A DNA stretch of 64,000 bases from Henriciella sp. AS95 (GTDB lineage: Bacteria; Pseudomonadota; Alphaproteobacteria; Caulobacterales; Hyphomonadaceae): NCBI RefSeq assembly GCF_038900055.1, contig NZ_JBBMQM010000001.1:2542001-2606000 (forward strand), given 5' to 3'. Positions within the stretch are counted from its first letter, which is position 1, and each line of letters begins with the position of its first letter. A model generated the notes under the pieces. The model was given only the letters and a program-made list of their open reading frames with translations, was not told the origin of the DNA and did not search any database. This document shows, one piece after another, positions 1-64,000 of the stretch. A program made the translations under genes and the position numbers.

Positions 1-1683
1 CGCGGCATTTCCTATTATGAAGCTGGGGATAATTATGAAGGCGCCTGCCCTGCGCGCATTCTCACCGGCACGACGGATGCCCGGCTGATTGCGATCAATG
101 CCGAAACCGGCGAGCGCTGTCAGGACTTCGGGACGAACGGCGAGGTCGATTTGCGCCAAGGCCTCGGCCCCCATCCGATCTTCGCTTATTTCCACAGCTC
201 CGTGCCACAGGTGGCGGGCGACAATGTGGTTGTTGGCGGATGGGTCGTCGACAATCAGGAGCTCGGCAATCCATCAGGCGCGCTGCGCGCCTACAACGCC
301 GTCGACGGCTCTTTTGTCTGGGCGTGGGACATTGGCAGACCTCGTGAAACACAGCTGCCAGACGATGGCGAACCGCTGACGCTGGGCACCCCAAATGTCT
401 GGTCGATCATGAGCTACGACCCGGAGCTCGACCTCCTCTACGCACCGACTGGAAATGCCTCTCCGGACTATTATGGCGCGAAGCGGCGCGACATTGACGA
501 CCAGTTCAATGCGTCGGTCGTCGCTCTGCGCGGCGCGACGGGAGACCTCGTCTGGTCCTATCGCACCGTCTATCATGACATCTGGGATTATGACGTCCCC
601 GCGCAGCCAACCCTTGTCGACATCAACCGGAATGGCGAAGAGATTCCAACAGTCGCCGTGCCCACCAAACGCGGAGAAATCTTCCTGCTCGACCGGCGCA
701 CGGGCGAACCACTATGGCCAGCCACCGATTGTCCGGATGGCTCGCAACCGACCGCCGCCGGTGAATGCCCGGTCCCCCAAGACCCTGCGCCCGGCGACTG
801 GGTTGAACCGGTCCAGCCCTTCTCCGGTCTTCCCCGTTTCAATGAATCGCGCTGGGAAAAAGACATGTGGGGACTCACTCCGCTTGATCAGCTCTATTGC
901 CGGATCGAGTTCCGGAAGATGCGCTATGACGGCCACTTCACCCCGCCCATGCCGGGCGGCGGCGTGCTTGGCCGCGACAAGACGTGGGGCGGCACGTTCC
1001 AGTATCCAGGCAATCAGGGTGGCTACAACTGGCCGAGTGTGTCCGTTGACGCAGAGAACGGCCTGCTGGTCGCTCAACCCATGTTGCTGGGCAATCGCAT
1101 CTACATGCAGACCGGCGCAGAGCGGGAAGCAGAAAGCGGCCGGCCCATGCCACCGGCCTCAGACAACGCCGCAACCGGTCAGGGAGCATGGGACCCAGAC
1201 GCGCCACGTTATGGCATTACGTCCCGCTTTGTCTCGAAGTGGAAGATACCCTTCACCGGCATCGCGTCTGACATGCCGTGCTTCGAACCGCCTTATGGCC
1301 GTCTGGCCCTGATTGACCTCAATAATAATCGCCTGCTGTGGAGCCGTCCGATCGGCAATATGCGGGAACTCGGGCCCTTCGGCATCAAGCCCAACATGCC
1401 CTATTTCGAAGTCGGGACACCGGTATATGGCGGCACGACGACGACGCGCAGCGGCCTTATCTTTCAGGTCGGCACGCTGGATTCGACATTTCGCGCGATT
1501 GATATCAGGAACGGCAAAACCCTTTGGTCGACCAAACTACCAGCGACAGCCAATGGTGCCCCGATCACCTACACTCAGAACGGTCGTCAGTTCGTCGTTG
1601 TGACCGTGCCGGACAACGCCGAGGATGGAGTCGCTTCTGGTGGTGGGCGTCTCATCGCTTATGCGCTTCCAGACGATAAGTGA
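1..1683 (+). CDS. Membrane-bound PQQ-dependent dehydrogenase (glucose/quinate/shikimate family), 5' truncated by window edge
   Basis: The reading frame is open from the first base, so the N-terminal part, including the membrane helices usual in this family, lies outside the window; 560 residues remain. They are the eight-bladed quinoprotein propeller: blade repeats such as TDARLIAINAETGERC near the start, GALRAYNAVDGSFVWAWD, and the HDIWDYD segment that in membrane glucose dehydrogenases lies at the PQQ site. Family members oxidise sugars or polyols in the periplasm and pass electrons to ubiquinone. The substrate cannot be read from sequence. The gene ends convergently with opgH, 13 bp away. 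Confidence 0.88.
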   Translation, partial: RGISYYEAGDNYEGACPARILTGTTDARLIAINAETGERCQDFGTNGEVDLRQGLGPHPIFAYFHSSVPQVAGDNVVVGGWVVDNQELGNPSGALRAYNAVDGSFVWAWDIGRPRETQLPDDGEPLTLGTPNVWSIMSYDPELDLLYAPTGNASPDYYGAKRRDIDDQFNASVVALRGATGDLVWSYRTVYHDIWDYDVPAQPTLVDINRNGEEIPTVAVPTKRGEIFLLDRRTGEPLWPATDCPDGSQPTAAGECPVPQDPAPGDWVEPVQPFSGLPRFNESRWEKDMWGLTPLDQLYCRIEFRKMRYDGHFTPPMPGGGVLGRDKTWGGTFQYPGNQGGYNWPSVSVDAENGLLVAQPMLLGNRIYMQTGAEREAESGRPMPPASDNAATGQGAWDPDAPRYGITSRFVSKWKIPFTGIASDMPCFEPPYGRLALIDLNNNRLLWSRPIGNMRELGPFGIKPNMPYFEVGTPVYGGTTTTRSGLIFQVGTLDSTFRAIDIRNGKTLWSTKLPATANGAPITYTQNGRQFVVVTVPDNAEDGVASGGGRLIAYALPDDK

Positions 1684-1696
1684 TCGACGGGGCATT

Positions 1697-3871
1697 TTAC
1701 CGCTGATGTCTTTTTGACGGGTTACGGCGTTTAGCCGAAGGCGTGCTGCTTGTGTCTACGCGGTTCGCCGTCTTTGGCCGGATCGATGAGAATTTGAAGC
1801 TGATCGCGTGAAGATCTTTTGTTGAATTCAGAAGCGCCATCTTCTCCTTCGGCGGTAACAGGGTCGCAAATTCATAGGCAGAAGTGGCGCGCTCTGCCCG
1901 AGCCCGCGCCATGGCGAGCGGCTCGTGGACATCGTACTGGCGCAAAGGCCAGTACGGGTCGACAAATGCGTCGCGCGCGACCTGCCTGGCCCTGTCCAGG
2001 ATCAGGTATTGCAAGCGCTCCGGTTTCAAAGCGGCGAACGTAAACTGTGCCGCAGCCGCGCTCGAATAGCTTTGCGGCGGGTCGATTTCGGCTGGCGTGA
2101 CAAGACCACCAAACTTTGCAGCCAAACGCCCCGCGCCCTTTTTCGCAGTGATAAAAGTGATCGGCGCGCTGAGGATGAGACCGACCGTGGCAGGCGCGAG
2201 CCAGGCGGCATAGACCGGCGAAATCGCAACCGAAGCGATGGTCAGAAACAGGCCGAGCAGGGTTGGAAACAGGCTGTGACGCAGAACGGTTTTCAAACCG
2301 TACCCGCCTTCGCTGCGCGCTTGTGGCGACCAGCCGGAGTCGCGCCCGCTGAGCACGCTGATCACAGCGCTGGTCTGCGTTGCCATCAGGATTGGCGCGA
2401 TGAGCACGGAAATGACGATCTCTGTCACGACGCCCGCAACCGTCCTGACCATGCCGACAGACCGCCGCCACTCTGAACTCAGCAGCCCATAGAGCATCCC
2501 GTACAATTTGGGCGCGAACAGAATGGCCATCGTAGCAATGAACAGCCCCAGAGCGCGCTCGGAGTCGATCACCGGCCATGTCGGGAAGAGTGATGCGCTG
2601 TCACCAAAATAATTGGGCAGCATGAACGTGTTCTGCAAAGAGAGCAGCATGCCGACCGTGATGAAGATCAACCAGAGCGGCGAGGCAAGGTAAGAGAAGA
2701 TACCGGTCACGAGATGGAATCGGCTCGTCCAGGTCAGGCCGCGTGTCTTCAGCAGCACGGCCATGTGTTGCATGTTGCCCTGACACCACCGCCGATCCCG
2801 AACGACGAGATCGATCATCGTCGGCGGTCCCTCCTCGTAGGATCCTTTGAGGTCAGCCCGGATATCAACATTCCATCCTGCCCGGCGCAGCAAAGCTGCT
2901 TCGACAAAGTCGTGGCTAAGAATGGCACCGCCGAGGGGCGCGCGGCCCGGCATGATCGGCAGACCAGCAGATTCCGCGAGCGCCTGAACCCGGATGATCG
3001 CGTTATGTCCCCAGAAGTTTCCTTCCTTCTGCGCCCACCAGGCAATGCCGTGGCCAAGCACCGGCCCATACAGCGCTGAGGCGAATTGCTGTGCACGGGC
3101 AAAAAGCGTGCGCGCGCCGACCAGTTGCGGGATCGTCTGGATCAGGCCTGTCCGCGGCGCGGCTTGCATCCCGGCGACGAGCTTCAGGATCGTGCGCCGC
3201 TCCATATAGCTGTCGGCGTCGTAAACGATCATATAGTCATAGCGCCCGCCCCAGCGGGTGACGAAATCCCGGATATTACCGGCCTTGCGATCGATGTTCA
3301 TCGTCCGCCGCCGGTAACGGATGGCAACATCGGCCGGCGCGTTGCGCAGCAGTTCTCGAAAACCCGCCTCTTCGAGCAGCGCGATATCGGGATCGGTCGT
3401 ATCGCTCAGGATGAAGCACTCGAACTGGCCGGAAGCGCCAGACATCAGGCGCGCCGTCGAAAGCACGGTCGCAAAAACGTGTTCAACGTCTTCATTGTAG
3501 ATCGGGAAGGTGATCGCCGTGCGCGCTGTAGAAATATCGCAGCAGGCCTCGTATCTATTCCGCTTCAACAGTGTAGCGACCGCAGCAACAAAGCCGACCG
3601 TCGCGTTGACAAAGGCATAGCAGACCCAGCTGATATTCATCACGAAGATGACCAGCAGTACCCACTCCAGGATGGTCAGGCTGGACACTGCAAGCACGCC
3701 GTACATTTCCCGCGTTGCCCAGCCCGTCAGGAAAAGCGATGCCACCAGAACGAACAGCTTGCGCCACTGATATGACTTTGGGCGGTCACGCAGCTCCACG
3801 CGGCCTGTCTGAAAGGCCTGGTCCGGCATGGTAAGCGGAAACTCGGTCGGTCGGGCACGATGAGGCGTCAT
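1697..3871 (-). CDS. opgH: Glucans biosynthesis glucosyltransferase OpgH (MdoH)
   Basis: Inner-membrane family 2 glycosyltransferase that elongates the beta-glucan backbone of osmoregulated periplasmic glucans from UDP-glucose. Visible: two N-terminal membrane segments (about residues 40-100), a cytoplasmic GT2 domain with the metal-binding YDADS motif and a DRRWCQGN segment corresponding to the family's acceptor-site motif, then several membrane helices. At 724 residues it is shorter than the enterobacterial protein (about 850), with reduced termini. I chose the ATG that overlaps the opgG stop (ATGA); GGTGGAG sits six bases upstream. An in-frame GTG four codons earlier is the alternative. 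Co-transcribed with opgG. Confidence 0.93.
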   Translation of the reverse strand: MTPHRARPTEFPLTMPDQAFQTGRVELRDRPKSYQWRKLFVLVASLFLTGWATREMYGVLAVSSLTILEWVLLVIFVMNISWVCYAFVNATVGFVAAVATLLKRNRYEACCDISTARTAITFPIYNEDVEHVFATVLSTARLMSGASGQFECFILSDTTDPDIALLEEAGFRELLRNAPADVAIRYRRRTMNIDRKAGNIRDFVTRWGGRYDYMIVYDADSYMERRTILKLVAGMQAAPRTGLIQTIPQLVGARTLFARAQQFASALYGPVLGHGIAWWAQKEGNFWGHNAIIRVQALAESAGLPIMPGRAPLGGAILSHDFVEAALLRRAGWNVDIRADLKGSYEEGPPTMIDLVVRDRRWCQGNMQHMAVLLKTRGLTWTSRFHLVTGIFSYLASPLWLIFITVGMLLSLQNTFMLPNYFGDSASLFPTWPVIDSERALGLFIATMAILFAPKLYGMLYGLLSSEWRRSVGMVRTVAGVVTEIVISVLIAPILMATQTSAVISVLSGRDSGWSPQARSEGGYGLKTVLRHSLFPTLLGLFLTIASVAISPVYAAWLAPATVGLILSAPITFITAKKGAGRLAAKFGGLVTPAEIDPPQSYSSAAAAQFTFAALKPERLQYLILDRARQVARDAFVDPYWPLRQYDVHEPLAMARARAERATSAYEFATLLPPKEKMALLNSTKDLHAISFKFSSIRPKTANRVDTSSTPSAKRRNPSKRHQR

Positions 3872-5628
3872 GGCAATCTCCACCGGTAAATCCAGGTCTC
3901 GGTCACCGGCTTGCCAGCACGTGTGATCAGCGCGCGCAACTCAGCTGACTGTGCGCTTTCCGGATCGAGCTCAAAACTCAGGCGAGTGATATCCGCGTCT
4001 GGATCGCGGCGGATGACCACGTTGGATACCGTCCCGGCAGACGTGGAAACCGAGGCTTCAACGTCCTGAATAACGGCTGGGTCAGACGTGTCGAAATCGA
4101 TGACGAACAGATGCCGTTTGCCGCCCGGCGTTCGCCCGACCCGGCTCTGTCTGATGGAGACAACATCGGGAACGGCGGGAGACTGCAGCCCCCAGCTCAG
4201 CCTGTAGGCCAGATGATGAGCCTGTCCCGCCTCCCAGGCGTCACGTGGGCGCCAGAAGACGACAATATTGTCGTTATACTCGTTTGTGGTCGGTATCTCG
4301 ACCAGGGTGAGTTGCCCGGCTTCCCATCCTTTGCCGGGCTGAACCCACACGCTGGGGCGCAGATGGTAGTCCGCCTCGATGTCGGCATACGCATCGAAAC
4401 CGCGCAATCGCTGCATCAAGCCAAAGCCACGCGGCACATCCTGCGCAAGAACAGACACTTGCAGCTCTGTGGGGTTTATCAGCGGGCGCCAGACCCACTC
4501 GCCATTGCGCTGACGGAAGGACAGGCCCTGTGAATCATGCACGGCAGGCCGGTAATCGCCGCTCACCTTGGCGACGTCCTGGGGCGAGAAATAGTACATG
4601 CTCGTCAGCGGAACGACGCCCACATTGTCGAGACGGCGCCTCGGCACGATCGTCGCCTTCACGTCCACCGTGGTGATCGGACCTGCGGAAACGAAAAACT
4701 CGAAAGCGCCGGTGACGCTCTTTCCATCCAGCAGCGCAAAAACCGTGATGCCGGCATCGCCTGCTGACGGCGTCCTGATCCAGAACTCTCGAAAAAACGG
4801 AAATTCCTCACCGTCGGGCGACGCGGTTTTCACCGCAATGCCGCGAGCGGACGCGCCGTAAACGGATCCCGCGCCAAGCGCCCGGAAAAAGCTGGCCCCG
4901 CGAAAGCTTATCAGTTCGTCGAATTTTCCGCCCCGGTTAAGCGGCGTCTGCACCTTGAAGCCTGAAAACCCAAGTTGCTGACGTTCCTCCACACTCAAGG
5001 GCAAATCTTCAAAACTGAAGGCCGTTTCATCATACTCGACCGGCACGATCGTCTCGCCGTCGACGATATTGAGGCGAACCTTGTGAGAGAACAGATACCC
5101 ACGCGGATCAAGTACGAGACGATAATCGGATGGCTGATCGGCCCAGAGAATGGAGCCCGGGCGGTTCTGGATACGCCGAAACTGATCATAATTTAGCTCA
5201 GCCGCCGCTTTTGGAAGGTCTGGCGAAGGCTCGAAATCCTGCGAGGCCAGCTGGCGCGCCAGTCTCTCCACATCACTGAAGTCGAACGGTTTTCCGGAAT
5301 TGGCGGGCGAGCTCTGCGAGCCCTGCGGTGCATCGCGAGGGATGACATCACTCTCAACTGACTCGCCCTGTTCACTGGGAATCGGTTCAGCCGGCGTTAT
5401 CGGCGTCCCTTCGGAAGATGGCTCGGCGGGATTTTCTGCGGCGTTAGGCTGCTCACGCTCGGCGGCGCTGTCGGTCGGGACGGGTTCCGCAGGTACCGGC
5501 TCCTGCTCCTGCGCCGCACTGGGCGGGCTGTCGGCGTTTTCGGAATTGTTCGGTGAGCACGCGGCAACCAGGCAGATCGCAACGGCAGTACCGGGAAGGA
5601 CAGAACGCAGACGGCGGACCAGATTCAC
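3868..5628 (-). CDS. opgG: Periplasmic glucan biosynthesis protein OpgG (MdoG), predicted lipoprotein
   Basis: Required for osmoregulated periplasmic glucan synthesis, working with OpgH on the nascent glucan in the periplasm. The conserved OpgG/OpgD domain starts near residue 114 (FDFSDVERLARQLA) and runs to the end (IYRWRLP). Unlike the enterobacterial protein, which has a cleaved Sec signal, the N terminus has a lipobox (LVAAC, Cys24) followed by about 90 residues rich in Pro, Glu, Ser and Ala, so it is probably tethered to a membrane on a flexible stalk. First gene of the opgGH operon; its stop overlaps the opgH ATG. 586 residues. Confidence 0.93.
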   Translation of the reverse strand: MNLVRRLRSVLPGTAVAICLVAACSPNNSENADSPPSAAQEQEPVPAEPVPTDSAAEREQPNAAENPAEPSSEGTPITPAEPIPSEQGESVESDVIPRDAPQGSQSSPANSGKPFDFSDVERLARQLASQDFEPSPDLPKAAAELNYDQFRRIQNRPGSILWADQPSDYRLVLDPRGYLFSHKVRLNIVDGETIVPVEYDETAFSFEDLPLSVEERQQLGFSGFKVQTPLNRGGKFDELISFRGASFFRALGAGSVYGASARGIAVKTASPDGEEFPFFREFWIRTPSAGDAGITVFALLDGKSVTGAFEFFVSAGPITTVDVKATIVPRRRLDNVGVVPLTSMYYFSPQDVAKVSGDYRPAVHDSQGLSFRQRNGEWVWRPLINPTELQVSVLAQDVPRGFGLMQRLRGFDAYADIEADYHLRPSVWVQPGKGWEAGQLTLVEIPTTNEYNDNIVVFWRPRDAWEAGQAHHLAYRLSWGLQSPAVPDVVSIRQSRVGRTPGGKRHLFVIDFDTSDPAVIQDVEASVSTSAGTVSNVVIRRDPDADITRLSFELDPESAQSAELRALITRAGKPVTETWIYRWRLP

Positions 5629-5980
5629 CCATTACCTCCACTTCGGCTCTGTGTGCTAGAGCAGCGAACAATTGCTGCACCGCAACAGGCAAGTGAAGTG
5701 AAGCAATGATTAGCGCTGAAATTGGTTGCAAGGCGGGCCGCAGAAAGGACGGATTGCCCAAACTTCGAACGCAAAGAGATCACGAAACCGTCTGTGTCAG
5801 GGCAACAACTCGATCACACCGCGCCTCAATAAGCTCACCCGTCTGAGCGACGCCAGCAAACCTTTAAGGATAATTAGACCGGCAATGAGGTTCCAATAGT
5901 TGGGTATCGCGGTGTACAACACCTGCAATTGACCCAACGACAAGCCTGATACTGGCGACAGCAAGGAAAGACGACCGCTC
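5629..5980. promoter_or_regulatory. Intergenic region between divergent opgGH and the 3-hydroxyacyl-CoA dehydrogenase gene
   Basis: This stretch separates two divergent transcription units and should hold both promoters. AAGGAAAG about ten bases before the right-hand ATG is a plausible ribosome site. I found no convincing sigma-70 hexamer pair, operator or RNA structure. A 61-codon frame on the minus strand is not supported (see rejected items). Confidence 0.5.
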
Positions 5981-7270
5981 ATGCCCGCAATCTCAATGAC
6001 CCCGGAAGAGGTTTCAGCCTACATCGCCCAAGCAGGCCGCGACGCCTGGAAAGTGCCAGACATAGCAGCCGACACGCCCCGGCGAACGATCAACAAGGTT
6101 GGCGTCATCGGTGCCGGCACGATGGGCGGCGGCATCTCCATGAATTTCGCGACAGCAGGCATCCCGGTGACCATCCTGGAGCAGAAGCAGGAAGCGCTCG
6201 ATCGTGGCCTTGGCGTGGTTCGGGGGCATTATCAGCGCAGCGCAGACAAGGGCCGCTTCCCGCAAGATGAAGTCGATGCCCGCATGGGCCGCCTCACAGG
6301 CACGCTCGATATGGCCGACTTTGCCGATTGTGACCTCATCATCGAAGCTGTCTTCGAGGATATGGGCCTGAAGAAGAAGATCTTCACCGACCTCGACAAC
6401 ATCGCCAAACCCGGCGCGATCCTCGCCACCAACACGTCAGCCCTCGACATCAACGAAATCGCCAGCGTCACCAAGCGCCCGGAAGACGTGATCGGCCTGC
6501 ACTTCTTCTCGCCTGCCAATGTGATGAAGCTGCTGGAGATCGTGCGCGCGGATCGCACGGCGGACGATGTCATCATGACCTGCATGGACCTCGCCAAGAC
6601 GATCAACAAGATCGCCGTTCTGGTCGGCGTATGCCCCGGCTTTGTCGGCAATCGCATTCTTTACGCCCGTCAGGCGCAGGCCCAGAAGCTGGTCTACAAA
6701 GGCGCAATGCCCTGGGACGTGGACGCCGCGCTCAACGCGTTCGGCTTCCGCATGGGCCCGTACCAGATGTCAGATCTGGCCGGTCTCGACATTGGCTGGA
6801 AGAAGGGCGCGACCACCGCAAACCCGATCCGCGATGCGCTTTGCGAACTGGACCGCCGCGGCCAGAAGACTGGCGCTGGCTATTACGACTATGACGAGAA
6901 CCGCCGCCCGATCCCGTCTGACGTGACCGCCGGCATTATCGCTGACGTCACTGGCGTCACCGAAGGCAACGCTCCCGGTCAGGACGAGATCATCGCGACC
7001 TGTATCTACCCGATGATCAATGAAGGCCTCAAAATCCTCGAGGAAAAGAAAGCCCAGCGCGCCTCCGACATCGATATCGTCTGGCTCAATGGCTATGGCT
7101 GGCCATCAGACAAGGGCGGGCCGATGCTCTACGGCGATATGGTCGGCGCGGAGACGGTCCTGGCGACGATGGAGCGCATCGGCGCTGACGATGACCGCTT
7201 CGCCCCGGCCGCCACGCTCAGGCGCCTTGCCAAGGACGGCGGCCGCTTCATCGACGTCCAGCCTGGCTGA
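5981..7270 (+). CDS. Stand-alone 3-hydroxyacyl-CoA dehydrogenase (FadB/FadJ C-terminal-half type)
   Basis: NAD-dependent oxidation of 3-hydroxyacyl-CoA to 3-ketoacyl-CoA in fatty-acid beta-oxidation. Rossmann motif GAGTMG at residues 44-49; catalytic His174 in GLHFFSPAN with Glu122 as partner; then two C-terminal helical 3HCDH domains, the second with the [13 protein letters not shown] signature typical of the bifunctional multienzyme. The usual N-terminal enoyl-CoA hydratase half is absent: the protein is 429 residues instead of about 700, and nothing upstream encodes it. Only about 35 residues precede the Rossmann fold. It could use a separate hydratase or serve another beta-hydroxyacyl substrate. 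Confidence 0.85.
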
Positions 7271-7286
7271 CAACATGTCTTGCAAC

Positions 7287-7318
7287 ATGCCCGCGATCGG
7301 TCGGCCAGTCGCGGGCAT
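7287..7318. terminator. Perfect 10-bp inverted repeat between convergent genes
   Basis: ATGCCCGCGA and TCGCGGGCAT flank a 12-base loop. It sits in the short gap between two genes ending toward each other, so a bidirectional transcription terminator is likely. There is no T-run on either side, so it is not a classical intrinsic terminator. Confidence 0.45.
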
Positions 7319-7401
7319 ATGACACCGTTTCTCAATGTCCGCCGACGATTGGTACACCGGCAGGCGCAGGCGACACTCAGTCTGCCCGCCTCGGCATCCC
7401 A

Positions 7402-9075
7402 TCAATCGTAATAACAGGTTCGCTTGCCCTGATTGACATAGCAGCGCAGGGACTTGCCTTGTCTGGATGAGCGGTCCTGATCCAGCTTGTCATTCCAGGC
7501 CTTCATCGCACTCGCGAAGTCATTCTCCGACTCGGGCGGTGGCCCTTGTTCTTCCTGGACAAGGCCCGACTGCATCATCGCCGAATAGATCGAGGACGGC
7601 AGATAATGACAAGCGTCGCTGCCGTAGCCGTTATAGGCGCTAAAAAACAGGCGTGAGGCCTCATCTGAACGTCCGATGCTAAACTGGTGGGCGGCGGCAC
7701 ACAGGTCGCCATTGACGGACATGGCTCCCCCGCGCGATTTCAGGGCTGCAATCGCGTCGGTGCGCTCTTTAAGCCTCGCATATGCCGCGTCCTGAGCCGC
7801 TTGAACAGCTGCGGCATCCCGGGCATTTCGTGTGTCGATTGCGACGACAGGGTCGGCGTAGCCTTCGCGTGTGGTCCAAGCCTCTTCCAGGAATTTGTGC
7901 ATTAAAGAGGCTTTGCTTTCCTGGATCGGATACCATTGCTCGACCTGGTCGCCGTTTTTGCGCTTTGCGGCAATCGTAAAACTGTCGCCATTGTCGTAGT
8001 TCCTGTTTTTGAAATAGAGATCGCTCCAGCGGTAATTGTAATTGTTGTGATACATGGCCGAAGTGGCAGTCTTGATGTTCGGCGCAAGTTCGAATGTTCG
8101 CGTGCCGTCCTGCTCGTAGACGATGACATAGCCGTCGAGATCGGCAACGGACGAGGACGATCCCGTTTTCTCGAACGTTTCGCCCTTCCTCATATCAGTA
8201 TACAGCGGAAACAGGCCCTTGAAGTTTTCGGTCGCCTCGATCGGGACGCCGTTTTCGTCCATGGGCCAGTAGAGGTTGGTGCTGTAATCGCCGAGCGGAT
8301 GATCGAACGGGCCGAGATCGTAGAGAACCGACTGAAGCACGCGCTGCGCCAAATTCTTCGGGTTCGCGGTATGCACGGCGACCACGGGCGGGGCCTTCTC
8401 AAGCAGGGCGTTCCCGTTCCAGTCAAAGCTGGACGAGTATTTCTGCCCTTCGGGCGTCAGCCTGTTCATCACGATCCGCGTCTCAAAGATGAAGCCTGAT
8501 GGGCCGTCTTCCAGCTCAGCCGAAATGTCCCCCGCCACCCGGTCGACCCATTTCTCGCATTCACCATCCGCCCCGGTAAAACAGTATCGGAATGTCCCGT
8601 CCGGCTGACTGGATCCGATCAGCAGCACCGCGGGCGCCGCGCCGTTGAACGACGTATAGTACCAACTCGCATCAGGCAGGGGGCGGAATGTGCCGGTGGG
8701 AATGTCCACAATACCCCACACGCCATCATCCCGCTTTACAAGAGCCGCGACCGTCGAAAGCGGATTGACACTCGCATAGATCCCCTCAATCAGAACCTCT
8801 CCCGTTGCCGTTTGGAGTTGCTCGAACTTCACGCGCTTCTCAGACCCGGAATAGTAGAATGACCGGCTCACCTCTCCCTTTTTCGGCTTCGGCAACCCGC
8901 TTCTGGCGATACGCTTGCGGGCTTCGTTGATTTTCACGTTCTCGATCATGACGGTGAGTTCGACAGGAGGCCCGCCATCAGCGTCGCGCACCAGATACTT
9001 AGCCAGTGCCGGCGGAGCCACCACAACGACACAAAATACCGCAATGCCGCAAATCCGGCCGAGCATAGACTGCAT
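7402..9075 (-). CDS. Secreted protein of unknown function
   Basis: I do not recognise a family. The start is set by GGGGA five bases before ATG and by the signal peptide it yields (about residues 1-25, ending PPALAKY); 557 residues. A longer frame upstream runs through a tRNA gene and is not coding. The mature protein is mixed alpha/beta with no membrane segment, has several Tyr/Asn-rich stretches mid-protein (YHNNYNYRW), an Ala-rich helical region near residue 440 and a two-cysteine tail (RCY...RTCYYD). That tail resembles the tail of the secreted protein at 48.8-50.3 kb, so both may belong to one lineage-specific envelope family. Confidence 0.7.
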   Translation of the reverse strand: MQSMLGRICGIAVFCVVVVAPPALAKYLVRDADGGPPVELTVMIENVKINEARKRIARSGLPKPKKGEVSRSFYYSGSEKRVKFEQLQTATGEVLIEGIYASVNPLSTVAALVKRDDGVWGIVDIPTGTFRPLPDASWYYTSFNGAAPAVLLIGSSQPDGTFRYCFTGADGECEKWVDRVAGDISAELEDGPSGFIFETRIVMNRLTPEGQKYSSSFDWNGNALLEKAPPVVAVHTANPKNLAQRVLQSVLYDLGPFDHPLGDYSTNLYWPMDENGVPIEATENFKGLFPLYTDMRKGETFEKTGSSSSVADLDGYVIVYEQDGTRTFELAPNIKTATSAMYHNNYNYRWSDLYFKNRNYDNGDSFTIAAKRKNGDQVEQWYPIQESKASLMHKFLEEAWTTREGYADPVVAIDTRNARDAAAVQAAQDAAYARLKERTDAIAALKSRGGAMSVNGDLCAAAHQFSIGRSDEASRLFFSAYNGYGSDACHYLPSSIYSAMMQSGLVQEEQGPPPESENDFASAMKAWNDKLDQDRSSRQGKSLRCYVNQGKRTCYYD

Positions 9076-9254
9076 GAAAATCCCCATAATCGAAGAGACC
9101 GGCCCGGTCCCCGCACATCTAATTTTGAGAGCAACCGGCAGAGTTGGCAAGAGAGGTTTCGGGGCCTTTACGCGGCATGTTCGAGTTGGGTGAAAACGTG
9201 TGCTGCGCGGAACCGCCAGGCTTCGACATCGAAATGACTGCAGGGAAGAAGAGT

Positions 9255-9330
<76 letters not shown>

Positions 9331-9387
9331 ATTCTGTTTTGGAGGACGCGATGTAGGCGTGAAGCCTGCAAAAGGCAACCGCCCTGT

Positions 9388-10122
9388 TCAGAGTTTGTAA
9401 TCCGGTAGAGAGCCGAACGCGAACTTCAGCGCTTCGCCCCAATTGTCTGAAATCAGGTGGTAATACGGATCATCTTCCTCGATCCGGCGCTGAGCCAGAA
9501 TGTCGAGACTGTCTGTCTCGTACAAGAGGAGATCCAGCGGCAGCCCGACCGACAGATTGGCCTTTAACGTCGAGTCGAAGGACACCAGCATCAGCTTCAC
9601 TGCGGCCTCAAAACTCATGCTCGGCTCATAGGCGCGCACCAGGATCGGGCGGCCATATTTCGTTTCGCCAATCTGGAAGAAGGGGGTCTCGGCCGACGCT
9701 TCGACAAAGTTCCCCTCCGGGTAAATCAGGAACAGTCGCGGCTCGGCCCCGGCGATCTGACCGCCCAGGATAATCGTGGCCTTGAAGGGAGACTCAGCAT
9801 CCTGCCCGCCTTTTGGGGCACTCTCTTTAATGACGTCGCGCAAGGTCTGACCGACGAGCCGCGCCGCCTGAAACATAGACGGCACCTCAAGAATGGATGG
9901 ATTGCGCTCTTCGGGTGCCTTGGTGCGCTCATCCAGCATGCTGACCACGGCCTGGGTCGTCGCCAGATTGCCCGCCGTCATCATCACGATGGTTCGCTCA
10001 CCCGGTTTCTCCCAGGTGAACATCTTGCGATATTTGGAGACATTGTCGACGCCCGCATTCGTCCGGGTGTCGGACATGAATACGAGGCCTCTGTCGAGGC
10101 GAAGCCCTACGCAGTACGTCAT
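9388..10122 (-). CDS. Anbu proteasome-type peptidase (ancestral beta subunit)
   Basis: Ntn hydrolase related to the proteasome beta subunit and HslV. After removal of Met, Thr1 is the expected nucleophile (TYCVGLRLDRG), with Asp17 in SDTRTN and Lys32 in KYRKMF at the canonical catalytic spacing. 244 residues, usual for Anbu and longer than HslV because of the C-terminal extension. It is the last gene of a four-gene operon with a transglutaminase-like protease, an alpha-E protein and an ATP-grasp protein, the recurrent partners of Anbu in bacteria. The natural substrate of the family is not established. Confidence 0.92.
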   Translation of the reverse strand: MTYCVGLRLDRGLVFMSDTRTNAGVDNVSKYRKMFTWEKPGERTIVMMTAGNLATTQAVVSMLDERTKAPEERNPSILEVPSMFQAARLVGQTLRDVIKESAPKGGQDAESPFKATIILGGQIAGAEPRLFLIYPEGNFVEASAETPFFQIGETKYGRPILVRAYEPSMSFEAAVKLMLVSFDSTLKANLSVGLPLDLLLYETDSLDILAQRRIEEDDPYYHLISDNWGEALKFAFGSLPDYKL

Positions 10123-10146
10123 GCCGTTTTAAGGGTGAAACCCATC

Positions 10147-10947
10147 TTATTGTTGAACCTGAACCGTTACTTCCAAAGTCTCGGCACCCGGCCCGAAAGA
10201 CAAGCCCGAGATTGGGGCTGCGTCATCATAATCCAGTCCCGTTGCAACCGCCACGTAACGCGAGTCCGGCGAAATTGCATTGGAGATGTCGAATCCGACC
10301 CAGCCCAGAGCATCAACATATACCTCCGCCCAGGCATGGGAAGCATCCTGATGCACTCGGTCATTCATCATCAGGTAGCCGCTGACATATCGCGCCGGAT
10401 AGCCCAGATAGCGGGCAGCGGACACAAAGATCTGCGCATGGTCCTGACACACGCCATGGCCCGCCGCCGCCGCCTCCTCAGCCGTGGTCGTGACCTCGGT
10501 AGTGCCGGTTTCATATTGGACATTGGCCTGGATCGCCTTCGCGAGTGCATGCATGCGGTCGACATCATTGTCGAAGTCACTGCCGAGCGAATTGGCAATT
10601 TTCCGGATGGTCGGACCGGGCTTGGTCAGCTCAGACTTGCGCTCATAGAACCAGAGCGGTGTCGCCCCGCCATGCTTGCCGACCACGCCGGACTTGTCTT
10701 CGGTTTCGACTTCGCCATACGCCTTCACGAGCAGCGTTGTCGCCCCCGGATCGGTGCTGACCAGCATGGTCTGATTGTTGAACTGGTCGACGAATTCAGC
10801 CTGTTTGACGCCGCCTTCTATTTCAACGTCCCAGCTCAGCACCTTCTGCCCGTTTCGCGATTTCGGCGCGAGGCGGAGTTGATTCAGGGCGTATGAAACA
10901 GGCTGAGAAAACTCATAGCGCGTCTCGTGCGAGATCTTCAGTCGCAT
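10147..10947 (-). CDS. Transglutaminase-like cysteine protease of the Anbu operon
   Basis: Transglutaminase-core protein with an N-terminal beta domain (residues 1-100, opening MRLKISHETRYEF) and the catalytic triad Cys167 (GHGVCQDHA), His204 (DASHAWAEVY) and Asp220 (GWVGFDISN). Bacterial members are believed to act as proteases or amidases rather than cross-linking enzymes. 266 residues, no signal peptide, so cytoplasmic. Nine bases follow the alpha-E gene and 24 precede anbu, indicating one transcript. Confidence 0.9.
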   Translation of the reverse strand: MRLKISHETRYEFSQPVSYALNQLRLAPKSRNGQKVLSWDVEIEGGVKQAEFVDQFNNQTMLVSTDPGATTLLVKAYGEVETEDKSGVVGKHGGATPLWFYERKSELTKPGPTIRKIANSLGSDFDNDVDRMHALAKAIQANVQYETGTTEVTTTAEEAAAAGHGVCQDHAQIFVSAARYLGYPARYVSGYLMMNDRVHQDASHAWAEVYVDALGWVGFDISNAISPDSRYVAVATGLDYDDAAPISGLSFGPGAETLEVTVQVQQ

Positions 10948-10956
10948 GTCATCTCC

Positions 10957-11898
10957 TCAGTTTGCAAAACGATAGTCCTGCTCGATTTGCACACCCAGCT
11001 TGTTGTTATCGATAATGAGATTGGTGAGAAATTCGTGCAGTCCGTTCTCAATGATCTCATCAATGGTGGTCGTCGTCAGGCGTTGCAGCGTTTCACCGCA
11101 GATTTCCTGGCAATGTTTGGTCTCCCCATACTCGGCCTCAAGATATGCCAGGTTCCGCGCCAGATTGATGTAACAAAAAGCCAGTGACCGAGGCAGGCGC
11201 TGATCGAGAATCAGGAACTCCGAAATGGCCCGAGGCCCGGACTCCTTGTTCAGCCAGGCAAAGCTTCGCTCGGCCGCCGCAGATCGCAGAATGGTTTCCC
11301 ACTGGAAATTGTCGATCGAGCTGCCAACCATCGAAACAGATGGCAGCAGGACATAGTATTTCACATCCAGGATACGCGCGACATTATCTGTCCGCTCCAG
11401 GAAGGTGCCGATCCGGCAGAAATTGAAGATGTCATTGCGCAGCATCGTTCCATGCAAGGCACCGCGCACCTGAGCGCTTTGTTGGCGAATAAGCTCAAGC
11501 ACATTGGGCAAGTCCTTCTCAGTGACCTGCCGGGCCAGAGCATCCTTGAGCCGCATCCACGTATCATTGACGGCTTCCCACACTTCTCGCGTCAGAGCCA
11601 CGCGCACCATGCGGGCACTGCTGCGCGCCGCATCCACCACGGACATCACCGATGAAGGGTTTGTCTTGTCCCGGAGCATATAATCGATCACGTGCGTGCG
11701 ATCGATAACGTCGTGGCGCTGATTATATCCGTCGAGCGCATTGGCGGTCGTCAGTACAGACGTCCATTCGGCATCCGATGAATCCGCCCGCGTCATCGCC
11801 ATTCGCGATCCCGCTTCGATGAGGCGCGCATTATTTGCGCTGCGTTCGAGATAGCGGCACATCCAGAACAGGCCGCCAGCTGTTTTTCCAAGCATCAT
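10957..11898 (-). CDS. Alpha-E domain protein (DUF403)
   Basis: All-helical protein of 313 residues opening with the family signature LGKTAGGLFWMCRYLERSANNARLIE. No enzymatic motif is visible; the family is known from its recurrent coupling to the circularly permuted ATP-grasp protein and Anbu, where a role in making or processing a peptide-like product has been proposed but not shown. The ATG overlaps the stop of the ATP-grasp gene by four bases (ATGA), implying translational coupling. A second in-frame ATG follows directly. Confidence 0.9.
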   Translation of the reverse strand: MMLGKTAGGLFWMCRYLERSANNARLIEAGSRMAMTRADSSDAEWTSVLTTANALDGYNQRHDVIDRTHVIDYMLRDKTNPSSVMSVVDAARSSARMVRVALTREVWEAVNDTWMRLKDALARQVTEKDLPNVLELIRQQSAQVRGALHGTMLRNDIFNFCRIGTFLERTDNVARILDVKYYVLLPSVSMVGSSIDNFQWETILRSAAAERSFAWLNKESGPRAISEFLILDQRLPRSLAFCYINLARNLAYLEAEYGETKHCQEICGETLQRLTTTTIDEIIENGLHEFLTNLIIDNNKLGVQIEQDYRFAN

Positions 11899-13349
11899 GA
11901 TTCAAGCACCCACGTATCCTTGGTGCCGCCACCCTGGCTGGAATTGACCACCAGCGATCCTTTCTTCAGCGCCACACGAGTCAGCCCGCCTGGCGTGATG
12001 TCGACGCCATTAGGCGAGACAAGCACAAAGGGGCGCAGATCCACATGGCGCGGCGCGAGCCCTTTGTTCGTGAAAATGGGCACGGTGGACAGCGCGAGGG
12101 TCGGCTGGGCGATATACCCATCCGGCTTGGACTGTAGCTTCTTCCTGAATTGAGCGATCTCTTTCTTGCTGGCCGCCGGCCCGACCAGCATGCCGTAACC
12201 GCCAGAGCCATGGACTTCCTTGACCACAAGCTCTTCCAGATTGTCGAGCACGTAAGCCAGCGAGTCCGGGTCTGAACACCGCCATGTTGGCACGTTCGGC
12301 AGCTTCGCTTTCTCGCCAGTATAGAACTCTACGATATCGGGCATGTACGAATAAATCGCCTTGTCGTCCGCGATACCTGTACCGGGCGCATTCGCGATCG
12401 TGATCCCGCCGGCCCGGTAGATATCAAGAATACCCGGCACGCCCAGAACCGATTCCGGATTGAAGTTCATCGGATCAAGAAAAGCATCATCCACCCGGCG
12501 ATATAGAACGTCTACGGGAGTATAGCCCTGCGTCGTTCTCATCGCGACACGGCCATCGACAACCCGAAGGTCATGACCTTCGACAAGCTCGGCCCCCATT
12601 TCGTCAGCCAGAAAGGAGTGTTCGAAATAGGCTGAATTGTGAATACCGGGCGTTAGCACCGCCACGACGGGCTTACCATTACAGGCCGACGGCGCGCACG
12701 CAGCCAGAGACCGCCGCAACCGTTTGGGATAAGTGGAGACCTGGCAGACCTTGTTGCGAATGAAGAGGTCCGGGAACATTTCGAACATCGTCTCCCGGTT
12801 TTCCATCATGTAGGAGACGCCGGACGGCGTGCGAGCATTGTCCTCAAGCACGAAGAACTCATTCTCGCCGGTACGGACGATGTCTGTACCAACAATGTGG
12901 GTGTAAATCCCCCCGGGCGGATCGACGCCGATCATCTTTGGCTCGAAGGCGTCGTTATCACTGATCATCTCGCGCGGTATGCGTCCGGCTTTCACGATTT
13001 CCTGCCGGTGATAGATGTCATGGAGAAATGCGTTGAGCGCGAGGACCCTCTGCTCGATCCCCTCGGACAGTTTCTGCCACTCTCGATTGGAGAGAACGTG
13101 AGGGACGATATCGAACGGTATTAGCCGTTCATTGGCTTCTTCGCGTCCGTAAACATTGAACGTGATACCGGTTCGTCGGAATGCCAGTTCGGCTTCCTTG
13201 GCCTTTTTTCGAAGTATTTTTGGGTCTTCTGTTTCGAACCAGTCACAATAATCTTTATAGGGTTCGCGCGGATTTTCTCCGTGTCCGAACATTTCATCGA
13301 ATGGTGATTTATCGTCAGACATAGCTGGCGAGGGCGCCGTCTCCTTCAT
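11895..13349 (-). CDS. Circularly permuted ATP-grasp type 2 protein (DUF404/DUF407)
   Basis: Putative carboxylate-amine ligase, first gene of the Anbu operon. Family segments are visible in order: YDxF-type opening (SPFDEMFG), LEDNARTPSGVSYMMENR, TPGIHNSAYFEHSFLADEMG, LYRRVDDAFLDP, GTGIADDKAIYSYMP, VVKEVHGSGGYGMLVGP and a glycine-rich end (SSQGGGTKDTWVL). I place the start at the ATG giving 484 residues because AAGGTGA lies ten bases upstream; the frame extends further without a better ribosome site, and another ATG follows nine codons later. By homology it would join amino groups to carboxylates using ATP; the product is unknown. Confidence 0.88.
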   Translation of the reverse strand: MKETAPSPAMSDDKSPFDEMFGHGENPREPYKDYCDWFETEDPKILRKKAKEAELAFRRTGITFNVYGREEANERLIPFDIVPHVLSNREWQKLSEGIEQRVLALNAFLHDIYHRQEIVKAGRIPREMISDNDAFEPKMIGVDPPGGIYTHIVGTDIVRTGENEFFVLEDNARTPSGVSYMMENRETMFEMFPDLFIRNKVCQVSTYPKRLRRSLAACAPSACNGKPVVAVLTPGIHNSAYFEHSFLADEMGAELVEGHDLRVVDGRVAMRTTQGYTPVDVLYRRVDDAFLDPMNFNPESVLGVPGILDIYRAGGITIANAPGTGIADDKAIYSYMPDIVEFYTGEKAKLPNVPTWRCSDPDSLAYVLDNLEELVVKEVHGSGGYGMLVGPAASKKEIAQFRKKLQSKPDGYIAQPTLALSTVPIFTNKGLAPRHVDLRPFVLVSPNGVDITPGGLTRVALKKGSLVVNSSQGGGTKDTWVLES

Positions 13350-13588
13350 TGCAATTGGGTCACCTTTGCATCCGATCGCGTTGGAGGCAAAAACTTTCAC
13401 TTTTACCGGGCGATACAGGGTGAACCTGCCTAATATTCGAGCGGCTGAAACGCAGCAAAGTTCCGAAACAATCGCCAGATTCCCGATGTCAGCTGCGCAT
13501 TTCAGCATTGTGTCTTTTTAGTCACACACCTTATCCGGGAGTAATAACCGACGTGCAACCGGAATGAATGTGCTGCGTTGGAGCCAGC

Positions 13589-14902
13589 ATGACACACCTG
13601 CAATCATCCCTGCAGCACGAACCGGTTGATGCACCGGACTCGAGCCCTGCCCTAGAAGTGGCTCTCCTCACATGGGAGTATCCGCCAATCCCGACAGCCA
13701 AGGGCCGCGTTGCCTGCGAGACCGCTCATGCGCTCGCGGCGCACGGCGTGAATGTCCGGGTCTTCACAATGGACCGCGATGACGTCGTCACGACCGACCA
13801 CGACCGCATTGAGGTCATCGGTTGCGCCGGACGGATCACTGGTCTTCGCCGGCTGATGCGGGCTATTCCCGGCCTGGAACACCTTGCCGCCGCTGCCGCC
13901 TTCCGCGAACGCGTGCAGGATGAACACGAGCGCCACCCCTTCGATCTGATCGAGGCGACCAATTGTGGTGCCCCCGCCGCCATGCTGATGGATTGCGGCC
14001 TTCCGATCGTAATTCGGAACACTGCGCCTCACGCTATTGACGCGCCTCGCTCGAATACAATGGGGTCGCGCCTGTCGGCTTTTGTCGCCCGTGGCCTGGA
14101 GGCGAAATGTGCCAACAGCGCCGCCGCGGTCATCTCCAATAGCCGCACGCATGCGAGTTTCATAAAGGATTGGTACGAGTTCCGTCCCGGTCACATCCAC
14201 ATGGTGACACCGGTTTCGGTCGATCCGCAAATCGCCAGGGCCGGGGCATCCCTGCCCTATCCGCCAGCCCATGCGCGGCTTCGTCTTGGATATGTTGGCG
14301 ACGGTAGCGCCCGAAAAGGGCTTGATGAGCTACTCATCGCCTTCGACATCGTCGTGCATGCTTCGCAAGCCAAGGATGAACCGCTGCCAGAGCTCCACGT
14401 GATCGGTCTCGACGCTGCGGACATCGATAACCGGATGGCGAAACTCGGCATTTCCGAAATCGCCCGGGAACAGATCCTCGACTTCGGTCGCCTGACAGAT
14501 GAATCGATGAGCCATGTACTGGCGCGTTGCCACGGTATTGTGGCGCCATCCCGCTATCAGTCCACCGGGTCGATCTACCGCGAGGCAGCCGCGTTCGGTC
14601 GCCCGCTGGTCGCCAGTGAGGAAGATCCCGCTGCTGCAGAGTTCCTGCGGAAGTACGCCTGCGGCCGCCTGGCACCTTCCTGTGAACCTGGTGACCTTGC
14701 CCGGACCATTCTGGAAACCTTCTCTGACCGCGCTCAGCTGGTGCAGATGCGCCATCGCGGCCTTGACGCCGCAAAGAGCTGGAGCCGCGCAGAATTTGGC
14801 GCGCGGACACTGCAAGTTTATCGCCGGGCCATGAACCTCGCGCCGATCAGCCTGCCTGCCTATCAGGACGGTCAGACCAGCAAGACGCGGATAACGATTT
14901 AA
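13589..14902 (+). CDS. Glycosyltransferase family 4 protein
   Basis: GT-B fold, 437 residues: an N-terminal acceptor domain beginning LLTWEYPPIPTAKGRVACET and a C-terminal nucleotide-sugar domain with GYVGDGSARKGLDELL and the E-x7-E-like region SIYREAAAFGRPLVASEEDP. It probably transfers a sugar to an envelope glycan or compatible solute; donor and acceptor are unknown. Start chosen at the ATG with GGAG six bases upstream; an ATG seven codons earlier is possible. It is divergent from the Anbu operon across about 240 bp. Confidence 0.85.
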   Translation: MTHLQSSLQHEPVDAPDSSPALEVALLTWEYPPIPTAKGRVACETAHALAAHGVNVRVFTMDRDDVVTTDHDRIEVIGCAGRITGLRRLMRAIPGLEHLAAAAAFRERVQDEHERHPFDLIEATNCGAPAAMLMDCGLPIVIRNTAPHAIDAPRSNTMGSRLSAFVARGLEAKCANSAAAVISNSRTHASFIKDWYEFRPGHIHMVTPVSVDPQIARAGASLPYPPAHARLRLGYVGDGSARKGLDELLIAFDIVVHASQAKDEPLPELHVIGLDAADIDNRMAKLGISEIAREQILDFGRLTDESMSHVLARCHGIVAPSRYQSTGSIYREAAAFGRPLVASEEDPAAAEFLRKYACGRLAPSCEPGDLARTILETFSDRAQLVQMRHRGLDAAKSWSRAEFGARTLQVYRRAMNLAPISLPAYQDGQTSKTRITI

Positions 14903-14922
14903 GCTCACAGCCGGTCAGGTGA

Positions 14923-15852
14923 TCACCGTGCGTCGGCTATGGCCGCCTCGTGCTCGTCTTTCCGCAAGTCTGCGCTAGCGAGCGTAAGCCACTCGCGCAA
15001 CACCGCAATTTTGGGCTCGTTCTTGCGGGCATCGAGAGTGGAAAAATACCAGTTCGCCGGGTGTCTGACGTGCAGGCCCGAGAAGACTTCCACCAGCCGC
15101 CCTTCCGCAAGATCTTCATTGGCGAACGGATCGATGGCGAGCGCCACGCCGAGCCCCTTCGCTGCCGAATCCAGGGCGTGGTCGTAGCTGTCAAAGCGGC
15201 TATCGCCAGCAGAGTCGACCTCGCCCGCCCCGACAGCCTCAAGCCAGACATCCCAGTCACCCTGCGATGGGTAGACCTGCAACAAAGTATGGTCAGAGAG
15301 ATCGGACGGGCGTTTCAAGCCGGGATTGCGAGACAGGTATTCCGGGCTGCAAACAGGATAGACGGTCGAGCTGAAGAGATACGTATAATCGACCTTGTTC
15401 TCACTCGGCTCGCCGATCATCACACACGCGTCTGCCGCCCCTGTGGACAGGTCAATGTCATCCTGAGACGTAACGATACCAAGCTCGATCGAGTCATGCT
15501 CGGCTTTCAATCGGGGCAGCCGCGGCAATAACCAGCGCACCGCGAAGGTTGAATAGACCTGCAGCGTCACCCGGCGACTCCCGCCTTCGCTGATCTCGCT
15601 TGCGGCGTCACTGATACTACGCAAGGCCCGACTGACTTCGACAGAAAATTTTAGCCCCTCGGCCGTGAGATCGAAGCCTGACCGCCCCCGATTCATAAGG
15701 CGGCAGCCCAGCTCCTTCTCAAGTCGCCGGATCTGATGGCTCACAGCAGAAGGGGTGACATTCAGTTCGCTTGAGGCGTCTTTGAAGTTCTGCAACCGGC
15801 AGACCGACTCGAACGCGCGCAGGGCCGTCATTGACGGTAATCTGGGTGTCAC
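14923..15852 (-). CDS. LysR-family transcriptional regulator (GcvA-like)
   Basis: N-terminal winged helix-turn-helix (LRAFESVCRLQNFKDASSEL, then SAVSHQIRRLEKELG) at residues 8-65, followed by a type-2 periplasmic-binding-like effector domain. 309 residues. It uses a GTG start with AAGGA six bases upstream. It is divergent from the TonB receptor operon, with an AT-rich dyad between the two starts, so it is the obvious candidate regulator of the catabolic cluster to its right. The inducer cannot be inferred. Confidence 0.9.
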   Translation of the reverse strand: MTPRLPSMTALRAFESVCRLQNFKDASSELNVTPSAVSHQIRRLEKELGCRLMNRGRSGFDLTAEGLKFSVEVSRALRSISDAASEISEGGSRRVTLQVYSTFAVRWLLPRLPRLKAEHDSIELGIVTSQDDIDLSTGAADACVMIGEPSENKVDYTYLFSSTVYPVCSPEYLSRNPGLKRPSDLSDHTLLQVYPSQGDWDVWLEAVGAGEVDSAGDSRFDSYDHALDSAAKGLGVALAIDPFANEDLAEGRLVEVFSGLHVRHPANWYFSTLDARKNEPKIAVLREWLTLASADLRKDEHEAAIADAR

Positions 15853-15927
15853 TGCAATCCTTCCAAAGAGGCGTAGGCGGCCTCGTCTATTGATGAGCCA
15901 AAATCGAATTCAGCCCATTACATGAAT

Positions 15928-15949
15928 TTTTTTCACTTAAGTCAAAAAA
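15928..15949. promoter_or_regulatory. AT-rich 22-bp dyad, candidate LysR operator
   Basis: A T6 tract and an A6 tract are arranged symmetrically around the core ACTTAAGT, with one mismatched pair next to it. It lies in the 176-bp space between the divergent regulator and the TonB receptor gene, where LysR-type proteins normally bind. Symmetry and position are seen; the binding protein is inferred. Confidence 0.45.
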
Positions 15950-16028
15950 TTATCTGCCTTTGCCAGCCGCCCAGCTACCGCTACCCAGACGATCGAAACA
16001 CTTGAAATCTATTGGGAGAGACCGCGCA

Positions 16029-18413
16029 ATGCCAACGCATATTCGCCTTCGTGACACCGTTAAAGGATCAGCGTCGAGGTTTGAACTTGCTTCGGTTCTC
16101 CTCTCATCAACCGCGATAGCGCTTGCGGTCGCAGCGCCCCAGGCCTCGGCTCAACAGGCCGAAGGCGATAGCGAGGCGCGGCTCGGCACGGTCACCGTCA
16201 CAGCCCAGAAACGCGAAGAGAATCTGCAGGATGTGCCGCTGTCCATTCAGGCCATCACGAATGAGGAAATCGAAAATCTCGGCATTGAGCAGTTCGAGGA
16301 CCTCGCCTTCCTGTCGCCATCGACCTCGTTTGTCAGCTCTGGGCCCGGCACCCAGAACCTCTTCATCCGGGGCGTCGCCGACGGGTCGAACCCCAACCGT
16401 CCGAATACCGCGACGGCGACGCTTTATCTCGACGAGCAGCCGCTCACCGTCGGCGGGACAATCATTGACCTGCACGGCTATGACATCGAGCGCTATGAGG
16501 TGCTCAACGGGCCGCAAGGTACATATTATGGTGCAGGGGCCGTGTCAGGCACCGTCCGGATCATTACCAACAAGCCGGACCCATCGGGCTTTGAAGCGGG
16601 TTTCGACGTTACAGCGGGCCTGATCGAGGAAGGTGACTCGATCCGGACCGTCGAAGGCTTCGTCAATCTTCCAATCGCGGAAGACCGCGCCGCCGTGCGC
16701 CTGGTTGGCTGGTACGACTATGACGGCGGCTTCATCGACAATATCCCGTTCCAGCGCACCTGGACCAATGGCGCCGTCGGCGACAACAGCCAGGTTGCCG
16801 AGGAAGACTACAACACCACAGAGATCTTTGGCGGGCGCGCAGCGCTCACAGCCGATCTGACACCCGACTGGACCGGCACCGTCTCCGCCTTCTACCAATC
16901 CGCGGAAACATCAGGCGCCTGGGATCATGACCCACGCCGCCGCGGCGACCTCCAGGTCGTTCGTTTCGGCCCGGATACCGGAGACCGCGAATTCGGCCAG
17001 ATTGCGCTGACCCTCGAGGGCAGCACGCCAATCGCCGACATCGTCGCCACGACCTCCTACTTCAAGCAGAACAACAAGACATCGAACGACTATTCCGATT
17101 ACGTCGAATATGCCTCCTTCAATCAGTGGATCCAGCAATTCGCCTGCGACGAGTTCTACTATTACGGAAATGTCGGCTGCAACGACCCACGCCAGACCTT
17201 CAATGGCGACTATGAAGACAGCCGCTGGTCAACCGAAATCCGGGCGACGTCTAACCATGACGGCCCGCTCCAGTGGATCCTCGGGGCCTATTTCGAGCAG
17301 AATGACAACGAAACATCGATGTTCTGGGACATGCCCGGCATCAAGTTCGAGGGCGCACCTGCGGCTTACTATCTCGGCCTTTATGGCGGCGATCCGCTGC
17401 CGAATGAATGGTATTCCGTCTACGGCAAATCAGACAGCGAGCAGCAGGCTGTCTTCGGCGAGATCAGCTATCAGTTCACCGACAAGCTGAAAGCGACGCT
17501 CGGAGCGCGCTTCTTCGAGGATTCCTTCGAGAGCGCACCGGGTGGCTGGTCGACTTACTTCTATTCGCCAAAGACGGGGTCGGAGGGATCATCCGGTTCG
17601 ACGAGCGGCGAAGGCTTCAAGTTTAACGTCCAGTACCGGTTCACCGACGACTTGCTCGGCTACTTCAACTTTGCGCAGGGCTTCAGGCAGGGCGGATCGA
17701 ACGGCGCGGTTGGTGAAACCAATCCGCTGGTGCCGCAGACCTACGAGCCAGATTATCTCGATTCCTATGAGATCGGGATGAAGACCCAGTTCGCCAATGG
17801 GCGGGTGACGCTCAATGGCGCGATCTACAAGATGCTGTGGGATGACTTCCAGACGTCCATCTACGATATCAATATCGCGCCGGTCGTCTTCTACGCCAAT
17901 GCCGGCAATGCCGAAATCACCGGCGCCGAAATGGATCTGAGAACCTTCATCACCGACGACTGGACGTTCAATTTCTCGGCCAACTATACCGACTCCGTCC
18001 TGGCAGAAGACTTCGTCTCGCTTGTCGACGCGAACCAGAACTTTGCCGAAGAAGGCACCCGCCTGCCATACGTGCCGGAGTGGAAATTCACCTCGTCGAG
18101 CCGGTATGAATTCAGCCTGTCCGACACCCTCGATGGATATGTACAGGCGAGCTACGCCTATACCGGCGACACTTACAATCTGCTGGTAAATGATCCTTTC
18201 CGGCCTGAAATCGCTCCGGAAAAGCAGGATTCCTATGGCCTGCTCGACCTACGCACCGGCATTGACCGGGGCAATTATACGCTGGAGCTCTTCGCAACGA
18301 ACGTGACGGACGAACGCGCCGAGCTGTTCATCAACAATGGCTATTATGATGAGCGGATCACAACCAACCGGCCAAGGACCATCGGTCTGAAGCTGACCGG
18401 GCGTTTTAATTAG
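16029..18413 (+). CDS. TonB-dependent outer-membrane receptor
   Basis: Outer-membrane active transporter. Start at the ATG after GGGAGAG, giving 794 residues with a signal peptide ending near ASAQQ. The plug domain begins LGTVTVTAQKREENLQDVPL and includes GPQGTYYGAGAVSGTVRI; the barrel ends with an aromatic-rich strand finishing in Asn-stop. Membership of the broad TonB receptor family common in sphingomonads and Hyphomonadaceae is clear; the ligand is not. It heads a seven-gene unit with esterases and a BCCT transporter, so an ester or organic cation is more likely than iron. Confidence 0.93.
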   Translation: MPTHIRLRDTVKGSASRFELASVLLSSTAIALAVAAPQASAQQAEGDSEARLGTVTVTAQKREENLQDVPLSIQAITNEEIENLGIEQFEDLAFLSPSTSFVSSGPGTQNLFIRGVADGSNPNRPNTATATLYLDEQPLTVGGTIIDLHGYDIERYEVLNGPQGTYYGAGAVSGTVRIITNKPDPSGFEAGFDVTAGLIEEGDSIRTVEGFVNLPIAEDRAAVRLVGWYDYDGGFIDNIPFQRTWTNGAVGDNSQVAEEDYNTTEIFGGRAALTADLTPDWTGTVSAFYQSAETSGAWDHDPRRRGDLQVVRFGPDTGDREFGQIALTLEGSTPIADIVATTSYFKQNNKTSNDYSDYVEYASFNQWIQQFACDEFYYYGNVGCNDPRQTFNGDYEDSRWSTEIRATSNHDGPLQWILGAYFEQNDNETSMFWDMPGIKFEGAPAAYYLGLYGGDPLPNEWYSVYGKSDSEQQAVFGEISYQFTDKLKATLGARFFEDSFESAPGGWSTYFYSPKTGSEGSSGSTSGEGFKFNVQYRFTDDLLGYFNFAQGFRQGGSNGAVGETNPLVPQTYEPDYLDSYEIGMKTQFANGRVTLNGAIYKMLWDDFQTSIYDINIAPVVFYANAGNAEITGAEMDLRTFITDDWTFNFSANYTDSVLAEDFVSLVDANQNFAEEGTRLPYVPEWKFTSSSRYEFSLSDTLDGYVQASYAYTGDTYNLLVNDPFRPEIAPEKQDSYGLLDLRTGIDRGNYTLELFATNVTDERAELFINNGYYDERITTNRPRTIGLKLTGRFN

Positions 18414-18416
18414 TGC

Positions 18417-20144
18417 ATGAGACGCGCATTGTCCGCCGGGCTGTTGGCCGCCGCCGCAACCGCGTGCTCAACCTCAACGGTTGAACGCACGCAGGTGATC
18501 GACGCGGTCACCGAGTATGGCGTCGTACACGGCCACCCATCAGATGGAGCAAGGGCCTGGTTCGCCATTCCCTATGCCGCAGCGCCAGTGGACGATTTGC
18601 GATGGGAGCCGCCTCAGCACCCGCAAGCTTGGACCGGCGCGCTGAACGCTGACCAGCCTGGACAGCCATGTGCCCAGCCCGGCTATGAAGAGGACGGCGC
18701 CTTCAAGGTGCTCGGTTTCGAAGACTGCCTGACCCTCAACGTCTATGCGCCCGCCGAGACCGCAGACAAGCCGCTGCCCGTCATGGTGTGGATCCATGGC
18801 GGCGGAAACTATGCCGGGTCCGCCGCTGAATATGATGGGTCTCGTCTGGCAGCTGCGCAGGACGTGATCGTCGTCACGGTGAACTACCGGCTCGGACCAT
18901 TCGGCTGGTTTCATCACGAGGCGATGACGACCGCCGATGACGGCTCGGCCCGGACCGGTCAGTTCGCCCTGCTCGACCTGATCGCTTCCCTGGAATGGGT
19001 CGAGGCGAACATCGGTGCTTTTGGCGGCGATGCGGACAATGTGACAATCTTCGGGGAATCGGCAGGCGCACAAAATGTTTATGCGCTGGTCTTGGCCAAG
19101 CGGGCTGCCGGCCTGTTCGACAAGGCCATCGCCGAGAGCGGCGGCTTCTGGAATATGAGCTTGCCGCAAGCCCGCAACCTGACAACCGAAACGCCGCCCG
19201 GCACGCGCGCAAGCGCCAATGAGATTATCGTCGACCTGCTCATTCAGGACGGCCGCGCAGACTCGCGGGCGGACGCCACCGCTTTGATTGAGACAATGTC
19301 ACAGGATGATCTTCTGGACTGGATGCGCGGTCTGGACACCGAATCTATTCTTCGTCCCTACGCTGACCAGCACGATCTCGGCTATGACCTGCCGAGCGTG
19401 GTTCAGGACGGCGTCCTGCTACCAAAGACCGATCACCGCGCGCACATTGCGTCGGGAGACTACAATCAGGTCCCGATGCTGATCGGAAGCAACCGGAATG
19501 AACAGAAGCTCTGGCAGGCCTTCGATCCGTCCTTCGTCGATTGGTCCAGTGGCGCTCCGGATATCCTGGACCGGAACCGGTACACAGCCGTCGACCAGCA
19601 CTATTCCAACCTCTGGACCTTCGACGCCGTGGACGATCTCGCGCCGCGTCTGGACGCGCCCGTCTTCGCCTACCGTTTCGACTGGGACGAGCAACCGTCA
19701 CAGCCCGTGGACTGGCCATTTCTGATGGGCTCATCCCATGGACTGGAAATCCCCTTCGTGTTCGGCACGTTTGAGGCCTCGGGCATCGAGGATATTTTCA
19801 ACGATGACAATGAAGCCGGGCGGCTGACGCTTTCAGACGCGATGATGTCCTATTGGGGCGCATTCGCTCATACAGGCGATCCCGGCGCTGGCGCGGACAG
19901 CGGGCTGACCGACTGGCCGTCATGGCAGACATCCCAATCCAAGCTCATCTTTGACACCGGCCCGCTAAGCATTGAGCGCGTACCGGATGAAAGCCGCGAA
20001 CAGCTGCTCGACGCGGCGCTCGGCGATACGCGTTTGACCGATGCCGACCGCTGCCTGATCCTGCATCACAATAGCCTCTATCCCAGTCTCGACATCAAGC
20101 GCCTCGCCGAGGCCGGATGTGAGCCTGCCTGGGCCGGGGAGTAG
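18417..20144 (+). CDS. Type-B carboxylesterase, predicted lipoprotein
   Basis: Alpha/beta hydrolase of the carboxylesterase/cholinesterase family. Nucleophile Ser215 in FGESAG, catalytic His441 in GSSHGLEIPFVFG, oxyanion-hole segment WIHGGGNYAG. The N terminus (MRRALSAGLL...) has a possible lipobox ending at Cys17, so it probably acts in the periplasm or at a membrane surface. 575 residues, three bases after the TonB receptor stop. A second family member lies five genes downstream. Natural substrates in this family include esters of choline-like alcohols, but substrate cannot be assigned from sequence. Confidence 0.9.
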   Translation: MRRALSAGLLAAAATACSTSTVERTQVIDAVTEYGVVHGHPSDGARAWFAIPYAAAPVDDLRWEPPQHPQAWTGALNADQPGQPCAQPGYEEDGAFKVLGFEDCLTLNVYAPAETADKPLPVMVWIHGGGNYAGSAAEYDGSRLAAAQDVIVVTVNYRLGPFGWFHHEAMTTADDGSARTGQFALLDLIASLEWVEANIGAFGGDADNVTIFGESAGAQNVYALVLAKRAAGLFDKAIAESGGFWNMSLPQARNLTTETPPGTRASANEIIVDLLIQDGRADSRADATALIETMSQDDLLDWMRGLDTESILRPYADQHDLGYDLPSVVQDGVLLPKTDHRAHIASGDYNQVPMLIGSNRNEQKLWQAFDPSFVDWSSGAPDILDRNRYTAVDQHYSNLWTFDAVDDLAPRLDAPVFAYRFDWDEQPSQPVDWPFLMGSSHGLEIPFVFGTFEASGIEDIFNDDNEAGRLTLSDAMMSYWGAFAHTGDPGAGADSGLTDWPSWQTSQSKLIFDTGPLSIERVPDESREQLLDAALGDTRLTDADRCLILHHNSLYPSLDIKRLAEAGCEPAWAGE

Positions 20145-20150
20145 ACTGTG

Positions 20151-22178
20151 ATGGTGGAGACAATGACCGACGCACCAAGGGGCACGATACGCCAGGCGTT
20201 CGAACGCGCCCGTGGGCTTGTCCAGCAAGGGCAACGCACGCTCGCCGTGCAACAGCTTGAGGCCATTCTCGAAGCCGAGCCCAACGAAGTGAACGCGCTT
20301 CTCCTGCTGGGCTCGCTCCGGTCGGTCGAGGGCCGTCTGAAAGACGCCGAAGCATTGGTTCGCAAGGCGAGCGACCTAGCGCCGGACTTCCACGATGCCT
20401 CCCTTGAACTCGCCCGCATCCAGCGTCTGTCGAAGAATACGAGCGACGCGATCAATACGCTTCGAAAGCTCATCGATCGCGCTCCATCGAACAACCGCGC
20501 CTGGCAGCTTCTGGGCGACAGCCTCTATGAGAACGGCCAGACGCGCGAAGGCCGCGACGCGTTTCGACAGGCCGCTCAGGTGGATCCCCACCGCAACCAG
20601 ATCCGCGGCGCGATTGAGGCCCTGAAAGACGGTCGAAATCATGAGGCCGAGCAGTCCCTGCGTGCGGTGCTGACAGCCGAGCCAAACCATGTCCACGCGC
20701 TTGTAGGGCTCGCCTCGCTCGCCATTGAAGCTGGCGCAACCGAAGATGCCGAGCATCTCCTGGAACATGCGCGCCGCATTTCCCCCTATTCCGACATCGT
20801 CTGGCGCAATGTTGCCCGGCTTCATTCCGAACGCGCCAACAATGGCGCCGCCGTCGAGGCCGCACGGCGCGCTGTGGAGCTTGATCCGGACGCCGCCGAC
20901 GCCTGGTCGATGCTCGGCAACGTTCAGGCCTGGGGCCTGAAACCCGAAGAGGCCGAGGCAAGCTTTACCCGGTCGCTAGAGCTCCGGAATGAGCAGCCGC
21001 GTGTGTGGATGTCGCTTGGGCATGTCCGTAAAACGCTTGGCAATCGCCAAGGCAGCGAAGCCGCCTACAAGGAGGCGATCAGCCAGCAGCCTGATCTCGG
21101 TGAAGCCTTTTGGAGCCTCGCCGACCTCAAGACCTATGTTTTCTCAGACGCCGACCTGCAATCCATGCTGAGCATGCTGCAAACGCCCGGCGTAGGTGAC
21201 ACCGATCTAGCAGGGTTTCACTTCGCCCTCGGCAAGGCTTTCGAGGACCGCAAGGATTTCGGGCCGTCCTTCGAGCACTACGCTGCCGGCAATGCCATCA
21301 AGGCCAGACTCGATCCCTTCGACGCAGATGGTTTCAGCGACACCATCAATGCTGTCGAACAGGTCTTCGACACCGCTTTCATGGGCACGCCGCCGCTGCC
21401 GGCACCACCAGATGAAATCGTGCCGGTTTTCATCGTCGGGCTCCCCAGGTCAGGCTCGACTTTGGTTGAGCAGATTCTTGCCTCGCACTCGCGCGTCGAA
21501 GGCACGATGGAGCTGCCGCATATTCTCAACTATGTGCGTTCGATGAAGTCAGGCGGCGGTTACCCGCAATCTGTCGCCGACATGCCTCCGGAAGAGCTGC
21601 GCGCGCTTGGTGAGCGCTATATCGCCGAGACAGAGGCTTACCGGACCGGGCAGGACTTCTTCATCGACAAGATGCCGAACAACTTCCTGCATGTCGGCCT
21701 GATCGCGAAAATGCTGCCGCAAGCCGTATTTATCGATGCGCGGCGCGATCCGCGTGATTGCTGCCTGTCGGCCTTCAAGCAGAATTTCGCACGCGGTCAG
21801 ACTTTTAGCTACGGGCTCGATATTCTCGGGCAATATTACCGTGACTATCTGCGCGTCATGCGCCACTGGGACCACGTTCTGCCGGGGCGGGTTCACCGCG
21901 TTCAGTACGAATCCATGGTCTCCGATACAGAGCGCGAGATCCGCAATCTGCTCGCCCATTGCGGCCTCGATTTCGAACCGGCTTGCCTCGCCTTTCATGA
22001 AACCAGGCGCGCGGTTCGCACCGCTAGCGCTGAACAGGTGCGCCAGCCGATCTATGCGCGAGGCGTCGGCCACTGGAAGAATTTCGAACCGTGGCTTGGA
22101 GAGCTTTTTACCGCGCTCGGAGATGCAATTCCAAGCGACACCCCCAATGCGTCGGGCACGTCCGACAACAATATTTAA
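20151..22178 (+). CDS. TPR-repeat sulfotransferase fusion protein
   Basis: Residues about 10-330 are tandem tetratricopeptide repeats; residues about 425-660 are a sulfotransferase domain with the 5'-phosphosulfate loop VGLPRSGSTLVEQILASH and a 3'-phosphate-binding region RRDPRDCCLSAFKQNF. This architecture resembles protein or peptide sulfotransferases, with the repeats presenting the acceptor. GGGGAG lies nine bases before the chosen ATG (675 residues); a GTG one codon earlier and an ATG four codons later are alternatives. It lies inside a catabolic operon, an unusual setting with no obvious metabolic link. Confidence 0.85.
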   Translation: MVETMTDAPRGTIRQAFERARGLVQQGQRTLAVQQLEAILEAEPNEVNALLLLGSLRSVEGRLKDAEALVRKASDLAPDFHDASLELARIQRLSKNTSDAINTLRKLIDRAPSNNRAWQLLGDSLYENGQTREGRDAFRQAAQVDPHRNQIRGAIEALKDGRNHEAEQSLRAVLTAEPNHVHALVGLASLAIEAGATEDAEHLLEHARRISPYSDIVWRNVARLHSERANNGAAVEAARRAVELDPDAADAWSMLGNVQAWGLKPEEAEASFTRSLELRNEQPRVWMSLGHVRKTLGNRQGSEAAYKEAISQQPDLGEAFWSLADLKTYVFSDADLQSMLSMLQTPGVGDTDLAGFHFALGKAFEDRKDFGPSFEHYAAGNAIKARLDPFDADGFSDTINAVEQVFDTAFMGTPPLPAPPDEIVPVFIVGLPRSGSTLVEQILASHSRVEGTMELPHILNYVRSMKSGGGYPQSVADMPPEELRALGERYIAETEAYRTGQDFFIDKMPNNFLHVGLIAKMLPQAVFIDARRDPRDCCLSAFKQNFARGQTFSYGLDILGQYYRDYLRVMRHWDHVLPGRVHRVQYESMVSDTEREIRNLLAHCGLDFEPACLAFHETRRAVRTASAEQVRQPIYARGVGHWKNFEPWLGELFTALGDAIPSDTPNASGTSDNNI

Positions 22179-22196
22179 GACAGGAAAAGGCTGGCC

Positions 22197-23036
22197 ATGG
22201 TCGACATCATGTCAGGAAAACCCACCGCAGGAGCGGATGAACGCGAAGACCGGACGGGCCAGCCCAGCCAGGGCGTCGCCGTGATCACGGGCGCAGCGTC
22301 CGGCATCGGAAAAGCGATCGCTGAAAAGATGCTCGCCGATGGTTGGCATGTTCATATCTGTGACGCGAACCCGCAGGCTGTCGAAGCCTTTAACGCCGCC
22401 AATCCGAAAATCGGGGCGAGCCATGCCGATGTCAGTGATCCAGACCAGGTCGCTGCCCTTGTCGCTGACGTGATGGCCAAGCACGGCCGGATCGATATCC
22501 TCATCAACAATGCCGGTATTTCCGGCATGACGGCTCCGGTCGAGACGTTCGACCAGGAGGACTGGCGCCGCACGATAGATATCAACATCAATGGCAGCTT
22601 CTATTTCGTCCGCGAAGTCGTGCCTGCGATGAAGAAGGCCGGAAAAGGCGCAATCATCAATATTGCCTCGACCGCCGCCCTGTTCGGCTACCCTCAGCGC
22701 ACAGCCTACGCCACGTCGAAGTGGGCCATGCTCGGCTTTACCAAAACGCTCGCCATGGAGCTTGGTCCGCAGGGTATTCGCGTGAATGCGGTGTGCCCTG
22801 GCTCGGTGGAAGGTCCAAGGATCGACGGCGTCATCCAGCGCGATGCCGCACAACGCGGGCGCGATGCCGCAGACATAAGACGCGTTTACGAGTCCCAGGT
22901 CTCCATGCGCAAATTCGTTCGCGCAGAGGATATCGCCAACATGTGCGCTTTTCTGGCCTCCGACGCCGCCGCAATGGTTTCGGGCCAGATCATCGCTGTC
23001 GACGGGCACACTGAAAGCCTGTCCAACCCCCTATAA
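22197..23036 (+). CDS. Short-chain dehydrogenase/reductase, NAD-type
   Basis: Classical SDR of 279 residues: TGAASGIG cofactor loop (31-38), NNAG (104-107), catalytic Ser158, Tyr171 and Lys175. An Asp at the end of the second strand (ICDANPQ) favours NAD over NADP, fitting an oxidative role. About 25 extra residues precede the fold. Strong ribosome site AGGAAAAGG. It lies between the sulfotransferase and an MDR reductase, in the same unit as a BCCT transporter and opposite BKACE and thioesterase genes, so oxidation of a beta-hydroxy acid such as carnitine is a reasonable hypothesis, not an assignment. Confidence 0.88.
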   Translation: MVDIMSGKPTAGADEREDRTGQPSQGVAVITGAASGIGKAIAEKMLADGWHVHICDANPQAVEAFNAANPKIGASHADVSDPDQVAALVADVMAKHGRIDILINNAGISGMTAPVETFDQEDWRRTIDININGSFYFVREVVPAMKKAGKGAIINIASTAALFGYPQRTAYATSKWAMLGFTKTLAMELGPQGIRVNAVCPGSVEGPRIDGVIQRDAAQRGRDAADIRRVYESQVSMRKFVRAEDIANMCAFLASDAAAMVSGQIIAVDGHTESLSNPL

Positions 23037-23047
23037 CGAGGTACGAT

Positions 23048-24040
23048 ATGAAAGCGGTCTGGTTTGACCAGTTCGGTCCAGCAGGCGAAGTCCTGACCGT
23101 CGGCGAGAAGCCGACGCCCACGCCCGCAGCCGGCGAGGTCCTCGTCCGGCTGAAGACGAGCGGACCCAACCCGTCCGACGTCAAGAAGCGGGCGGCCTCC
23201 TTCCCCAACCTCCTCGACAATGGCTACGTCATTCCTCACAGCGATGGCGCCGGTATCATTGAAGCCGTTGGCGATGGCGTTTCACAGGAACGCGTTGGCG
23301 AACGTGTCTGGGTCTACCAGGCGCAATATGGCCGCCGGTTCGGCACAGCCGCCGAATATGTCGCTGTCGAAAGCCAACGAGCACCAAAGCTGCCAGATGC
23401 GGCGAGTTTCGAGATCGGGGCCTGCCTCGGCATCCCGGTCATGACCGCGCACAGGACCGTCTTTGCTGGCGGCGACGTCAAGGGACAGACCGTGCTGATC
23501 ACCGGCGGGGCCGGCCGGGTTGGCTATTACGCCATCCAGTGGGCTGCGATGGCCGGCGCGACCGTCATCGCGACCGCCAGTAATGATGCTGATGCGGCCA
23601 CCTGCCGCGAGGTCGGCGCGCAGCATGTCGTCAATCACCGGGATGAGGACTGGCCTGCGGACCTGCTCACCTTCACCAAGGGCGAAAAGGTTGATCGCAT
23701 CGTCGATGTCGACTTTGCGACCAATATCGAAAAGTCGCTCGAGATCATCCGCACCAGTGGGACCATCGCGACCTATTCCTCCGGTACCAATCTCAACCCG
23801 GTCATCCCGTTCTACCGAATGATGTTCATGGACCTCACCGTCTACATGGCCATCGTCTATGCCATGCCGGAAGAGGCCAAGCAGGCGGCGATCAAGGATA
23901 TCGACACCGCGCTCACCGCCGGGACACTAAAGCACCGCATCGCCGAAACGCTTCCGCTAGACGACTGCGCAAAGGCGCACAAGTTAATCGAAGACGGCAA
24001 GGCAAAAGGCTGCGTGGTCCTGCAGGTCGGGGATGCTTGA
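23048..24040 (+). CDS. NADPH:quinone reductase-like MDR oxidoreductase
   Basis: Medium-chain dehydrogenase/reductase of the zeta-crystallin/quinone oxidoreductase branch, 330 residues. N-terminal GroES-like domain (MKAVWFDQFGPAGEVL), no zinc-binding Cys/His set, nucleotide fold with ITGGAGRVGYYAIQWA. Members reduce quinones or activated double bonds with NADPH. It follows the SDR by 11 bases and its stop overlaps the next start by eight bases, so it belongs to the same unit. Its role in the pathway is not evident. Confidence 0.87.
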   Translation: MKAVWFDQFGPAGEVLTVGEKPTPTPAAGEVLVRLKTSGPNPSDVKKRAASFPNLLDNGYVIPHSDGAGIIEAVGDGVSQERVGERVWVYQAQYGRRFGTAAEYVAVESQRAPKLPDAASFEIGACLGIPVMTAHRTVFAGGDVKGQTVLITGGAGRVGYYAIQWAAMAGATVIATASNDADAATCREVGAQHVVNHRDEDWPADLLTFTKGEKVDRIVDVDFATNIEKSLEIIRTSGTIATYSSGTNLNPVIPFYRMMFMDLTVYMAIVYAMPEEAKQAAIKDIDTALTAGTLKHRIAETLPLDDCAKAHKLIEDGKAKGCVVLQVGDA

Positions 24041-25586
24041 TCGGGGGCACCCATCTTTCTGCTTTCTGATCAGCGTGATCACGCTCGCCTCGCTGATCCT
24101 GGCGGCATGCGCTTCGACGCCATCTGGCGGGCAGCGCGCTCCGGCGGTTGAGACCACATCTGGTACATTGTCTGGCGTCTCTTTCCTGGATAAGGGCGGC
24201 GAGTTCCTGGGTGTCCCGTTCGCTGCGCCTCCGACTGGAGACAGTCGATGGCATTCCCCTGCTCCACCCCAGCCTTGGCAAGGCACCCGTCCAGCCACCG
24301 CCTTCGCGCCGGCCTGCCCCCAAGGCGAGTATACGACGGCCTGGTATGCCGACCTGATCGCCGCCTTCGGTGGTGACTCGGAAACGGCCGCCCGGCCCGT
24401 CGGCGAAAGCGAAGATTGTCTCTACCTCAATATCTGGTCGCCGGACCTGACACCGGACGAGCCTCTGCCCGTCATGGTCTGGATCCATGGTGGCGCCTAT
24501 AAGGGCGGCTGGTCCTATGAGCCGAATTACCTCGGCGACCGCCTTGCCGAACGCGGCGTGATCGTCGTGTCCATCGCCTATCGCATGGGCCCATTCGGCT
24601 ATATCGGCCCGGACGGCCGCGCGAATTTCGGCCTGCAGGACCAGATCCGGGCGCTTGACTGGATCCAGTCGAACATCGCTCAGTTTGGTGGCAATGCAGA
24701 GAATGTAACCGTGTTCGGTGAGTCTGCCGGCGCATCATCGATCGGCACACTCATTGTGTCGCCCGCAGCAGACGGTCTGTTCGACAAAGCGATCCACCAA
24801 TCCGGCGGCTTTGAATTCATTGAGACCGGCACGACAGCCACGGCAGCAGAGGCGTTCGACACGCTGCAGGCCGCGCTTGGCGACGAAGATGCCCAGTCGG
24901 CAAGCTGGCTAACTATCCTGGAAGCGAGCAATGACGTGCTCTCGGACTACTGGTTCGCGCCCGTGACCGATGGCGCATTGCTGCCCCAATCGCCCCGACA
25001 ATTGCTTCGGGCAGGCCAGTTCAACGAGGTCGACATCATGATCGGCACGAATGCCGACGAATGGCTGATGTATATCGACCCCGCCAGCGCAGATGATGCC
25101 CTCGCGACCTGGCGCGACAGGCTCCCAGACGCGACGGGCCTTATCGATGCGCTCGTCGAAACGCATGGCGAAGTCGGCGCGCTTGACCGCATTGAGACCG
25201 CTGATCAGATGCGTTGCCCGGGCCGGATGCTTGCACGCGCCCTCGGGGGCGCCGGACAAAATGTCTACGCCTACCGCTTCACGCGCGTCCGGCCCGCCGA
25301 GACAGACCCGCCGCTGGGAAGCTATCATGGCGCCGAAATCCCGTACGTGTTCGGCACGCATGATGACTGGCTACCGACAGACGAAATCGATCGCGCGATC
25401 ACCGAAACAATGATGTCGGCCTGGGTCGCCTTTGCCCGGACGGGCTCGCCCCAGAGCGCTGAGGCCTGGCCGGACTATTCCGACACCGGAAAACTGCTTG
25501 AAATCGGCGATACGATTGGACCAGCCTCACCACTGGACGACGCGCTGTGCCAACACATTGATGCCTTCAGGAGGCTTGAAGAATGA
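24033..25586 (+). CDS. Type-B carboxylesterase, predicted lipoprotein (second copy)
   Basis: 517 residues with a clear lipoprotein signal (LILAAC, Cys26), oxyanion segment WIHGGAYKGG, nucleophile Ser231 in FGESAG and catalytic His432 in SYHGAEIPYVFG. Related to but clearly diverged from the esterase at the head of the operon, so the pair may differ in acyl preference. The stop overlaps the start of the BCCT transporter gene (ATGA), which suggests that hydrolysis at the membrane surface is coupled to uptake of the freed product. Confidence 0.9.
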   Translation: MLDRGHPSFCFLISVITLASLILAACASTPSGGQRAPAVETTSGTLSGVSFLDKGGEFLGVPFAAPPTGDSRWHSPAPPQPWQGTRPATAFAPACPQGEYTTAWYADLIAAFGGDSETAARPVGESEDCLYLNIWSPDLTPDEPLPVMVWIHGGAYKGGWSYEPNYLGDRLAERGVIVVSIAYRMGPFGYIGPDGRANFGLQDQIRALDWIQSNIAQFGGNAENVTVFGESAGASSIGTLIVSPAADGLFDKAIHQSGGFEFIETGTTATAAEAFDTLQAALGDEDAQSASWLTILEASNDVLSDYWFAPVTDGALLPQSPRQLLRAGQFNEVDIMIGTNADEWLMYIDPASADDALATWRDRLPDATGLIDALVETHGEVGALDRIETADQMRCPGRMLARALGGAGQNVYAYRFTRVRPAETDPPLGSYHGAEIPYVFGTHDDWLPTDEIDRAITETMMSAWVAFARTGSPQSAEAWPDYSDTGKLLEIGDTIGPASPLDDALCQHIDAFRRLEE

Positions 25587-27121
25587 CCACTGAAACCGGG
25601 GAAAAAACCCATCAGACAGACTGGGTCGCCTTCAGCGCCGCGAGCTTTCTCGTGCTGGCCGTCTGCGTCGCCCTGCTCGCCCAGCCGAGCACTGGCGCGG
25701 TGGTGCTGCCGGCGATCTATGACTGGATCGCGACTGAACTTGGTCCGCTCTACCTTCTGGCGGGCACAGCAACGATCATTTTCCTGGCCTGGCTGGCCTT
25801 TAGCCGGTTCGGCCATGTCCGGATCGGCGGCGCCGACGCAAAGGCGGAGTTCTCGAAAGTCAGCTGGGCCGGCATGCTGTTCTGCGCGGGCGTCGGGGCT
25901 GGCCTCATGTACTGGGCTGCGATCGAGTGGGCTTATTACCTCGATACACCGCCCTTCGGGATCGAGGCCCGAAGTCGGGAATCCCTGCAATGGGCGTCGG
26001 CCTATGGTCTCTTCCATTGGGGACCATCGGCCTGGGCCTTCTATTGCCTGCCGACCCTCGCGATTGCCTATGCCTACCATAACCGCAAGAGCCCCTATCT
26101 TCGCCTTAGCGCCGGGTGCGCCGGGTTTTCGGCGCTTGCGCCCAACACGCCGGGCGGGCGGGCCATCGACCTCATCTTCATGATCAGCCTTCTTGGCGGC
26201 GCGGGGTCATCGCTTGGATTCACCACACCGATGATCGCCGCCCTCATCGCCCGCATGCTCGGCATCGAAACCTCCTTCCAGCTGGAAGTGATCGCGATGG
26301 TCGTGATCATCGCCCTGTTTGCGACGAGCGCGGCCGTCGGCATCAAACAAGGCATCAAACGCCTGACGGACCTGAATGTCTGGCTCCTGTTCGGCTTTCT
26401 CGCCTTCGTGCTGTTCAGTGGCCCGACGGTCTGGCTCATCAAGACCGCGATCAATGCAACCGGCCTTGTTGCGCAGAATTTCATCCGCCTGAACAGCTGG
26501 ACCGAACCCTTCGGCACGACGGATTTCGTGAAGGACTGGACGATCTTCTACTGGGCCTGGTGGATCGCCTACGGACCGGTCGTCGGCCTTTTCGTCGCGC
26601 GTATCTCTCGCGGGCGAACCCTGCGCGAAATCATTTTCGGCATGCTGGGTTTCGGCACGCTGGGCGCCGGCCTCTTCTTCGTCATTCTCGGGAATTACGG
26701 CCTCTGGCTAGAGACAGTCGGCGGCATCGACATCAGCTCATACATTGATGAGAGCGGCGGGTCTGCGGCGATCGTCGAGATGATCTACCAGCTGCCCCTG
26801 CCCGCCCTCGCAGCAGGCGTGTTCTGTGTCGCGGCCATCGTGTTTTCCGCGACCACCTATGACTCGGCCTCCTACATCCTGGCCTCGAATGCGACGAAGT
26901 CGCTGCCGGCCGGAGACGATCCGGCGATCTGGCAGAGACTGTTCTGGGCGTTGATGCTGGGGCTGCTGCCGCTGAGCCTGCTTTTTGTCGGAGGTCAGCG
27001 CGTCGTTCAGACGGCCGCTCTGATCGCGTCGGTGCCGCTGATCCTGATCGGCGTGGTGATGGCCTGGTCGCTCGTGCGAAAGCTCAAGGCCGATCACCCG
27101 CCGGGTCAGGTTGCTGGTTAG
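25583..27121 (+). CDS. BCCT-family transporter (betaine/carnitine/choline)
   Basis: Secondary transporter of 512 residues with twelve membrane helices. Family hallmarks: FCAGVGAGLMYWAAIEWAYY in the region of helix 3 with the Gly-rich and Trp-box residues that bind trimethylammonium groups, and WAWWIAYGPVVGLFVARIS in the central Trp-rich segment. Substrates of the family are quaternary ammonium or sulfonium compounds such as betaine, carnitine, choline and DMSP. It is the last gene of the operon and ends convergently with the thioesterase gene, overlapping by four bases. Confidence 0.93.
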   Translation: MTTETGEKTHQTDWVAFSAASFLVLAVCVALLAQPSTGAVVLPAIYDWIATELGPLYLLAGTATIIFLAWLAFSRFGHVRIGGADAKAEFSKVSWAGMLFCAGVGAGLMYWAAIEWAYYLDTPPFGIEARSRESLQWASAYGLFHWGPSAWAFYCLPTLAIAYAYHNRKSPYLRLSAGCAGFSALAPNTPGGRAIDLIFMISLLGGAGSSLGFTTPMIAALIARMLGIETSFQLEVIAMVVIIALFATSAAVGIKQGIKRLTDLNVWLLFGFLAFVLFSGPTVWLIKTAINATGLVAQNFIRLNSWTEPFGTTDFVKDWTIFYWAWWIAYGPVVGLFVARISRGRTLREIIFGMLGFGTLGAGLFFVILGNYGLWLETVGGIDISSYIDESGGSAAIVEMIYQLPLPALAAGVFCVAAIVFSATTYDSASYILASNATKSLPAGDDPAIWQRLFWALMLGLLPLSLLFVGGQRVVQTAALIASVPLILIGVVMAWSLVRKLKADHPPGQVAG

Positions 27122-27537
27122 TTTTCCGCAGACGGCTCGACGAAACTTTCCGCGCCCGCACGCAGATCGTCCGGAATGGCGATCGCCTTGCGCGCGTCGA
27201 GGTCGAAGTAGACCGAAATGCTCTCCAGCGTCGCCGCGATATTGCCCTTGCTGAGATTGTGCATCTCATAGCGGATCGTCACCGACTTGCCGCCGATCTT
27301 CTCGAGCGCCCCGCGGACTTCGAGAAGATCGCCTTTCGCAATCTCATCCTGATACTCGATCGTATGTTTCACGTCGGCCCAGCCTGGCCCGCTGGATTCG
27401 CCCGGCGACCAGCCAAAGGCCTTGTTCAGAAAATGGTATGAAGCATCGTCGAACATGGCGACGTAGTGGCGCGTTGTCATGTGGCCCAAGACATCGCACA
27501 GCCATGGATGAGCCACCCCTTGATAGACGGTAATCAC
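27118..27537 (-). CDS. Hotdog-fold acyl-CoA thioesterase, similar to betainyl-CoA thioesterase (CdhB type)
   Basis: 4-hydroxybenzoyl-CoA-thioesterase-like hotdog protein of 139 residues, with [20 protein letters not shown] at the active-site helix. It starts at GTG overlapping the stop of the BKACE gene (GTGA), with GAGGAAG upstream. In known carnitine degradation a thioesterase of this type hydrolyses betainyl-CoA to betaine and CoA, directly after the BKACE step, and the two genes are neighbours. That pairing and the adjacent BCCT transporter support this role here; sequence alone would only say acyl-CoA thioesterase. Confidence 0.82.
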
Positions 27538-28451
27538 GCCGACTTCCTCACAAGCGCCGGGGCGTCCTGCTTCTTCACATTCAGCGCCTTGCGCGCCTCA
27601 GCGGGTGTCTGGATGCTGGCGCCCATATTCTCGAGAATGGTGCGCGCTTTCTCAACCAGCTGCGCATTTGAGGCGAGGGTCCCTTTCGACAGGTAGAGAT
27701 TGTCTTCAAGGCCCACGCGGACGTGACCGCCAAGAAGCGCGGCTTGCGCAACCATCGGCATTTCCATCGCGCCAAGCGCAAAGCCGGCCCAGTTGGCGCC
27801 TTCCGGCAGATTGTCGACCATGGTCATGAAGTTCTGAGGCGTCGCCTCGGCCGCCCAGCGCACGCCCATGCACACTTGGAAGAGCGGCGGGGCATCGAGC
27901 AGGCGCTCTTCCTGGAGCTGCTTTGCAAACCAGATATGGCCAAGCTCGAACACTTCGAGTTCCGGCTTCACACCAATTTTCTGCAGGCGCTTTGCCCCAA
28001 GGCGCAGCATGTCGGGCGACGACACATAGACATAATTGCCGCCCGGATAGTTGAAGGATCCGCAGTCGAGCGAACAGATTTCCGGCAACAGGGCTTCGAC
28101 ATGCTCCATCCGTTCGACCTGGCCGACGAGGTCAGTTGCCTTTTCCAGGGCGAGCGGGTCTTCGTCGGGCCCCAGATAGAGATCGCCGCCCATACCGGTG
28201 GTGAGGTTGATCACAACATCGGTATCTTCCTCGCGGATCCGCTCGACGACTTCCCTGTAAAGGTCGACATCGCGGCTCGGCGCGCCGGTCTTTGGGTCAC
28301 GGACGTGAATATGCGCGATGGCTGCGCCCGCTTTTGCGGCCTCGATCGACGCCTTGGCGATTTCCTTCGGTGTGACCGGAACGTGCGGCGAGCGGTCGGC
28401 AGTTTCGCCGGATCCGGTGATGGCGCAGGTGATAATAATGTTGCGATTCAT
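27534..28451 (-). CDS. Beta-keto acid cleavage enzyme (BKACE, DUF849), probable 3-dehydrocarnitine cleavage (CdhC type)
   Basis: Zinc enzyme of the Kce family, 305 residues. It condenses a beta-keto acid with acetyl-CoA to give acetoacetate plus a new acyl-CoA. Zinc ligands His47 and His49 (HIHVRD) and Glu249 (GLEDNLYL) are present. Substrate varies widely in the family; the translationally coupled thioesterase and facing BCCT transporter point to 3-dehydrocarnitine, giving betainyl-CoA. First gene of a two-gene operon. No gene of the usual L-carnitine dehydrogenase type (CdhA) is adjacent. Confidence 0.85.
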
Positions 28452-28860
28452 ACGATTGTTTGATCCTGAAAAGGACTCCCGTGTTGTTGCGTACGCCTGA
28501 CTGAGTCACGAATGCGCGAAAGCGGCAAAGGCGCGATAAAAGAGAACAGCGATACGCCTTTGATTCTTCACCCTATTTCTAGAAAACAGGGCAAGCGCTC
28601 AAGCCGTCCTCAACGACGCTTTTATTATAATACCTGATGAACCAAATACCACCGTTTCAGGCCCGCTTTTTCATGCAATGTGCAATGGTGATTGCAGCCT
28701 GTGCACGATGCTGGCCCACCCACCCTCAGCTGCCGCAAACCTGGCGCCAGGCACGCTGCGCTTGCGCCTCTCATTGAGAGGGGCGACTCGCCGGAACGGA
28801 AAATGAAAAAGACTGAAATACGGGTGGCAGAGCGGGGTTGGAAGTGAACCCCGAAATGTT
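28452..28860. other. Non-coding stretch between the BKACE operon and tRNA-Lys
   Basis: About 400 bp without a supported gene and more AT-rich in the part near the BKACE start, where the operon promoter should lie. Two small inverted repeats are visible: CCTCTC/GAGAGG at 28767-28781 and GGGGTT/AACCCC at 28834-28852. The second begins eight bases beyond the tRNA 3' end and may help end or process the tRNA transcript. I see no operator or conserved RNA. Confidence 0.5.
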
Positions 28861-28936
28861 TGGTACGCCCAACAGGATTCGAACCTGTGACCTACTGATT
28901 AAAAGTCAGTTGCTCTACCAACTGAGCTATGGGCGC
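28861..28936 (-). tRNA. tRNA-Lys (anticodon TTT)
   Basis: Cloverleaf on the minus strand: acceptor GCGCCCA/TGGGCGT (first pair G-U), D arm GCTC-GAGC, anticodon stem ACTGA/TCAGT with loop CTTTTAA, T arm ACAGG/CCTGT with TTCGAAT, discriminator A and encoded CCA. With the CTT gene at 9.3 kb, both lysine codons are covered in this window. Confidence 0.97.
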
Positions 28937-29051
28937 GCCGAAGCGGTTTCCTAGTCGAGTGTGCAGGGAAGGTCAACGGACGCTTTCCCGCTAATTGCAG
29001 GTCAGTTGGTGCCATTATTTTGCCCTCAATTTCGCTTGGAATTGGCAAGCT

Positions 29052-29816
29052 ATGAAACAGACCCTTTTTCTTTCCGCGGCGGCGCTCCTTCTGGCCAGCG
29101 CCTGCACATCGACTTCCCCCGACTCCACGACCGGAAAAGTCGTGTCGCAGACGCGCTCCGGCATGGCGGACGCAGCGATGACGCCTCTCGAGGATCTCAA
29201 TCTCAAACGCGACCAAATCCCGGCGGTTCTCGCCGAAATCAAAAACCCGTACGAAGTGTCGACCGATATCAGCTGCGAAGACATCGCAGCGCAGGTCACG
29301 GCACTCGATGCCGTGCTCGGGCCTGACTTCGATGCACCAAAGCAAACCGATGACAGCACGCTCTCGGACAAGGCCGCCGGCGCGACCTCCGATGGCATCC
29401 TGAAAGCGGTGGCCTCAGAGGCCGGCGGGCTCATCCCGTATCGCAGCTGGGTGAGACAGCTATCAGGCGCCAAGCGCCATGAGGCGAAAATAAAGCGCGC
29501 CATCAACAAGGGCACGCACCGGCGGACGTATCTCAAGGCGCTGGGACAGATGAAGAAATGCGAGGGCGTTGCTGCGCCAAACCTCGCGGCGATTAAGCGA
29601 GATCAGACCGTTGTCTATCGCGGAGATGCCCCTGACGGCTATGCACCTCAACCGAAAGCCGTCGAAACACAGCCCGAACCGCCCGCAAGGGATATGGGTC
29701 TCGTACCGTCGGACATAGACAGCTATGGCCTCGATGATGTCGACGGCCACACCAAGGCGGACCGGAAAGCTAAGACGGCTTCGGAGACGACTTCGTATCC
29801 GCCCATCGAAGACTGA
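29052..29816 (+). CDS. Lipoprotein of unknown function
   Basis: 254 residues. Lipoprotein signal with lipobox LASAC (Cys18), starting at the ATG rather than at earlier in-frame codons because only this start gives a clean signal. A conserved-looking core (about residues 45-175) contains DISCEDIAAQVTALDAVLGPDF and RSWVRQLSGAKRHEAKIKRAI, with a short hydrophobic glycine-rich stretch between them; the tail is Pro/Glu-rich and disordered. I believe similar proteins occur in other alphaproteobacteria but know no function. Its 3' end overlaps that of tgt by 47 bp, tail to tail. Confidence 0.75.
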   Translation: MKQTLFLSAAALLLASACTSTSPDSTTGKVVSQTRSGMADAAMTPLEDLNLKRDQIPAVLAEIKNPYEVSTDISCEDIAAQVTALDAVLGPDFDAPKQTDDSTLSDKAAGATSDGILKAVASEAGGLIPYRSWVRQLSGAKRHEAKIKRAINKGTHRRTYLKALGQMKKCEGVAAPNLAAIKRDQTVVYRGDAPDGYAPQPKAVETQPEPPARDMGLVPSDIDSYGLDDVDGHTKADRKAKTASETTSYPPIED

Positions 29817-30906
29817 GCGCTTCACGGCGAGCCTGAAACGTGCCCGCCGCAATGTGGGCCCGCATATCTGCCATCAGCGCCTGGAAAAAAGCCGTGTTGT
29901 GCCAGGACAGGATCATCGCGCCAAGATATTCGCCAGCCTTCATCAAATGATGCAAGTAGGCCTTTGAATAGTCATTGCTGGCGGGGCAATTCACGCCCTC
30001 ATCCAGAGGCGACAGGTCTTCAGCAAATTTCGCATTCTTGAGATTGATCGGCCCGTCCCACGTCCAGGCCTGACCATGGCGCCCTGCCCGTGTCGGCAGA
30101 ACGCAATCGAACATGTCGATGCCGCGCGCGACGCCCTCAACGAGGTCGATCGGCTTGCCAACGCCCATCACATAGCGCGGCTTCTCATCCGGCAGGTGGG
30201 GGATCGTCATGTCGATGGTCCGGCACATCTGGTCATGGCCCTCACCAACCGCGAGACCGCCGAGCGCAATCCCGCCGAAGCCTTGGGAGACGACGCCTTT
30301 CGCAGAACGCTCACGAAGGTCGTCAAAATTTGAGCCCTGAATGATGCCGAACAGCGTCTGCGTGTCCCGCTGCCCAAAAGCCTCGAGGCTCTTCTGCCCC
30401 CAGTCCAGCGACAGTTCGAGACTGCGCAGCGCTTCTTCATGGCTGCACGGAAAATCGGTACATTCATCGAGCTGCATGGAAATATCCGAGCCAAGCAGGT
30501 CCGCCTGAATCTCGATACTGCGCGCAGGCGTCAGGCGATGCTCGGACCCATCGATATGGCTGCGGAAGGTCACGCCATCCTTGTCCATCTTGCGAAGCTG
30601 CGACAAAGACCAGACCTGAAAGCCGCCACTATCGGTCAGCATTGGCCCCTTCCAGCCGGAGAATTTGTGTAATCCGCCAAGCCGCTTTACCCGCTCAGCG
30701 CCCGGGCGAAGCATCAGGTGATACGTGTTGCCCAGGATGATATCGGCCCCGGCCTGCTCGACCTGGTCCATATACATCGCTTTGACCGTGCCAGCCGTGC
30801 CGACCGGCATGAAGGCTGGCGTGCGAATATCGCCGCGCGAAGTTTTCAGCACACCGGTTCGCGCCGCGCCATCACGCGCATGGATTTCAAAAGGAAACGT
30901 CGTCAT
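29770..30906 (-). CDS. tgt: tRNA-guanine transglycosylase (queuine/preQ1 tRNA-ribosyltransferase)
   Basis: Exchanges guanine-34 for preQ1 in tRNAs with GUN anticodons, a step of queuosine synthesis. 378 residues from the ATG of MTTFPFEIHA. Visible: TDSGGFQ with general acid/base Asp92, and the nucleophile region FDCVLPTRAGRHG. The C-terminal zinc site is degenerate: by alignment to CxCxxC...H the positions are Val305, Cys307, Ser310 and His336, so two of three cysteines are gone although spacing and the YSKAYLHHL helix are kept. It is separated from queA by two genes on the other strand. Confidence 0.93.
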   Translation of the reverse strand: MTTFPFEIHARDGAARTGVLKTSRGDIRTPAFMPVGTAGTVKAMYMDQVEQAGADIILGNTYHLMLRPGAERVKRLGGLHKFSGWKGPMLTDSGGFQVWSLSQLRKMDKDGVTFRSHIDGSEHRLTPARSIEIQADLLGSDISMQLDECTDFPCSHEEALRSLELSLDWGQKSLEAFGQRDTQTLFGIIQGSNFDDLRERSAKGVVSQGFGGIALGGLAVGEGHDQMCRTIDMTIPHLPDEKPRYVMGVGKPIDLVEGVARGIDMFDCVLPTRAGRHGQAWTWDGPINLKNAKFAEDLSPLDEGVNCPASNDYSKAYLHHLMKAGEYLGAMILSWHNTAFFQALMADMRAHIAAGTFQARREALSLRWADTKSSPKPS

Positions 30907-30969
30907 GGCGCGCGTTTGGCGCATCGGCCTGCCACTGACAAGTCCTCAAAATCGGCTAAGACTGGCTCA

Positions 30970-31530
30970 ATGCCGCTTAGCGAAGACGCCTTCATGCACC
31001 ATGTGCGCTCCGTTTCGACAAATGACGAACTGCTGGCCCGCCTGCCGGATCTCTGCTTGCCGCAATGCTATCTCGCCGCCGGTTGCCTCTTCCAGCCGGT
31101 CTGGAACCACCGCTCAGGCAACCCGTCAGGCTGGGGAATCAATGACTTCGATGTCTTCTATTTCGACGACACGGACACATCCTATGAGGCAGAAGACGCC
31201 GTCATCCAGCGGGCCGCGCGCCTGTTCACAGACCTGGACGCCAAGGTCGAGATCCGCAATCAGGCCCGCGTGCATCTCTGGTACGGAAAGAAATTCGGCC
31301 GCCCCATCGCACCTCTCACATCATCAAAAGACGGCATCGAAGGCTTCCTCGTCGCCTGTACCTGTATCGGCATTGAGGTCGAAACGGGCGCTATCCACGC
31401 GCCGGACGGTCTGCAGGACCTCTGGAACGGCATCCTGCGCCCCAATCCCAGAACAGCCGACGACCCGCTCTTCCTGAAGAAAGCCGAGAGCTATAAGGCC
31501 CGGTGGCCCTGGCTGCGTGTAGACGCCTGA
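30970..31530 (+). CDS. Nucleotidyltransferase family protein (DUF925/COG3575 type)
   Basis: 186 residues. The polymerase-beta-like nucleotidyltransferase signature is seen in GWGINDFDVFYFDDTD (acidic metal ligands), followed by KVEIRNQARVHLWYGKKFG and an IEGFLVACTCIGI segment typical of this uncharacterised family. Start at the ATG downstream of tgt's divergent start, giving the family's usual length. Function unknown; transfer of a nucleotide to a small molecule or protein is expected. It is the first of two plus-strand genes lying between tgt and queA. Confidence 0.82.
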   Translation: MPLSEDAFMHHVRSVSTNDELLARLPDLCLPQCYLAAGCLFQPVWNHRSGNPSGWGINDFDVFYFDDTDTSYEAEDAVIQRAARLFTDLDAKVEIRNQARVHLWYGKKFGRPIAPLTSSKDGIEGFLVACTCIGIEVETGAIHAPDGLQDLWNGILRPNPRTADDPLFLKKAESYKARWPWLRVDA

Positions 31531-31661
31531 ACGCAGATCCGCCCGCTCCAAGGCGAACGCAAGATCAACAGGGTGTTAAATCGATCCGCGTTCAACTAGC
31601 GTGATAGCGAACACACCTTGTAATTATCTGACCCAATCGCCGCGACAGCAAAGGCATACAC

Positions 31662-32840
31662 ATGACCTTCTCGAAGCGAGACCGACTGCGCCTTCTCGGC
31701 GGCGCTGCTATTGCAGCCCTCGCAGCCTGTGGCGGCGGAGGCGGTTCTACCCCATCGCCCGCTCCATCGCCGCCACCACCGCCTCCTCCACCGCCACCGC
31801 CCCCACCCGCTGTAAATATTCTCCGGGATGTCTACGCCGCCAACTTTCCAGTCGGGGCGGCCATTCAGGCGAGCCAGATCCAGACGGCGACCGAAGACCG
31901 CGCTATTCTGGAGGAACAGTTTTCATCCATTACCGCCGAGTATGAGATGAAGCCGGACATCATCGCTCCCAATCAGGGCAGCTATAATTTCGCGCCTGCC
32001 GACGCGATCGTGGACTGGGCGGAGGCCAATAATATCGCGGTTCGGGGTCACGCTCTGCTCTGGCATCAGACAACACCGGACTGGATGCTGACGGGCATGG
32101 TCAGCGATATTCGCGACAAGCTTCAGCAATATGTAACCGATGTGGTGACCCGCTATCGCGGCCGCATCTATGCGTGGGATGTCGTGAACGAAGTCGCGAG
32201 CGACAGTGCGGGCGCCGCCGCGCCCTATCGTAATTCGAACTGGTACCAGGCTGTCGGCGGCCCGGAGTTCATCGACTGGGCCTTCGAGGCTGCCCGCGCC
32301 GCCGATCCTGACGTGAAGCTCTTCATCAATGATTATAGTACGGAGCAATCGAGCAAACGCGCGCGCCTCCTCGCCATCGTGCAGGACCTTGTATCCCGCG
32401 GCATCCCGGTCGATGGCGTTGGTCACCAGTTCCATCTGCAGATCAATGCCGACCCTGCCGACGCCCTCGCCGCCATCGATGCCGTCGACGCGCTCGGCTT
32501 CGGGCTTGAAAACCACGCCACCGAGATCGATGTCTCGGTCTATAGTGATCCCGCTGAGTGCTTTTCGTCCGGCGTGAACTGCCAGTCGAGCTATGGCACG
32601 CGCGCAAGCGACGTTCCCGACAGCATCTACGCGCAGCAGGCCGCGATCTATCGCGGCTTGTTCGATGGCTTTTCAGAGCGCGACAGCGTCACCTCGGTAA
32701 CCATGTGGGGCGTTCAGGATGCCCAGTCATGGCTGAACAATTTCCCGGTCAGCCGTAATAATTACCCGCTGCTCTTCGATCCGTCGCGGAACCCGAAACC
32801 CGCCTTCCTGGCCATCACCGATCCCGACTATGAGATCTGA
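31662..32840 (+). CDS. Endo-1,4-beta-xylanase, glycoside hydrolase family 10, lipoprotein-anchored
   Basis: Hydrolyses internal beta-1,4 bonds of xylan. Acid/base Glu177 (AWDVVNEV) and nucleophile Glu288 (ATEIDVS) are in place, with the GHALLWHQ and DGVGHQFHLQ substrate-binding segments. The N terminus is a lipoprotein signal (LAAC, Cys23) followed by five glycines and a linker containing thirteen consecutive prolines (residues 37-49), so the enzyme is probably displayed on a membrane surface rather than secreted free. Single-domain, 392 residues, no carbohydrate-binding module. No other xylan gene is nearby. Confidence 0.93.
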   Translation: MTFSKRDRLRLLGGAAIAALAACGGGGGSTPSPAPSPPPPPPPPPPPPPAVNILRDVYAANFPVGAAIQASQIQTATEDRAILEEQFSSITAEYEMKPDIIAPNQGSYNFAPADAIVDWAEANNIAVRGHALLWHQTTPDWMLTGMVSDIRDKLQQYVTDVVTRYRGRIYAWDVVNEVASDSAGAAAPYRNSNWYQAVGGPEFIDWAFEAARAADPDVKLFINDYSTEQSSKRARLLAIVQDLVSRGIPVDGVGHQFHLQINADPADALAAIDAVDALGFGLENHATEIDVSVYSDPAECFSSGVNCQSSYGTRASDVPDSIYAQQAAIYRGLFDGFSERDSVTSVTMWGVQDAQSWLNNFPVSRNNYPLLFDPSRNPKPAFLAITDPDYEI

Positions 32841-32843
32841 CAC

Positions 32844-33896
32844 TCAAGGCAGAAGAAGACACGCATCGCCATAGGAGTAAAACCGGTACTTGTTCGCGAT
32901 CGCATGGGCGTAGGCCGCCTGCATGATGTCCGTGCCCATCAGCGCGCAAACCAGCATGAAGAGCGAACTTTCGGGCAGGTGAAAATTGGTCACCAGTGCG
33001 TCGGTCACCTGCAGCCTGTCGCCGGGCTTGAGAAAAATGTCCGTGGGTCCGGTCGTCGCAATGAGCCGTGCATCGTCAACTGAGCTTTCCAGCGTGCGAA
33101 GCGCCGTTGTGCCGACTGGCACGCAGCGATGTCCCGACGCCCTGACAGCGTTGAGCCGTTCAGCCACCTCCGGACTAATCCGCCGCCACTCCTCATGAAG
33201 CCGCCCGCTTTCGAGTTGGCTCTCCTTCAGCGGCGAAAACGTACCAAGCCCGACATGCAGGCGCACGGTCTCAGCGCCGATGCCAGCCCCTGCCAGCGCC
33301 TCACGAAGCTCAGGCGTAAAGTGTAGCCCTGCCGTCGGCGCCGCCACCGACTGCGCGTCCTCGCCAGCAAAACTCGTCTGATAGGTCTGGCGGTCCTTTG
33401 CATCTGCCGCGCGCCGGCGAGCGATGTATGGCGGAAGCGGCATCGCCCCATGTGCATCAAGCGCCTCGTCGAGCTCACGCCCGGCCAGATTGAAGACCAG
33501 CGTGACCTCGCCCGTCTCTGCCTTTTCGGTCAGCTGTGCCTCAAAGCCTTGCCCAAACTCGATTCGGTCGCCTGGCTTCAGACGCTTGCCGGGCCGAGCA
33601 AGCGCGCGCCAGGTCGCCCCGTCCACCCGTTCGACCAGATTGGCGTCCACCGCCACGTCGCTGCCATTGTCATCGCGGGCAGGACGCACGCCCTTGAGCG
33701 CTGCCGGGATCACCCGCGTATCGTTGAAAACCAGTGTGTCGCCCGCCGAGAGATAGCTCGGCAGATCCCGCACGTGAGCGTCCTCCAACCGGCCATCCCC
33801 ATGCACCACAAGCAAGCGCGCGGCATCCTGCGGCTCAACCGGTCGAAGCGCGATCAGCTCTTCGGGCAGATCGAAGGAAAATGGTGATAAATCCAA
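32844..33896 (-). CDS. queA: S-adenosylmethionine:tRNA ribosyltransferase-isomerase QueA
   Basis: Adds the cyclopentenyl-epoxide precursor from SAM to preQ1-modified tRNA. 350 residues, full length, with DLPEELIALRP at the start, DTLVFNDTRVIPA, and PTAGLHFT and TTALRTLE motifs typical of QueA. It uses a TTG start: an in-frame stop lies two codons upstream and no ATG is available; AGGG lies eight bases before. It follows the peptidylprolyl isomerase gene by ten bases. Confidence 0.95.
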   Translation of the reverse strand: MDLSPFSFDLPEELIALRPVEPQDAARLLVVHGDGRLEDAHVRDLPSYLSAGDTLVFNDTRVIPAALKGVRPARDDNGSDVAVDANLVERVDGATWRALARPGKRLKPGDRIEFGQGFEAQLTEKAETGEVTLVFNLAGRELDEALDAHGAMPLPPYIARRRAADAKDRQTYQTSFAGEDAQSVAAPTAGLHFTPELREALAGAGIGAETVRLHVGLGTFSPLKESQLESGRLHEEWRRISPEVAERLNAVRASGHRCVPVGTTALRTLESSVDDARLIATTGPTDIFLKPGDRLQVTDALVTNFHLPESSLFMLVCALMGTDIMQAAYAHAIANKYRFYSYGDACLLLP

Positions 33897-33906
33897 GGCT
33901 TAGGCC

Positions 33907-34836
33907 CTAGCCTTCAACGACAGCGGGCACCCGTGGAACATCGCAAATGTCAGTGTCGAGCTGATCGGCGGCGGCAAGCTTGTCGGTCCACGCCTGCGTA
34001 TCCGTGCGCTGGACGTAGACAACAGGGCGCTCCGCCTCAGGCAGATCTGACGCCATGACAGCCTTGTTCAGAACGTCCGGGTTTTCGATCGGCGTTCCAT
34101 TTGGCTTCGGGCCTTTCTTGATCGCTCGGACCACGTCGAAGCCGTCAACAACCCGGCCCCAGGCCGTGTAGTTCTTGTCGAGATGGCTCGCCTGATGGCG
34201 CATCAGGAAGAACTGGCTATTGGCCGAATTGGGGTCATCTGTGCGGGCCGTCGAGACGACGCCCGGACAATGCGGGATCCAGCTATCAAGCATGTTGTCG
34301 GCCGTCATCTCCGCCACAAATTGCGCCTGAGACGCCATTGGGAAGCCTTTGTAGAGGCCTTGCTTGGCATCCTGTTCAGGGCCGATCGGGTTCATCGTCA
34401 TTTCAGACGGGTCGCGCCGGAAGATGAACTCGCCCGGAATGTCAGGCAGGCCGGACTCCCGGCCTTTGAGCGCAAAAATATCACCGCCCTGCGCCATGAA
34501 GTCATCGATCACACGATGAAAGACGGTCCCATCATAGTCACCCGATTTGGTGATCGCGCGAAACTGTTCGACATGTTTCGGCGCGACTTCTGGCAGCATC
34601 TCAACGATGATGCGGCCTTTATTCGTCTCAAGGATCCAGAGGTTATCCGGCTCAACTTCGCGCCAGGTCTCCGGCGCAGCCTCCACGTCAGCCATCGTGA
34701 ATTGCGGCGCGGCCGGCTCAGCCGCCTCGGCAGGGGCAGTTTCTGTATCGGCCGACGGGGTTTCCTGCGCGCAGGCAACAGCCGCGACCAGGGCAAGTCC
34801 CGCCGCAGCAGTAGAGGCGATTCTGAACGTTTTCAC
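33907..34836 (-). CDS. Cyclophilin-type peptidylprolyl isomerase, exported
   Basis: 309 residues. N-terminal export signal with a possible lipobox (AVAC, Cys22), an acidic Ala/Glu/Pro linker to about residue 45, then a cyclophilin domain: TNKGRIIVEMLPEVAPKHVEQF, GTVFHRVIDDFMAQGGD and NSQFFLMRHQ, with a longer loop than minimal cyclophilins. Catalyses proline cis-trans isomerisation during folding of envelope proteins. Its start overlaps the coaD stop (ATGA), and queA follows, an order conserved in alphaproteobacteria. Confidence 0.9.
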   Translation of the reverse strand: MKTFRIASTAAAGLALVAAVACAQETPSADTETAPAEAAEPAAPQFTMADVEAAPETWREVEPDNLWILETNKGRIIVEMLPEVAPKHVEQFRAITKSGDYDGTVFHRVIDDFMAQGGDIFALKGRESGLPDIPGEFIFRRDPSEMTMNPIGPEQDAKQGLYKGFPMASQAQFVAEMTADNMLDSWIPHCPGVVSTARTDDPNSANSQFFLMRHQASHLDKNYTAWGRVVDGFDVVRAIKKGPKPNGTPIENPDVLNKAVMASDLPEAERPVVYVQRTDTQAWTDKLAAADQLDTDICDVPRVPAVVEG

Positions 34837-35327
34837 TGATATTTCTCCAGAAGCTTTTCCCTCACACGTGGTGTGACAAAGGAAGTGATATCGCCCCCAA
34901 ATTTCGCGATTTCCTTCACGAGCCGCGACGCGACAGCCTGATGTTGAACATCCGCCATCAGGAAGACAGTTTCAATCTCGCGGTTCAGTTGTTCATTCAT
35001 GGCCGTCATCTGGAATTCATATTCGAAGTCCGACACGGCCCGCAGGCCGCGAATGATGACATGCGCGCCGCACGCCTCGGCAAAGTGCATCAGCAGATTG
35101 TCGAAGGGGCGCGCCTCGATCGGCACATTTCGCGGATTGTCCAGGTCGGCGACTTCCTGCTCGACAATGGCAACGCGTTCTTCAAGCGAGAAAAGAGGCT
35201 TCTTCGCCTCGTTGACGGCGACCCCGATGATCATCCGGTCCACAAGCTTCAGCCCGCGACCGATGATGTCCATATGGCCCATCGTGATCGGATCAAAGGT
35301 TCCCGGATAAAGCCCGACACGTTCCAT
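34833..35327 (-). CDS. coaD: Phosphopantetheine adenylyltransferase
   Basis: Adenylates 4'-phosphopantetheine to dephospho-CoA, the penultimate step of CoA synthesis. 164 residues from the ATG preceded by GGAGG; nucleotidyltransferase motif YPGTFDPITMGHMDII at the start, RGLRAVSDFEYE in the middle and SSTxV-like region ASRLVKEIAKFGGD. A start seven codons upstream has no ribosome site. With coaA at 41 kb, two CoA-pathway genes lie in this window. Confidence 0.95.
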   Translation of the reverse strand: MERVGLYPGTFDPITMGHMDIIGRGLKLVDRMIIGVAVNEAKKPLFSLEERVAIVEQEVADLDNPRNVPIEARPFDNLLMHFAEACGAHVIIRGLRAVSDFEYEFQMTAMNEQLNREIETVFLMADVQHQAVASRLVKEIAKFGGDITSFVTPRVREKLLEKYQ

Positions 35328-35378
35328 CACCACCTCCAGTTCGGGCAACTATCTGCAATGATCGCAGCAGGCTCAGCC

Positions 35379-38153
35379 CTATTCTTCGCTGTCTTCGTCT
35401 TCTTCTTCCACGAGGCGGGCGACCGACACAACCCGTTCGCCTTCATTTGTGCGAAGAACCCAGACACCTGACGTTGCCCGACCGGCGATGCGGATCTGGT
35501 CGACATGCGTGCGGATCAGCTGGCCACCATTGGTGACGAGCATGATCTGGTCATTGTCTTCCACGGTGAAGGATTGCGCGATCTTCTTGACCGGCCCCTT
35601 CTTCTTGTCGCGGCCCCAGATATTGTGCGCCACAAGGCCCTTACCGCCCCGTCCCGTGACCCGGTAGTCGAAGGAAGACGAGCGCTTGCCCATGCCATCG
35701 TCTGCGATGGACAGGATGTACTGGTCACGCGCCCCAAGCTCGGCGATCCGTTCCGGGCTGAGAGCGGCTTCTTCGGTGCTGTCATCGGCCTCATCATCAG
35801 CCATCACATCACCAGCATCATCGTCCTCGTCCTCACCGGTCGCAGCCCGGCGCATGGCCGCAGCATGCTTCAGATAGGCTCGCGCTTCGGCGGACGTCAC
35901 TTCAATATGGTGCAGTATGCCCATCGAGATGACCTCGTCGCCCTTGTCGAGACGGATCCCGCGAACGCCCGTCGAGTTACGGCCAGCGAACACACGAACA
36001 TCGGTCACCTGGAAGCGGATACACTTACCGAGAACCGTCGTCAGCATGACGTCATTGTCTTCGGTACAGATCTTCACCGACACAATACCATCGCCCTCGT
36101 CGAGCTTCATCGCGATCTTGCCATTGCGATTGACGCGAATGAAATCGCTGAGCTTGTTGCGGCGGACGGTACCGGACCGGGTCGCGAACATGACATCGAG
36201 CTCGTTGCGGCTCTCCTCATCGTCCGGCAGGGGCATGACGCTTTCGATGCGTTCATCCTTGGCCAACGGGAAAATGTTCACGAGCGCCTTACCGCGGGAC
36301 TGCGGGGAGCCAACAGGCAGGCGCCACACTTTTTCCTTGTAGACCATGCCTTCAGAGCTGAAGAACAAAATCTCCGTATGCGTATTTGCCGTGAACAGAC
36401 GGGTTACGAAATCCTCGTCCTTCATCGACACGCCGGAACGCCCTTTGCCGCCGCGATGTTGGGCGCGATAGGTCGACAGCGGAACGCGCTTCACATACCC
36501 GCCATGGGTCACCGTGACGACCATGTCTTCGCGCTCGATGAGGTCTTCATCGTCCATGTCGGCATCAGCGAAGGTGAACTCCGAGCGGCGCGGCACGGCG
36601 AACTTGTCCTTCACCTCGTTGAGCTCAGCCCGGATGATGTCCAGGATGCGCGGACGCGACCGCAGGATGTCGAGATAGTCTGCAATCTTCTCGGACAAGC
36701 CCTTGGCTTCATTGCCGATTTCATCACGGCCCAGACCTGTGAGACGGGACAGTTGCAGCGCGAGAATGGCGCGGGCCTGCTCATCGGAGAGGAAAATCGT
36801 ATCGCCTTCGCCCTTACGGGTCCGCCGGTCGGCAATCAGCTCCAGCATCGGCCCCATATCCATCACCGGCCAGGCTTTGGAAAGAAGCTGCTCACGGGCC
36901 GCATTGGGATCCGGCGCATGCCGGATAATACGGATGATCTCGTCAATATTGGCCACGGCGAGGGCGAGACCAACCAAGACGTGCGCACGATCACGCGCCT
37001 TGTTGAGTTCAAATTTCGTACGCCGGGCAACCACTTCCTCACGGAACTGGATGAAGGCCTGCAGGACCTGGCGTAGATTGAGCTGCTCAGGACGACCGCC
37101 ATTCAGCGCGAGCATGTTGACCGGGAAAGAAGTCTGCAGCTGCGAGTACCGGAAGAGCTGGTTCAGAACCACATCCGCGCTCGCATCCTTCTTGATTTCC
37201 ACAACCACGCGAATGCCGTGACGGTCAGACTCGTCGCGCAGGTCGGCAATGCCCTCAATCCGCTTGTCGCGGACGAGCTCGGCGATTTTCTGCACCATCG
37301 TCGCCTTGTTCACCTGGAACGGGATTTCGGTGACGATGATCGCCTGACGTCCGGATTTAACCTCTTCGATCTCAGTCCGCGCGCGCATCAGAACAGAGCC
37401 GCGCCCCTCAAGCAGTGCCTTGCGAGACCCGGCATAACCGAGGATCAGCCCGCCAGTCGGGAAATCCGGACCGGGGACGATCTCCAGCAATTCCTCATCA
37501 TCAATCGCAGGATTGTCGATCATGGTGAGTGTCGCGTCGATCACTTCGCCGAGATTATGCGGCGGGATATTCGTCGCCATGCCGACCGCGATGCCGCCGC
37601 CGCCATTGACCAGAAGGTTCGGAAACTGCGCCGGCAGAACCATCGGCTCCTGCTGCGAGCCGTCATAGGTGTCCTGGAACTGGACCGTATCCTTGTCGAT
37701 GTCAGCGAGCAGGTATTGCGCCGCCTTGGTCATCTTGGATTCGGTATAGCGCATGGCTGCCGGCGGATCATTGTCGATCGAGCCGAAATTGCCCTGCCCG
37801 TCGACCAGGGTCAGCCCCATGGAGAAAGGCTGCGCCATCCGCACCAGGGCGTCATAGATCGCGCTGTCGCCGTGCGGGTGATAGTTACCCATCACGGCAC
37901 CGACGATGTTCGCGGACTTCTTGTACGGCTTGTCAGGCGTATTGCCGTTGACCTGCATCGCATACAGGATCCGGCGGTGAACCGGCTTCAACCCGTCGCG
38001 CACATCGGGGAGCGCACGGCTGACAATGACGCTCATCGCATAGTCGAGATAGGAGCGCTTTAGCTCGTCCTCGATATCGACCGGGTCGATACCATCCTCA
38101 TAATGAGGGTCGTCGTTTTCCGGCTCTTCTGGCGGTGTATTTTCGTCGCTCAC
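35379..38153 (-). CDS. gyrA: DNA gyrase subunit A
   Basis: 924 residues, GTG start. N-terminal breakage-reunion domain with catalytic Tyr136 (AAMRYTESK) and quinolone-determining region [10 protein letters not shown], where Ser97 and Asp101 correspond to wild-type E. coli Ser83 and Asp87. The C-terminal wrapping domain has the GyrA box [10 protein letters not shown]. Compared with E. coli GyrA (875), the extra length is mainly an acidic low-complexity insert (about residues 770-800, [19 protein letters not shown]) in the C-terminal domain and an acidic tail (EEEDEDSEE). Confidence 0.97.
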
Positions 38154-38609
38154 GGAAGCCCTGCCTCTGGTCTCTTTGCGCGAGCCCGAATCGCCCGCTG
38201 AATCTAGCTTTCAGACTAGCAGGCGGGGGGCCGATACACAAACGTCTGCGGCGCTTTTCAGCAGTGCTGACGCCCATCAGTTCAAACTTGAAACCCAGCC
38301 CTCCGCGAGAGCAAATCCCCACCCGCCGCCGCGGCCGTCGTTCCGTCCTTTTTATAGGCCCGGATAACGGTCTTGCCGGTGATCCATCTGTGGACCTGCC
38401 TGGCCTCATCCGGGATGGTGAAATCGATCGACATCCCTGTTGTCCCGTTTTCTCTTCGCCCGCACGCTCGTCGGCGCGAGGCGTACTCCACCGCCCAAAA
38501 CGCCGCCCCTGACGCAGCATGATCTCTCCCGCAGCGCGAGCGTCAAAGCGGGATTGATGCACGATGGCCAGGCGCTAATCTGCAATGCGTAGATCCCGGA
38601 GAATCAGCC
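38154..38609. other. Region upstream of gyrA without a confident gene
   Basis: About 455 bp between the divergent gyrA and kelch genes; it must hold their promoters. GC is as high as in the flanking genes. One minus-strand frame is listed separately. GGAG lies eight bases before the kelch ATG. I see no tRNA, repeat or clear operator. Confidence 0.5.
38282..38434 (-). CDS. Possible 50-residue protein upstream of gyrA
   Basis: Begins MSIDFTIPDEARQVHRWITG and ends with a Ala/Gly/Arg-rich tail. The first half has protein-like composition, but the ribosome site is poor (AGGG directly abutting the ATG) and I recognise no family. It could equally be a chance frame in the gyrA leader. Confidence 0.22.
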   Translation of the reverse strand: MSIDFTIPDEARQVHRWITGKTVIRAYKKDGTTAAAAGGDLLSRRAGFQV

Positions 38610-39638
38610 ATGCGCCCTTTTTCCATGAACCGCCGCTCGGCATTGTTGCTGACCGCCGCCGGACTTGGCAGCGCAGGTCTTGCCCCGGCAGCTTTCGCTG
38701 ACCGCGCAAAAAGCCCCTCTGGCTGGCACACCGGCACCTCGCTGCCCTTCCCCGTCCAGGAAATCTATCCGGCCCGGCATGCCGGCCGCATTCATCTGGC
38801 TGGCGGCTTTGTCGCCGAAAATGGCCGCATCACCGGACCGACATCCGCGCACCATGCCTACAACCCCAACACCGGCACCTGGCAGCTGAAGGCCCCGCTC
38901 CCGTCTGCGCGTCATCACCCGCAGCTCATCTCTTATCGAGGACACCTCTACTGCATTGGCGGCTACGAATCTGGCGAGGCGGGCGCTTGGCAGATGCGCG
39001 GCGGTGTCTGGCGCTACGATGAGGCGTCAAACGCCTGGGCCGTCGCGCCAGCCATGCCGGTCCCCAATGGCGAAAGCGTCACCGAAGTCGCCGACGGGCT
39101 GCTCTTCGTCATCGGCGGCCGGCTGCCAAAAGCTGACCGCAATCTCGACTGGAGCGACCAGACCGACATTGCCACCGCATGGGCCTTTGACGGCTCTAAA
39201 TGGTTCGACGTCGCCCCCATGCCGACGGCACGCAACAGCGCCGCCAGCGGCGTCATCGATGGATACGTCCATGTCGTTGGCGGGCGGACCGTCGGCGGCG
39301 GCAATGAATCAACGCATGAAATCTACGACCCGGCATCGGACCGTTGGGAGCGCCGTGCCCCCATGCCAAAGGCGCAGGCCGGACTGGCCGCCGCCGCACT
39401 GGGCAACAAGCTCTACGTGTTCGGCGGCGAGTATTTCGACAGCCAGGGCGGCGGCGTTTACCCGGATGCCTGGGTCTATGACGCCATCACGGATAAGTGG
39501 ACTGCGATCCCCGACATGCCGCGCCCGCGCCACGGTCTGGGTGCGGTCACGCTGGGCCGCGACATCTACGTCATCGGCGGCGCACAGCAAGCCAGCGGTA
39601 ATGACACCAGCGCAGCGGTCGAAATCTACACGCCTTGA
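38610..39638 (+). CDS. Kelch-repeat protein with export signal
   Basis: 342 residues. N-terminal twin-arginine-like signal (NRRSALLLTAAG) ending near FADRA. Six kelch blades are marked by IHLAGG, LYCIGG, LFVIGG, VHVVGG, LYVFGG and IYVIGG, each followed by a conserved Trp in the next strand, forming a periplasmic beta propeller. Such proteins bind or isomerise sugars (sialate mutarotase is one example), but no catalytic set can be identified here. GGAG precedes the first ATG; MNRRS five codons later is an alternative start. Confidence 0.87.
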   Translation: MRPFSMNRRSALLLTAAGLGSAGLAPAAFADRAKSPSGWHTGTSLPFPVQEIYPARHAGRIHLAGGFVAENGRITGPTSAHHAYNPNTGTWQLKAPLPSARHHPQLISYRGHLYCIGGYESGEAGAWQMRGGVWRYDEASNAWAVAPAMPVPNGESVTEVADGLLFVIGGRLPKADRNLDWSDQTDIATAWAFDGSKWFDVAPMPTARNSAASGVIDGYVHVVGGRTVGGGNESTHEIYDPASDRWERRAPMPKAQAGLAAAALGNKLYVFGGEYFDSQGGGVYPDAWVYDAITDKWTAIPDMPRPRHGLGAVTLGRDIYVIGGAQQASGNDTSAAVEIYTP

Positions 39639-39671
39639 CCGGTCGCTCCGATCACGCCAATAGCGCCCCTC

Positions 39672-40298
39672 ATGGCTGACGCGACCCCCGAAACCGAAAA
39701 TCTCGAACAGCACAAATGGTATGAGGATGTTCAGGCCCTGCTGCTTGGCACGCTGCTTCTCTCCTTTGGCGTGACGCTTTACAGCACGGCCATGCTGATC
39801 ACAGGCGGTCTCGCTGGCACCAGCCTGCTGGTGGAGTTCGCGACGCCGTTCACCTTCGGCACCGTCTTCTTCGTGCTCAACCTGCCTTTCTACATCCTGT
39901 CCTTGATGCGGATGGGCTGGGGCTTCACGATCCGCACATTCATCGCCATCGCCCTCATCTCGGCGATGACGCGGCTCATTCCGATGTGGATGGACTTCTC
40001 AGCGCTCGATCCGATCTTTGCATCGGTTGCGGGCGCCGCGATGATGGGTGTTGGCCTGGTCATGCTTTTGCGCCACCGCGCCGGCATTGGCGGCATCACG
40101 ATCCTGTCCCAATTCCTTCAGGACAAAGGCATCATCCGCGCGGGTATCTTCCAGCTGATCGTAGACCTCGCCATCCTGGTGGTCGCGTTGTTCATGCTGC
40201 CGCTGAAACTGGTCGCTCTGTCGATTGTCGGGGCGTTCGTGCTGAACCTCACCGTGGCGATCAATCACAAGCCGGGCCGTTATCGCGGCATGAGCTAA
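39672..40298 (+). CDS. YitT-family integral membrane protein
   Basis: 208 residues with about five or six hydrophobic helices and the family's GGLAGTSLLVEF motif after the first helix, then GIGGITILSQFLQDKG. The C-terminal cytosolic domain found in Bacillus members is absent. Function of the family is not established. It follows the kelch gene by 33 bases and may be co-transcribed. Confidence 0.85.
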   Translation: MADATPETENLEQHKWYEDVQALLLGTLLLSFGVTLYSTAMLITGGLAGTSLLVEFATPFTFGTVFFVLNLPFYILSLMRMGWGFTIRTFIAIALISAMTRLIPMWMDFSALDPIFASVAGAAMMGVGLVMLLRHRAGIGGITILSQFLQDKGIIRAGIFQLIVDLAILVVALFMLPLKLVALSIVGAFVLNLTVAINHKPGRYRGMS

Positions 40299-40308
40299 AC
40301 CATCACGC

Positions 40309-40329
40309 GCCCCTCTACCGGGCTTTTTT
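40309..40329 (+). terminator. Possible weak intrinsic terminator after yitT-like gene
   Basis: GCCC and GGGC with a seven-base loop, followed by TTTTTT. The stem is only four pairs, but the T-run and the position, just after the plus-strand gene and abutting the end of the facing gene, fit a terminator. Confidence 0.35.
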
Positions 40330-40840
40330 ATTCCTCGATCATCACGGGGCGCAGGTCGATCGACTCAATGTGCCACATCCGGTCTTCCATCGATGCGCCG
40401 GGGACATTGTTCACGCGGCTGAGCAGCACAGGCCCCTCCATGCGATAGGCGTCGCCATTCTGCAGCTCGCCCGACATGGTGACCTGAGCTTCATAATAGA
40501 CAGTGCCTGCCGCGCCTTCCTGGCGCCCCGGTTCGGCGTCGATCTCGATCGTCTTGTATTTCTCATAGGCCCGCTCGAATTCCTCGGGCGCCATGCCGCT
40601 GGCTTCGCCGTTTTGTCCCCAGACCTGACGCGCCGTTTCCCAGTCGCGTGCTTCGAGCGCGTCGGCCCATGTCTCCAGCGTGTCTTCTGGCTTGCCAGCA
40701 TCGACCTCATTGGTCTCGATGGTGTCTTCAGCAGGCGCCGCATCCGCCTCGTCCGGTACAATCGAGCGGTCGCCGGTTTCTTGCGCGCCGCAGGCTGCGA
40801 CGATCGCAACAAGCGCAGGAACAATGATACGGTGGGTCAT
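40328..40840 (-). CDS. Small lipoprotein of unknown function
   Basis: 170 residues with lipobox IVAAC (Cys17). An acidic linker (about residues 20-50) leads to a compact domain (EDTLETWADALEARDWETARQ... to the end) that resembles the cystatin/NTF2-like small folds used by bacterial lipoproteins, but I cannot assign it. Start is the ATG with GAGGAG seven bases upstream. It follows coaA on the same strand, 78 bases away. Confidence 0.75.
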   Translation of the reverse strand: MTHRIIVPALVAIVAACGAQETGDRSIVPDEADAAPAEDTIETNEVDAGKPEDTLETWADALEARDWETARQVWGQNGEASGMAPEEFERAYEKYKTIEIDAEPGRQEGAAGTVYYEAQVTMSGELQNGDAYRMEGPVLLSRVNNVPGASMEDRMWHIESIDLRPVMIEE

Positions 40841-40918
40841 CAAGAAACTCCTCTTTCGAATGAGGACAAACGGCCTGCAGGGAGCATGCGTTCCCGCCGC
40901 TGCGCAATTGCATCGGTC

Positions 40919-41641
40919 TCAGCGTGTGCGGTCTTCCACCACGCTGACCTCGTGTTTGGCGTTTTTCTTGAGGACGATGTCGGCATGCTCGCGCATCGGA
41001 AGAATGTGCTCTTCCAGATTCGGCAGGTTGATCTTCCGCCAGACGGACATGGCGAACGCTTCAGCCTGCGGCACCGTCATATTGCGGAACTGGGCATAGA
41101 AAGACGTCGGGTCGTGCTCGGCTGCATTCCAGAACCGCATGAAACGCGCCAGGAACCACGTCTCTATGTCGCGCCGCTCAGCATCGAGGTAGATCAGGAT
41201 ATCAGGTCGGTCACGCTCACCCATGGGGCCGCCCGGCGGCTCGAACCCAAGCCCTTCCAGGATCAGCAAATCCGGCCGTGACAGCGTGCGAGCCTTGGCC
41301 GGATTCACATCATACGTCTCGTGATCATAGGCCGGGATCCGCGCCTGACCGAGCCGAATAGACCGGATGGCGGCCGCCAGCGCCTCACGATCATAGGTCT
41401 CCGGGAAGCCCTTGCGCATCATGAGCTCGCGCTTTTCGAGAATGGCGTTCGGCAACAGGAAACCGTCCGTTCCGACAATCTCGGCGCCCGGCTCGGGCGC
41501 AAGCGTTTCGGCGATCGCCTTGGCCAAGGTCGATTTGCCAACAGCGACCGACCCGGTAAGGCCGACGATCAGGTAATCGCGCTCTTCCTGGAGGGCGCGA
41601 AGACGCGAAGCGACCTCATCGATCCCTTCCCTCTCAGCCAT
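40919..41641 (-). CDS. coaA: Type I pantothenate kinase, N-terminally short
   Basis: Phosphorylates pantothenate, the first step of CoA synthesis. P-loop GSVAVGKST (residues 30-38), then GTDGFLLPN, RKGFPETYD, PDLLILEGLG and the C-terminal MTVPQAEAFAMSVWRKIN... ILPMREHADIVL, matching bacterial CoaA throughout. At 240 residues it lacks about 75 N-terminal residues present in E. coli CoaA, so the kinase core begins almost at once. GGAGAGGG precedes the ATG. Confidence 0.88.
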   Translation of the reverse strand: MAEREGIDEVASRLRALQEERDYLIVGLTGSVAVGKSTLAKAIAETLAPEPGAEIVGTDGFLLPNAILEKRELMMRKGFPETYDREALAAAIRSIRLGQARIPAYDHETYDVNPAKARTLSRPDLLILEGLGFEPPGGPMGERDRPDILIYLDAERRDIETWFLARFMRFWNAAEHDPTSFYAQFRNMTVPQAEAFAMSVWRKINLPNLEEHILPMREHADIVLKKNAKHEVSVVEDRTR

Positions 41642-41666
41642 CGCCCTCTCCTATGTTGTGAAGAGT

Positions 41667-42155
41667 CTAGAACGGAATTTCGTCTTCGAAATCCTGATTT
41701 CCGAAATCCTGCGGCGGGCCATCCAGCTGACGCGGACCACCGCCGCCACCACCACCGCCGAAGCCACCACCCGAACGGCCACCGCCGCCGCCCTGACCGC
41801 CGCCAGCGCTGTCGAGCATGGTCAGCGTGCCATCAAAGCCTTGCAGCACGACTTCGGTTGAATAGCGGTCATTGCCATTCTGGTCCTGCCATTTGCGGGT
41901 CTGCAGCTTGCCCTCAACATAGACCTTGGAGCCCTTCTTCAGATAGTTCTGGGCAATCCGGACAAGGCCTTCGGAGAAGATGGCGACCTGGTGCCACTCG
42001 GTCTTCTCACGGCGCTCGCCTGTATTCTTGTCCTTCCAGGTCTCTGACGTTGCGATCCGCAAATTGCAGACCTGGCCGCCATTCTGGAACTGGCGGACCT
42101 CAGGATCCGCGCCGAGATTGCCAATCAGAATGACCTTGTTCACCGAACCTGCCAT
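41667..42155 (-). CDS. ssb: Single-stranded DNA-binding protein
   Basis: 162 residues: N-terminal OB fold ([27 protein letters not shown]), a glycine-rich linker and the acidic tip DFEDEIPF that recruits replication and repair partners. The ATG preceded by GGAG six bases upstream is preferred over one four codons earlier. A LexA-box-like site lies in the upstream divergent region, so SOS induction is likely. Confidence 0.96.
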
Positions 42156-42283
42156 GTCGCGCTCCATTCATTTCGTCTTCGAATCGTCTGTTTCACCCTG
42201 TAATACGAGATCCACCGCCTGTCGCCCTTCGGTCCCACAATTTCACAAGGCGCGCCATGAACTGACTTTCAATCACCCCGTTT

Positions 42284-42298
42284 GTTCTTGTTTTGTTT
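42284..42298. promoter_or_regulatory. LexA-box-like site (GTTC-N7-GTTT) upstream of ssb
   Basis: One mismatch to the alphaproteobacterial SOS consensus GTTC-N7-GTTC. It lies about 130 bp before the ssb start and 93 bp before the divergent TPR gene. uvrA, the usual SOS partner, carries a perfect copy further right. Confidence 0.55.
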
Positions 42299-42390
42299 CT
42301 TTAGCGAGACCATCCGGCAGTTGTCAACTCGGCCCCGGCAATTAAGCTCGCCAGCAGATTCTCAGGGACTTGCAGGGACGATTCACGCAC

Positions 42391-43995
42391 ATGATCGAAA
42401 TACCCACGACCGTAATGAACATTGCGGCGATCTCGATTCCATTTGTCAGCGATTGGCTAAAAGATGCCAGCGCTTTCGATATCGCTACGCTGATCGGTAC
42501 CGGTATCGCGATCATCCAGTTTGTTGTGTGGGTCGCCGGCGCTGAGGCGAGGCGACGTGAAAAGGCGGAAACCGTCGCGCGCGCCGAGCGCGCCGAAGCA
42601 GAACGCGACGCTCTGAAGCGCCAGGTGGATGCATTAATGGAGCAATCCACTGAGCAGACCGGCCTGGTTCGTGACATGCATGAGAAACTGGATCGTCAGT
42701 TCAAGGCCTATGTCGCTCGCGCAGAGGCCGGCTCCGCTTCAGGCAGCGGCCCTGCAGACAAGGAGGATATCGCAAAGGCCAAGGCCGCTGTCTTCGACAT
42801 AGCGAGCACCGGCGAAACGTTTGAACAGGCCATCGAGATTGCGCTTCAAGGAGATGAGTCCGGTTTCTACACGCTCATCCGAGAAGCCGAAAAGCGCAAC
42901 GACATCGATCTTTGGATACGTATTGCACACGTTGCCCGGCTCAATGCTCCGCGCATAGCCATGCGGGCACTCGAGGAAGCCAGGAAGATGGACCCCAGCG
43001 ATCCGGGAATCCGGTATGAGCTTGCAAGGGTCTACGGCAATATCGGACGCACTGAAGAGGCGAAGGCGCTGTTTACCGACCTTCTTGCTGCGTCAGAGAC
43101 CACCCGTGAACAGAGAGCACACGTGCTACTCGAGCTCGGCTATATTGCCGAACATCAACACAATATCGATGAAGCTAGAGATTTTGTTGAACGCGCCAGA
43201 AGCCTGTTTCACGAATTCAAAGATCCAATCTCGGAGCTCGATTGCGTAGCATTGCTGGCCGAATTCGCGCGCCTTCAGGGGCAGCCATCACTGGCAGAAA
43301 CACACTATAGGGCCGCCCGGGCTATCGTCAGCGGGCTTTCTGATCCCGAGCAAAAAATAGATGGCCGCGATATACTCGCCATTGTCTGCGAATCGCTCGG
43401 CAAGCAGACCGAAGCGGAAAGTCACCACCGCAATGCCCTGCAGCTGAGCAGGGAGATCGGGAACACACGGTCGGAAGCCGACCAGCTAGAGTCGTTCAGC
43501 CGGTTCCTTCTAAGCAATAAAAACTACCTTCAGGCGATCCGAAACGGCCGCGCAGCCCTTAAACTTCATACGGAAATTGGGAATAAGGTAGCCTTGCCTC
43601 GCCTTCACGAAGTTGTCGGGGCAGCCTACGCCGGAAGAGGTGAACCAGACCAGGCCCGCGAACACTATGCCCGGGCCTTGGCCCTCAGCGAAGACTTCGG
43701 TCAGCTAAGCCTATCGGCAGACGTTCTCAATGGCCTGGGCCTTCTGGACGAAAAGGCGGGTGACCTGGACAGCGCCGCAATGAATTTCGAGAAATCGTTG
43801 AGCCTCTGTCAGGACACCTCTGACCGCAAGGGCCAATCGCTCCTTCTGGAGAACCTTAGAAGGGTCTTCGACAAGCTCGGCCAAAAGGAGCGCGCTTGCG
43901 AATTCGGCCTACGCAAATTGAAGCTCGATCGCGAACTCGGCCTCGAAACATCCTCTCTGGAAACATGGCTACGCGAAAAGGGCTGCTTGAACTGA
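42391..43995 (+). CDS. Membrane-anchored TPR protein
   Basis: 534 residues. A single membrane helix (about residues 35-52, IGTGIAIIQFVVWVAG) is followed by a charged coiled coil (EARRREKAETVARAERAEAE, to about residue 105) and then an array of tetratricopeptide repeats to the end. No catalytic domain. Likely a scaffold at the inner membrane. The chosen ATG lacks a strong ribosome site; a TTG seven codons earlier is possible. Convergent with the monooxygenase gene, seven bases apart. Confidence 0.75.
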   Translation: MIEIPTTVMNIAAISIPFVSDWLKDASAFDIATLIGTGIAIIQFVVWVAGAEARRREKAETVARAERAEAERDALKRQVDALMEQSTEQTGLVRDMHEKLDRQFKAYVARAEAGSASGSGPADKEDIAKAKAAVFDIASTGETFEQAIEIALQGDESGFYTLIREAEKRNDIDLWIRIAHVARLNAPRIAMRALEEARKMDPSDPGIRYELARVYGNIGRTEEAKALFTDLLAASETTREQRAHVLLELGYIAEHQHNIDEARDFVERARSLFHEFKDPISELDCVALLAEFARLQGQPSLAETHYRAARAIVSGLSDPEQKIDGRDILAIVCESLGKQTEAESHHRNALQLSREIGNTRSEADQLESFSRFLLSNKNYLQAIRNGRAALKLHTEIGNKVALPRLHEVVGAAYAGRGEPDQAREHYARALALSEDFGQLSLSADVLNGLGLLDEKAGDLDSAAMNFEKSLSLCQDTSDRKGQSLLLENLRRVFDKLGQKERACEFGLRKLKLDRELGLETSSLETWLREKGCLN

Positions 43996-44002
43996 GCCTG
44001 CG

Positions 44003-45538
44003 TCAGGCGTCTGAAAGTTCAGACGGGGCGGTCTGGTCTTGCACCGGAGCGGACCGGAGGAGCTCAGGCAATGGCTCGCCCGCCTCGCGCAAGGCGAGCA
44101 CATCGTCATCAACCGGCTCGATCAGCAGCCGCCGATAGTCGACGAAATAGTTCTGCGGATTGTCCCACGGCTTCTCTTCGCCCTGGCGCGGGATCCATTT
44201 AGAGCCACGTTTCACATAACCGGCCGTCAGGTCGAGCAGCATCTTCTTGTGCCCATAGTCGTCCACGCCAACCGGCAGGAAAACCTGCTTTCCGACGCGG
44301 TCCATATGACTGATCAGGCGGCAGAGATACCGAACGCCCAGCTCAAGCTTCAATGTCCAGCTGGCGCCGGCATAACCGAAGACAACCGCCGCATTCGGCA
44401 GGCCTGCAAAAAGAATGGACCGATAGCTGATCAGGTCCGACGGCTCGATCGACGCACCATCGAGCCGCACGTCGGCCCCGCCGAAAGAGACAAGCTCAAG
44501 CCCCGTCGCGGTGACGATGATATCCGCCTCGATCTCCCGTCCGCTTTCCAGCTTGATACCGGTCTTCGTGAACCGCTCGACCGCATCGGTGACCATCTCG
44601 GCCTTGCCCTGGCGAATAGCCTCGAAGAAGTCGCCATCCTTCGACACGCAGATGCGCTCATCCCATGGGTTGTAGCGCGGCGTGAAATGGGTCTCATAGT
44701 CATAGTCGGGACCCAGTTCCTTGCGGGTCCATTTGTCGATCAGCTTCTTCACGCGGTCCGGTCGGCGGCGCGACATGCCATAGATGATCTGCTGCATGAC
44801 CAGCGCTTTCCAACGCGTCAGCTTGTGGCCCACCTTCTTCGGCAGGAAGCGAAGCCGCTTTGACATCGGATCCACACTGGGGCGCGTCACCACATAAGCT
44901 GGCGAGCGCTGCAACATGGTTGTATGGGCCGCCTTTTCGGCAAGCGTCGGGACCAGCGTGATCGCCGTCGCCCCCGAACCGATCACGACGACGCGCTTGC
45001 CCTCATAGTCGAGATCGTCTGGCCAGAATTGCGGATGCGCGATGGTTCCCTCAAACTCATCCTTGCCATCAAACTTCGGGTCGTTGCCGCGATCATATCG
45101 GTAATAGCCGCTGCAGAAGACGACCATCGTACCGGTCAGCGTCACCTCTTCTCCGGTTCCGACCTTCTCGGACTTCAGCGTCCACTTTGCCTCTTCGGTG
45201 GACCAGTCCGCAGACAGCAATTTGTGACCGAACCGGATCAGCGGAAGGATCTCGTTTTCGCGTGCCGCTTCCTCGATATAGTCGCGGATCTTGTCGCCGT
45301 CGGCGATGGCTTCCTTGCCGCCCCACGGTTTGAAGCGATAACCGAGCGTGTACATGTCGCTGTCGCAACGCACGCCCGGATACCGGAAGAGGTCCCACGT
45401 CCCGCCAACGCGCTCGCGCTGCTCAAGGATGGCGAAGCTCTTGCCTGGAAACTTGCGCTTGAGGGTGACCGCCGCGCCAACGCCCGACAGGCCCGCGCCG
45501 ACGATCAGTATATCGAAATGGTCTGGTGTATCGCTCAT
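44003..45538 (-). CDS. Baeyer-Villiger-type flavin monooxygenase
   Basis: 511 residues. FAD-binding GAGLSG (14-19) and GGTWD (45-49), the Baeyer-Villiger fingerprint F-x-G-x3-H-x3-W-P at residues 162-173 (FEGTIAHPQFWP), and the NADPH-binding GSGATA. Such enzymes insert oxygen next to a ketone to form an ester or lactone, with NADPH and O2. The start is the ATG after GAGG. A perfect 9-bp inverted repeat lies about 30-55 bp upstream and may be an operator. No pathway partner is adjacent. Confidence 0.9.
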   Translation of the reverse strand: MSDTPDHFDILIVGAGLSGVGAAVTLKRKFPGKSFAILEQRERVGGTWDLFRYPGVRCDSDMYTLGYRFKPWGGKEAIADGDKIRDYIEEAARENEILPLIRFGHKLLSADWSTEEAKWTLKSEKVGTGEEVTLTGTMVVFCSGYYRYDRGNDPKFDGKDEFEGTIAHPQFWPDDLDYEGKRVVVIGSGATAITLVPTLAEKAAHTTMLQRSPAYVVTRPSVDPMSKRLRFLPKKVGHKLTRWKALVMQQIIYGMSRRRPDRVKKLIDKWTRKELGPDYDYETHFTPRYNPWDERICVSKDGDFFEAIRQGKAEMVTDAVERFTKTGIKLESGREIEADIIVTATGLELVSFGGADVRLDGASIEPSDLISYRSILFAGLPNAAVVFGYAGASWTLKLELGVRYLCRLISHMDRVGKQVFLPVGVDDYGHKKMLLDLTAGYVKRGSKWIPRQGEEKPWDNPQNYFVDYRRLLIEPVDDDVLALREAGEPLPELLRSAPVQDQTAPSELSDA

Positions 45539-45565
45539 GCCGGTCCTCAAGCGCTCAAACCCCAC

Positions 45566-45593
45566 CTTTTCAGACCGTCCGGGCTCTGAAAAG
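45566..45593. promoter_or_regulatory. Perfect 9-bp inverted repeat upstream of the monooxygenase gene
   Basis: CTTTTCAGA and TCTGAAAAG flank a ten-base spacer. Located 28-55 bp before the monooxygenase start, where a repressor operator or leader hairpin could act. The binding factor is unknown. Confidence 0.45.
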
Positions 45594-45775
45594 CTAAGTC
45601 AACTGGAAGGTGTATGTGAGGCTGTACAATTCGCGGCTCAGGACGTTTTCGGTCCGCACAGCACGAATCTTGGCGGCGGCCACCTGCATTCACGGCCTTG
45701 ATGGCGCCTCCAATTGCGCCAAATTTAGAGGCTGACTGGACCATGCGCGCTACAATGCGGGTGCTCGCGCACTCT

Positions 45776-45790
45776 GTTCTTTTTTTGTTC
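45776..45790. promoter_or_regulatory. LexA (SOS) box upstream of uvrA
   Basis: GTTC-N7-GTTC with an all-T spacer, a perfect match to the alphaproteobacterial LexA consensus, ending 71 bp before the uvrA start codon. Confidence 0.85.
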
Positions 45791-45861
45791 TTGTCGCCGC
45801 GCTGGACTCCGGGCACACATATGATTGAACACCAAGAAGACCTCATCAAGGGCGATTGCTG

Positions 45862-48795
45862 ATGACCTCCCCGGACCTTCGCATGATCCGCGTGCGCGGC
45901 GCGAAAGAACACAATCTGAAGAATGTCGACGTCGATATCCCGCGCGACAAGCTGGTCGTGATCACCGGCCTGTCCGGCTCGGGCAAATCCTCGCTCGCCT
46001 TCGACACGATCTATGCCGAGGGACAGCGGCGTTACGTCGAGAGCCTCTCGGCCTATGCGCGGCAATTCCTTGAGCTGATGCAGAAGCCGGATGTGGAAAG
46101 CATTGAAGGCCTCTCGCCAGCCATCTCCATTGAGCAGAAGACGACCAGCCGGAACCCGCGCTCGACGGTCGGCACCGTCACCGAGATTTACGACTATATG
46201 CGCCTCCTCTGGGCACGCGTCGGCATTCCCTATTCGCCGGCCACCGGCCTGCCCATCCAGAGCCAGACCGTCTCCGAAATGGTCGACCGGACCATGGACC
46301 TGCCCGAAAAGACCCGCCTCTACCTGCTCGCGCCGATGATCCGCGGCCGCAAGGGCGAATACAGGAAAGAGTTTGCCGAGTTGCTCAAGAACGGCTTCCA
46401 GCGCGTGAAGGTTGATGGCGAATTCCATGACCTCGAAAGCCCGCCGACGCTCGACAAGAAGTTCAAGCACGACATCGACGTGGTCGTTGACCGGATCGTC
46501 ATCCGCGAGGGCATGGAGCAGCGCCTCGCCGAGAGCTTCGAGACCGCCCTCGGCCTCGCCAACGGCATCGCCGTGCTGGAATATGCCGACATTGAAGACG
46601 GCGAGACCGAAGCGAAACGCATCACCTATTCGGCCAATTTCGCCTGCCCGGTTTCCGGTTTCACCATTCCCGAAATCGAGCCGCGCCTCTTCTCGTTCAA
46701 CAACCCGTTCGGGGCCTGCCCGACCTGTGATGGCCTGGGCGAGCAGTCAAAGGTCGATCCGCAACTCGTCGTGCCCGACAAGGATCTGACCCTCGCCAAA
46801 GGCGCCATCGCCCCATGGGCGCGCTCGTCTTCGCCGTATCAGACGCAGACACTACAGGCCCTGGCCGACCATTACGACTTTGACCTCGACACGCCCTGGA
46901 ACAAGCTCTCCGAGGATGTGCGCGACATCATTCTCAACGGCACGGGCGACGAAGAAATCGACTTCGTCTATGATGACGGCCTGCGCCGCTACGAAGTGAA
47001 AAAGACCTTTGAAGGCGTCATCCCGAACCTCAACCGCCGCTATCGCGAAACCGAAAGCCAGTGGTCGCGCGACGAGATCGCCAAATTCCAGTCAGCCGCC
47101 CCCTGCCCGGCCTGTAATGGCAAGCGCCTCAAGCCCGAAGCCCTGGCGGTCAAGATTGACGGCCTCGACATCTCCGACAGCGCCGAATTCTCCATCAAGG
47201 AAGCCGGCAACTGGTTCGGCCAGGTCGAAGCCACGCTCTCCGACCAGCACAAGGAAATCGCGAGCCGCATCCTGAAAGAGATCAATGATCGGCTGATCTT
47301 CCTCAACGCGGTTGGTCTTGAATACCTCTCCCTGTCGCGCGCCTCCGGCACCCTTTCCGGCGGTGAAAGCCAGCGCATCCGCCTCGCGAGCCAGATCGGC
47401 TCCGGCCTTCAGGGCGTGCTCTACGTCCTCGACGAACCCTCCATCGGCCTCCATCAGCGCGACAATGAACGCCTTCTGGAAACGCTGAAGCGCCTGCGCG
47501 ATCTCGGCAATTCGGTCCTCGTCGTCGAGCACGATGAGGACGCGATCCTCACAGCCGACCATGTCATCGATATGGGCCCGCGCGCTGGTGTTCATGGCGG
47601 AGAGATCATTGCCGAGGGCACACCGGAAGAAGTCATCGCCCATCCGGATAGCCTGACGGGTGCATTCCTCTCCGGCAAGGAAGAGATCGCCATCCCGCCG
47701 AAGCGCCGCCTGTCAAAGAAGACCCGCGCGCTCACCATCAAGGGGGCAACCGGCAACAATCTCAAGAATGTTGACGCCACGGTGCCGCTCGGCACGTTCA
47801 CCGCCATCACCGGCGTCTCCGGCGGCGGCAAGTCCACCCTGATCATCGAGACGCTCTACAAGGCCCTCGCCCGAAAGCTGAATGGCGCGTCAGCCGCTCC
47901 GGCCCCCTATGAGAGCATTCAGGGCCTCAATCATCTCGACAAGGTCATCGATATCGACCAGTCGCCGATCGGCCGCACGCCGCGCTCCAACCCGGCGACC
48001 TATACCGGCGCCTTCGGCCCAATCCGGGACTGGTTCGCCGGCCTGCCAGAAGCGAAAGCCCGCGGCTACAAGCCCGGCCGTTTCTCGTTCAATGTCAAAG
48101 GCGGGCGCTGCGAAGCCTGCCAGGGCGACGGCGTCATCAAGATCGAGATGCACTTCCTGCCCGATGTCTACGTCACCTGTGAGACCTGTAACGGCAAGCG
48201 TTACAATCGCGAGACGCTGGAAGTCCTCTACAAGGGCAAATCCATCGCCGACGTGCTGGACATGACGGTCGAGGAAGCCGAGAAATTCTTCTCCGCCGTG
48301 CCCGCCATCCAGTCAAAGATGGAAACGCTGAACCGCGTCGGCCTCTCCTACGTAAAGGTTGGCCAGCAGGCGACGACGCTATCGGGCGGTGAAGCCCAGC
48401 GTGTGAAGCTCGCCAAGGAGCTATCCAAACGCGCCACCGGCAAGACGCTCTACATCCTTGATGAGCCGACCACGGGCCTCCATTTTGAGGACGTCCGCAA
48501 GCTGCTCGAAGTGCTGCATGAACTGGTCGATACAGGCAATACCGTCGTCGTGATCGAGCACAATCTCGACGTCATCAAGACGGCAGACCACCTCATCGAT
48601 ATCGGCCCTGAGGGCGGCGATGGCGGCGGCAAGATCGTCGCGACCGGCACGCCTGAAGACGTCGCTGCCGTCGAGGACAGCTGGACCGGCCGATTCCTCG
48701 CCGAAACCTTCCGCCGCCAGGACGAACGCCGCGCCGCCCGCAACAAGGTCAAGCGCAAGGCGTCAAAGGCAAAGGAAAAGCAGGCGGCTGAATAA
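45862..48795 (+). CDS. uvrA: Excinuclease ABC subunit A
   Basis: DNA damage recognition ATPase of nucleotide excision repair, 977 residues. Two ABC modules with Walker [10 protein letters not shown] and GVSGGGKST, signature LSGGESQR and LSGGEAQR, and Walker [11 protein letters not shown] and [10 protein letters not shown]. The C-terminal zinc finger is complete (CEAC...CETC). The first finger reads CPVS...CPTC: one of its four cysteines is Ser, which I believe is common in alphaproteobacterial UvrA. ATG start with AAGGGCG upstream; an in-frame TTG lies two codons earlier. Controlled by the SOS box upstream. Confidence 0.97.
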
Positions 48796-48824
48796 CCCCA
48801 CACCGCTCACTATGTGCCGCTTCC

Positions 48825-50315
48825 TCAATTGGAGAAGCAGACCCGCTCTGTCTGGCCGGATTCCGTCGTGCCTGTATTGTAGCAGCGCGTGGTCGGGCGG
48901 CTGGTCGGCGAATTGCTGGAGCTATTCGGCGTGTTGGCATAGTCACTGAGCCCCTGAAGGATCTGGTCCCACTCGCTCGGTGGAGCCGGATTGGCAGCTG
49001 CATAGGCTTCTTTTCTCAGCTTCTCTTCATAGCGCTTTTTAGCGCTCAGGAAGATGCCTGACGGTGTGGCACTGCACAAATCCCAGGTCATGCCGTCCGG
49101 CGCTGCTCGCACAAGCCGGTAATATTCGACCTCTCCCGGCGTCGACGGACGCGAGATCCCGTTCCGGAGGTCGCTTCGTACGACGCCCATCAGTGTGGCG
49201 CAGCTGTCTACGTCGACGAGGGAGACGAGCTGTTCGTTCGGCGCCATCTTGGCCATCCGGCTTTCGACGTAGTTTCCCCAAACATCGCCATCAATTTCTC
49301 GCGGGGAAAGGCGCCTGCGTGCCTCAAATGGATCTTCGACCGGCTCAAACTTGTCGAGGGGCTGTTCCACAGCCCAGACAGAAACGGCATCTGGAATTTC
49401 TGGCTCCGCTTCGCCGTTTCGAACTTTCGTATAATAATCGTCCGACCACTCAATTGCCCCATCCGGCAATGGACGGGTCGGTGAATGTTCACCGGATTTG
49501 GTCCGGTAAACGAGGCTATAGGCCATACGATAGGCGTCCAGACCTTTGATTCTTTCTGCAATCGGCCGGTTTGCATAAGCAATCCGTGCCTGCTCGTCGG
49601 CCTGACGCTTCTGCTCCTGGCGTTCGGGATAGGCCAGAAGAAACGCGAGCCCTGGTTCAGGTACAACCGCGCAGGCTTTTACCGGCGTCTCCTCGCCCCA
49701 GGGCGTCAGATAATGCTCCAAGGCTTTTGCCCAGGTCTCGTAGTTCACGATCTCAGGCGGCAGCCCTTGAGGATAATACTCGTAGTTCTGAATGGCACGG
49801 GCGAGATCAAAACACGCATCCATGTCGAAATCGCCCTCAACGAGCCCCACGTCGGCGAGCGTCGGTAGAGCAGGATCATCCCCGAAGCAGGTCCCAAGGC
49901 TTCGCATCGCAAATTTAACAGCCTCAGGTGGAGGCCTGTCGGTGAAAACCTTTTTAAGCGGGTTTTTATTCCGATTGTCAGTTCGGTTTCGATTAAGTTC
50001 TTTGACAGTCTTTCGATGTGGCTTCCATCCGCATTTCCCATTGGCTTCTTTTTCGAAGCAGCTTGAAAATGCGTATTGCCAGTTGTTCCATCGTGGGAAG
50101 TCGGAAGCACCTTCGAGTCCGTAGGCATACCAGGTCCAGATATAGAGCTCATGGGAGTAATAATTCCGGTTTGTTCCACTATCGAGAAACGAGGTTTCGC
50201 TACTGAGCATACAAGTCGGACTGTCGATGGAATTCGTGGATTGCGCGCTTGCAGAAAAGCCGAGCGCCAGACCGATGCCTAGCATCGCGAAAAAGCGGGT
50301 GAATGCTGAAAACAA
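48825..50315 (-). CDS. Secreted protein of unknown function with cysteine tail
   Basis: About 496 residues. I favour a TTG start because AGGAG lies six bases upstream and it yields a proper signal peptide (FSAFTRFFAMLGIGLALG, cleavage near ASAQ); an ATG ten codons later gives a signal without a basic residue. The mature protein is hydrophilic with scattered cysteines and a low-complexity Ser/Thr/Pro segment before the tail RCYNTG...RVCFSN. The tail resembles that of the secreted protein at 7.4-9.1 kb. No known domain recognised. Confidence 0.7.
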   Translation of the reverse strand: MFSAFTRFFAMLGIGLALGFSASAQSTNSIDSPTCMLSSETSFLDSGTNRNYYSHELYIWTWYAYGLEGASDFPRWNNWQYAFSSCFEKEANGKCGWKPHRKTVKELNRNRTDNRNKNPLKKVFTDRPPPEAVKFAMRSLGTCFGDDPALPTLADVGLVEGDFDMDACFDLARAIQNYEYYPQGLPPEIVNYETWAKALEHYLTPWGEETPVKACAVVPEPGLAFLLAYPERQEQKRQADEQARIAYANRPIAERIKGLDAYRMAYSLVYRTKSGEHSPTRPLPDGAIEWSDDYYTKVRNGEAEPEIPDAVSVWAVEQPLDKFEPVEDPFEARRRLSPREIDGDVWGNYVESRMAKMAPNEQLVSLVDVDSCATLMGVVRSDLRNGISRPSTPGEVEYYRLVRAAPDGMTWDLCSATPSGIFLSAKKRYEEKLRKEAYAAANPAPPSEWDQILQGLSDYANTPNSSSNSPTSRPTTRCYNTGTTESGQTERVCFSN

Positions 50316-50479
50316 CGACAACTCCTGCAATGGACTACGACGGAGCCCGCTGGTTCCGCGTCCTAAGTCTCTGGCATTGAGTAACGATTCCAAGACTGGA
50401 GCATAGCCCCCCAAAGGGTTATCCCGGATCATTCCGCCGGACAATTGCCAACGCAATCGATCTTAAGTGGATTTGCCCC

Positions 50480-51448
50480 TCACGCAAACACATCCGGCGC
50501 TTGCGCGACACCGCCGCCGCGCGGGTCGGTCTTGGCCGCGAGGGCAGCGGGTCCGGCCCACATATAGATGAAGAAGCCCTGCGACAGCAGACCGGTCAGG
50601 AAGGCCATGGTCATCGGCCCCAGCACGTCGAACGACATGACCAGCGTGAAAAGCTTCAAAGGGTTGTTCTCGCTCGCCGCCTGCTCCAGCGCGGCGATCT
50701 GATTGGTCAGCATGGCAATCACGGCTGCTCCAATGACAGTCCAGATCGCGTAGAACGCGATCCAGATGACGATCATCAGAACGATATAGGCCCCGAGCAG
50801 GGACCAGAACCGGCCTCTTGTTGCGCCCCATGCGCCAAAGAAGGTGATGCGCCCGTCACGGATCGTCATGGCGGAGGCCGGGGACAGACGCACTGCGATC
50901 CACAGCCAGGCGAATCCGAACAGGAAAAAGCCGGCCACAATCACCAGCGCACCGCCCGCTTCATTGTCCACCACATTCACGATAGGGCTGGCGATCATCG
51001 CCGTGACAATCATGGTGACGAACTGACCAATGACCGTAAACGCCGCCCAGATGAAGCCGACCGCGATCAGGCGAAACTCATCTGCGCCAAGCCTGACCCG
51101 AAAGCCTTCTTCTCGCACATAGCGGCGCTGGATCGCGGCCTCGAAGACGGACCAGAGGAGGATCGTCAGCACAATCATCGCGACATAGGAGAATACCAGC
51201 CAGCCGACGATTTCGGTGATTCGCCGCACGAATCGGCGTTCCATCTCCGCTTCGCTGCCGCCGGACGCCACATCAATGAAGACGTCGAACCAGATATTGA
51301 AGAGCGGGCGAAACAGCATGTAACCGACCGCCGCCAGCAGCACAGCCCCCAGCGCATAGGCCAGGAGGTACTGCCACACAAAGCCGCGCGGACCATTCGC
51401 TCGCGCAAAGTGCAGGAAGGCATTGCTGAAACTGAATCGATTTTCCAT
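50480..51448 (-). CDS. Multi-pass membrane protein of unknown function
   Basis: 322 residues with about six hydrophobic helices, an N-terminal amphipathic segment (MENRFSFSNAFLHFARANG) and a basic loop after helix 2 (FEAAIQRRYVREEGFRVRL). No transport or enzyme motif seen. It is followed upstream on the same strand by a protein of the same size and topology, so the two are probably a distantly related tandem pair and one transcript (38-base gap). Confidence 0.75.
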   Translation of the reverse strand: MENRFSFSNAFLHFARANGPRGFVWQYLLAYALGAVLLAAVGYMLFRPLFNIWFDVFIDVASGGSEAEMERRFVRRITEIVGWLVFSYVAMIVLTILLWSVFEAAIQRRYVREEGFRVRLGADEFRLIAVGFIWAAFTVIGQFVTMIVTAMIASPIVNVVDNEAGGALVIVAGFFLFGFAWLWIAVRLSPASAMTIRDGRITFFGAWGATRGRFWSLLGAYIVLMIVIWIAFYAIWTVIGAAVIAMLTNQIAALEQAASENNPLKLFTLVMSFDVLGPMTMAFLTGLLSQGFFIYMWAGPAALAAKTDPRGGGVAQAPDVFA

Positions 51449-51486
51449 GGCGCGAACGTCCCCAGATTGTATGCGCCAGAGCCAGA

Positions 51487-52380
51487 TCAGCCGAATGTCG
51501 TGTCGGCGTCAACTCTATTCGGAGCGAGGCGTTGATAAAGCGCCGCCGCCAGGCCATGGCCCAGCCAGTAGAACGGTGCCGTCACCAGCGTCGCAAGGCC
51601 TGTCGCCACGGCTCTCATTACTGACTGGCTCATCTCGGCGTCTTCCGCGGCCCCGGTGTAGAAAGAAAAGACCGCTTCAAAACCCATCGCGTACATCACG
51701 CCCGTGGCGACCAGCGTCAGCACCAGCCAGGGGATCAGCTGCAGGAAAACCCAGAGGAGCGCAATGCGCGACACATGTTTCGACGTCCACGGCCAGCTCC
51801 TGAAGATGGTCAGGTCACGTTCGGCCACGGTCGCAACGCCAAACAGGAACAGCCGAAGGCCCAGCCAGACGAGCCCGGCCGCCGCCAGGAGCAGCAGCAG
51901 GTACAGGACCACAGCGCCGCCAGACGAGGAAAGCGCCCGGATCGATTCCCAGACGGCCTGCGAGGAATCCAGCGTTTCGGATGGATCGTAGCCCGTGCTG
52001 CCAATCAAGACGCCCGCAAAGATCGAGAAGAAGAGCGTCAGCAGGAAGAGCAGGACGAAGTAGAGCCCATATATAGCCAGATTGGCCAGGAACAGTCGGA
52101 TCGCATCGGAGATAACCGAGCGCGTACCGGCTTCAGGCAGGATCCGGCGATACATGTCGGCTGACCAGAAGCAGCCCACAAAAATCGTGATCAGGCCTGT
52201 CGTCATCCACAGGAAGACCAATTGCCCGCCATGATTGGCGATCGTGTTGAAATAACTCTGAATCCCCACCGCCACGGCGAACAGGAGAAGCGCTGGCGCC
52301 GTCGGCAGCATCACGCGCCGCGCCATTGCAAAGGCATCGCGGGCCACAGTATCGAACCGCATGGAAGATGCTGCCGTCAT
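51487..52380 (-). CDS. Multi-pass membrane protein of unknown function (tandem partner)
   Basis: 297 residues, about six helices, with the same plan as the next gene: N-terminal helix, loop with SADMYRRILPEAG, paired helices, a loop with VAERDLTIFRSWPWTSKH, and a C-terminal hydrophobic pair. I place the start at the ATG of MTAASSMRFD because the upstream extension is charged and lacks a ribosome site. Family unknown. Confidence 0.73.
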   Translation of the reverse strand: MTAASSMRFDTVARDAFAMARRVMLPTAPALLLFAVAVGIQSYFNTIANHGGQLVFLWMTTGLITIFVGCFWSADMYRRILPEAGTRSVISDAIRLFLANLAIYGLYFVLLFLLTLFFSIFAGVLIGSTGYDPSETLDSSQAVWESIRALSSSGGAVVLYLLLLLAAAGLVWLGLRLFLFGVATVAERDLTIFRSWPWTSKHVSRIALLWVFLQLIPWLVLTLVATGVMYAMGFEAVFSFYTGAAEDAEMSQSVMRAVATGLATLVTAPFYWLGHGLAAALYQRLAPNRVDADTTFG

Positions 52381-52497
52381 ATCCCTGCCTGTCCTTCGCG
52401 GAATCCATCGGGCCTGACCATCCTTCCGGCCAGGCAAAAATGTCTTGCCTCGACGCCTGACGTTTTTAAACCCCGCTGCGTCAGTCGGACGCGAGCC

Positions 52498-52869
52498 TCA
52501 CTCAGGCAAACAGCGGCCACGCACGCTCATCACGAAGCGAACCAGGGTCGAACTATCCTCTTCCGACAGATCTTCAGGCAGATGGTCCATCATACCGTCT
52601 TCGGAGCCGGCCTCGCGCGCATCGGCAGCAGACTGCGCGGCGGTGACCAACTCGCTATAGAGGCTCTCGTCCAGCGAGCTCTGCGCCTCTTCGTCCATAC
52701 AACTGCAGAGGTTAGCGGGCATGTCCGTTCGCACGCATGCCTCGACGAACTCGCTCTCGCCGGCGGGCGCGGCTTGCTCGCATCCGCCGGTCACGACAGC
52801 CATCACACCCACGACCAATAGAATGACCGCCGCACTCTCGCGCGGCGGTCTTTTATTCGCGTCCCTCAT
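52498..52869 (-). CDS. Small cysteine-rich lipoprotein A
   Basis: 123 residues: signal with lipobox (VTGGC), then a domain with EACVRTDMPANLCSCMDEEA, a LYSELVTAA helix, PEDLSEED and a final RGRC. The pattern C-x9-C-x-C-M ... C is shared with the lipoprotein two genes upstream, so the two are paralogues. The four conserved cysteines could form two disulfides. A strong hairpin overlaps codons near the start. Unknown function. Confidence 0.72.
   Translation of the reverse strand: MRDANKRPPRESAAVILLVVGVMAVVTGGCEQAAPAGESEFVEACVRTDMPANLCSCMDEEAQSSLDESLYSELVTAAQSAADAREAGSEDGMMDHLPEDLSEEDSSTLVRFVMSVRGRCLPE
52825..52854 (+). terminator. Strong terminator-like hairpin inside the start of lipoprotein A gene
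   Basis: GACCGCCGC and GCGGCGGTC with an eight-base loop, then TTTTATT on the plus strand. By form it is an intrinsic terminator for plus-strand transcription, yet no plus-strand gene precedes it. On the minus strand it would be an RNA hairpin 15-45 bases after the start codon. Confidence 0.5.
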
Positions 52870-52875
52870 CACGAC

Positions 52876-53151
52876 TTAATCGTCGCGCCGGGCGTCAGGC
52901 AGACGATCATTGATATCGTCGCGGATGTCGAGCAGGGTCACGATCAGGCCGCAGACGAGGCTCGCTGCGATCCAGCCAACGGCTGCGCCGACCGCGATTT
53001 CAAGCGCGCGTGCCGGCGTTCCTTCCAGTCCCAGGAGGTCGCCCGCAAACGCCCCCTCCTGGTACACGCCCATCAGGATACCGGCGACGATGATCGCGAC
53101 ATAAGCGACGTAAACCATCGTGCGGAAACTGTTGATGATAAAGAACTTCAT
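52876..53151 (-). CDS. Small two-helix membrane protein
   Basis: 91 residues: hydrophobic helix at about 10-30 (YVAYVAIIVAGILMGVY), a short loop, second helix at about 53-74 (AVGAAVGWIAASLVCGLIVTLL) and a charged C-terminal tail. No family recognised. It lies between two paralogous lipoprotein genes on the same strand, three bases before lipoprotein A, so the three may form one envelope operon. Confidence 0.65.
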   Translation of the reverse strand: MKFFIINSFRTMVYVAYVAIIVAGILMGVYQEGAFAGDLLGLEGTPARALEIAVGAAVGWIAASLVCGLIVTLLDIRDDINDRLPDARRDD

Positions 53152-53221
53152 TTGTGTCCCCTTTCAACCAAGGTGGGAGGCCGGTCCCACGATCAAGCCG
53201 ACCTTCCCGAAGTAGCTTAGC

Positions 53222-53530
53222 TCAGGTTGCGCCGCACGTCATCGCGGCTTGCATCGCGAACGACATGAATTGACCCTGCTCTTCTGGCGAGAGGTCTTCC
53301 ATCATGGCATTTGCAGATTCTTCGCCTTCCTTGGCGGCTTTGGCGAGCTTGCCATAGAGATCATCGCTGAGATTTTTTTCAGCCGAATCTGCCATGCACT
53401 CGCAGGTTTCCTTGTCGGTTGACCCATCGTCGAGACAGGCACTGACAAGCGCTTCACGATTGCTACCGCCGCCGCCGCCACAGGCGGCCAGGCCAAACAA
53501 GGCTGCTGACGCAAAAACAAAACTTCTCAT
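53222..53530 (-). CDS. Small cysteine-rich lipoprotein B
   Basis: 102 residues. Lipobox GLAAC (Cys17) followed by five glycines, then SACLDDGSTDKETCECMADS, a LYGKLAKAA helix, EDLSPEE and a terminal TCGAT. Spacing of cysteines and the LY...L..A / EDLS blocks match lipoprotein A. Longer upstream frames exist but only this ATG gives a lipoprotein signal. Function unknown. Confidence 0.72.
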   Translation of the reverse strand: MRSFVFASAALFGLAACGGGGGSNREALVSACLDDGSTDKETCECMADSAEKNLSDDLYGKLAKAAKEGEESANAMMEDLSPEEQGQFMSFAMQAAMTCGAT

Positions 53531-53606
53531 TAGGCAAACCCCTTCCTCATTCGGTTGCTGAGGCGAAGTTTTCACGATTTTCCCGGGCTGACCAGTAAAA
53601 AACGGC

Positions 53607-54329
53607 TCATTCACGGCGCAAAAGGCGATCCAGCTGGAACCTGTTGCCAAATGTCTTCAGGAAATCCGCCTTCACCCTGGCCGGGTCATAGTCCTCGTTC
53701 ACCCAGTCAATGAACGGCTTTGGCTCATCCGTAGTCTCGGCGATATAGGCCTCGAAGAAGGCGTCCAGCATGCCGGTCTTGCCGGACTTCACATGCAGGT
53801 ATTTTCCTGACAGCTGCTCAAGCGCCTTCGACACCGGCATCTCCTGCCGGAAGATCATGTAAAGCGCGCTCATCAGGCCTGCCCGGTCCGCGCCAGACTT
53901 GCAGTGCATCAGAGCCGGATACTCGATCGTATCAAACAGCGCCTTGGCGGCATTGATCGTTTCCACCTTTGGCGTGTCCCGGGAGAAGACCTGAAAATCG
54001 ACGAGCGCAACGCCCTCGGCTTCGCAGGCCTCTTTCTCCAGCAGGTAATATCCCTTCGTGCTCTCACCGCGCAGGTTCACGATTGTCCGGATACCGCGCA
54101 GCCGGGCATGCTCGCGCACCTGACGAGGATTGGGCTGGTTCGCGCGCCACATTTCCGGGCTGATCTGATGCAGGTTCTGAAAGCTCTCGCGCAGGAAACC
54201 GTGGTCACCGAGGACGAGTTCCCGCTCGGCGCGCTGGCGGCCCTTCGGATCGCCAAGATCAGCTGCGATGTGGGGCGTCTTTTTCTTTTTTCGCTTCTTG
54301 GGCGTGGGTTTCGCGTCGTTTTCAGTCAT
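53607..54329 (-). CDS. Dual-specificity/tyrosine phosphatase-like protein
   Basis: 240 residues. Cys-dependent phosphatase loop HCKSGADRAG with Cys143 and Arg149 (CX5R), preceded by the general-acid region DFQVFSRDTP and by RTIVNLRGES typical of the SIW14-like branch. A highly basic N-terminal segment (KKRKKKKT) could bind nucleic acid or acidic lipids. No signal peptide, so cytoplasmic. Targets could be phosphoproteins or phosphorylated small molecules such as inositol phosphates. Confidence 0.83.
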   Translation of the reverse strand: MTENDAKPTPKKRKKKKTPHIAADLGDPKGRQRAERELVLGDHGFLRESFQNLHQISPEMWRANQPNPRQVREHARLRGIRTIVNLRGESTKGYYLLEKEACEAEGVALVDFQVFSRDTPKVETINAAKALFDTIEYPALMHCKSGADRAGLMSALYMIFRQEMPVSKALEQLSGKYLHVKSGKTGMLDAFFEAYIAETTDEPKPFIDWVNEDYDPARVKADFLKTFGNRFQLDRLLRRE

Positions 54330-54475
54330 ATAGAGCGCCTATCGAAGCGGGTCCCGTGAGGCAAGCAGCGCCCCTCACACGTCTTGTTGAACACAGCTTG
54401 CCTAAACAAACCGGTAACCTCGTTTGAATAGCCTGACTCTCGAGCAATCAGCTTAGCCGTTTACGGATCTTCACG

Positions 54476-55333
54476 ATGGCCTTCCTGCCCGTTTCGCGCG
54501 CCTGTCTCGCGTCTATCGCGGCAACGCTTATGGTCGCCCCAATCGCGCATGCGCTCGGGATCGGCCTGCAACCGACCAGCGTCGAAATGGACGCCGAGCC
54601 AGGCACCCGCCAGCGCCAGGTGATCAGCATCGCGAATGTGAACCCGGAAAAGACGATGTCACTCACGCTCGGCCTCGCCGACTGGACGCTGGACCGCGAT
54701 GGCCAGATCCAGCTGGCTCCGCCGGGAGAACGCGAAGAGTCCGCATCCGAATGGGCGCGCTTCAGCCCGGCTTTCGTGACGCTCAAACCGGGCGAAACCC
54801 AGCAGGTTATTGTCGATATCATCACCCCACCACGGCTTGAGCGGTCCGGAGACTTCCGTTTCGCCCTGCTGGCATCGACCATTCTGCCCGACACCCGAAC
54901 CAGGCAATCCGGCGTCTGGAGGAAGTACGAGGTCGCAACCCTGTTCTACCTCACCGCCGATCCCGCAATGAGCGAACCGGCAGTGCGCGATGCACGCCTC
55001 TCGATCTCGCCCAACGGCAAACAGGTCATCGACCTGATGATCGAAAATACGGGCAATGCCCATGCCCGCCTTGAGGGCAACGTGCTCATCGAGGGCGACG
55101 GCGACAGCGTCAGCATCCCGATCTCAAACCTGGTCGTCCTGGATGGCGGCGAGCGTGAATTCCAGGCGCGAGTGCCTGGGGACTTGCCGGGCAAGCCGAA
55201 AGTCACCGTCTCGTTCGAGAATATATTCGCGCCGCAAGCGTCTGGCGGTGTCATGCCGATCAAGACCTACACGGCCCCGCTGACCATTTCCGGCGCGTCG
55301 GTCGGTTCGGGATCCGACGTCTACCGCGACTAG
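54476..55333 (+). CDS. Periplasmic pilus-chaperone-like protein
   Basis: 285 residues with a Sec signal ending near AHALG. Two immunoglobulin-like domains: the first opens IGLQPTSVEMDAEPGTRQRQ and carries SPAFVTLKPGETQQVIVDI, the strand that in PapD-type chaperones lends a G1 donor; the second begins near AVRDARLSISPNGKQVI. No usher or pilin gene is in the window, so it is an orphan, possibly serving a surface fibre encoded elsewhere. Its 3' end overlaps that of maf by four bases. Confidence 0.75.
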   Translation: MAFLPVSRACLASIAATLMVAPIAHALGIGLQPTSVEMDAEPGTRQRQVISIANVNPEKTMSLTLGLADWTLDRDGQIQLAPPGEREESASEWARFSPAFVTLKPGETQQVIVDIITPPRLERSGDFRFALLASTILPDTRTRQSGVWRKYEVATLFYLTADPAMSEPAVRDARLSISPNGKQVIDLMIENTGNAHARLEGNVLIEGDGDSVSIPISNLVVLDGGEREFQARVPGDLPGKPKVTVSFENIFAPQASGGVMPIKTYTAPLTISGASVGSGSDVYRD

Positions 55334-55911
55334 TCGCGCTGATAGCCCATCCCCTCAAGCATGGACACCGCATCGTAGAGCGGCAGGCCGACAATCGCTG
55401 TGTAGGAACCGTTGATACTCTTGATCAGTGCCGCGGCTGGCCCCTGTATGGCGTAGCCGCCGGCCTTGCCGATCCCGTCCTTGCAGGCGACATAGCGCGA
55501 CACGTCCCTATCGGTCAGCCGTTTCAACACCACCCGCGCCGTGACCACACGAACAGACTGTCGCCCATCCGGCGCCATGACGCTGATGCCAGTCAGCACT
55601 TGGTGCGCGCGGCCTGATAGCAGGGTGAGACACTCGGCGACCTCCTCATCGCTCTCGGCCTTGGGCAGCATGCGCCGCCCCATGGCCACGACCGTATCGC
55701 CGCCCAGCGTGAACTGACCGGCCTTGTGCACGGCAAGCACCTTCTCGCGAGCCAGCCGCTCGGCCAGCTCCCTCGGCGTTTCGTTTTTGAGAGGTGTTTC
55801 GTCGATGTCGGCGGGCGCAACGTCATCCGGCACGATGTCTGCCAGCTTCAGCAATTGAAGTCGCCGCGGGCTCGCGCTCGCCAGCACCAGAGGCGCGCGC
55901 GTATCAACCAC
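55330..55911 (-). CDS. maf: Maf family nucleotide pyrophosphatase
   Basis: 193 residues. Maf proteins hydrolyse non-canonical or modified nucleoside triphosphates to monophosphates. Visible: LVLASASPRRLQLL at the N terminus, GGDTVVAMGRRMLPKA with the catalytic Asp, and KAGGYAIQGPAAALI. GTG start, one base after the infA stop with no separate ribosome site, so it is translationally coupled to infA, as usual in alphaproteobacteria. Confidence 0.93.
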   Translation of the reverse strand: MVDTRAPLVLASASPRRLQLLKLADIVPDDVAPADIDETPLKNETPRELAERLAREKVLAVHKAGQFTLGGDTVVAMGRRMLPKAESDEEVAECLTLLSGRAHQVLTGISVMAPDGRQSVRVVTARVVLKRLTDRDVSRYVACKDGIGKAGGYAIQGPAAALIKSINGSYTAIVGLPLYDAVSMLEGMGYQRD

Positions 55912-55912
55912 T

Positions 55913-56131
55913 TTATTTGAAGCGGTACGTGATCCGGCCCTTGGTCAGATCGTAAGGGGTCATTTCGACGAGGACTTTATCGCCCGTCAGAATACGGATG
56001 CGGTTCTTGCGCATCTTACCGGCCGTATAGCCGATAATCTCGTGATCATTTTCAAGCTTCACACGAAACGTCGCGTTTGGAAGCAATTCCATAATCGTTC
56101 CGTTGAACTCGATTAGTTCTTCTTTTGCCAT
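55913..56131 (-). CDS. infA: Translation initiation factor IF-1
   Basis: 72 residues, the standard length: single OB fold beginning [20 protein letters not shown] and ending [12 protein letters not shown] start six bases after AGGAG; a GTG two codons earlier is not used. Assists IF-2 and IF-3 at the 30S A site. Confidence 0.97.
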
Positions 56132-56312
56132 TGGCACTCCTGGATTGGCCGCGGAATCGTTTCCGCAGACCGTATATAGGAGCGGTTCGTATCTTTCGTC
56201 ACCTATAAGAGCAAGCCGTTAACACCAGATTGGATGGTTTCTGCAGTAACGATAACGGCTTGGATACGATTTTTAACTACAAATTGCCGGGACATAATGG
56301 GATTTTACGTGA

Positions 56313-57383
56313 ATGCTTGAAACGTTGTCGACACACCAGGGACTTCCCGCTGAGGCAGTCTACATCAATTTCCGCAACATTCTGGACAATATCCCGTCAG
56401 CCTACATGGTGATGGATCGGGATTTGCACATTGTCTACGCTAATCCGGCCTATCTGAACTATGTTGAACGCAGCCTCGATGACGTTCTCGGCCAGTACAT
56501 TTTCGATTGTTTCCCGGAAGATGAGAAGCGCGTCAACGCGGTGAAAGAGCGCTTTCTGAAGACGCTTGAAGGTAAAGTCACACTGCTAGACCGACAGTAT
56601 TTTCAGTTCACCCATGCGGATGGCTCAACAAGTGAGAAATGCTGGCAGTGTGTCCAGACGCCCTATTACGGCGCGCACGGAAAAGTCTCGTACATCATTC
56701 AGCACGCCGATGACATCACGACGGCCGAAGAATTGCGCCAGAAATACGAGATGATCGCACGAGAAATGGATCACCGGGTGAAAAACACCTTTTCGGTGGT
56801 TCAGGCTGTCGCCTCGCTCGCCGGACAGGGCGCCGCGGACATCGACGAATTTCGTGAACAATTCAATTCGCGCCTGACGGCTATGAGCCGAACTCATTCC
56901 GCACTGTGCCACAAGGACTGGAACGGCCTGTTGCTGAGCGAAATCATGAAAAATGAGCTAGAGCAATATGGCGGGGTTCCATCGGACCGCATCTGCATGA
57001 AAGGCCCGGATATCCTGCTCGGCCCGAAATCCAGCCAGGACGCCTCGATGATCATTCATGAGCTGGCGACCAATGCGGCAAAATACGGCTGTTTTAGCCG
57101 CCCCGAAGGCCGGCTCGGCCTTTCCTGGTGGACCGAACGCTCAACGCAGACCCTGATCGTCGAGTGGGCGGAGACAGGTATGTCGGGCATAACCGAACCT
57201 GAAAGCAAAGGCTTCGGTACCCAGCTCACAGAGCTCATGCCGACCATTGAGGTCGAGCGCATCTACCGCGATGAAGGCCTGCTGGTGCGCACATCCGTTC
57301 CGCTGGCGATCGCAACCCGCAACCCCTTCAAACGCTCCAGGCTACGGCGCGCGGGTCTGCCCCGCATGCAGCGCGCAAATTAG
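56313..57383 (+). CDS. PAS-containing HWE-family sensor histidine kinase
   Basis: 356 residues. PAS domain at about 20-135 ([23 protein letters not shown]), then a dimerisation helix with phospho-acceptor His154 in MDHRVKN, and an ATPase domain with [11 protein letters not shown] (Asn254) and the Trp-x-Glu of LIVEWAE, the traits that define HWE kinases. No membrane segment, so it senses a cytoplasmic signal; no response regulator is adjacent. It lies on the opposite strand between infA and UPF0262, where other alphaproteobacteria have a tyrosine-phosphatase gene. Its 3' end overlaps that of UPF0262 by 42 bp. Confidence 0.9.
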
Positions 57384-57824
57384 GGTGAACAGACGCCGGG
57401 CGGTATCGAAATCGACCTCGATCTTACCTTCCAGTCGCTCGGCGAGCAGCTCCGATCCTTCATTGTGAATGCCGCGCCGGGCCATATCGATCGCCTCGAT
57501 CTGATGCGGTGACTGGGTCTTGATCGCGCTGTAATAACTCTCGCAGATCATGAAATAGTCGCGGATAATTCCCCTGAAAGGCGAAACCGACAGGATGAAT
57601 GTATGCACCTGCGTGCCGTCTTCTTCCCTGATCTGGAAAACGAGCTTCCGCTCCATCATCGACAGATGAAGCACGAATGGCCCGCCATCATGATCGATAA
57701 CGCCGAAACTATTGTCCTCGATGAGGTCAAATATCGCGACGCGGCGCTCATGTTCGGCATCCGGGCCGCTGCTGCTCAGCGTCTCTTCATCAATCTCGAC
57801 GGCGATGAGGCGATTGTCAGCCAT
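57342..57824 (-). CDS. UPF0262 family protein
   Basis: 160 residues, cytoplasmic, conserved in alphaproteobacteria next to hisD; function unknown. Recognised from [29 protein letters not shown] and [20 protein letters not shown] place the start at the ATG giving the usual length; GGAGG precedes it closely, and the gene starts inside the 3' end of hisD (eight-base overlap). Confidence 0.9.
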
Positions 57825-59124
57825 GACCTCCGCCTTCATTTGTCCGGATCGAAATCGATCGCGCATGGGCCGGCAGCCCTTCGGCTTCAGCCAGCTTCAA
57901 CGCGGCTGGCGCCAGGGCCCGGAAGCCATCGGCGCTGGCGCGCTGAACACTCATCCGCTTCAGAAAATCATACAGACCGAGACCAGAGCTGAACCGCGCG
58001 GCCCGGCTTGTCGGCAGCACATGGTTAGACCCGGTAACATAATCCCCCAAAGCCTCAGGGGTGTGGTGTCCTAAAAACACAGCTCCCGCATGCCGGATTT
58101 CAGGCAGCAAGCTGTCAGGGTCTTCAATCGCAAGCTCCAGATGCTCAGCGGCAATTTTATTAGCAATTTCAGCAGCTTGAGAGAGGGACTGCGCTAAAAT
58201 TATCGCACCATGACTGTTCCAGGCCTCTCGCGCTCGCAATTCTGTGGACAAAGATTTCAACTGCTTTTCCACAGCGTTATCCACAGACGTACCCACAGCC
58301 TTGTTCACAGTAATCAAAATCGACTGTGAACTTGCGTCATGTTCGGATTGACTCAGCAAATCGGCGGCAATCCAGTCCGGGTTTGCCGTCTCATCCGCAA
58401 TCACCAGAATCTCCGACGGCCCGGCAATCGTATCGATGCCAACCGTGCCGAAAACCTGCCGCTTTGCTTCAGCGACATAGGCATTGCCCGGCCCGACAAT
58501 CTTGTCGACAGGCTCCAGATGCCCCGCTCCATAGGCCAGCGCTGCTACAGCCTGGGCACCGCCAATCGGATAGAACTCATCCACGCCCGCTTTCAATGCC
58601 GCATAGGCCACGGCTGGCGAGAGCTGCCCGCCAGGCGCCGGCGCTGTCATCACGACCCGCTTCACACCGGCGATCTTCGCCGGAACCGTATTCATCAGAA
58701 CCGAGCTTGGATAAGAGGCAAGACCGCCCGGCACATACACGCCCACGCTATCAAGCGCGGTCCAGCGCCACCCCAGTTCAACACCGGCATCGTCGGTGAA
58801 CTGGTGATCGTCCGGCCGCTGTTTCTCGTGATAGGCCGCGATGCGGGCGGCCGCGAAGTCGATCGCCTCTTTCAACTCTGCCGGACATCCGGCCGCGAGC
58901 GCATGCAGGTCGACATTGTCCGACTGCAGCGTCGATGGGTCGAGCGTCAGCCGGTCGAATTTCGACGTGTAGCGCGCGACAGCCTCACCGCCATGTTCGC
59001 GCACATCCCTGATGACGTCACGCACAGTCTCGGCGACATTGTCGACAGCGCCGCGCGGCTCTTTCAGAAAAGCCTGAAAGACCATGCGGAAATCAGAAGC
59101 TGTGGCATCGATCCACCGAGCCAT
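57817..59124 (-). CDS. hisD: Histidinol dehydrogenase
   Basis: NAD-dependent two-step oxidation of L-histidinol to L-histidine. 435 residues with [42 protein letters not shown] and the C-terminal zinc/base region ([26 protein letters not shown]). Start with GGAGGAAG upstream overlaps the DUF2948 stop by one base (TGATG). The coding DNA between about 58.24 and 58.31 kb holds several DnaA-box-like nonamers. Confidence 0.96.
58243..58309. other. Cluster of DnaA-box-like nonamers inside hisD
   Basis: In 67 bp: TGTGGACAA (reverse of TTGTCCACA) at 58243, TTTTCCACA at 58265, the perfect box TTATCCACA at 58277 and TTGTTCACA at 58301. A further TGTGAACTT follows a few bases on. The boxes sit in codons of a variable linker of HisD, and the local GC is lower than in the rest of the gene. 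Confidence 0.55.
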
Positions 59125-59582
59125 CAGCGCTTCCTCCGCTCATGGCTTGGGGTGTGGCGCGTGGTCCATTCATAATCGCTGTCCAGCATCGTCACATCAA
59201 GCGCCTCGACCTCCAGCGCCAGTTCGCCATCGCCTGCAAACATCAGCGTAACGACGCCGCCCGGCGCTTCAGCATCCGGCGTGAACGTCGCACTCAGCAA
59301 TGAGTAGACCATATCCGGGTCAGATTTCGTGATCCCGCGCGTCTTCACGGACAGCACACCATCGATCGCCAGCAGCGACCGGATTCTCGTCTTCGGTTCA
59401 GACTTTTTCTTGCCGATCGACTCTTCCCACCGGAACCGGTTGAGCTCGATCGTAAAGCGTCGGCGGCGCGCCTCGAATTTCAGGTTTTCCGCCTTGGTGA
59501 CAGAATCCTGCAGGCTCGCCGAGATCACGGTGAGATCGTCTGCATCCTCTGCGATCAGCCGTAGCGGCCTCGACTCTGCCAT
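59124..59582 (-). CDS. DUF2948 family protein
   Basis: 152 residues, cytoplasmic, no catalytic motif. Recognised by position between murA and hisD and by segments such as LRLIAEDADDLTVISASLQDSV and RRRFTIELNRFRWE, which recur at this locus in alphaproteobacteria. It follows murA by 14 bases and overlaps hisD by one base. Function unknown. Confidence 0.9.
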   Translation of the reverse strand: MAESRPLRLIAEDADDLTVISASLQDSVTKAENLKFEARRRRFTIELNRFRWEESIGKKKSEPKTRIRSLLAIDGVLSVKTRGITKSDPDMVYSLLSATFTPDAEAPGGVVTLMFAGDGELALEVEALDVTMLDSDYEWTTRHTPSHERRKR

Positions 59583-59596
59583 AGGCTTACCAGCCC

Positions 59597-60877
59597 CTAT
59601 TCTTCCTCAGCGCTCACGCGGCGGACATCAGCACCGACCGCATTCAGCTTTTGCTCCAGCCTCTCGAAACCGCGATCCAGATGATAGATGCGGCTCACTT
59701 CCGTCTCACCTTGGGCAGCCAGCGCGGCGATGACAAGAGAGACAGACGCACGCAGATCAGTTGCCATGACAGGCGCGCCTTTCAACGCGTCAACGCCCTT
59801 CACGATTGCCTCATGTCCGCGCACTGAAATATTCGCTCCAAGACGCGACAGTTCCGGCGCATGCATGAACCGGTTCTCGAAGATATTCTCGCGAATGATC
59901 GACGTGCCATCGGCCAGGGACATCAGCGACATGAACTGCGCCTGCATGTCCGTCGGAAAGCCCGGATGCGGCGCGGTATCAATGTTCACAGCGTTCAATC
60001 TGGAGCCATTGCGCTGAATGCGGACCGTTTTGGCATCCTTGTCGGTATCGACGGTCACACCGGCATTGCGAAGCGCATGGTTCACCGCGCTCAACGCCGC
60101 GACAGGCGCATTGGTCAGCGTGACGTCGCCGCCAGCTGCTGCAACCACCATGGCATAAGTGCCCGCTTCAATGCGGTCGGGCATGACGGCATGGGTCGTT
60201 CCATGAAGTTTCTCGACGCCCTCAATCGTGATCGTCGCCGTGCCGGCCCCGGACACTTTGGCGCCCATCGAGTTCAGACAGTCAGCAAGATCGGCAATCT
60301 CCGGCTCACGCGCGGCGTTTTCCAGCACCGTTTCGCCATCGGCTAGCGTCGCCGCCAGCATGGCATGCTCTGTCGCGCCGACCGAGACGAACGGAAATAC
60401 GATGTGTGCGCCTTTGAGCCCGTGAATGGCCGCCGCCTTCACATAGCCTTCTTCAACCAGCAGGTCCGCGCCCATCGCCTCGAAGGCCTTCAGGTGCAGA
60501 TCGACAGGCCGCGCGCCAATCGCGCAGCCACCCGGCAGGGACACGGTCGCATGGCCATAGCGCGCGAGCAGCGGGCCGAGCACATTGAAGCTCGCCCGCA
60601 TCTTCCGCACCTGCTCATAGGGCGCGATGGTCGAGGTGAGCTCAGCCGCATTCAGATGGCAGGTCGAATCACCCTTCGGCCAGTAGACCTCCACCCCAAG
60701 CGTCGCCAGCAGCTGTGAAAGAAACCGCGTATCGGCCAGGTTCGGCATATTGGTCAGCGTGACCGGATCCGGCGTCAGAAGCGCAGCCGCCATGAGCTTC
60801 AGCGCCGAGTTCTTCGCGCCAGAGATCGGGATTTCCCCGGAAAGCGGTTTACCGCCGGTGATTTTGAGTCTGTCCAT
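59597..60877 (-). CDS. murA: UDP-N-acetylglucosamine 1-carboxyvinyltransferase
   Basis: First committed step of peptidoglycan synthesis: transfer of enolpyruvate from PEP to UDP-GlcNAc. 426 residues, ISGAKNSALKLMAAALLT at the start, catalytic Cys in LPGGCAIGARPVDLH (the fosfomycin target, unaltered), and GYLAAI-type loops further on. No ribosome site is visible before the ATG; TATAAG lies about ten bases upstream, so a leaderless or very short-leader transcript is possible. First gene of the murA-DUF2948-hisD-UPF0262 operon. Confidence 0.96.
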   Translation of the reverse strand: MDRLKITGGKPLSGEIPISGAKNSALKLMAAALLTPDPVTLTNMPNLADTRFLSQLLATLGVEVYWPKGDSTCHLNAAELTSTIAPYEQVRKMRASFNVLGPLLARYGHATVSLPGGCAIGARPVDLHLKAFEAMGADLLVEEGYVKAAAIHGLKGAHIVFPFVSVGATEHAMLAATLADGETVLENAAREPEIADLADCLNSMGAKVSGAGTATITIEGVEKLHGTTHAVMPDRIEAGTYAMVVAAAGGDVTLTNAPVAALSAVNHALRNAGVTVDTDKDAKTVRIQRNGSRLNAVNIDTAPHPGFPTDMQAQFMSLMSLADGTSIIRENIFENRFMHAPELSRLGANISVRGHEAIVKGVDALKGAPVMATDLRASVSLVIAALAAQGETEVSRIYHLDRGFERLEQKLNAVGADVRRVSAEEE

Positions 60878-60969
60878 GGGGAGTTCTTATAGTGTGGTTG
60901 ACGGCGCGGGAAAGGCGGGAATGCGGCTATTGCAGACACATTCTGGAGCGCGCTCGACTCGGTGCCCCG

Positions 60970-62811
60970 TCACGCGATCGATTTTGCCAAGTCTCGAATT
61001 TCATCGGCGTAAAACTTCGGCGGAAGAAAAGGCATCGGAATTCGAGCACCTGCAGATTCTCTTTTGAATTCAAACGAATATATCCTGAACAACCAAAGCA
61101 TGCACAAACCTTTGAATACGATTGATTTCTCAATCTCTTCGACTTTTCTACCAAAGCCTTCGCAAAAGGCTTTGAAGTTGTCATCTGAGGCTGAGAACCG
61201 ACCATTCTCCCCAATGCTGCCCCAGTATTTTACTTTCACCAGGTCGAACAATTCGTGATGAATGCATAAGTTATCCCAGTCGATGATGCTTACGCCCGTA
61301 TCTGGACGATAAAAGATGTTATTTGCGTGCAGGTCATTGTGACAGAAAACAAATCCGCGCGAACTCTTCGCATCGCTCCGCAGCGCCTCTTCCAAGACTA
61401 CTAGAATCTTCGAGAATTGAATTGAACCAATTAGTGCGAGATCGGAATTTCGATCTCTTAGCTCTCGCATCACATCCTCGCAAAAATCTCTGGAGAAACG
61501 ATATTTCCCAAGCTCTCGAAAATTGCGATAATAGGCTGCGAACCTGATACTTTGCAGGCCTTTGATTGCATTACCTAGCCCGACATAGGCGTTTCGAGCG
61601 CAATCGTTTCCGAGATGTTGTCCATCTATCCAGTCGATAATCGACATGGGAAACTTCCTGCCCCGAACGATCTCTTCCAATTCGGAATAGTAGTGGACAT
61701 CTGGACCAATGTCGAAATTGATGGACGTATCATTGTCCTGATCGTTAGCGACGTGATGGATTATGTCTGACACGAGGACTTCATGAGGTGGATCTTCCTG
61801 CTTGCAGCGCTCAAGCGCTCGCGCAATGACGGCCTCTTTTATAAGACCTTTCTCATATTGGAATATCGCCTCGTTCACGCGAATTCGAACACAGTAGCGT
61901 TTCTGGTTTACTTCGCAGAGCGCAATCTGATTGATTGTCCCCAAGCACTGTTGAACAACTCGAACATCTTCAACGCCCACGTCTAATTTGAGCTTGCGGA
62001 TCAATAATCGAGAAATGTCATCGAAACTGAACAGTTTCTGCTCCTCACTCCAACTCTTCCAATCTCCCGGCTCACGCAAACTGGCAGCATCATCAAAATG
62101 CATTGGCTTGTCGGCGAATCGGTGCCCCCCACCAAATATCGCATCCGTGCGACCCTGCTTCGCGATCTTGTAATTGTCCTCCTCATAACGCCTCAGTTTT
62201 TCGACCATTTCCGAACTATCTCTCGCGCAACGCTGCACCGTGTTCACCAGTTTCCGAAAAAGCGATTGCAAAGGGCCGACGTTCGTGAGGTCGATATCAG
62301 ATGATCCACTCACTTCCAGCTGCTGAAGTGCTGCATCCACATCAATCTCGATGTTGCGAGCCGTCAGTTGTATGCGAAGTGCGTCGCGAGTGAGATACTC
62401 AGGCAGGAGTGCCAAGTCTTCTATTTTGACGGCTGAAAACAGCGCCTCCGTTGCGATGATTTCAGGTTGTTTCAGCGAAATTTTCAGAAGTGCAACCTTC
62501 AGCTCCGCGGCTAATTGGGTTTCCCGGTAAAGTTCCGTGACCCGCTTGAGGTTGGTCGCCGAGTGGCGAGCGATGTGTCCAAACTCAGCCTTCAATAAAG
62601 AAACAACTTTTTTGCGCTGCTGCTGTTCGTGGAACTTTTCGCGCCGGCTTTGAAACCAATTGGTAAAAACAGGCGCTAAAATCGCCGCGACCACCGCCCC
62701 GATCGGAATGAGTACGTACCGCCATGGGACACCTTCACTCGCGGCGGCTGACGCTGATATTTGCACCGCGTGAAATACTTGCCAATGCAACACTTCAACT
62801 ACGTACATCAT
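60970..62811 (-). CDS. Membrane-anchored APH-fold phosphotransferase
   Basis: 613 residues. One N-terminal membrane helix (about 32-52, YVLIPIGAVVAAILAPVF), a long helical region (55-260) and a C-terminal aminoglycoside-phosphotransferase/choline-kinase-type domain from about residue 280. Its catalytic loop is CHNDLHANNIF with Asp493, and IIDWDN supplies metal ligand Asp511. Sequence is much AT-richer than the neighbours, suggesting transfer. Divergent from a zeta-toxin-like gene with about 50 bp between starts. Substrate unknown; the membrane anchor and long helical region argue against a simple antibiotic kinase. Confidence 0.8.
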   Translation of the reverse strand: MMYVVEVLHWQVFHAVQISASAAASEGVPWRYVLIPIGAVVAAILAPVFTNWFQSRREKFHEQQQRKKVVSLLKAEFGHIARHSATNLKRVTELYRETQLAAELKVALLKISLKQPEIIATEALFSAVKIEDLALLPEYLTRDALRIQLTARNIEIDVDAALQQLEVSGSSDIDLTNVGPLQSLFRKLVNTVQRCARDSSEMVEKLRRYEEDNYKIAKQGRTDAIFGGGHRFADKPMHFDDAASLREPGDWKSWSEEQKLFSFDDISRLLIRKLKLDVGVEDVRVVQQCLGTINQIALCEVNQKRYCVRIRVNEAIFQYEKGLIKEAVIARALERCKQEDPPHEVLVSDIIHHVANDQDNDTSINFDIGPDVHYYSELEEIVRGRKFPMSIIDWIDGQHLGNDCARNAYVGLGNAIKGLQSIRFAAYYRNFRELGKYRFSRDFCEDVMRELRDRNSDLALIGSIQFSKILVVLEEALRSDAKSSRGFVFCHNDLHANNIFYRPDTGVSIIDWDNLCIHHELFDLVKVKYWGSIGENGRFSASDDNFKAFCEGFGRKVEEIEKSIVFKGLCMLWLFRIYSFEFKRESAGARIPMPFLPPKFYADEIRDLAKSIA

Positions 62812-62861
62812 TTATCTATCTTCTATAAAGCAGCATGAGATCCAGAAACGCCGGAGTTAGA
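62812..62861. promoter_or_regulatory. Short divergent promoter region of the kinase pair
   Basis: Only about 50 AT-rich bases separate the two divergent start codons, with TATAGAAGATAG/TATAAAG elements that could be overlapping -10 boxes and GGAG before the right-hand start. The two genes are therefore probably co-regulated. Confidence 0.4.
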
Positions 62862-63536
62862 ATGCATAACTTTCCCGTTGAAACGCAACAAATAGAAAAC
62901 TTGCCACACGGTCTCGATCTCATCGTGAACCGTCGGCTGGCATCCAGCTTCTCTCGCGCTGCGCCGTTTTTCGTTCACATGTTAGGCGTTCCTGGAGCCG
63001 GAAAGTCAGTGATCGCTCGAATGCTCTATGGGACGATTACAAGTTGGTTGCCGGAAGCGCCGTCATACGTTGGCTTTGACCGCCTTATGGCGGAGATTCC
63101 AGCTTATCAAGATACGCCTGACATCGTTGAAGCATTCGCCAAATACGAACTTCCAGCCCGTGCGGCGGGTTATGCGCTACTTAAGGAACTCATCTCAAAA
63201 CGCGCTTCTATTTTCCTCGACCATGGAGGATCTGCTGCTGAGCATCCGGAAATTCTGCGCTTGGCGAAACGTCAGTTTGGGTATCGCATTTATGTTGTTT
63301 CCGTAGAGGTCGATAATGACATTTGCCAATCTCGCATCGAAGCACGAGCGAAGGCAGAAGGTCGGCACACTCCGCCGGACTACATCTCTGAACGAGCCTT
63401 GCAGATTGAAGAGATGGTGCCGGAGTATACTGACATAAGCGACCAGTTCTTCGCCTTCAAAAACAATACGCAATCAGACCTCGTGAAGATCGTCACTGAT
63501 CAATCCCTCAAAGCGGCCTCAATAATATCATCCTAA
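62862..63536 (+). CDS. Zeta-toxin-like P-loop kinase
   Basis: 224 residues from the ATG five bases after GGAG; an in-frame ATG nine codons earlier would lengthen it. Walker A GVPGAGKS (42-49), a central Asp73 in SYVGFDRLMAE at the position of the zeta-toxin base, FLDHGGS (Asp120), and a basic lid RIEARAKAEGR with Arg158, 162 and 168. Zeta toxins phosphorylate UDP-N-acetylglucosamine; relatives of the AAA_33 group phosphorylate nucleic acids or nucleotides. No small antitoxin gene precedes it. AT-rich like its divergent partner. Confidence 0.78.
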   Translation: MHNFPVETQQIENLPHGLDLIVNRRLASSFSRAAPFFVHMLGVPGAGKSVIARMLYGTITSWLPEAPSYVGFDRLMAEIPAYQDTPDIVEAFAKYELPARAAGYALLKELISKRASIFLDHGGSAAEHPEILRLAKRQFGYRIYVVSVEVDNDICQSRIEARAKAEGRHTPPDYISERALQIEEMVPEYTDISDQFFAFKNNTQSDLVKIVTDQSLKAASIISS

Positions 63537-63540
63537 GAAC

Positions 63541-63699
63541 TCAATCTTCGGAATCATTCGGCCGCTCCCTCGTAAAGCCCGGATTAGACTGCTTGTCGTC
63601 GCGGGCCTTACGGGCCGCCTGTTTACGCCGTTTGAGATTGTCGCGCAGGGCCGCTTTCAGCCGTTTATCGCGTTCGCTTTCGCCGTCTCTTGCTGCCAT
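63541..63699 (-). CDS. Small basic protein, conserved-hypothetical type
   Basis: 52 residues, start MAARDGESERDKRLKAALRD, highly basic middle (LKRRKQAARKARDDK), acidic end. AAGGA lies about ten bases before the ATG. I believe similar short basic proteins are encoded near murA in other alphaproteobacteria. No known function; a nucleic-acid or ribosome contact is possible from charge alone. It is separated from murA by the AT-rich kinase pair and ends four bases from the zeta-like gene, tail to tail. Confidence 0.7.
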   Translation of the reverse strand: MAARDGESERDKRLKAALRDNLKRRKQAARKARDDKQSNPGFTRERPNDSED

Positions 63700-63776
63700 T
63701 TGTTCAGTGATCCTTCCGAAACGGTCTTTTCATACTTCCCGGCATAAGCTAAGGGCACCCCACGCTAGCTTCAAAT

Positions 63777-63851
63777 GCCGCGGTAGCTCAGTGGTAGAGC
63801 GCATCATTGGTAATGATGAGGTCGACAGTTCAATTCTGTCTCGCGGCACCA
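63777..63851 (+). tRNA. tRNA-Thr (anticodon GGT)
   Basis: Cloverleaf: acceptor GCCGCGG/TCGCGGC (last pair G-U), D arm GCTC-GAGC, anticodon stem CATCA/TGATG with loop TTGGTAA, T arm GACAG/CTGTC with TTCAATT, discriminator A and encoded CCA. Confidence 0.97.
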
Positions 63852-63876
63852 TCCTAATCCAGTTCGCTTCGCGAAA

Positions 63877-63899
63877 AAATCGATCCCTGGGGTCGATTT
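63877..63899 (+). terminator. Hairpin downstream of tRNA-Thr
   Basis: A ten-pair stem (AAATCGATCC with GGGTCGATTT, one G-U pair) and a three-base loop, 26 bp after the tRNA. Likely ends tRNA transcription although only a short T stretch is present. I see no confident gene between it and the window end. Confidence 0.5.
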
Positions 63900-64000
63900 C
63901 TGGATTTGGATTCCGCAAACCATGGTCACACGCCGCTCTCCTCTGTCATCGACAGTTATGTTGATCTCCTGCGAACTGGGCGGATGGGGCATCATGCAAT

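Follow-up and report, generated by a model that had tools for sequence, protein, structure and literature searches.

A conserved Henriciella gene island with a CdhC-type BKACE and an SDR as candidate replacement for CdhA

CdhA, a carnitine 3-dehydrogenase of the 3HCDH fold, is the marker of the aerobic pathway by which carnitine is known to reach betaine. A locus that encodes a BKACE of the CdhC (3-dehydrocarnitine) type together with its thioesterase (TE), in a genome where no CdhA is found, raises the question of which enzyme might perform the missing 3-dehydrogenase step. We analysed such a locus from the marine bacterium Henriciella sp. AS95, contained in a window of 64,000 nucleotides (the whole stretch of DNA that was analysed).

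The island comprises ten genes, identified as open reading frames (ORFs) with Pfam or NCBIfam matches. On the plus strand, a TonB-dependent receptor (15960–18413; true start probably a later ATG) is followed by a type-B carboxylesterase, EstA (18417–20144; PF00135, 317.5 bits), a TPR-repeat sulfotransferase (20148–22178; PF13469, 165.5 bits, plus TPR families), an SDR (22197–23036; PF13561, 214.2 bits), an MDR (23048–24040), a second type-B carboxylesterase, EstB (24033–25586; PF00135, 327.6 bits), and a BCCT transporter (25583–27121), with overlaps of 8 bases between MDR and EstB and 4 bases between EstB and BCCT. Facing these genes on the minus strand are the thioesterase (27118–27537) and the BKACE (27534–28451; PF05853, 336.5 bits), while a GcvA-like LysR-type regulator (14923–15852, minus strand; best GcvA model 235.5 bits, under its cut-off of 288) diverges from the plus-strand unit, to which it belongs and which it probably regulates. 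The first-pass annotation had described a TonB receptor, two esterases, an SDR, an MDR and a BCCT transporter in one tight unit facing a BKACE–TE pair; all of these genes are present, but it had overlooked the sulfotransferase between EstA and SDR, and the divergent regulator that also belongs.

Recurrence of the same gene order in relatives argues that this arrangement is more than chance. All ten genes, in the single order LysR, TonB receptor, EstA, sulfotransferase, SDR, MDR, EstB, BCCT, BKACE, TE and with LysR divergent, occur in two loci from another family of the same order (L204, L206), and a third locus from that family (L205) carries nine, EstA being missing. Three loci from the host's own family (L021–L023) have sulfotransferase, TonB receptor, SDR, MDR, EstB, BCCT, BKACE and TE, with no separate EstA gene; the sulfotransferase is also found in L018 and L019. 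The divergent LysR homologue is 61% identical in L023 and 48–54% identical in L204, L205 and L206, and the TonB receptor shows 67% identity to those of L204 and L206 and 36–39% to those of L021–L023.

Such comparisons bear on whether the island might consist of two adjoining units, in which the regulator, receptor, esterase, sulfotransferase, SDR and MDR (perhaps with the second esterase) would degrade an unrelated ester, SDR and MDR acting on its alcohol or acyl part, and BCCT with BKACE–TE would independently handle import and betaine formation, relying on a dehydrogenase encoded elsewhere. BKACE and TE do face the other genes here, but in L021–L023, L040 and L204–L206 they follow downstream on the same strand. 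SDR and MDR occur together in ten genomes of the host's family, six of which have the BKACE; the pair stands without it in G022, G023, G026 and G071 (the last three being assemblies 85–95% complete with contigs that end near the genes), and BKACE–TE stands without such an SDR nearby in G025 (L020) and several gamma genomes. Against a division, G022 (99% complete) encodes a 3-oxoacid CoA-transferase and a 3-hydroxyisobutyryl-CoA-hydrolase-family protein after BCCT, a different enzyme that activates 3-keto acids thus occupying the BKACE's slot, and in L050 and L051 the SDR lies directly upstream of the BKACE, with no MDR or esterase within the stretch. We judge two units unlikely, if still deserving of weight.

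By tree position and signature residues, the BKACE is of the CdhC type, with the corresponding activity predicted, as had been proposed on first pass. Like the SDR tree below, the BKACE tree is a quick tree with SH-aLRT support only; 34 of 128 rows had been removed by hand beforehand, namely near-identical SAR11 sequences, further duplicates and the partial L043, and one search behind the counts given here retained the best 80 of at least 544 matches. The island BKACE falls in a 20-row clade (SH-aLRT 99) nested within an 80-row set (98) that contains every CdhA-adjacent BKACE of the tree, as well as six other BKACEs (L024, L192, L193, L196, L197 and L199), so that the set is not purely carnitine-linked. 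Of 78 positions that are conserved across 71 CdhA-adjacent BKACEs (a sample with many near-identical SAR11 rows), the clade has the same residue at 66, and G15, M87-G-G-D90, C130 and C194 are common to both groups and present in 0–6 of 20 other BKACEs. H47, H49, E249, D250 and R245 are intact; these and G15, D90, C130 and C194 are the residues taken as catalytic or group-specific. Active-site residues and phylogeny, each named beforehand as a possible refuter, both place the protein within the CdhA-linked group. A CdhA-type gene was present in all five of the annotated plasmid BKACE loci that were opened first (5 of 621 matched records; 56–60% identical, the best hit being 61.7%). The residues F133/Y135, specific to the clade, and changes at positions 198 and 200 may reflect a shifted substrate. 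The thioesterase, coupled to the BKACE by a 4-base overlap as the earlier description of a pair implied, is CdhB-like by this coupling and by a weak match to the thioesterase part of the carnitine 3-dehydrogenase model PRK07531 (38.1 bits, far under the cut-off), and a TE match lies near the BKACE in 19 of 20 clade members, the island included (the exception is L042).

The absence of CdhA, first noted for the locus, extends to the genome: the best NF005471 match there scored 79.3 bits, well short of the cut-off at 414, which none of the eight genomes searched exceeded. In this the island departs from the canonical cdhABC operon. Matches fell in three places (79.3, 61.2 and 59.8 bits), scores on which we reject a CdhA hidden elsewhere; the protein at 5981–7270, the one of the three scanned against all NCBIfam models, scored 281.5 bits with FadJ and 75.9 and 59.4 bits with carnitine dehydrogenases. 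Nor was CdhA found in any of the 19 genomes tested from the 20-member BKACE subclade (best 101.5 bits). Among 29 genomes, 11 counted as CdhA-bearing (311–433 bits) at a threshold of at least 311 bits, a level chosen since fused forms from carnitine loci are among the matches it admits; just two of the 29 passed the curated cut-off of 414, and one genome (G733, locus L050) gave an ambiguous 171.6 bits. A search of the host genome for betaine demethylation found three unassigned Rieske proteins; its 33-kb contig C2 carries ProXWV-like genes and a DMGDH-like protein (by eye), and a protein of that contig scored 943 bits with TMAO demethylase against a cut-off of 1100, the scanned piece being cut at the stretch end.

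On sequence grounds, the SDR is the leading candidate for the absent 3-dehydrogenase, because it is of NAD type and its relatives adjoin BKACE genes or sit in canonical carnitine operons. Its residues mark it as a classical SDR of NAD type: catalytic S158, Y171 and K175, together with D56 (the Asp ending beta-2, for NAD), are present in 66 of 66 subfamily sequences, the island's included, and the subfamily residues are D56, G110, R168, W176 and R208. A 28-row clade (SH-aLRT 85) groups it with SDRs from OM182, Porticoccaceae, Rhodospirillaceae-type and SAR11 loci, encoded near a BKACE. The SDR gene of Phaeobacter sp. G2 overlaps the end of a carnitine 3-dehydrogenase gene, and G599 and two SAR11 assemblies (L079, L110) likewise have an SDR adjacent to BKACE and yielded no CdhA in a genome search. 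In the reverse direction, and with no matched control set, BKACE was present in 20 of 38 SDR neighbourhoods opened from 84 places (the island's window and G035 left out of the count; stretches under 20 kb at contig ends): 12 of 28 at ranks 3–30, which were covered completely, and 8 of 10 picked by hand, blind to context, at ranks 31–53. For plasmid-borne SDR matches, the count covers 10 opened records out of 63.

CdhA-like genes also occur in 14 of the 20 stretches with both SDR and BKACE (one CdhA match weak, three at 40–41%), so the SDR may catalyse a different step or use the opposite enantiomer. Nine of the 20 BKACE clade members have no SDR of this clade in the available stretch (some stretches being short), and SDR relatives also lie in sugar-acid-like and acyl-CoA clusters. 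The idea that the SDR replaces CdhA, raised on first pass, thus gains from the subfamily's links to BKACE and carnitine operons, but since the SDR–MDR pair exists without BKACE, its substrate need not be carnitine.

One alternative is that the SDR is a D-carnitine dehydrogenase, or acts on the acid from a D-acyl ester, CdhA-bearing relatives using both hands and the island one; the joint presence of SDR and CdhA-like genes in those stretches, and in most of the SAR11 loci listed, would then have both enzymes feeding one BKACE. The subunit of an Agrobacterium D-carnitine dehydrogenase, at about 28 kDa, counts in favour; against it, D-carnitine is not known as a common natural compound, and no SDR is annotated in the stretch round the pAt carnitine operon of A. 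fabrum C58 (a strain other than that of the 28-kDa enzyme). Bacterial activities listed in PMC2131755 include D-carnitine dehydrogenase, but stereochemistry is not readable from sequence, and we regard this alternative as quite unlikely.

SDR and BKACE are also paired, as enzyme kinds, in Pseudomonas simiae, described as degrading 2-deoxyribonate, a free 3-hydroxy acid, by way of an NAD-type SDR that makes a 3-keto acid and a proposed cleavage by BKACE (PMC6365646); compared by description, that system differs in substrate, transporters and accessory genes. It is scarcely credible that the island encodes a sugar-acid pathway of this type, with SDR and BKACE acting on a polyhydroxy acid: neither lactonase nor glycerate kinase is among its genes (ORFs, Pfam), the carrier is a BCCT rather than an MFS protein, and its BKACE bears the CdhC signature, while in Cupriavidus (L197) the BKACE linked to an SDR belongs to another subclade.

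EstA and EstB, type-B carboxylesterases by PF00135 and putative lipoproteins (lipoboxes read by eye from the sequence, ...TAC and ...AAC, respectively), may by family membership hydrolyse acylcarnitines; among the proteins of known structure related to EstB are pNB esterase, acetylcholinesterases and a single chain labelled acylcarnitine hydrolase, in line with the family first assigned. The MDR is probably of the zinc-less quinone-oxidoreductase type, a zinc alcohol dehydrogenase being disfavoured by its best model (TIGR02824, 158.9 bits, under the cut-off of 296.8) and by zinc ligands missing by eye; of its 15 relatives with solved structures, 7 carry the name quinone oxidoreductase, and the best is the alcohol dehydrogenase 2eih. 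The BCCT protein exceeds the cut-offs of PF02028 (461.9 bits vs. 27) and TIGR00842 (434.3 vs. 407.55) and groups with carriers of onium compounds, as expected from its initial placement among quaternary-ammonium carriers. Its closest solved relative is the DMSP carrier DddT (456 bits; CaiT, 248 bits), and it scores 377.3 bits with the CaiT-specific model PRK03356, below the cut-off of 541.

The DddT match could favour a different onium 3-hydroxy acid in the same architecture, such as gonyol (5-dimethylsulfonio-3-hydroxypentanoate), which the SDR would oxidise and BKACE and TE would cut to DMSP instead of betaine. Gonyol is described as a phytoplankton zwitterion (PMC7221440); the clade's own F133/Y135 would suit such a substrate, as would GcvT-like methyltransferase genes, whose resemblance to DMSP demethylase is remote (100 and 158 bits vs. 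410), near clade members L056 and L057 and the SDR–BKACE loci L276, L278 and L279. The retained CdhC positions and the nesting among CdhA-linked enzymes speak against it, as do genes that fit betaine (a DMGDH/sarcosine-oxidase-like gene paired with BKACE–TE in L046 and L047, and a trimethylamine-methyltransferase-like gene in L046); the gonyol route, which would also leave the ester part of the island without explanation, appears to us very unlikely.

We prefer, with a probability of about 0.5, to read the island as a regulated set that serves growth-type use of esters whose onium hydroxy acid resembles carnitine, the freed part going to betaine, with the SDR in CdhA's place. In the route that we infer, in its reactions, substrate, stereochemistry and order of steps alike, the TonB receptor would bring the ester across the outer membrane, EstA and EstB would cleave it at the cell surface, and BCCT would import the freed zwitterion (L- or D-carnitine, or an onium hydroxy acid akin to it). 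The SDR would then oxidise the 3-hydroxyl with NAD to a 3-keto acid, elsewhere the step of CdhA, the BKACE would convert this and acetyl-CoA to betainyl-CoA (or a homologue) and acetoacetate, and the thioesterase would release betaine. Whatever parts the MDR and sulfotransferase may play, the route has no step for them, which counts against it, as do the SDR–MDR pairs without BKACE, the clade members without the SDR, the co-occurrence of CdhA with SDR, and the deoxyribonate precedent.

The island is a variant of the known carnitine pathway, and an ester-directed carnitine operon is itself already known. The first-pass annotation knew of none, but the P. aeruginosa operon caiX-cdhCAB-hocS is described as serving short-chain acylcarnitines (PMC5806209). 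As described there, that operon likewise combines an uptake protein and an ester hydrolase with a BKACE of CdhC type and a thioesterase of CdhB type in a single unit leading to betaine; the island differs in having SDR for CdhA, BCCT for CaiX/ABC, two type-B carboxylesterases for HocS and LysR for CdhR, with TonB receptor, sulfotransferase and MDR added. A SAR11 island is reported to carry ADH, CDH, BKACE, ACOT and BBOX (PMC12421898), its ADH being, we infer, an SDR of the same clade. SAR11 loci resemble the island in placing such an SDR beside a CdhC-type BKACE, often with a thioesterase, but most of those listed also have CdhA, and no esterase or TonB-receptor match was found in them. Locus L027, on a plasmid of Novosphingobium capsulatum, is a carnitine locus that also encodes a TonB receptor, a BKACE and an alpha/beta hydrolase but has a fused carnitine 3-dehydrogenase, a GlxA-type regulator and no SDR match in the stretch.

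Among the titles and opening lines of abstracts listed from the open PMC literature (for one query, 20 of 248 matches), we found no report of an SDR as carnitine dehydrogenase. We tentatively propose, at slightly less than even odds, that the SDR subfamily defined by D56, G110, R168, W176 and R208 is a non-homologous carnitine 3-dehydrogenase replacing CdhA in marine bacteria of Hyphomonadaceae, gamma and SAR11 type, joined in the island to a TonB receptor and surface esterases that would take in and cleave acylcarnitines or some other ester of an onium hydroxy acid. If this is true, a carnitine-to-betaine route would have been overlooked in marine bacteria with BKACE–TE but without CdhA, a 3-dehydrogenase step, possibly that of D-carnitine, would gain a sequence, and the presence of lipoprotein carboxylesterases beside TonB receptors would have a reason.

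The island comprises ten genes (14923-28451), defined by open reading frames and family models: a LysR gene on the minus strand; genes for a TonB receptor, the type-B carboxylesterase EstA, a TPR-sulfotransferase, an SDR (22197-23036), an MDR (23048-24040), the second carboxylesterase EstB and a BCCT transporter, all on the plus strand; and thioesterase and BKACE genes on the minus strand. Intergenic spacing is short, or neighboring genes overlap. The genes listed in the first-pass annotation are all present, the LysR and sulfotransferase genes having been omitted from it. The sulfotransferase gene (20148-22178) lies within the operon, and adjoins TonB receptor genes in relatives. Elsewhere in the window, a row of genes (9388-13508) resembles those for proteasome-type protease, transglutaminase, circularly permuted ATP-grasp and alpha-E proteins, and a GH10 xylanase-like protein has a lipoprotein-like start (31662-32840), both as judged by eye.

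An island-type BKACE was found in 8 of 105 family genomes (E <= 1e-40), seven at 78-100% identity (the window's own genome counted) and one at 49%. Sulfotransferase, TonB receptor, SDR, MDR, EstB, BCCT, BKACE and thioesterase genes share a single strand in three relatives (L021-L023); two others (L018, L019) carry most island parts in rearranged order, and L020 carries BKACE-thioesterase without other island parts. In a different family of the same order, the full ten-gene set occurs in the window's order in L204 and L206, and nine genes, lacking EstA, in L205; SDR-MDR-EstB-BCCT-BKACE-thioesterase is collinear in a gamma MAG (L040). The gene sets conserved in L021-L023, L204-L206 and L040 establish the island as a real unit, within which BKACE-thioesterase is inverted in the window. 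A small protein (~150 aa, DUF3237-like by eye), absent from the window, is encoded near SDR-MDR in relatives (L018, 11361-11822; L019, 11053-11514; L159, 7547-7999; L161, 10808-11260; L162, 2648-3109). MDR relatives (41-44%) lie in a recurring cluster with Rieske and hydrolase genes, by eye (L163-L165; partly visible in L167).

The closest plasmid relative of the window's BKACE is 61.7% identical. CdhA-type (carnitine 3-dehydrogenase) genes were present in all five annotated plasmid loci first opened (Caballeronia, Paracoccus, Novosphingobium, Agrobacterium, Citricoccus; BKACE 56-60% identical) and in Leisingera (54%); in Cupriavidus (50.5%) two SDR genes stand in its place, and neither kind of gene occurs in the Paraburkholderia (37%) and Sulfitobacter (32%) loci. 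In a quick tree (94 rows), the BKACE falls in a 20-member clade (SH-aLRT 99) nested in an 80-row set (SH-aLRT 98) containing every CdhA-adjacent BKACE plus six others (L024, L192, L193, L196, L197, L199). Of 78 positions each kept in at least 95% of 71 CdhA-adjacent BKACEs, 66 are also conserved in the window's clade; the residues that we take to be Zn-binding and catalytic are intact in the alignment, and F133 and Y135 are particular to this clade.

The absence of CdhA noted in the first-pass annotation holds in whole-genome profile searches: the carnitine dehydrogenase model scores at most 101.5 bits in all 19 of the 20 BKACE-clade genomes searched (L042 left out; seven from one search, 12 from a wider search of 29 genomes), versus 311-433 bits in 11 of those 29. 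This absence rests on the score gap rather than the curated cut-off, since just 2 of 29 genomes pass the latter. It is firmer in the ten alpha genomes (nine 99-100% complete) than in the gamma genomes, for which completeness is not given. CdhA is also missing from the genome of L043, a locus excluded from the BKACE tree. In two gamma MAGs lacking CdhA (L046, 8287-14930; L047, 2091-7002), BKACE-thioesterase adjoins a DMGDH/sarcosine-oxidase-like gene, and L046 additionally has a trimethylamine-methyltransferase-like gene.

The candidate substitute is a classical NAD-type SDR, with one match in its own genome (E <= 1e-45). Among the matches listed, its closest solved chain is 5unl, named a 3-ketoacyl-ACP reductase, and D-3-hydroxybutyrate dehydrogenases occur among the 11 solved relatives listed. 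It belongs to a 28-row clade (quick tree, long outgroup branches) whose members near BKACE come from OM182 (L039), Porticoccaceae (L040), Rhodospirillaceae-type MAGs (L050, L051) and SAR11 loci, with a gamma MAG (L080) having BKACE about 6 kb away; L159, L123, L125 and L127, all without BKACE, also belong. D56, G110, R168, W176 and R208 are kept in 65-66 of 66 subfamily members versus 0-4 of 22 other SDRs; judging from sequence, two arginines together with aromatic side chains might accommodate a carboxylate and an onium head group.

Because the BKACE-linked SDRs of the tree had been found via BKACE, the link was also searched from the SDR side. SDR relatives occur in 73 of 385 class genomes (84 places); of 38 places opened, 20, spanning 12 families of the sample, lie in a stretch that contains BKACE, at 48-60% identity in 13 and at 33-36% in 7, and 14 of these 20 stretches also contain CdhA-like genes, one match being weak. 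As a rough yardstick only, any BKACE (E <= 1e-30) occurs in 85 of 299 order genomes, and is therefore rare by chance in a given 20 kb. BKACE lies nearby in 4 of 10 plasmid SDR loci opened, including that of Phaeobacter sp. G2, whose SDR gene overlaps the one for carnitine 3-dehydrogenase; BKACE was not found in the other six, several of which resemble sugar-acid or acyl-CoA clusters.

Several results count against replacement of CdhA by the SDR. The SDR-MDR pair occurs in ten family genomes, six of which have BKACE. In one genome (G022; L159, 14021-16475), BKACE-thioesterase is replaced downstream of BCCT by a 3-oxoacid CoA-transferase subunit A (215.6 bits; cut-off 128.5), an adjacent ORF that reads by eye as subunit B, and a member of the 3-hydroxyisobutyryl-CoA hydrolase family (294.6 bits; cut-off 274), a set that suits some 3-keto acid. 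No SDR of the window's clade was found in the stretches examined for 9 of the 20 BKACE-clade members, and in four genomes (G620, G676, G734, G737) where SDR lies near BKACE in a stretch without CdhA, CdhA is encoded elsewhere.

Published accounts describe ester hydrolysis already coupled to carnitine use, both in caiX-cdhCAB-hocS (PMC5806209), an ester-directed precedent of which the first-pass annotation was unaware, and in an Acinetobacter carnitine cluster with alpha/beta hydrolase, LysR and BCCT genes (PMC9162365). They also describe deoxyribonate use, in which SDR and BKACE act on a free 3-hydroxy acid (PMC6365646). The literature searched on carnitine dehydrogenases yielded no report of the island's combination: an SDR, in a genome without CdhA, whose gene shares a conserved unit with those for surface esterases, a sulfotransferase and a TonB receptor. 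On contig C2 of the organism's own genome (33 kb; L242, L243), ProXWV-like genes and genes for TMAO-demethylase-like and DMGDH-like proteins point to methylated-amine use, and perhaps to the sink for betaine.
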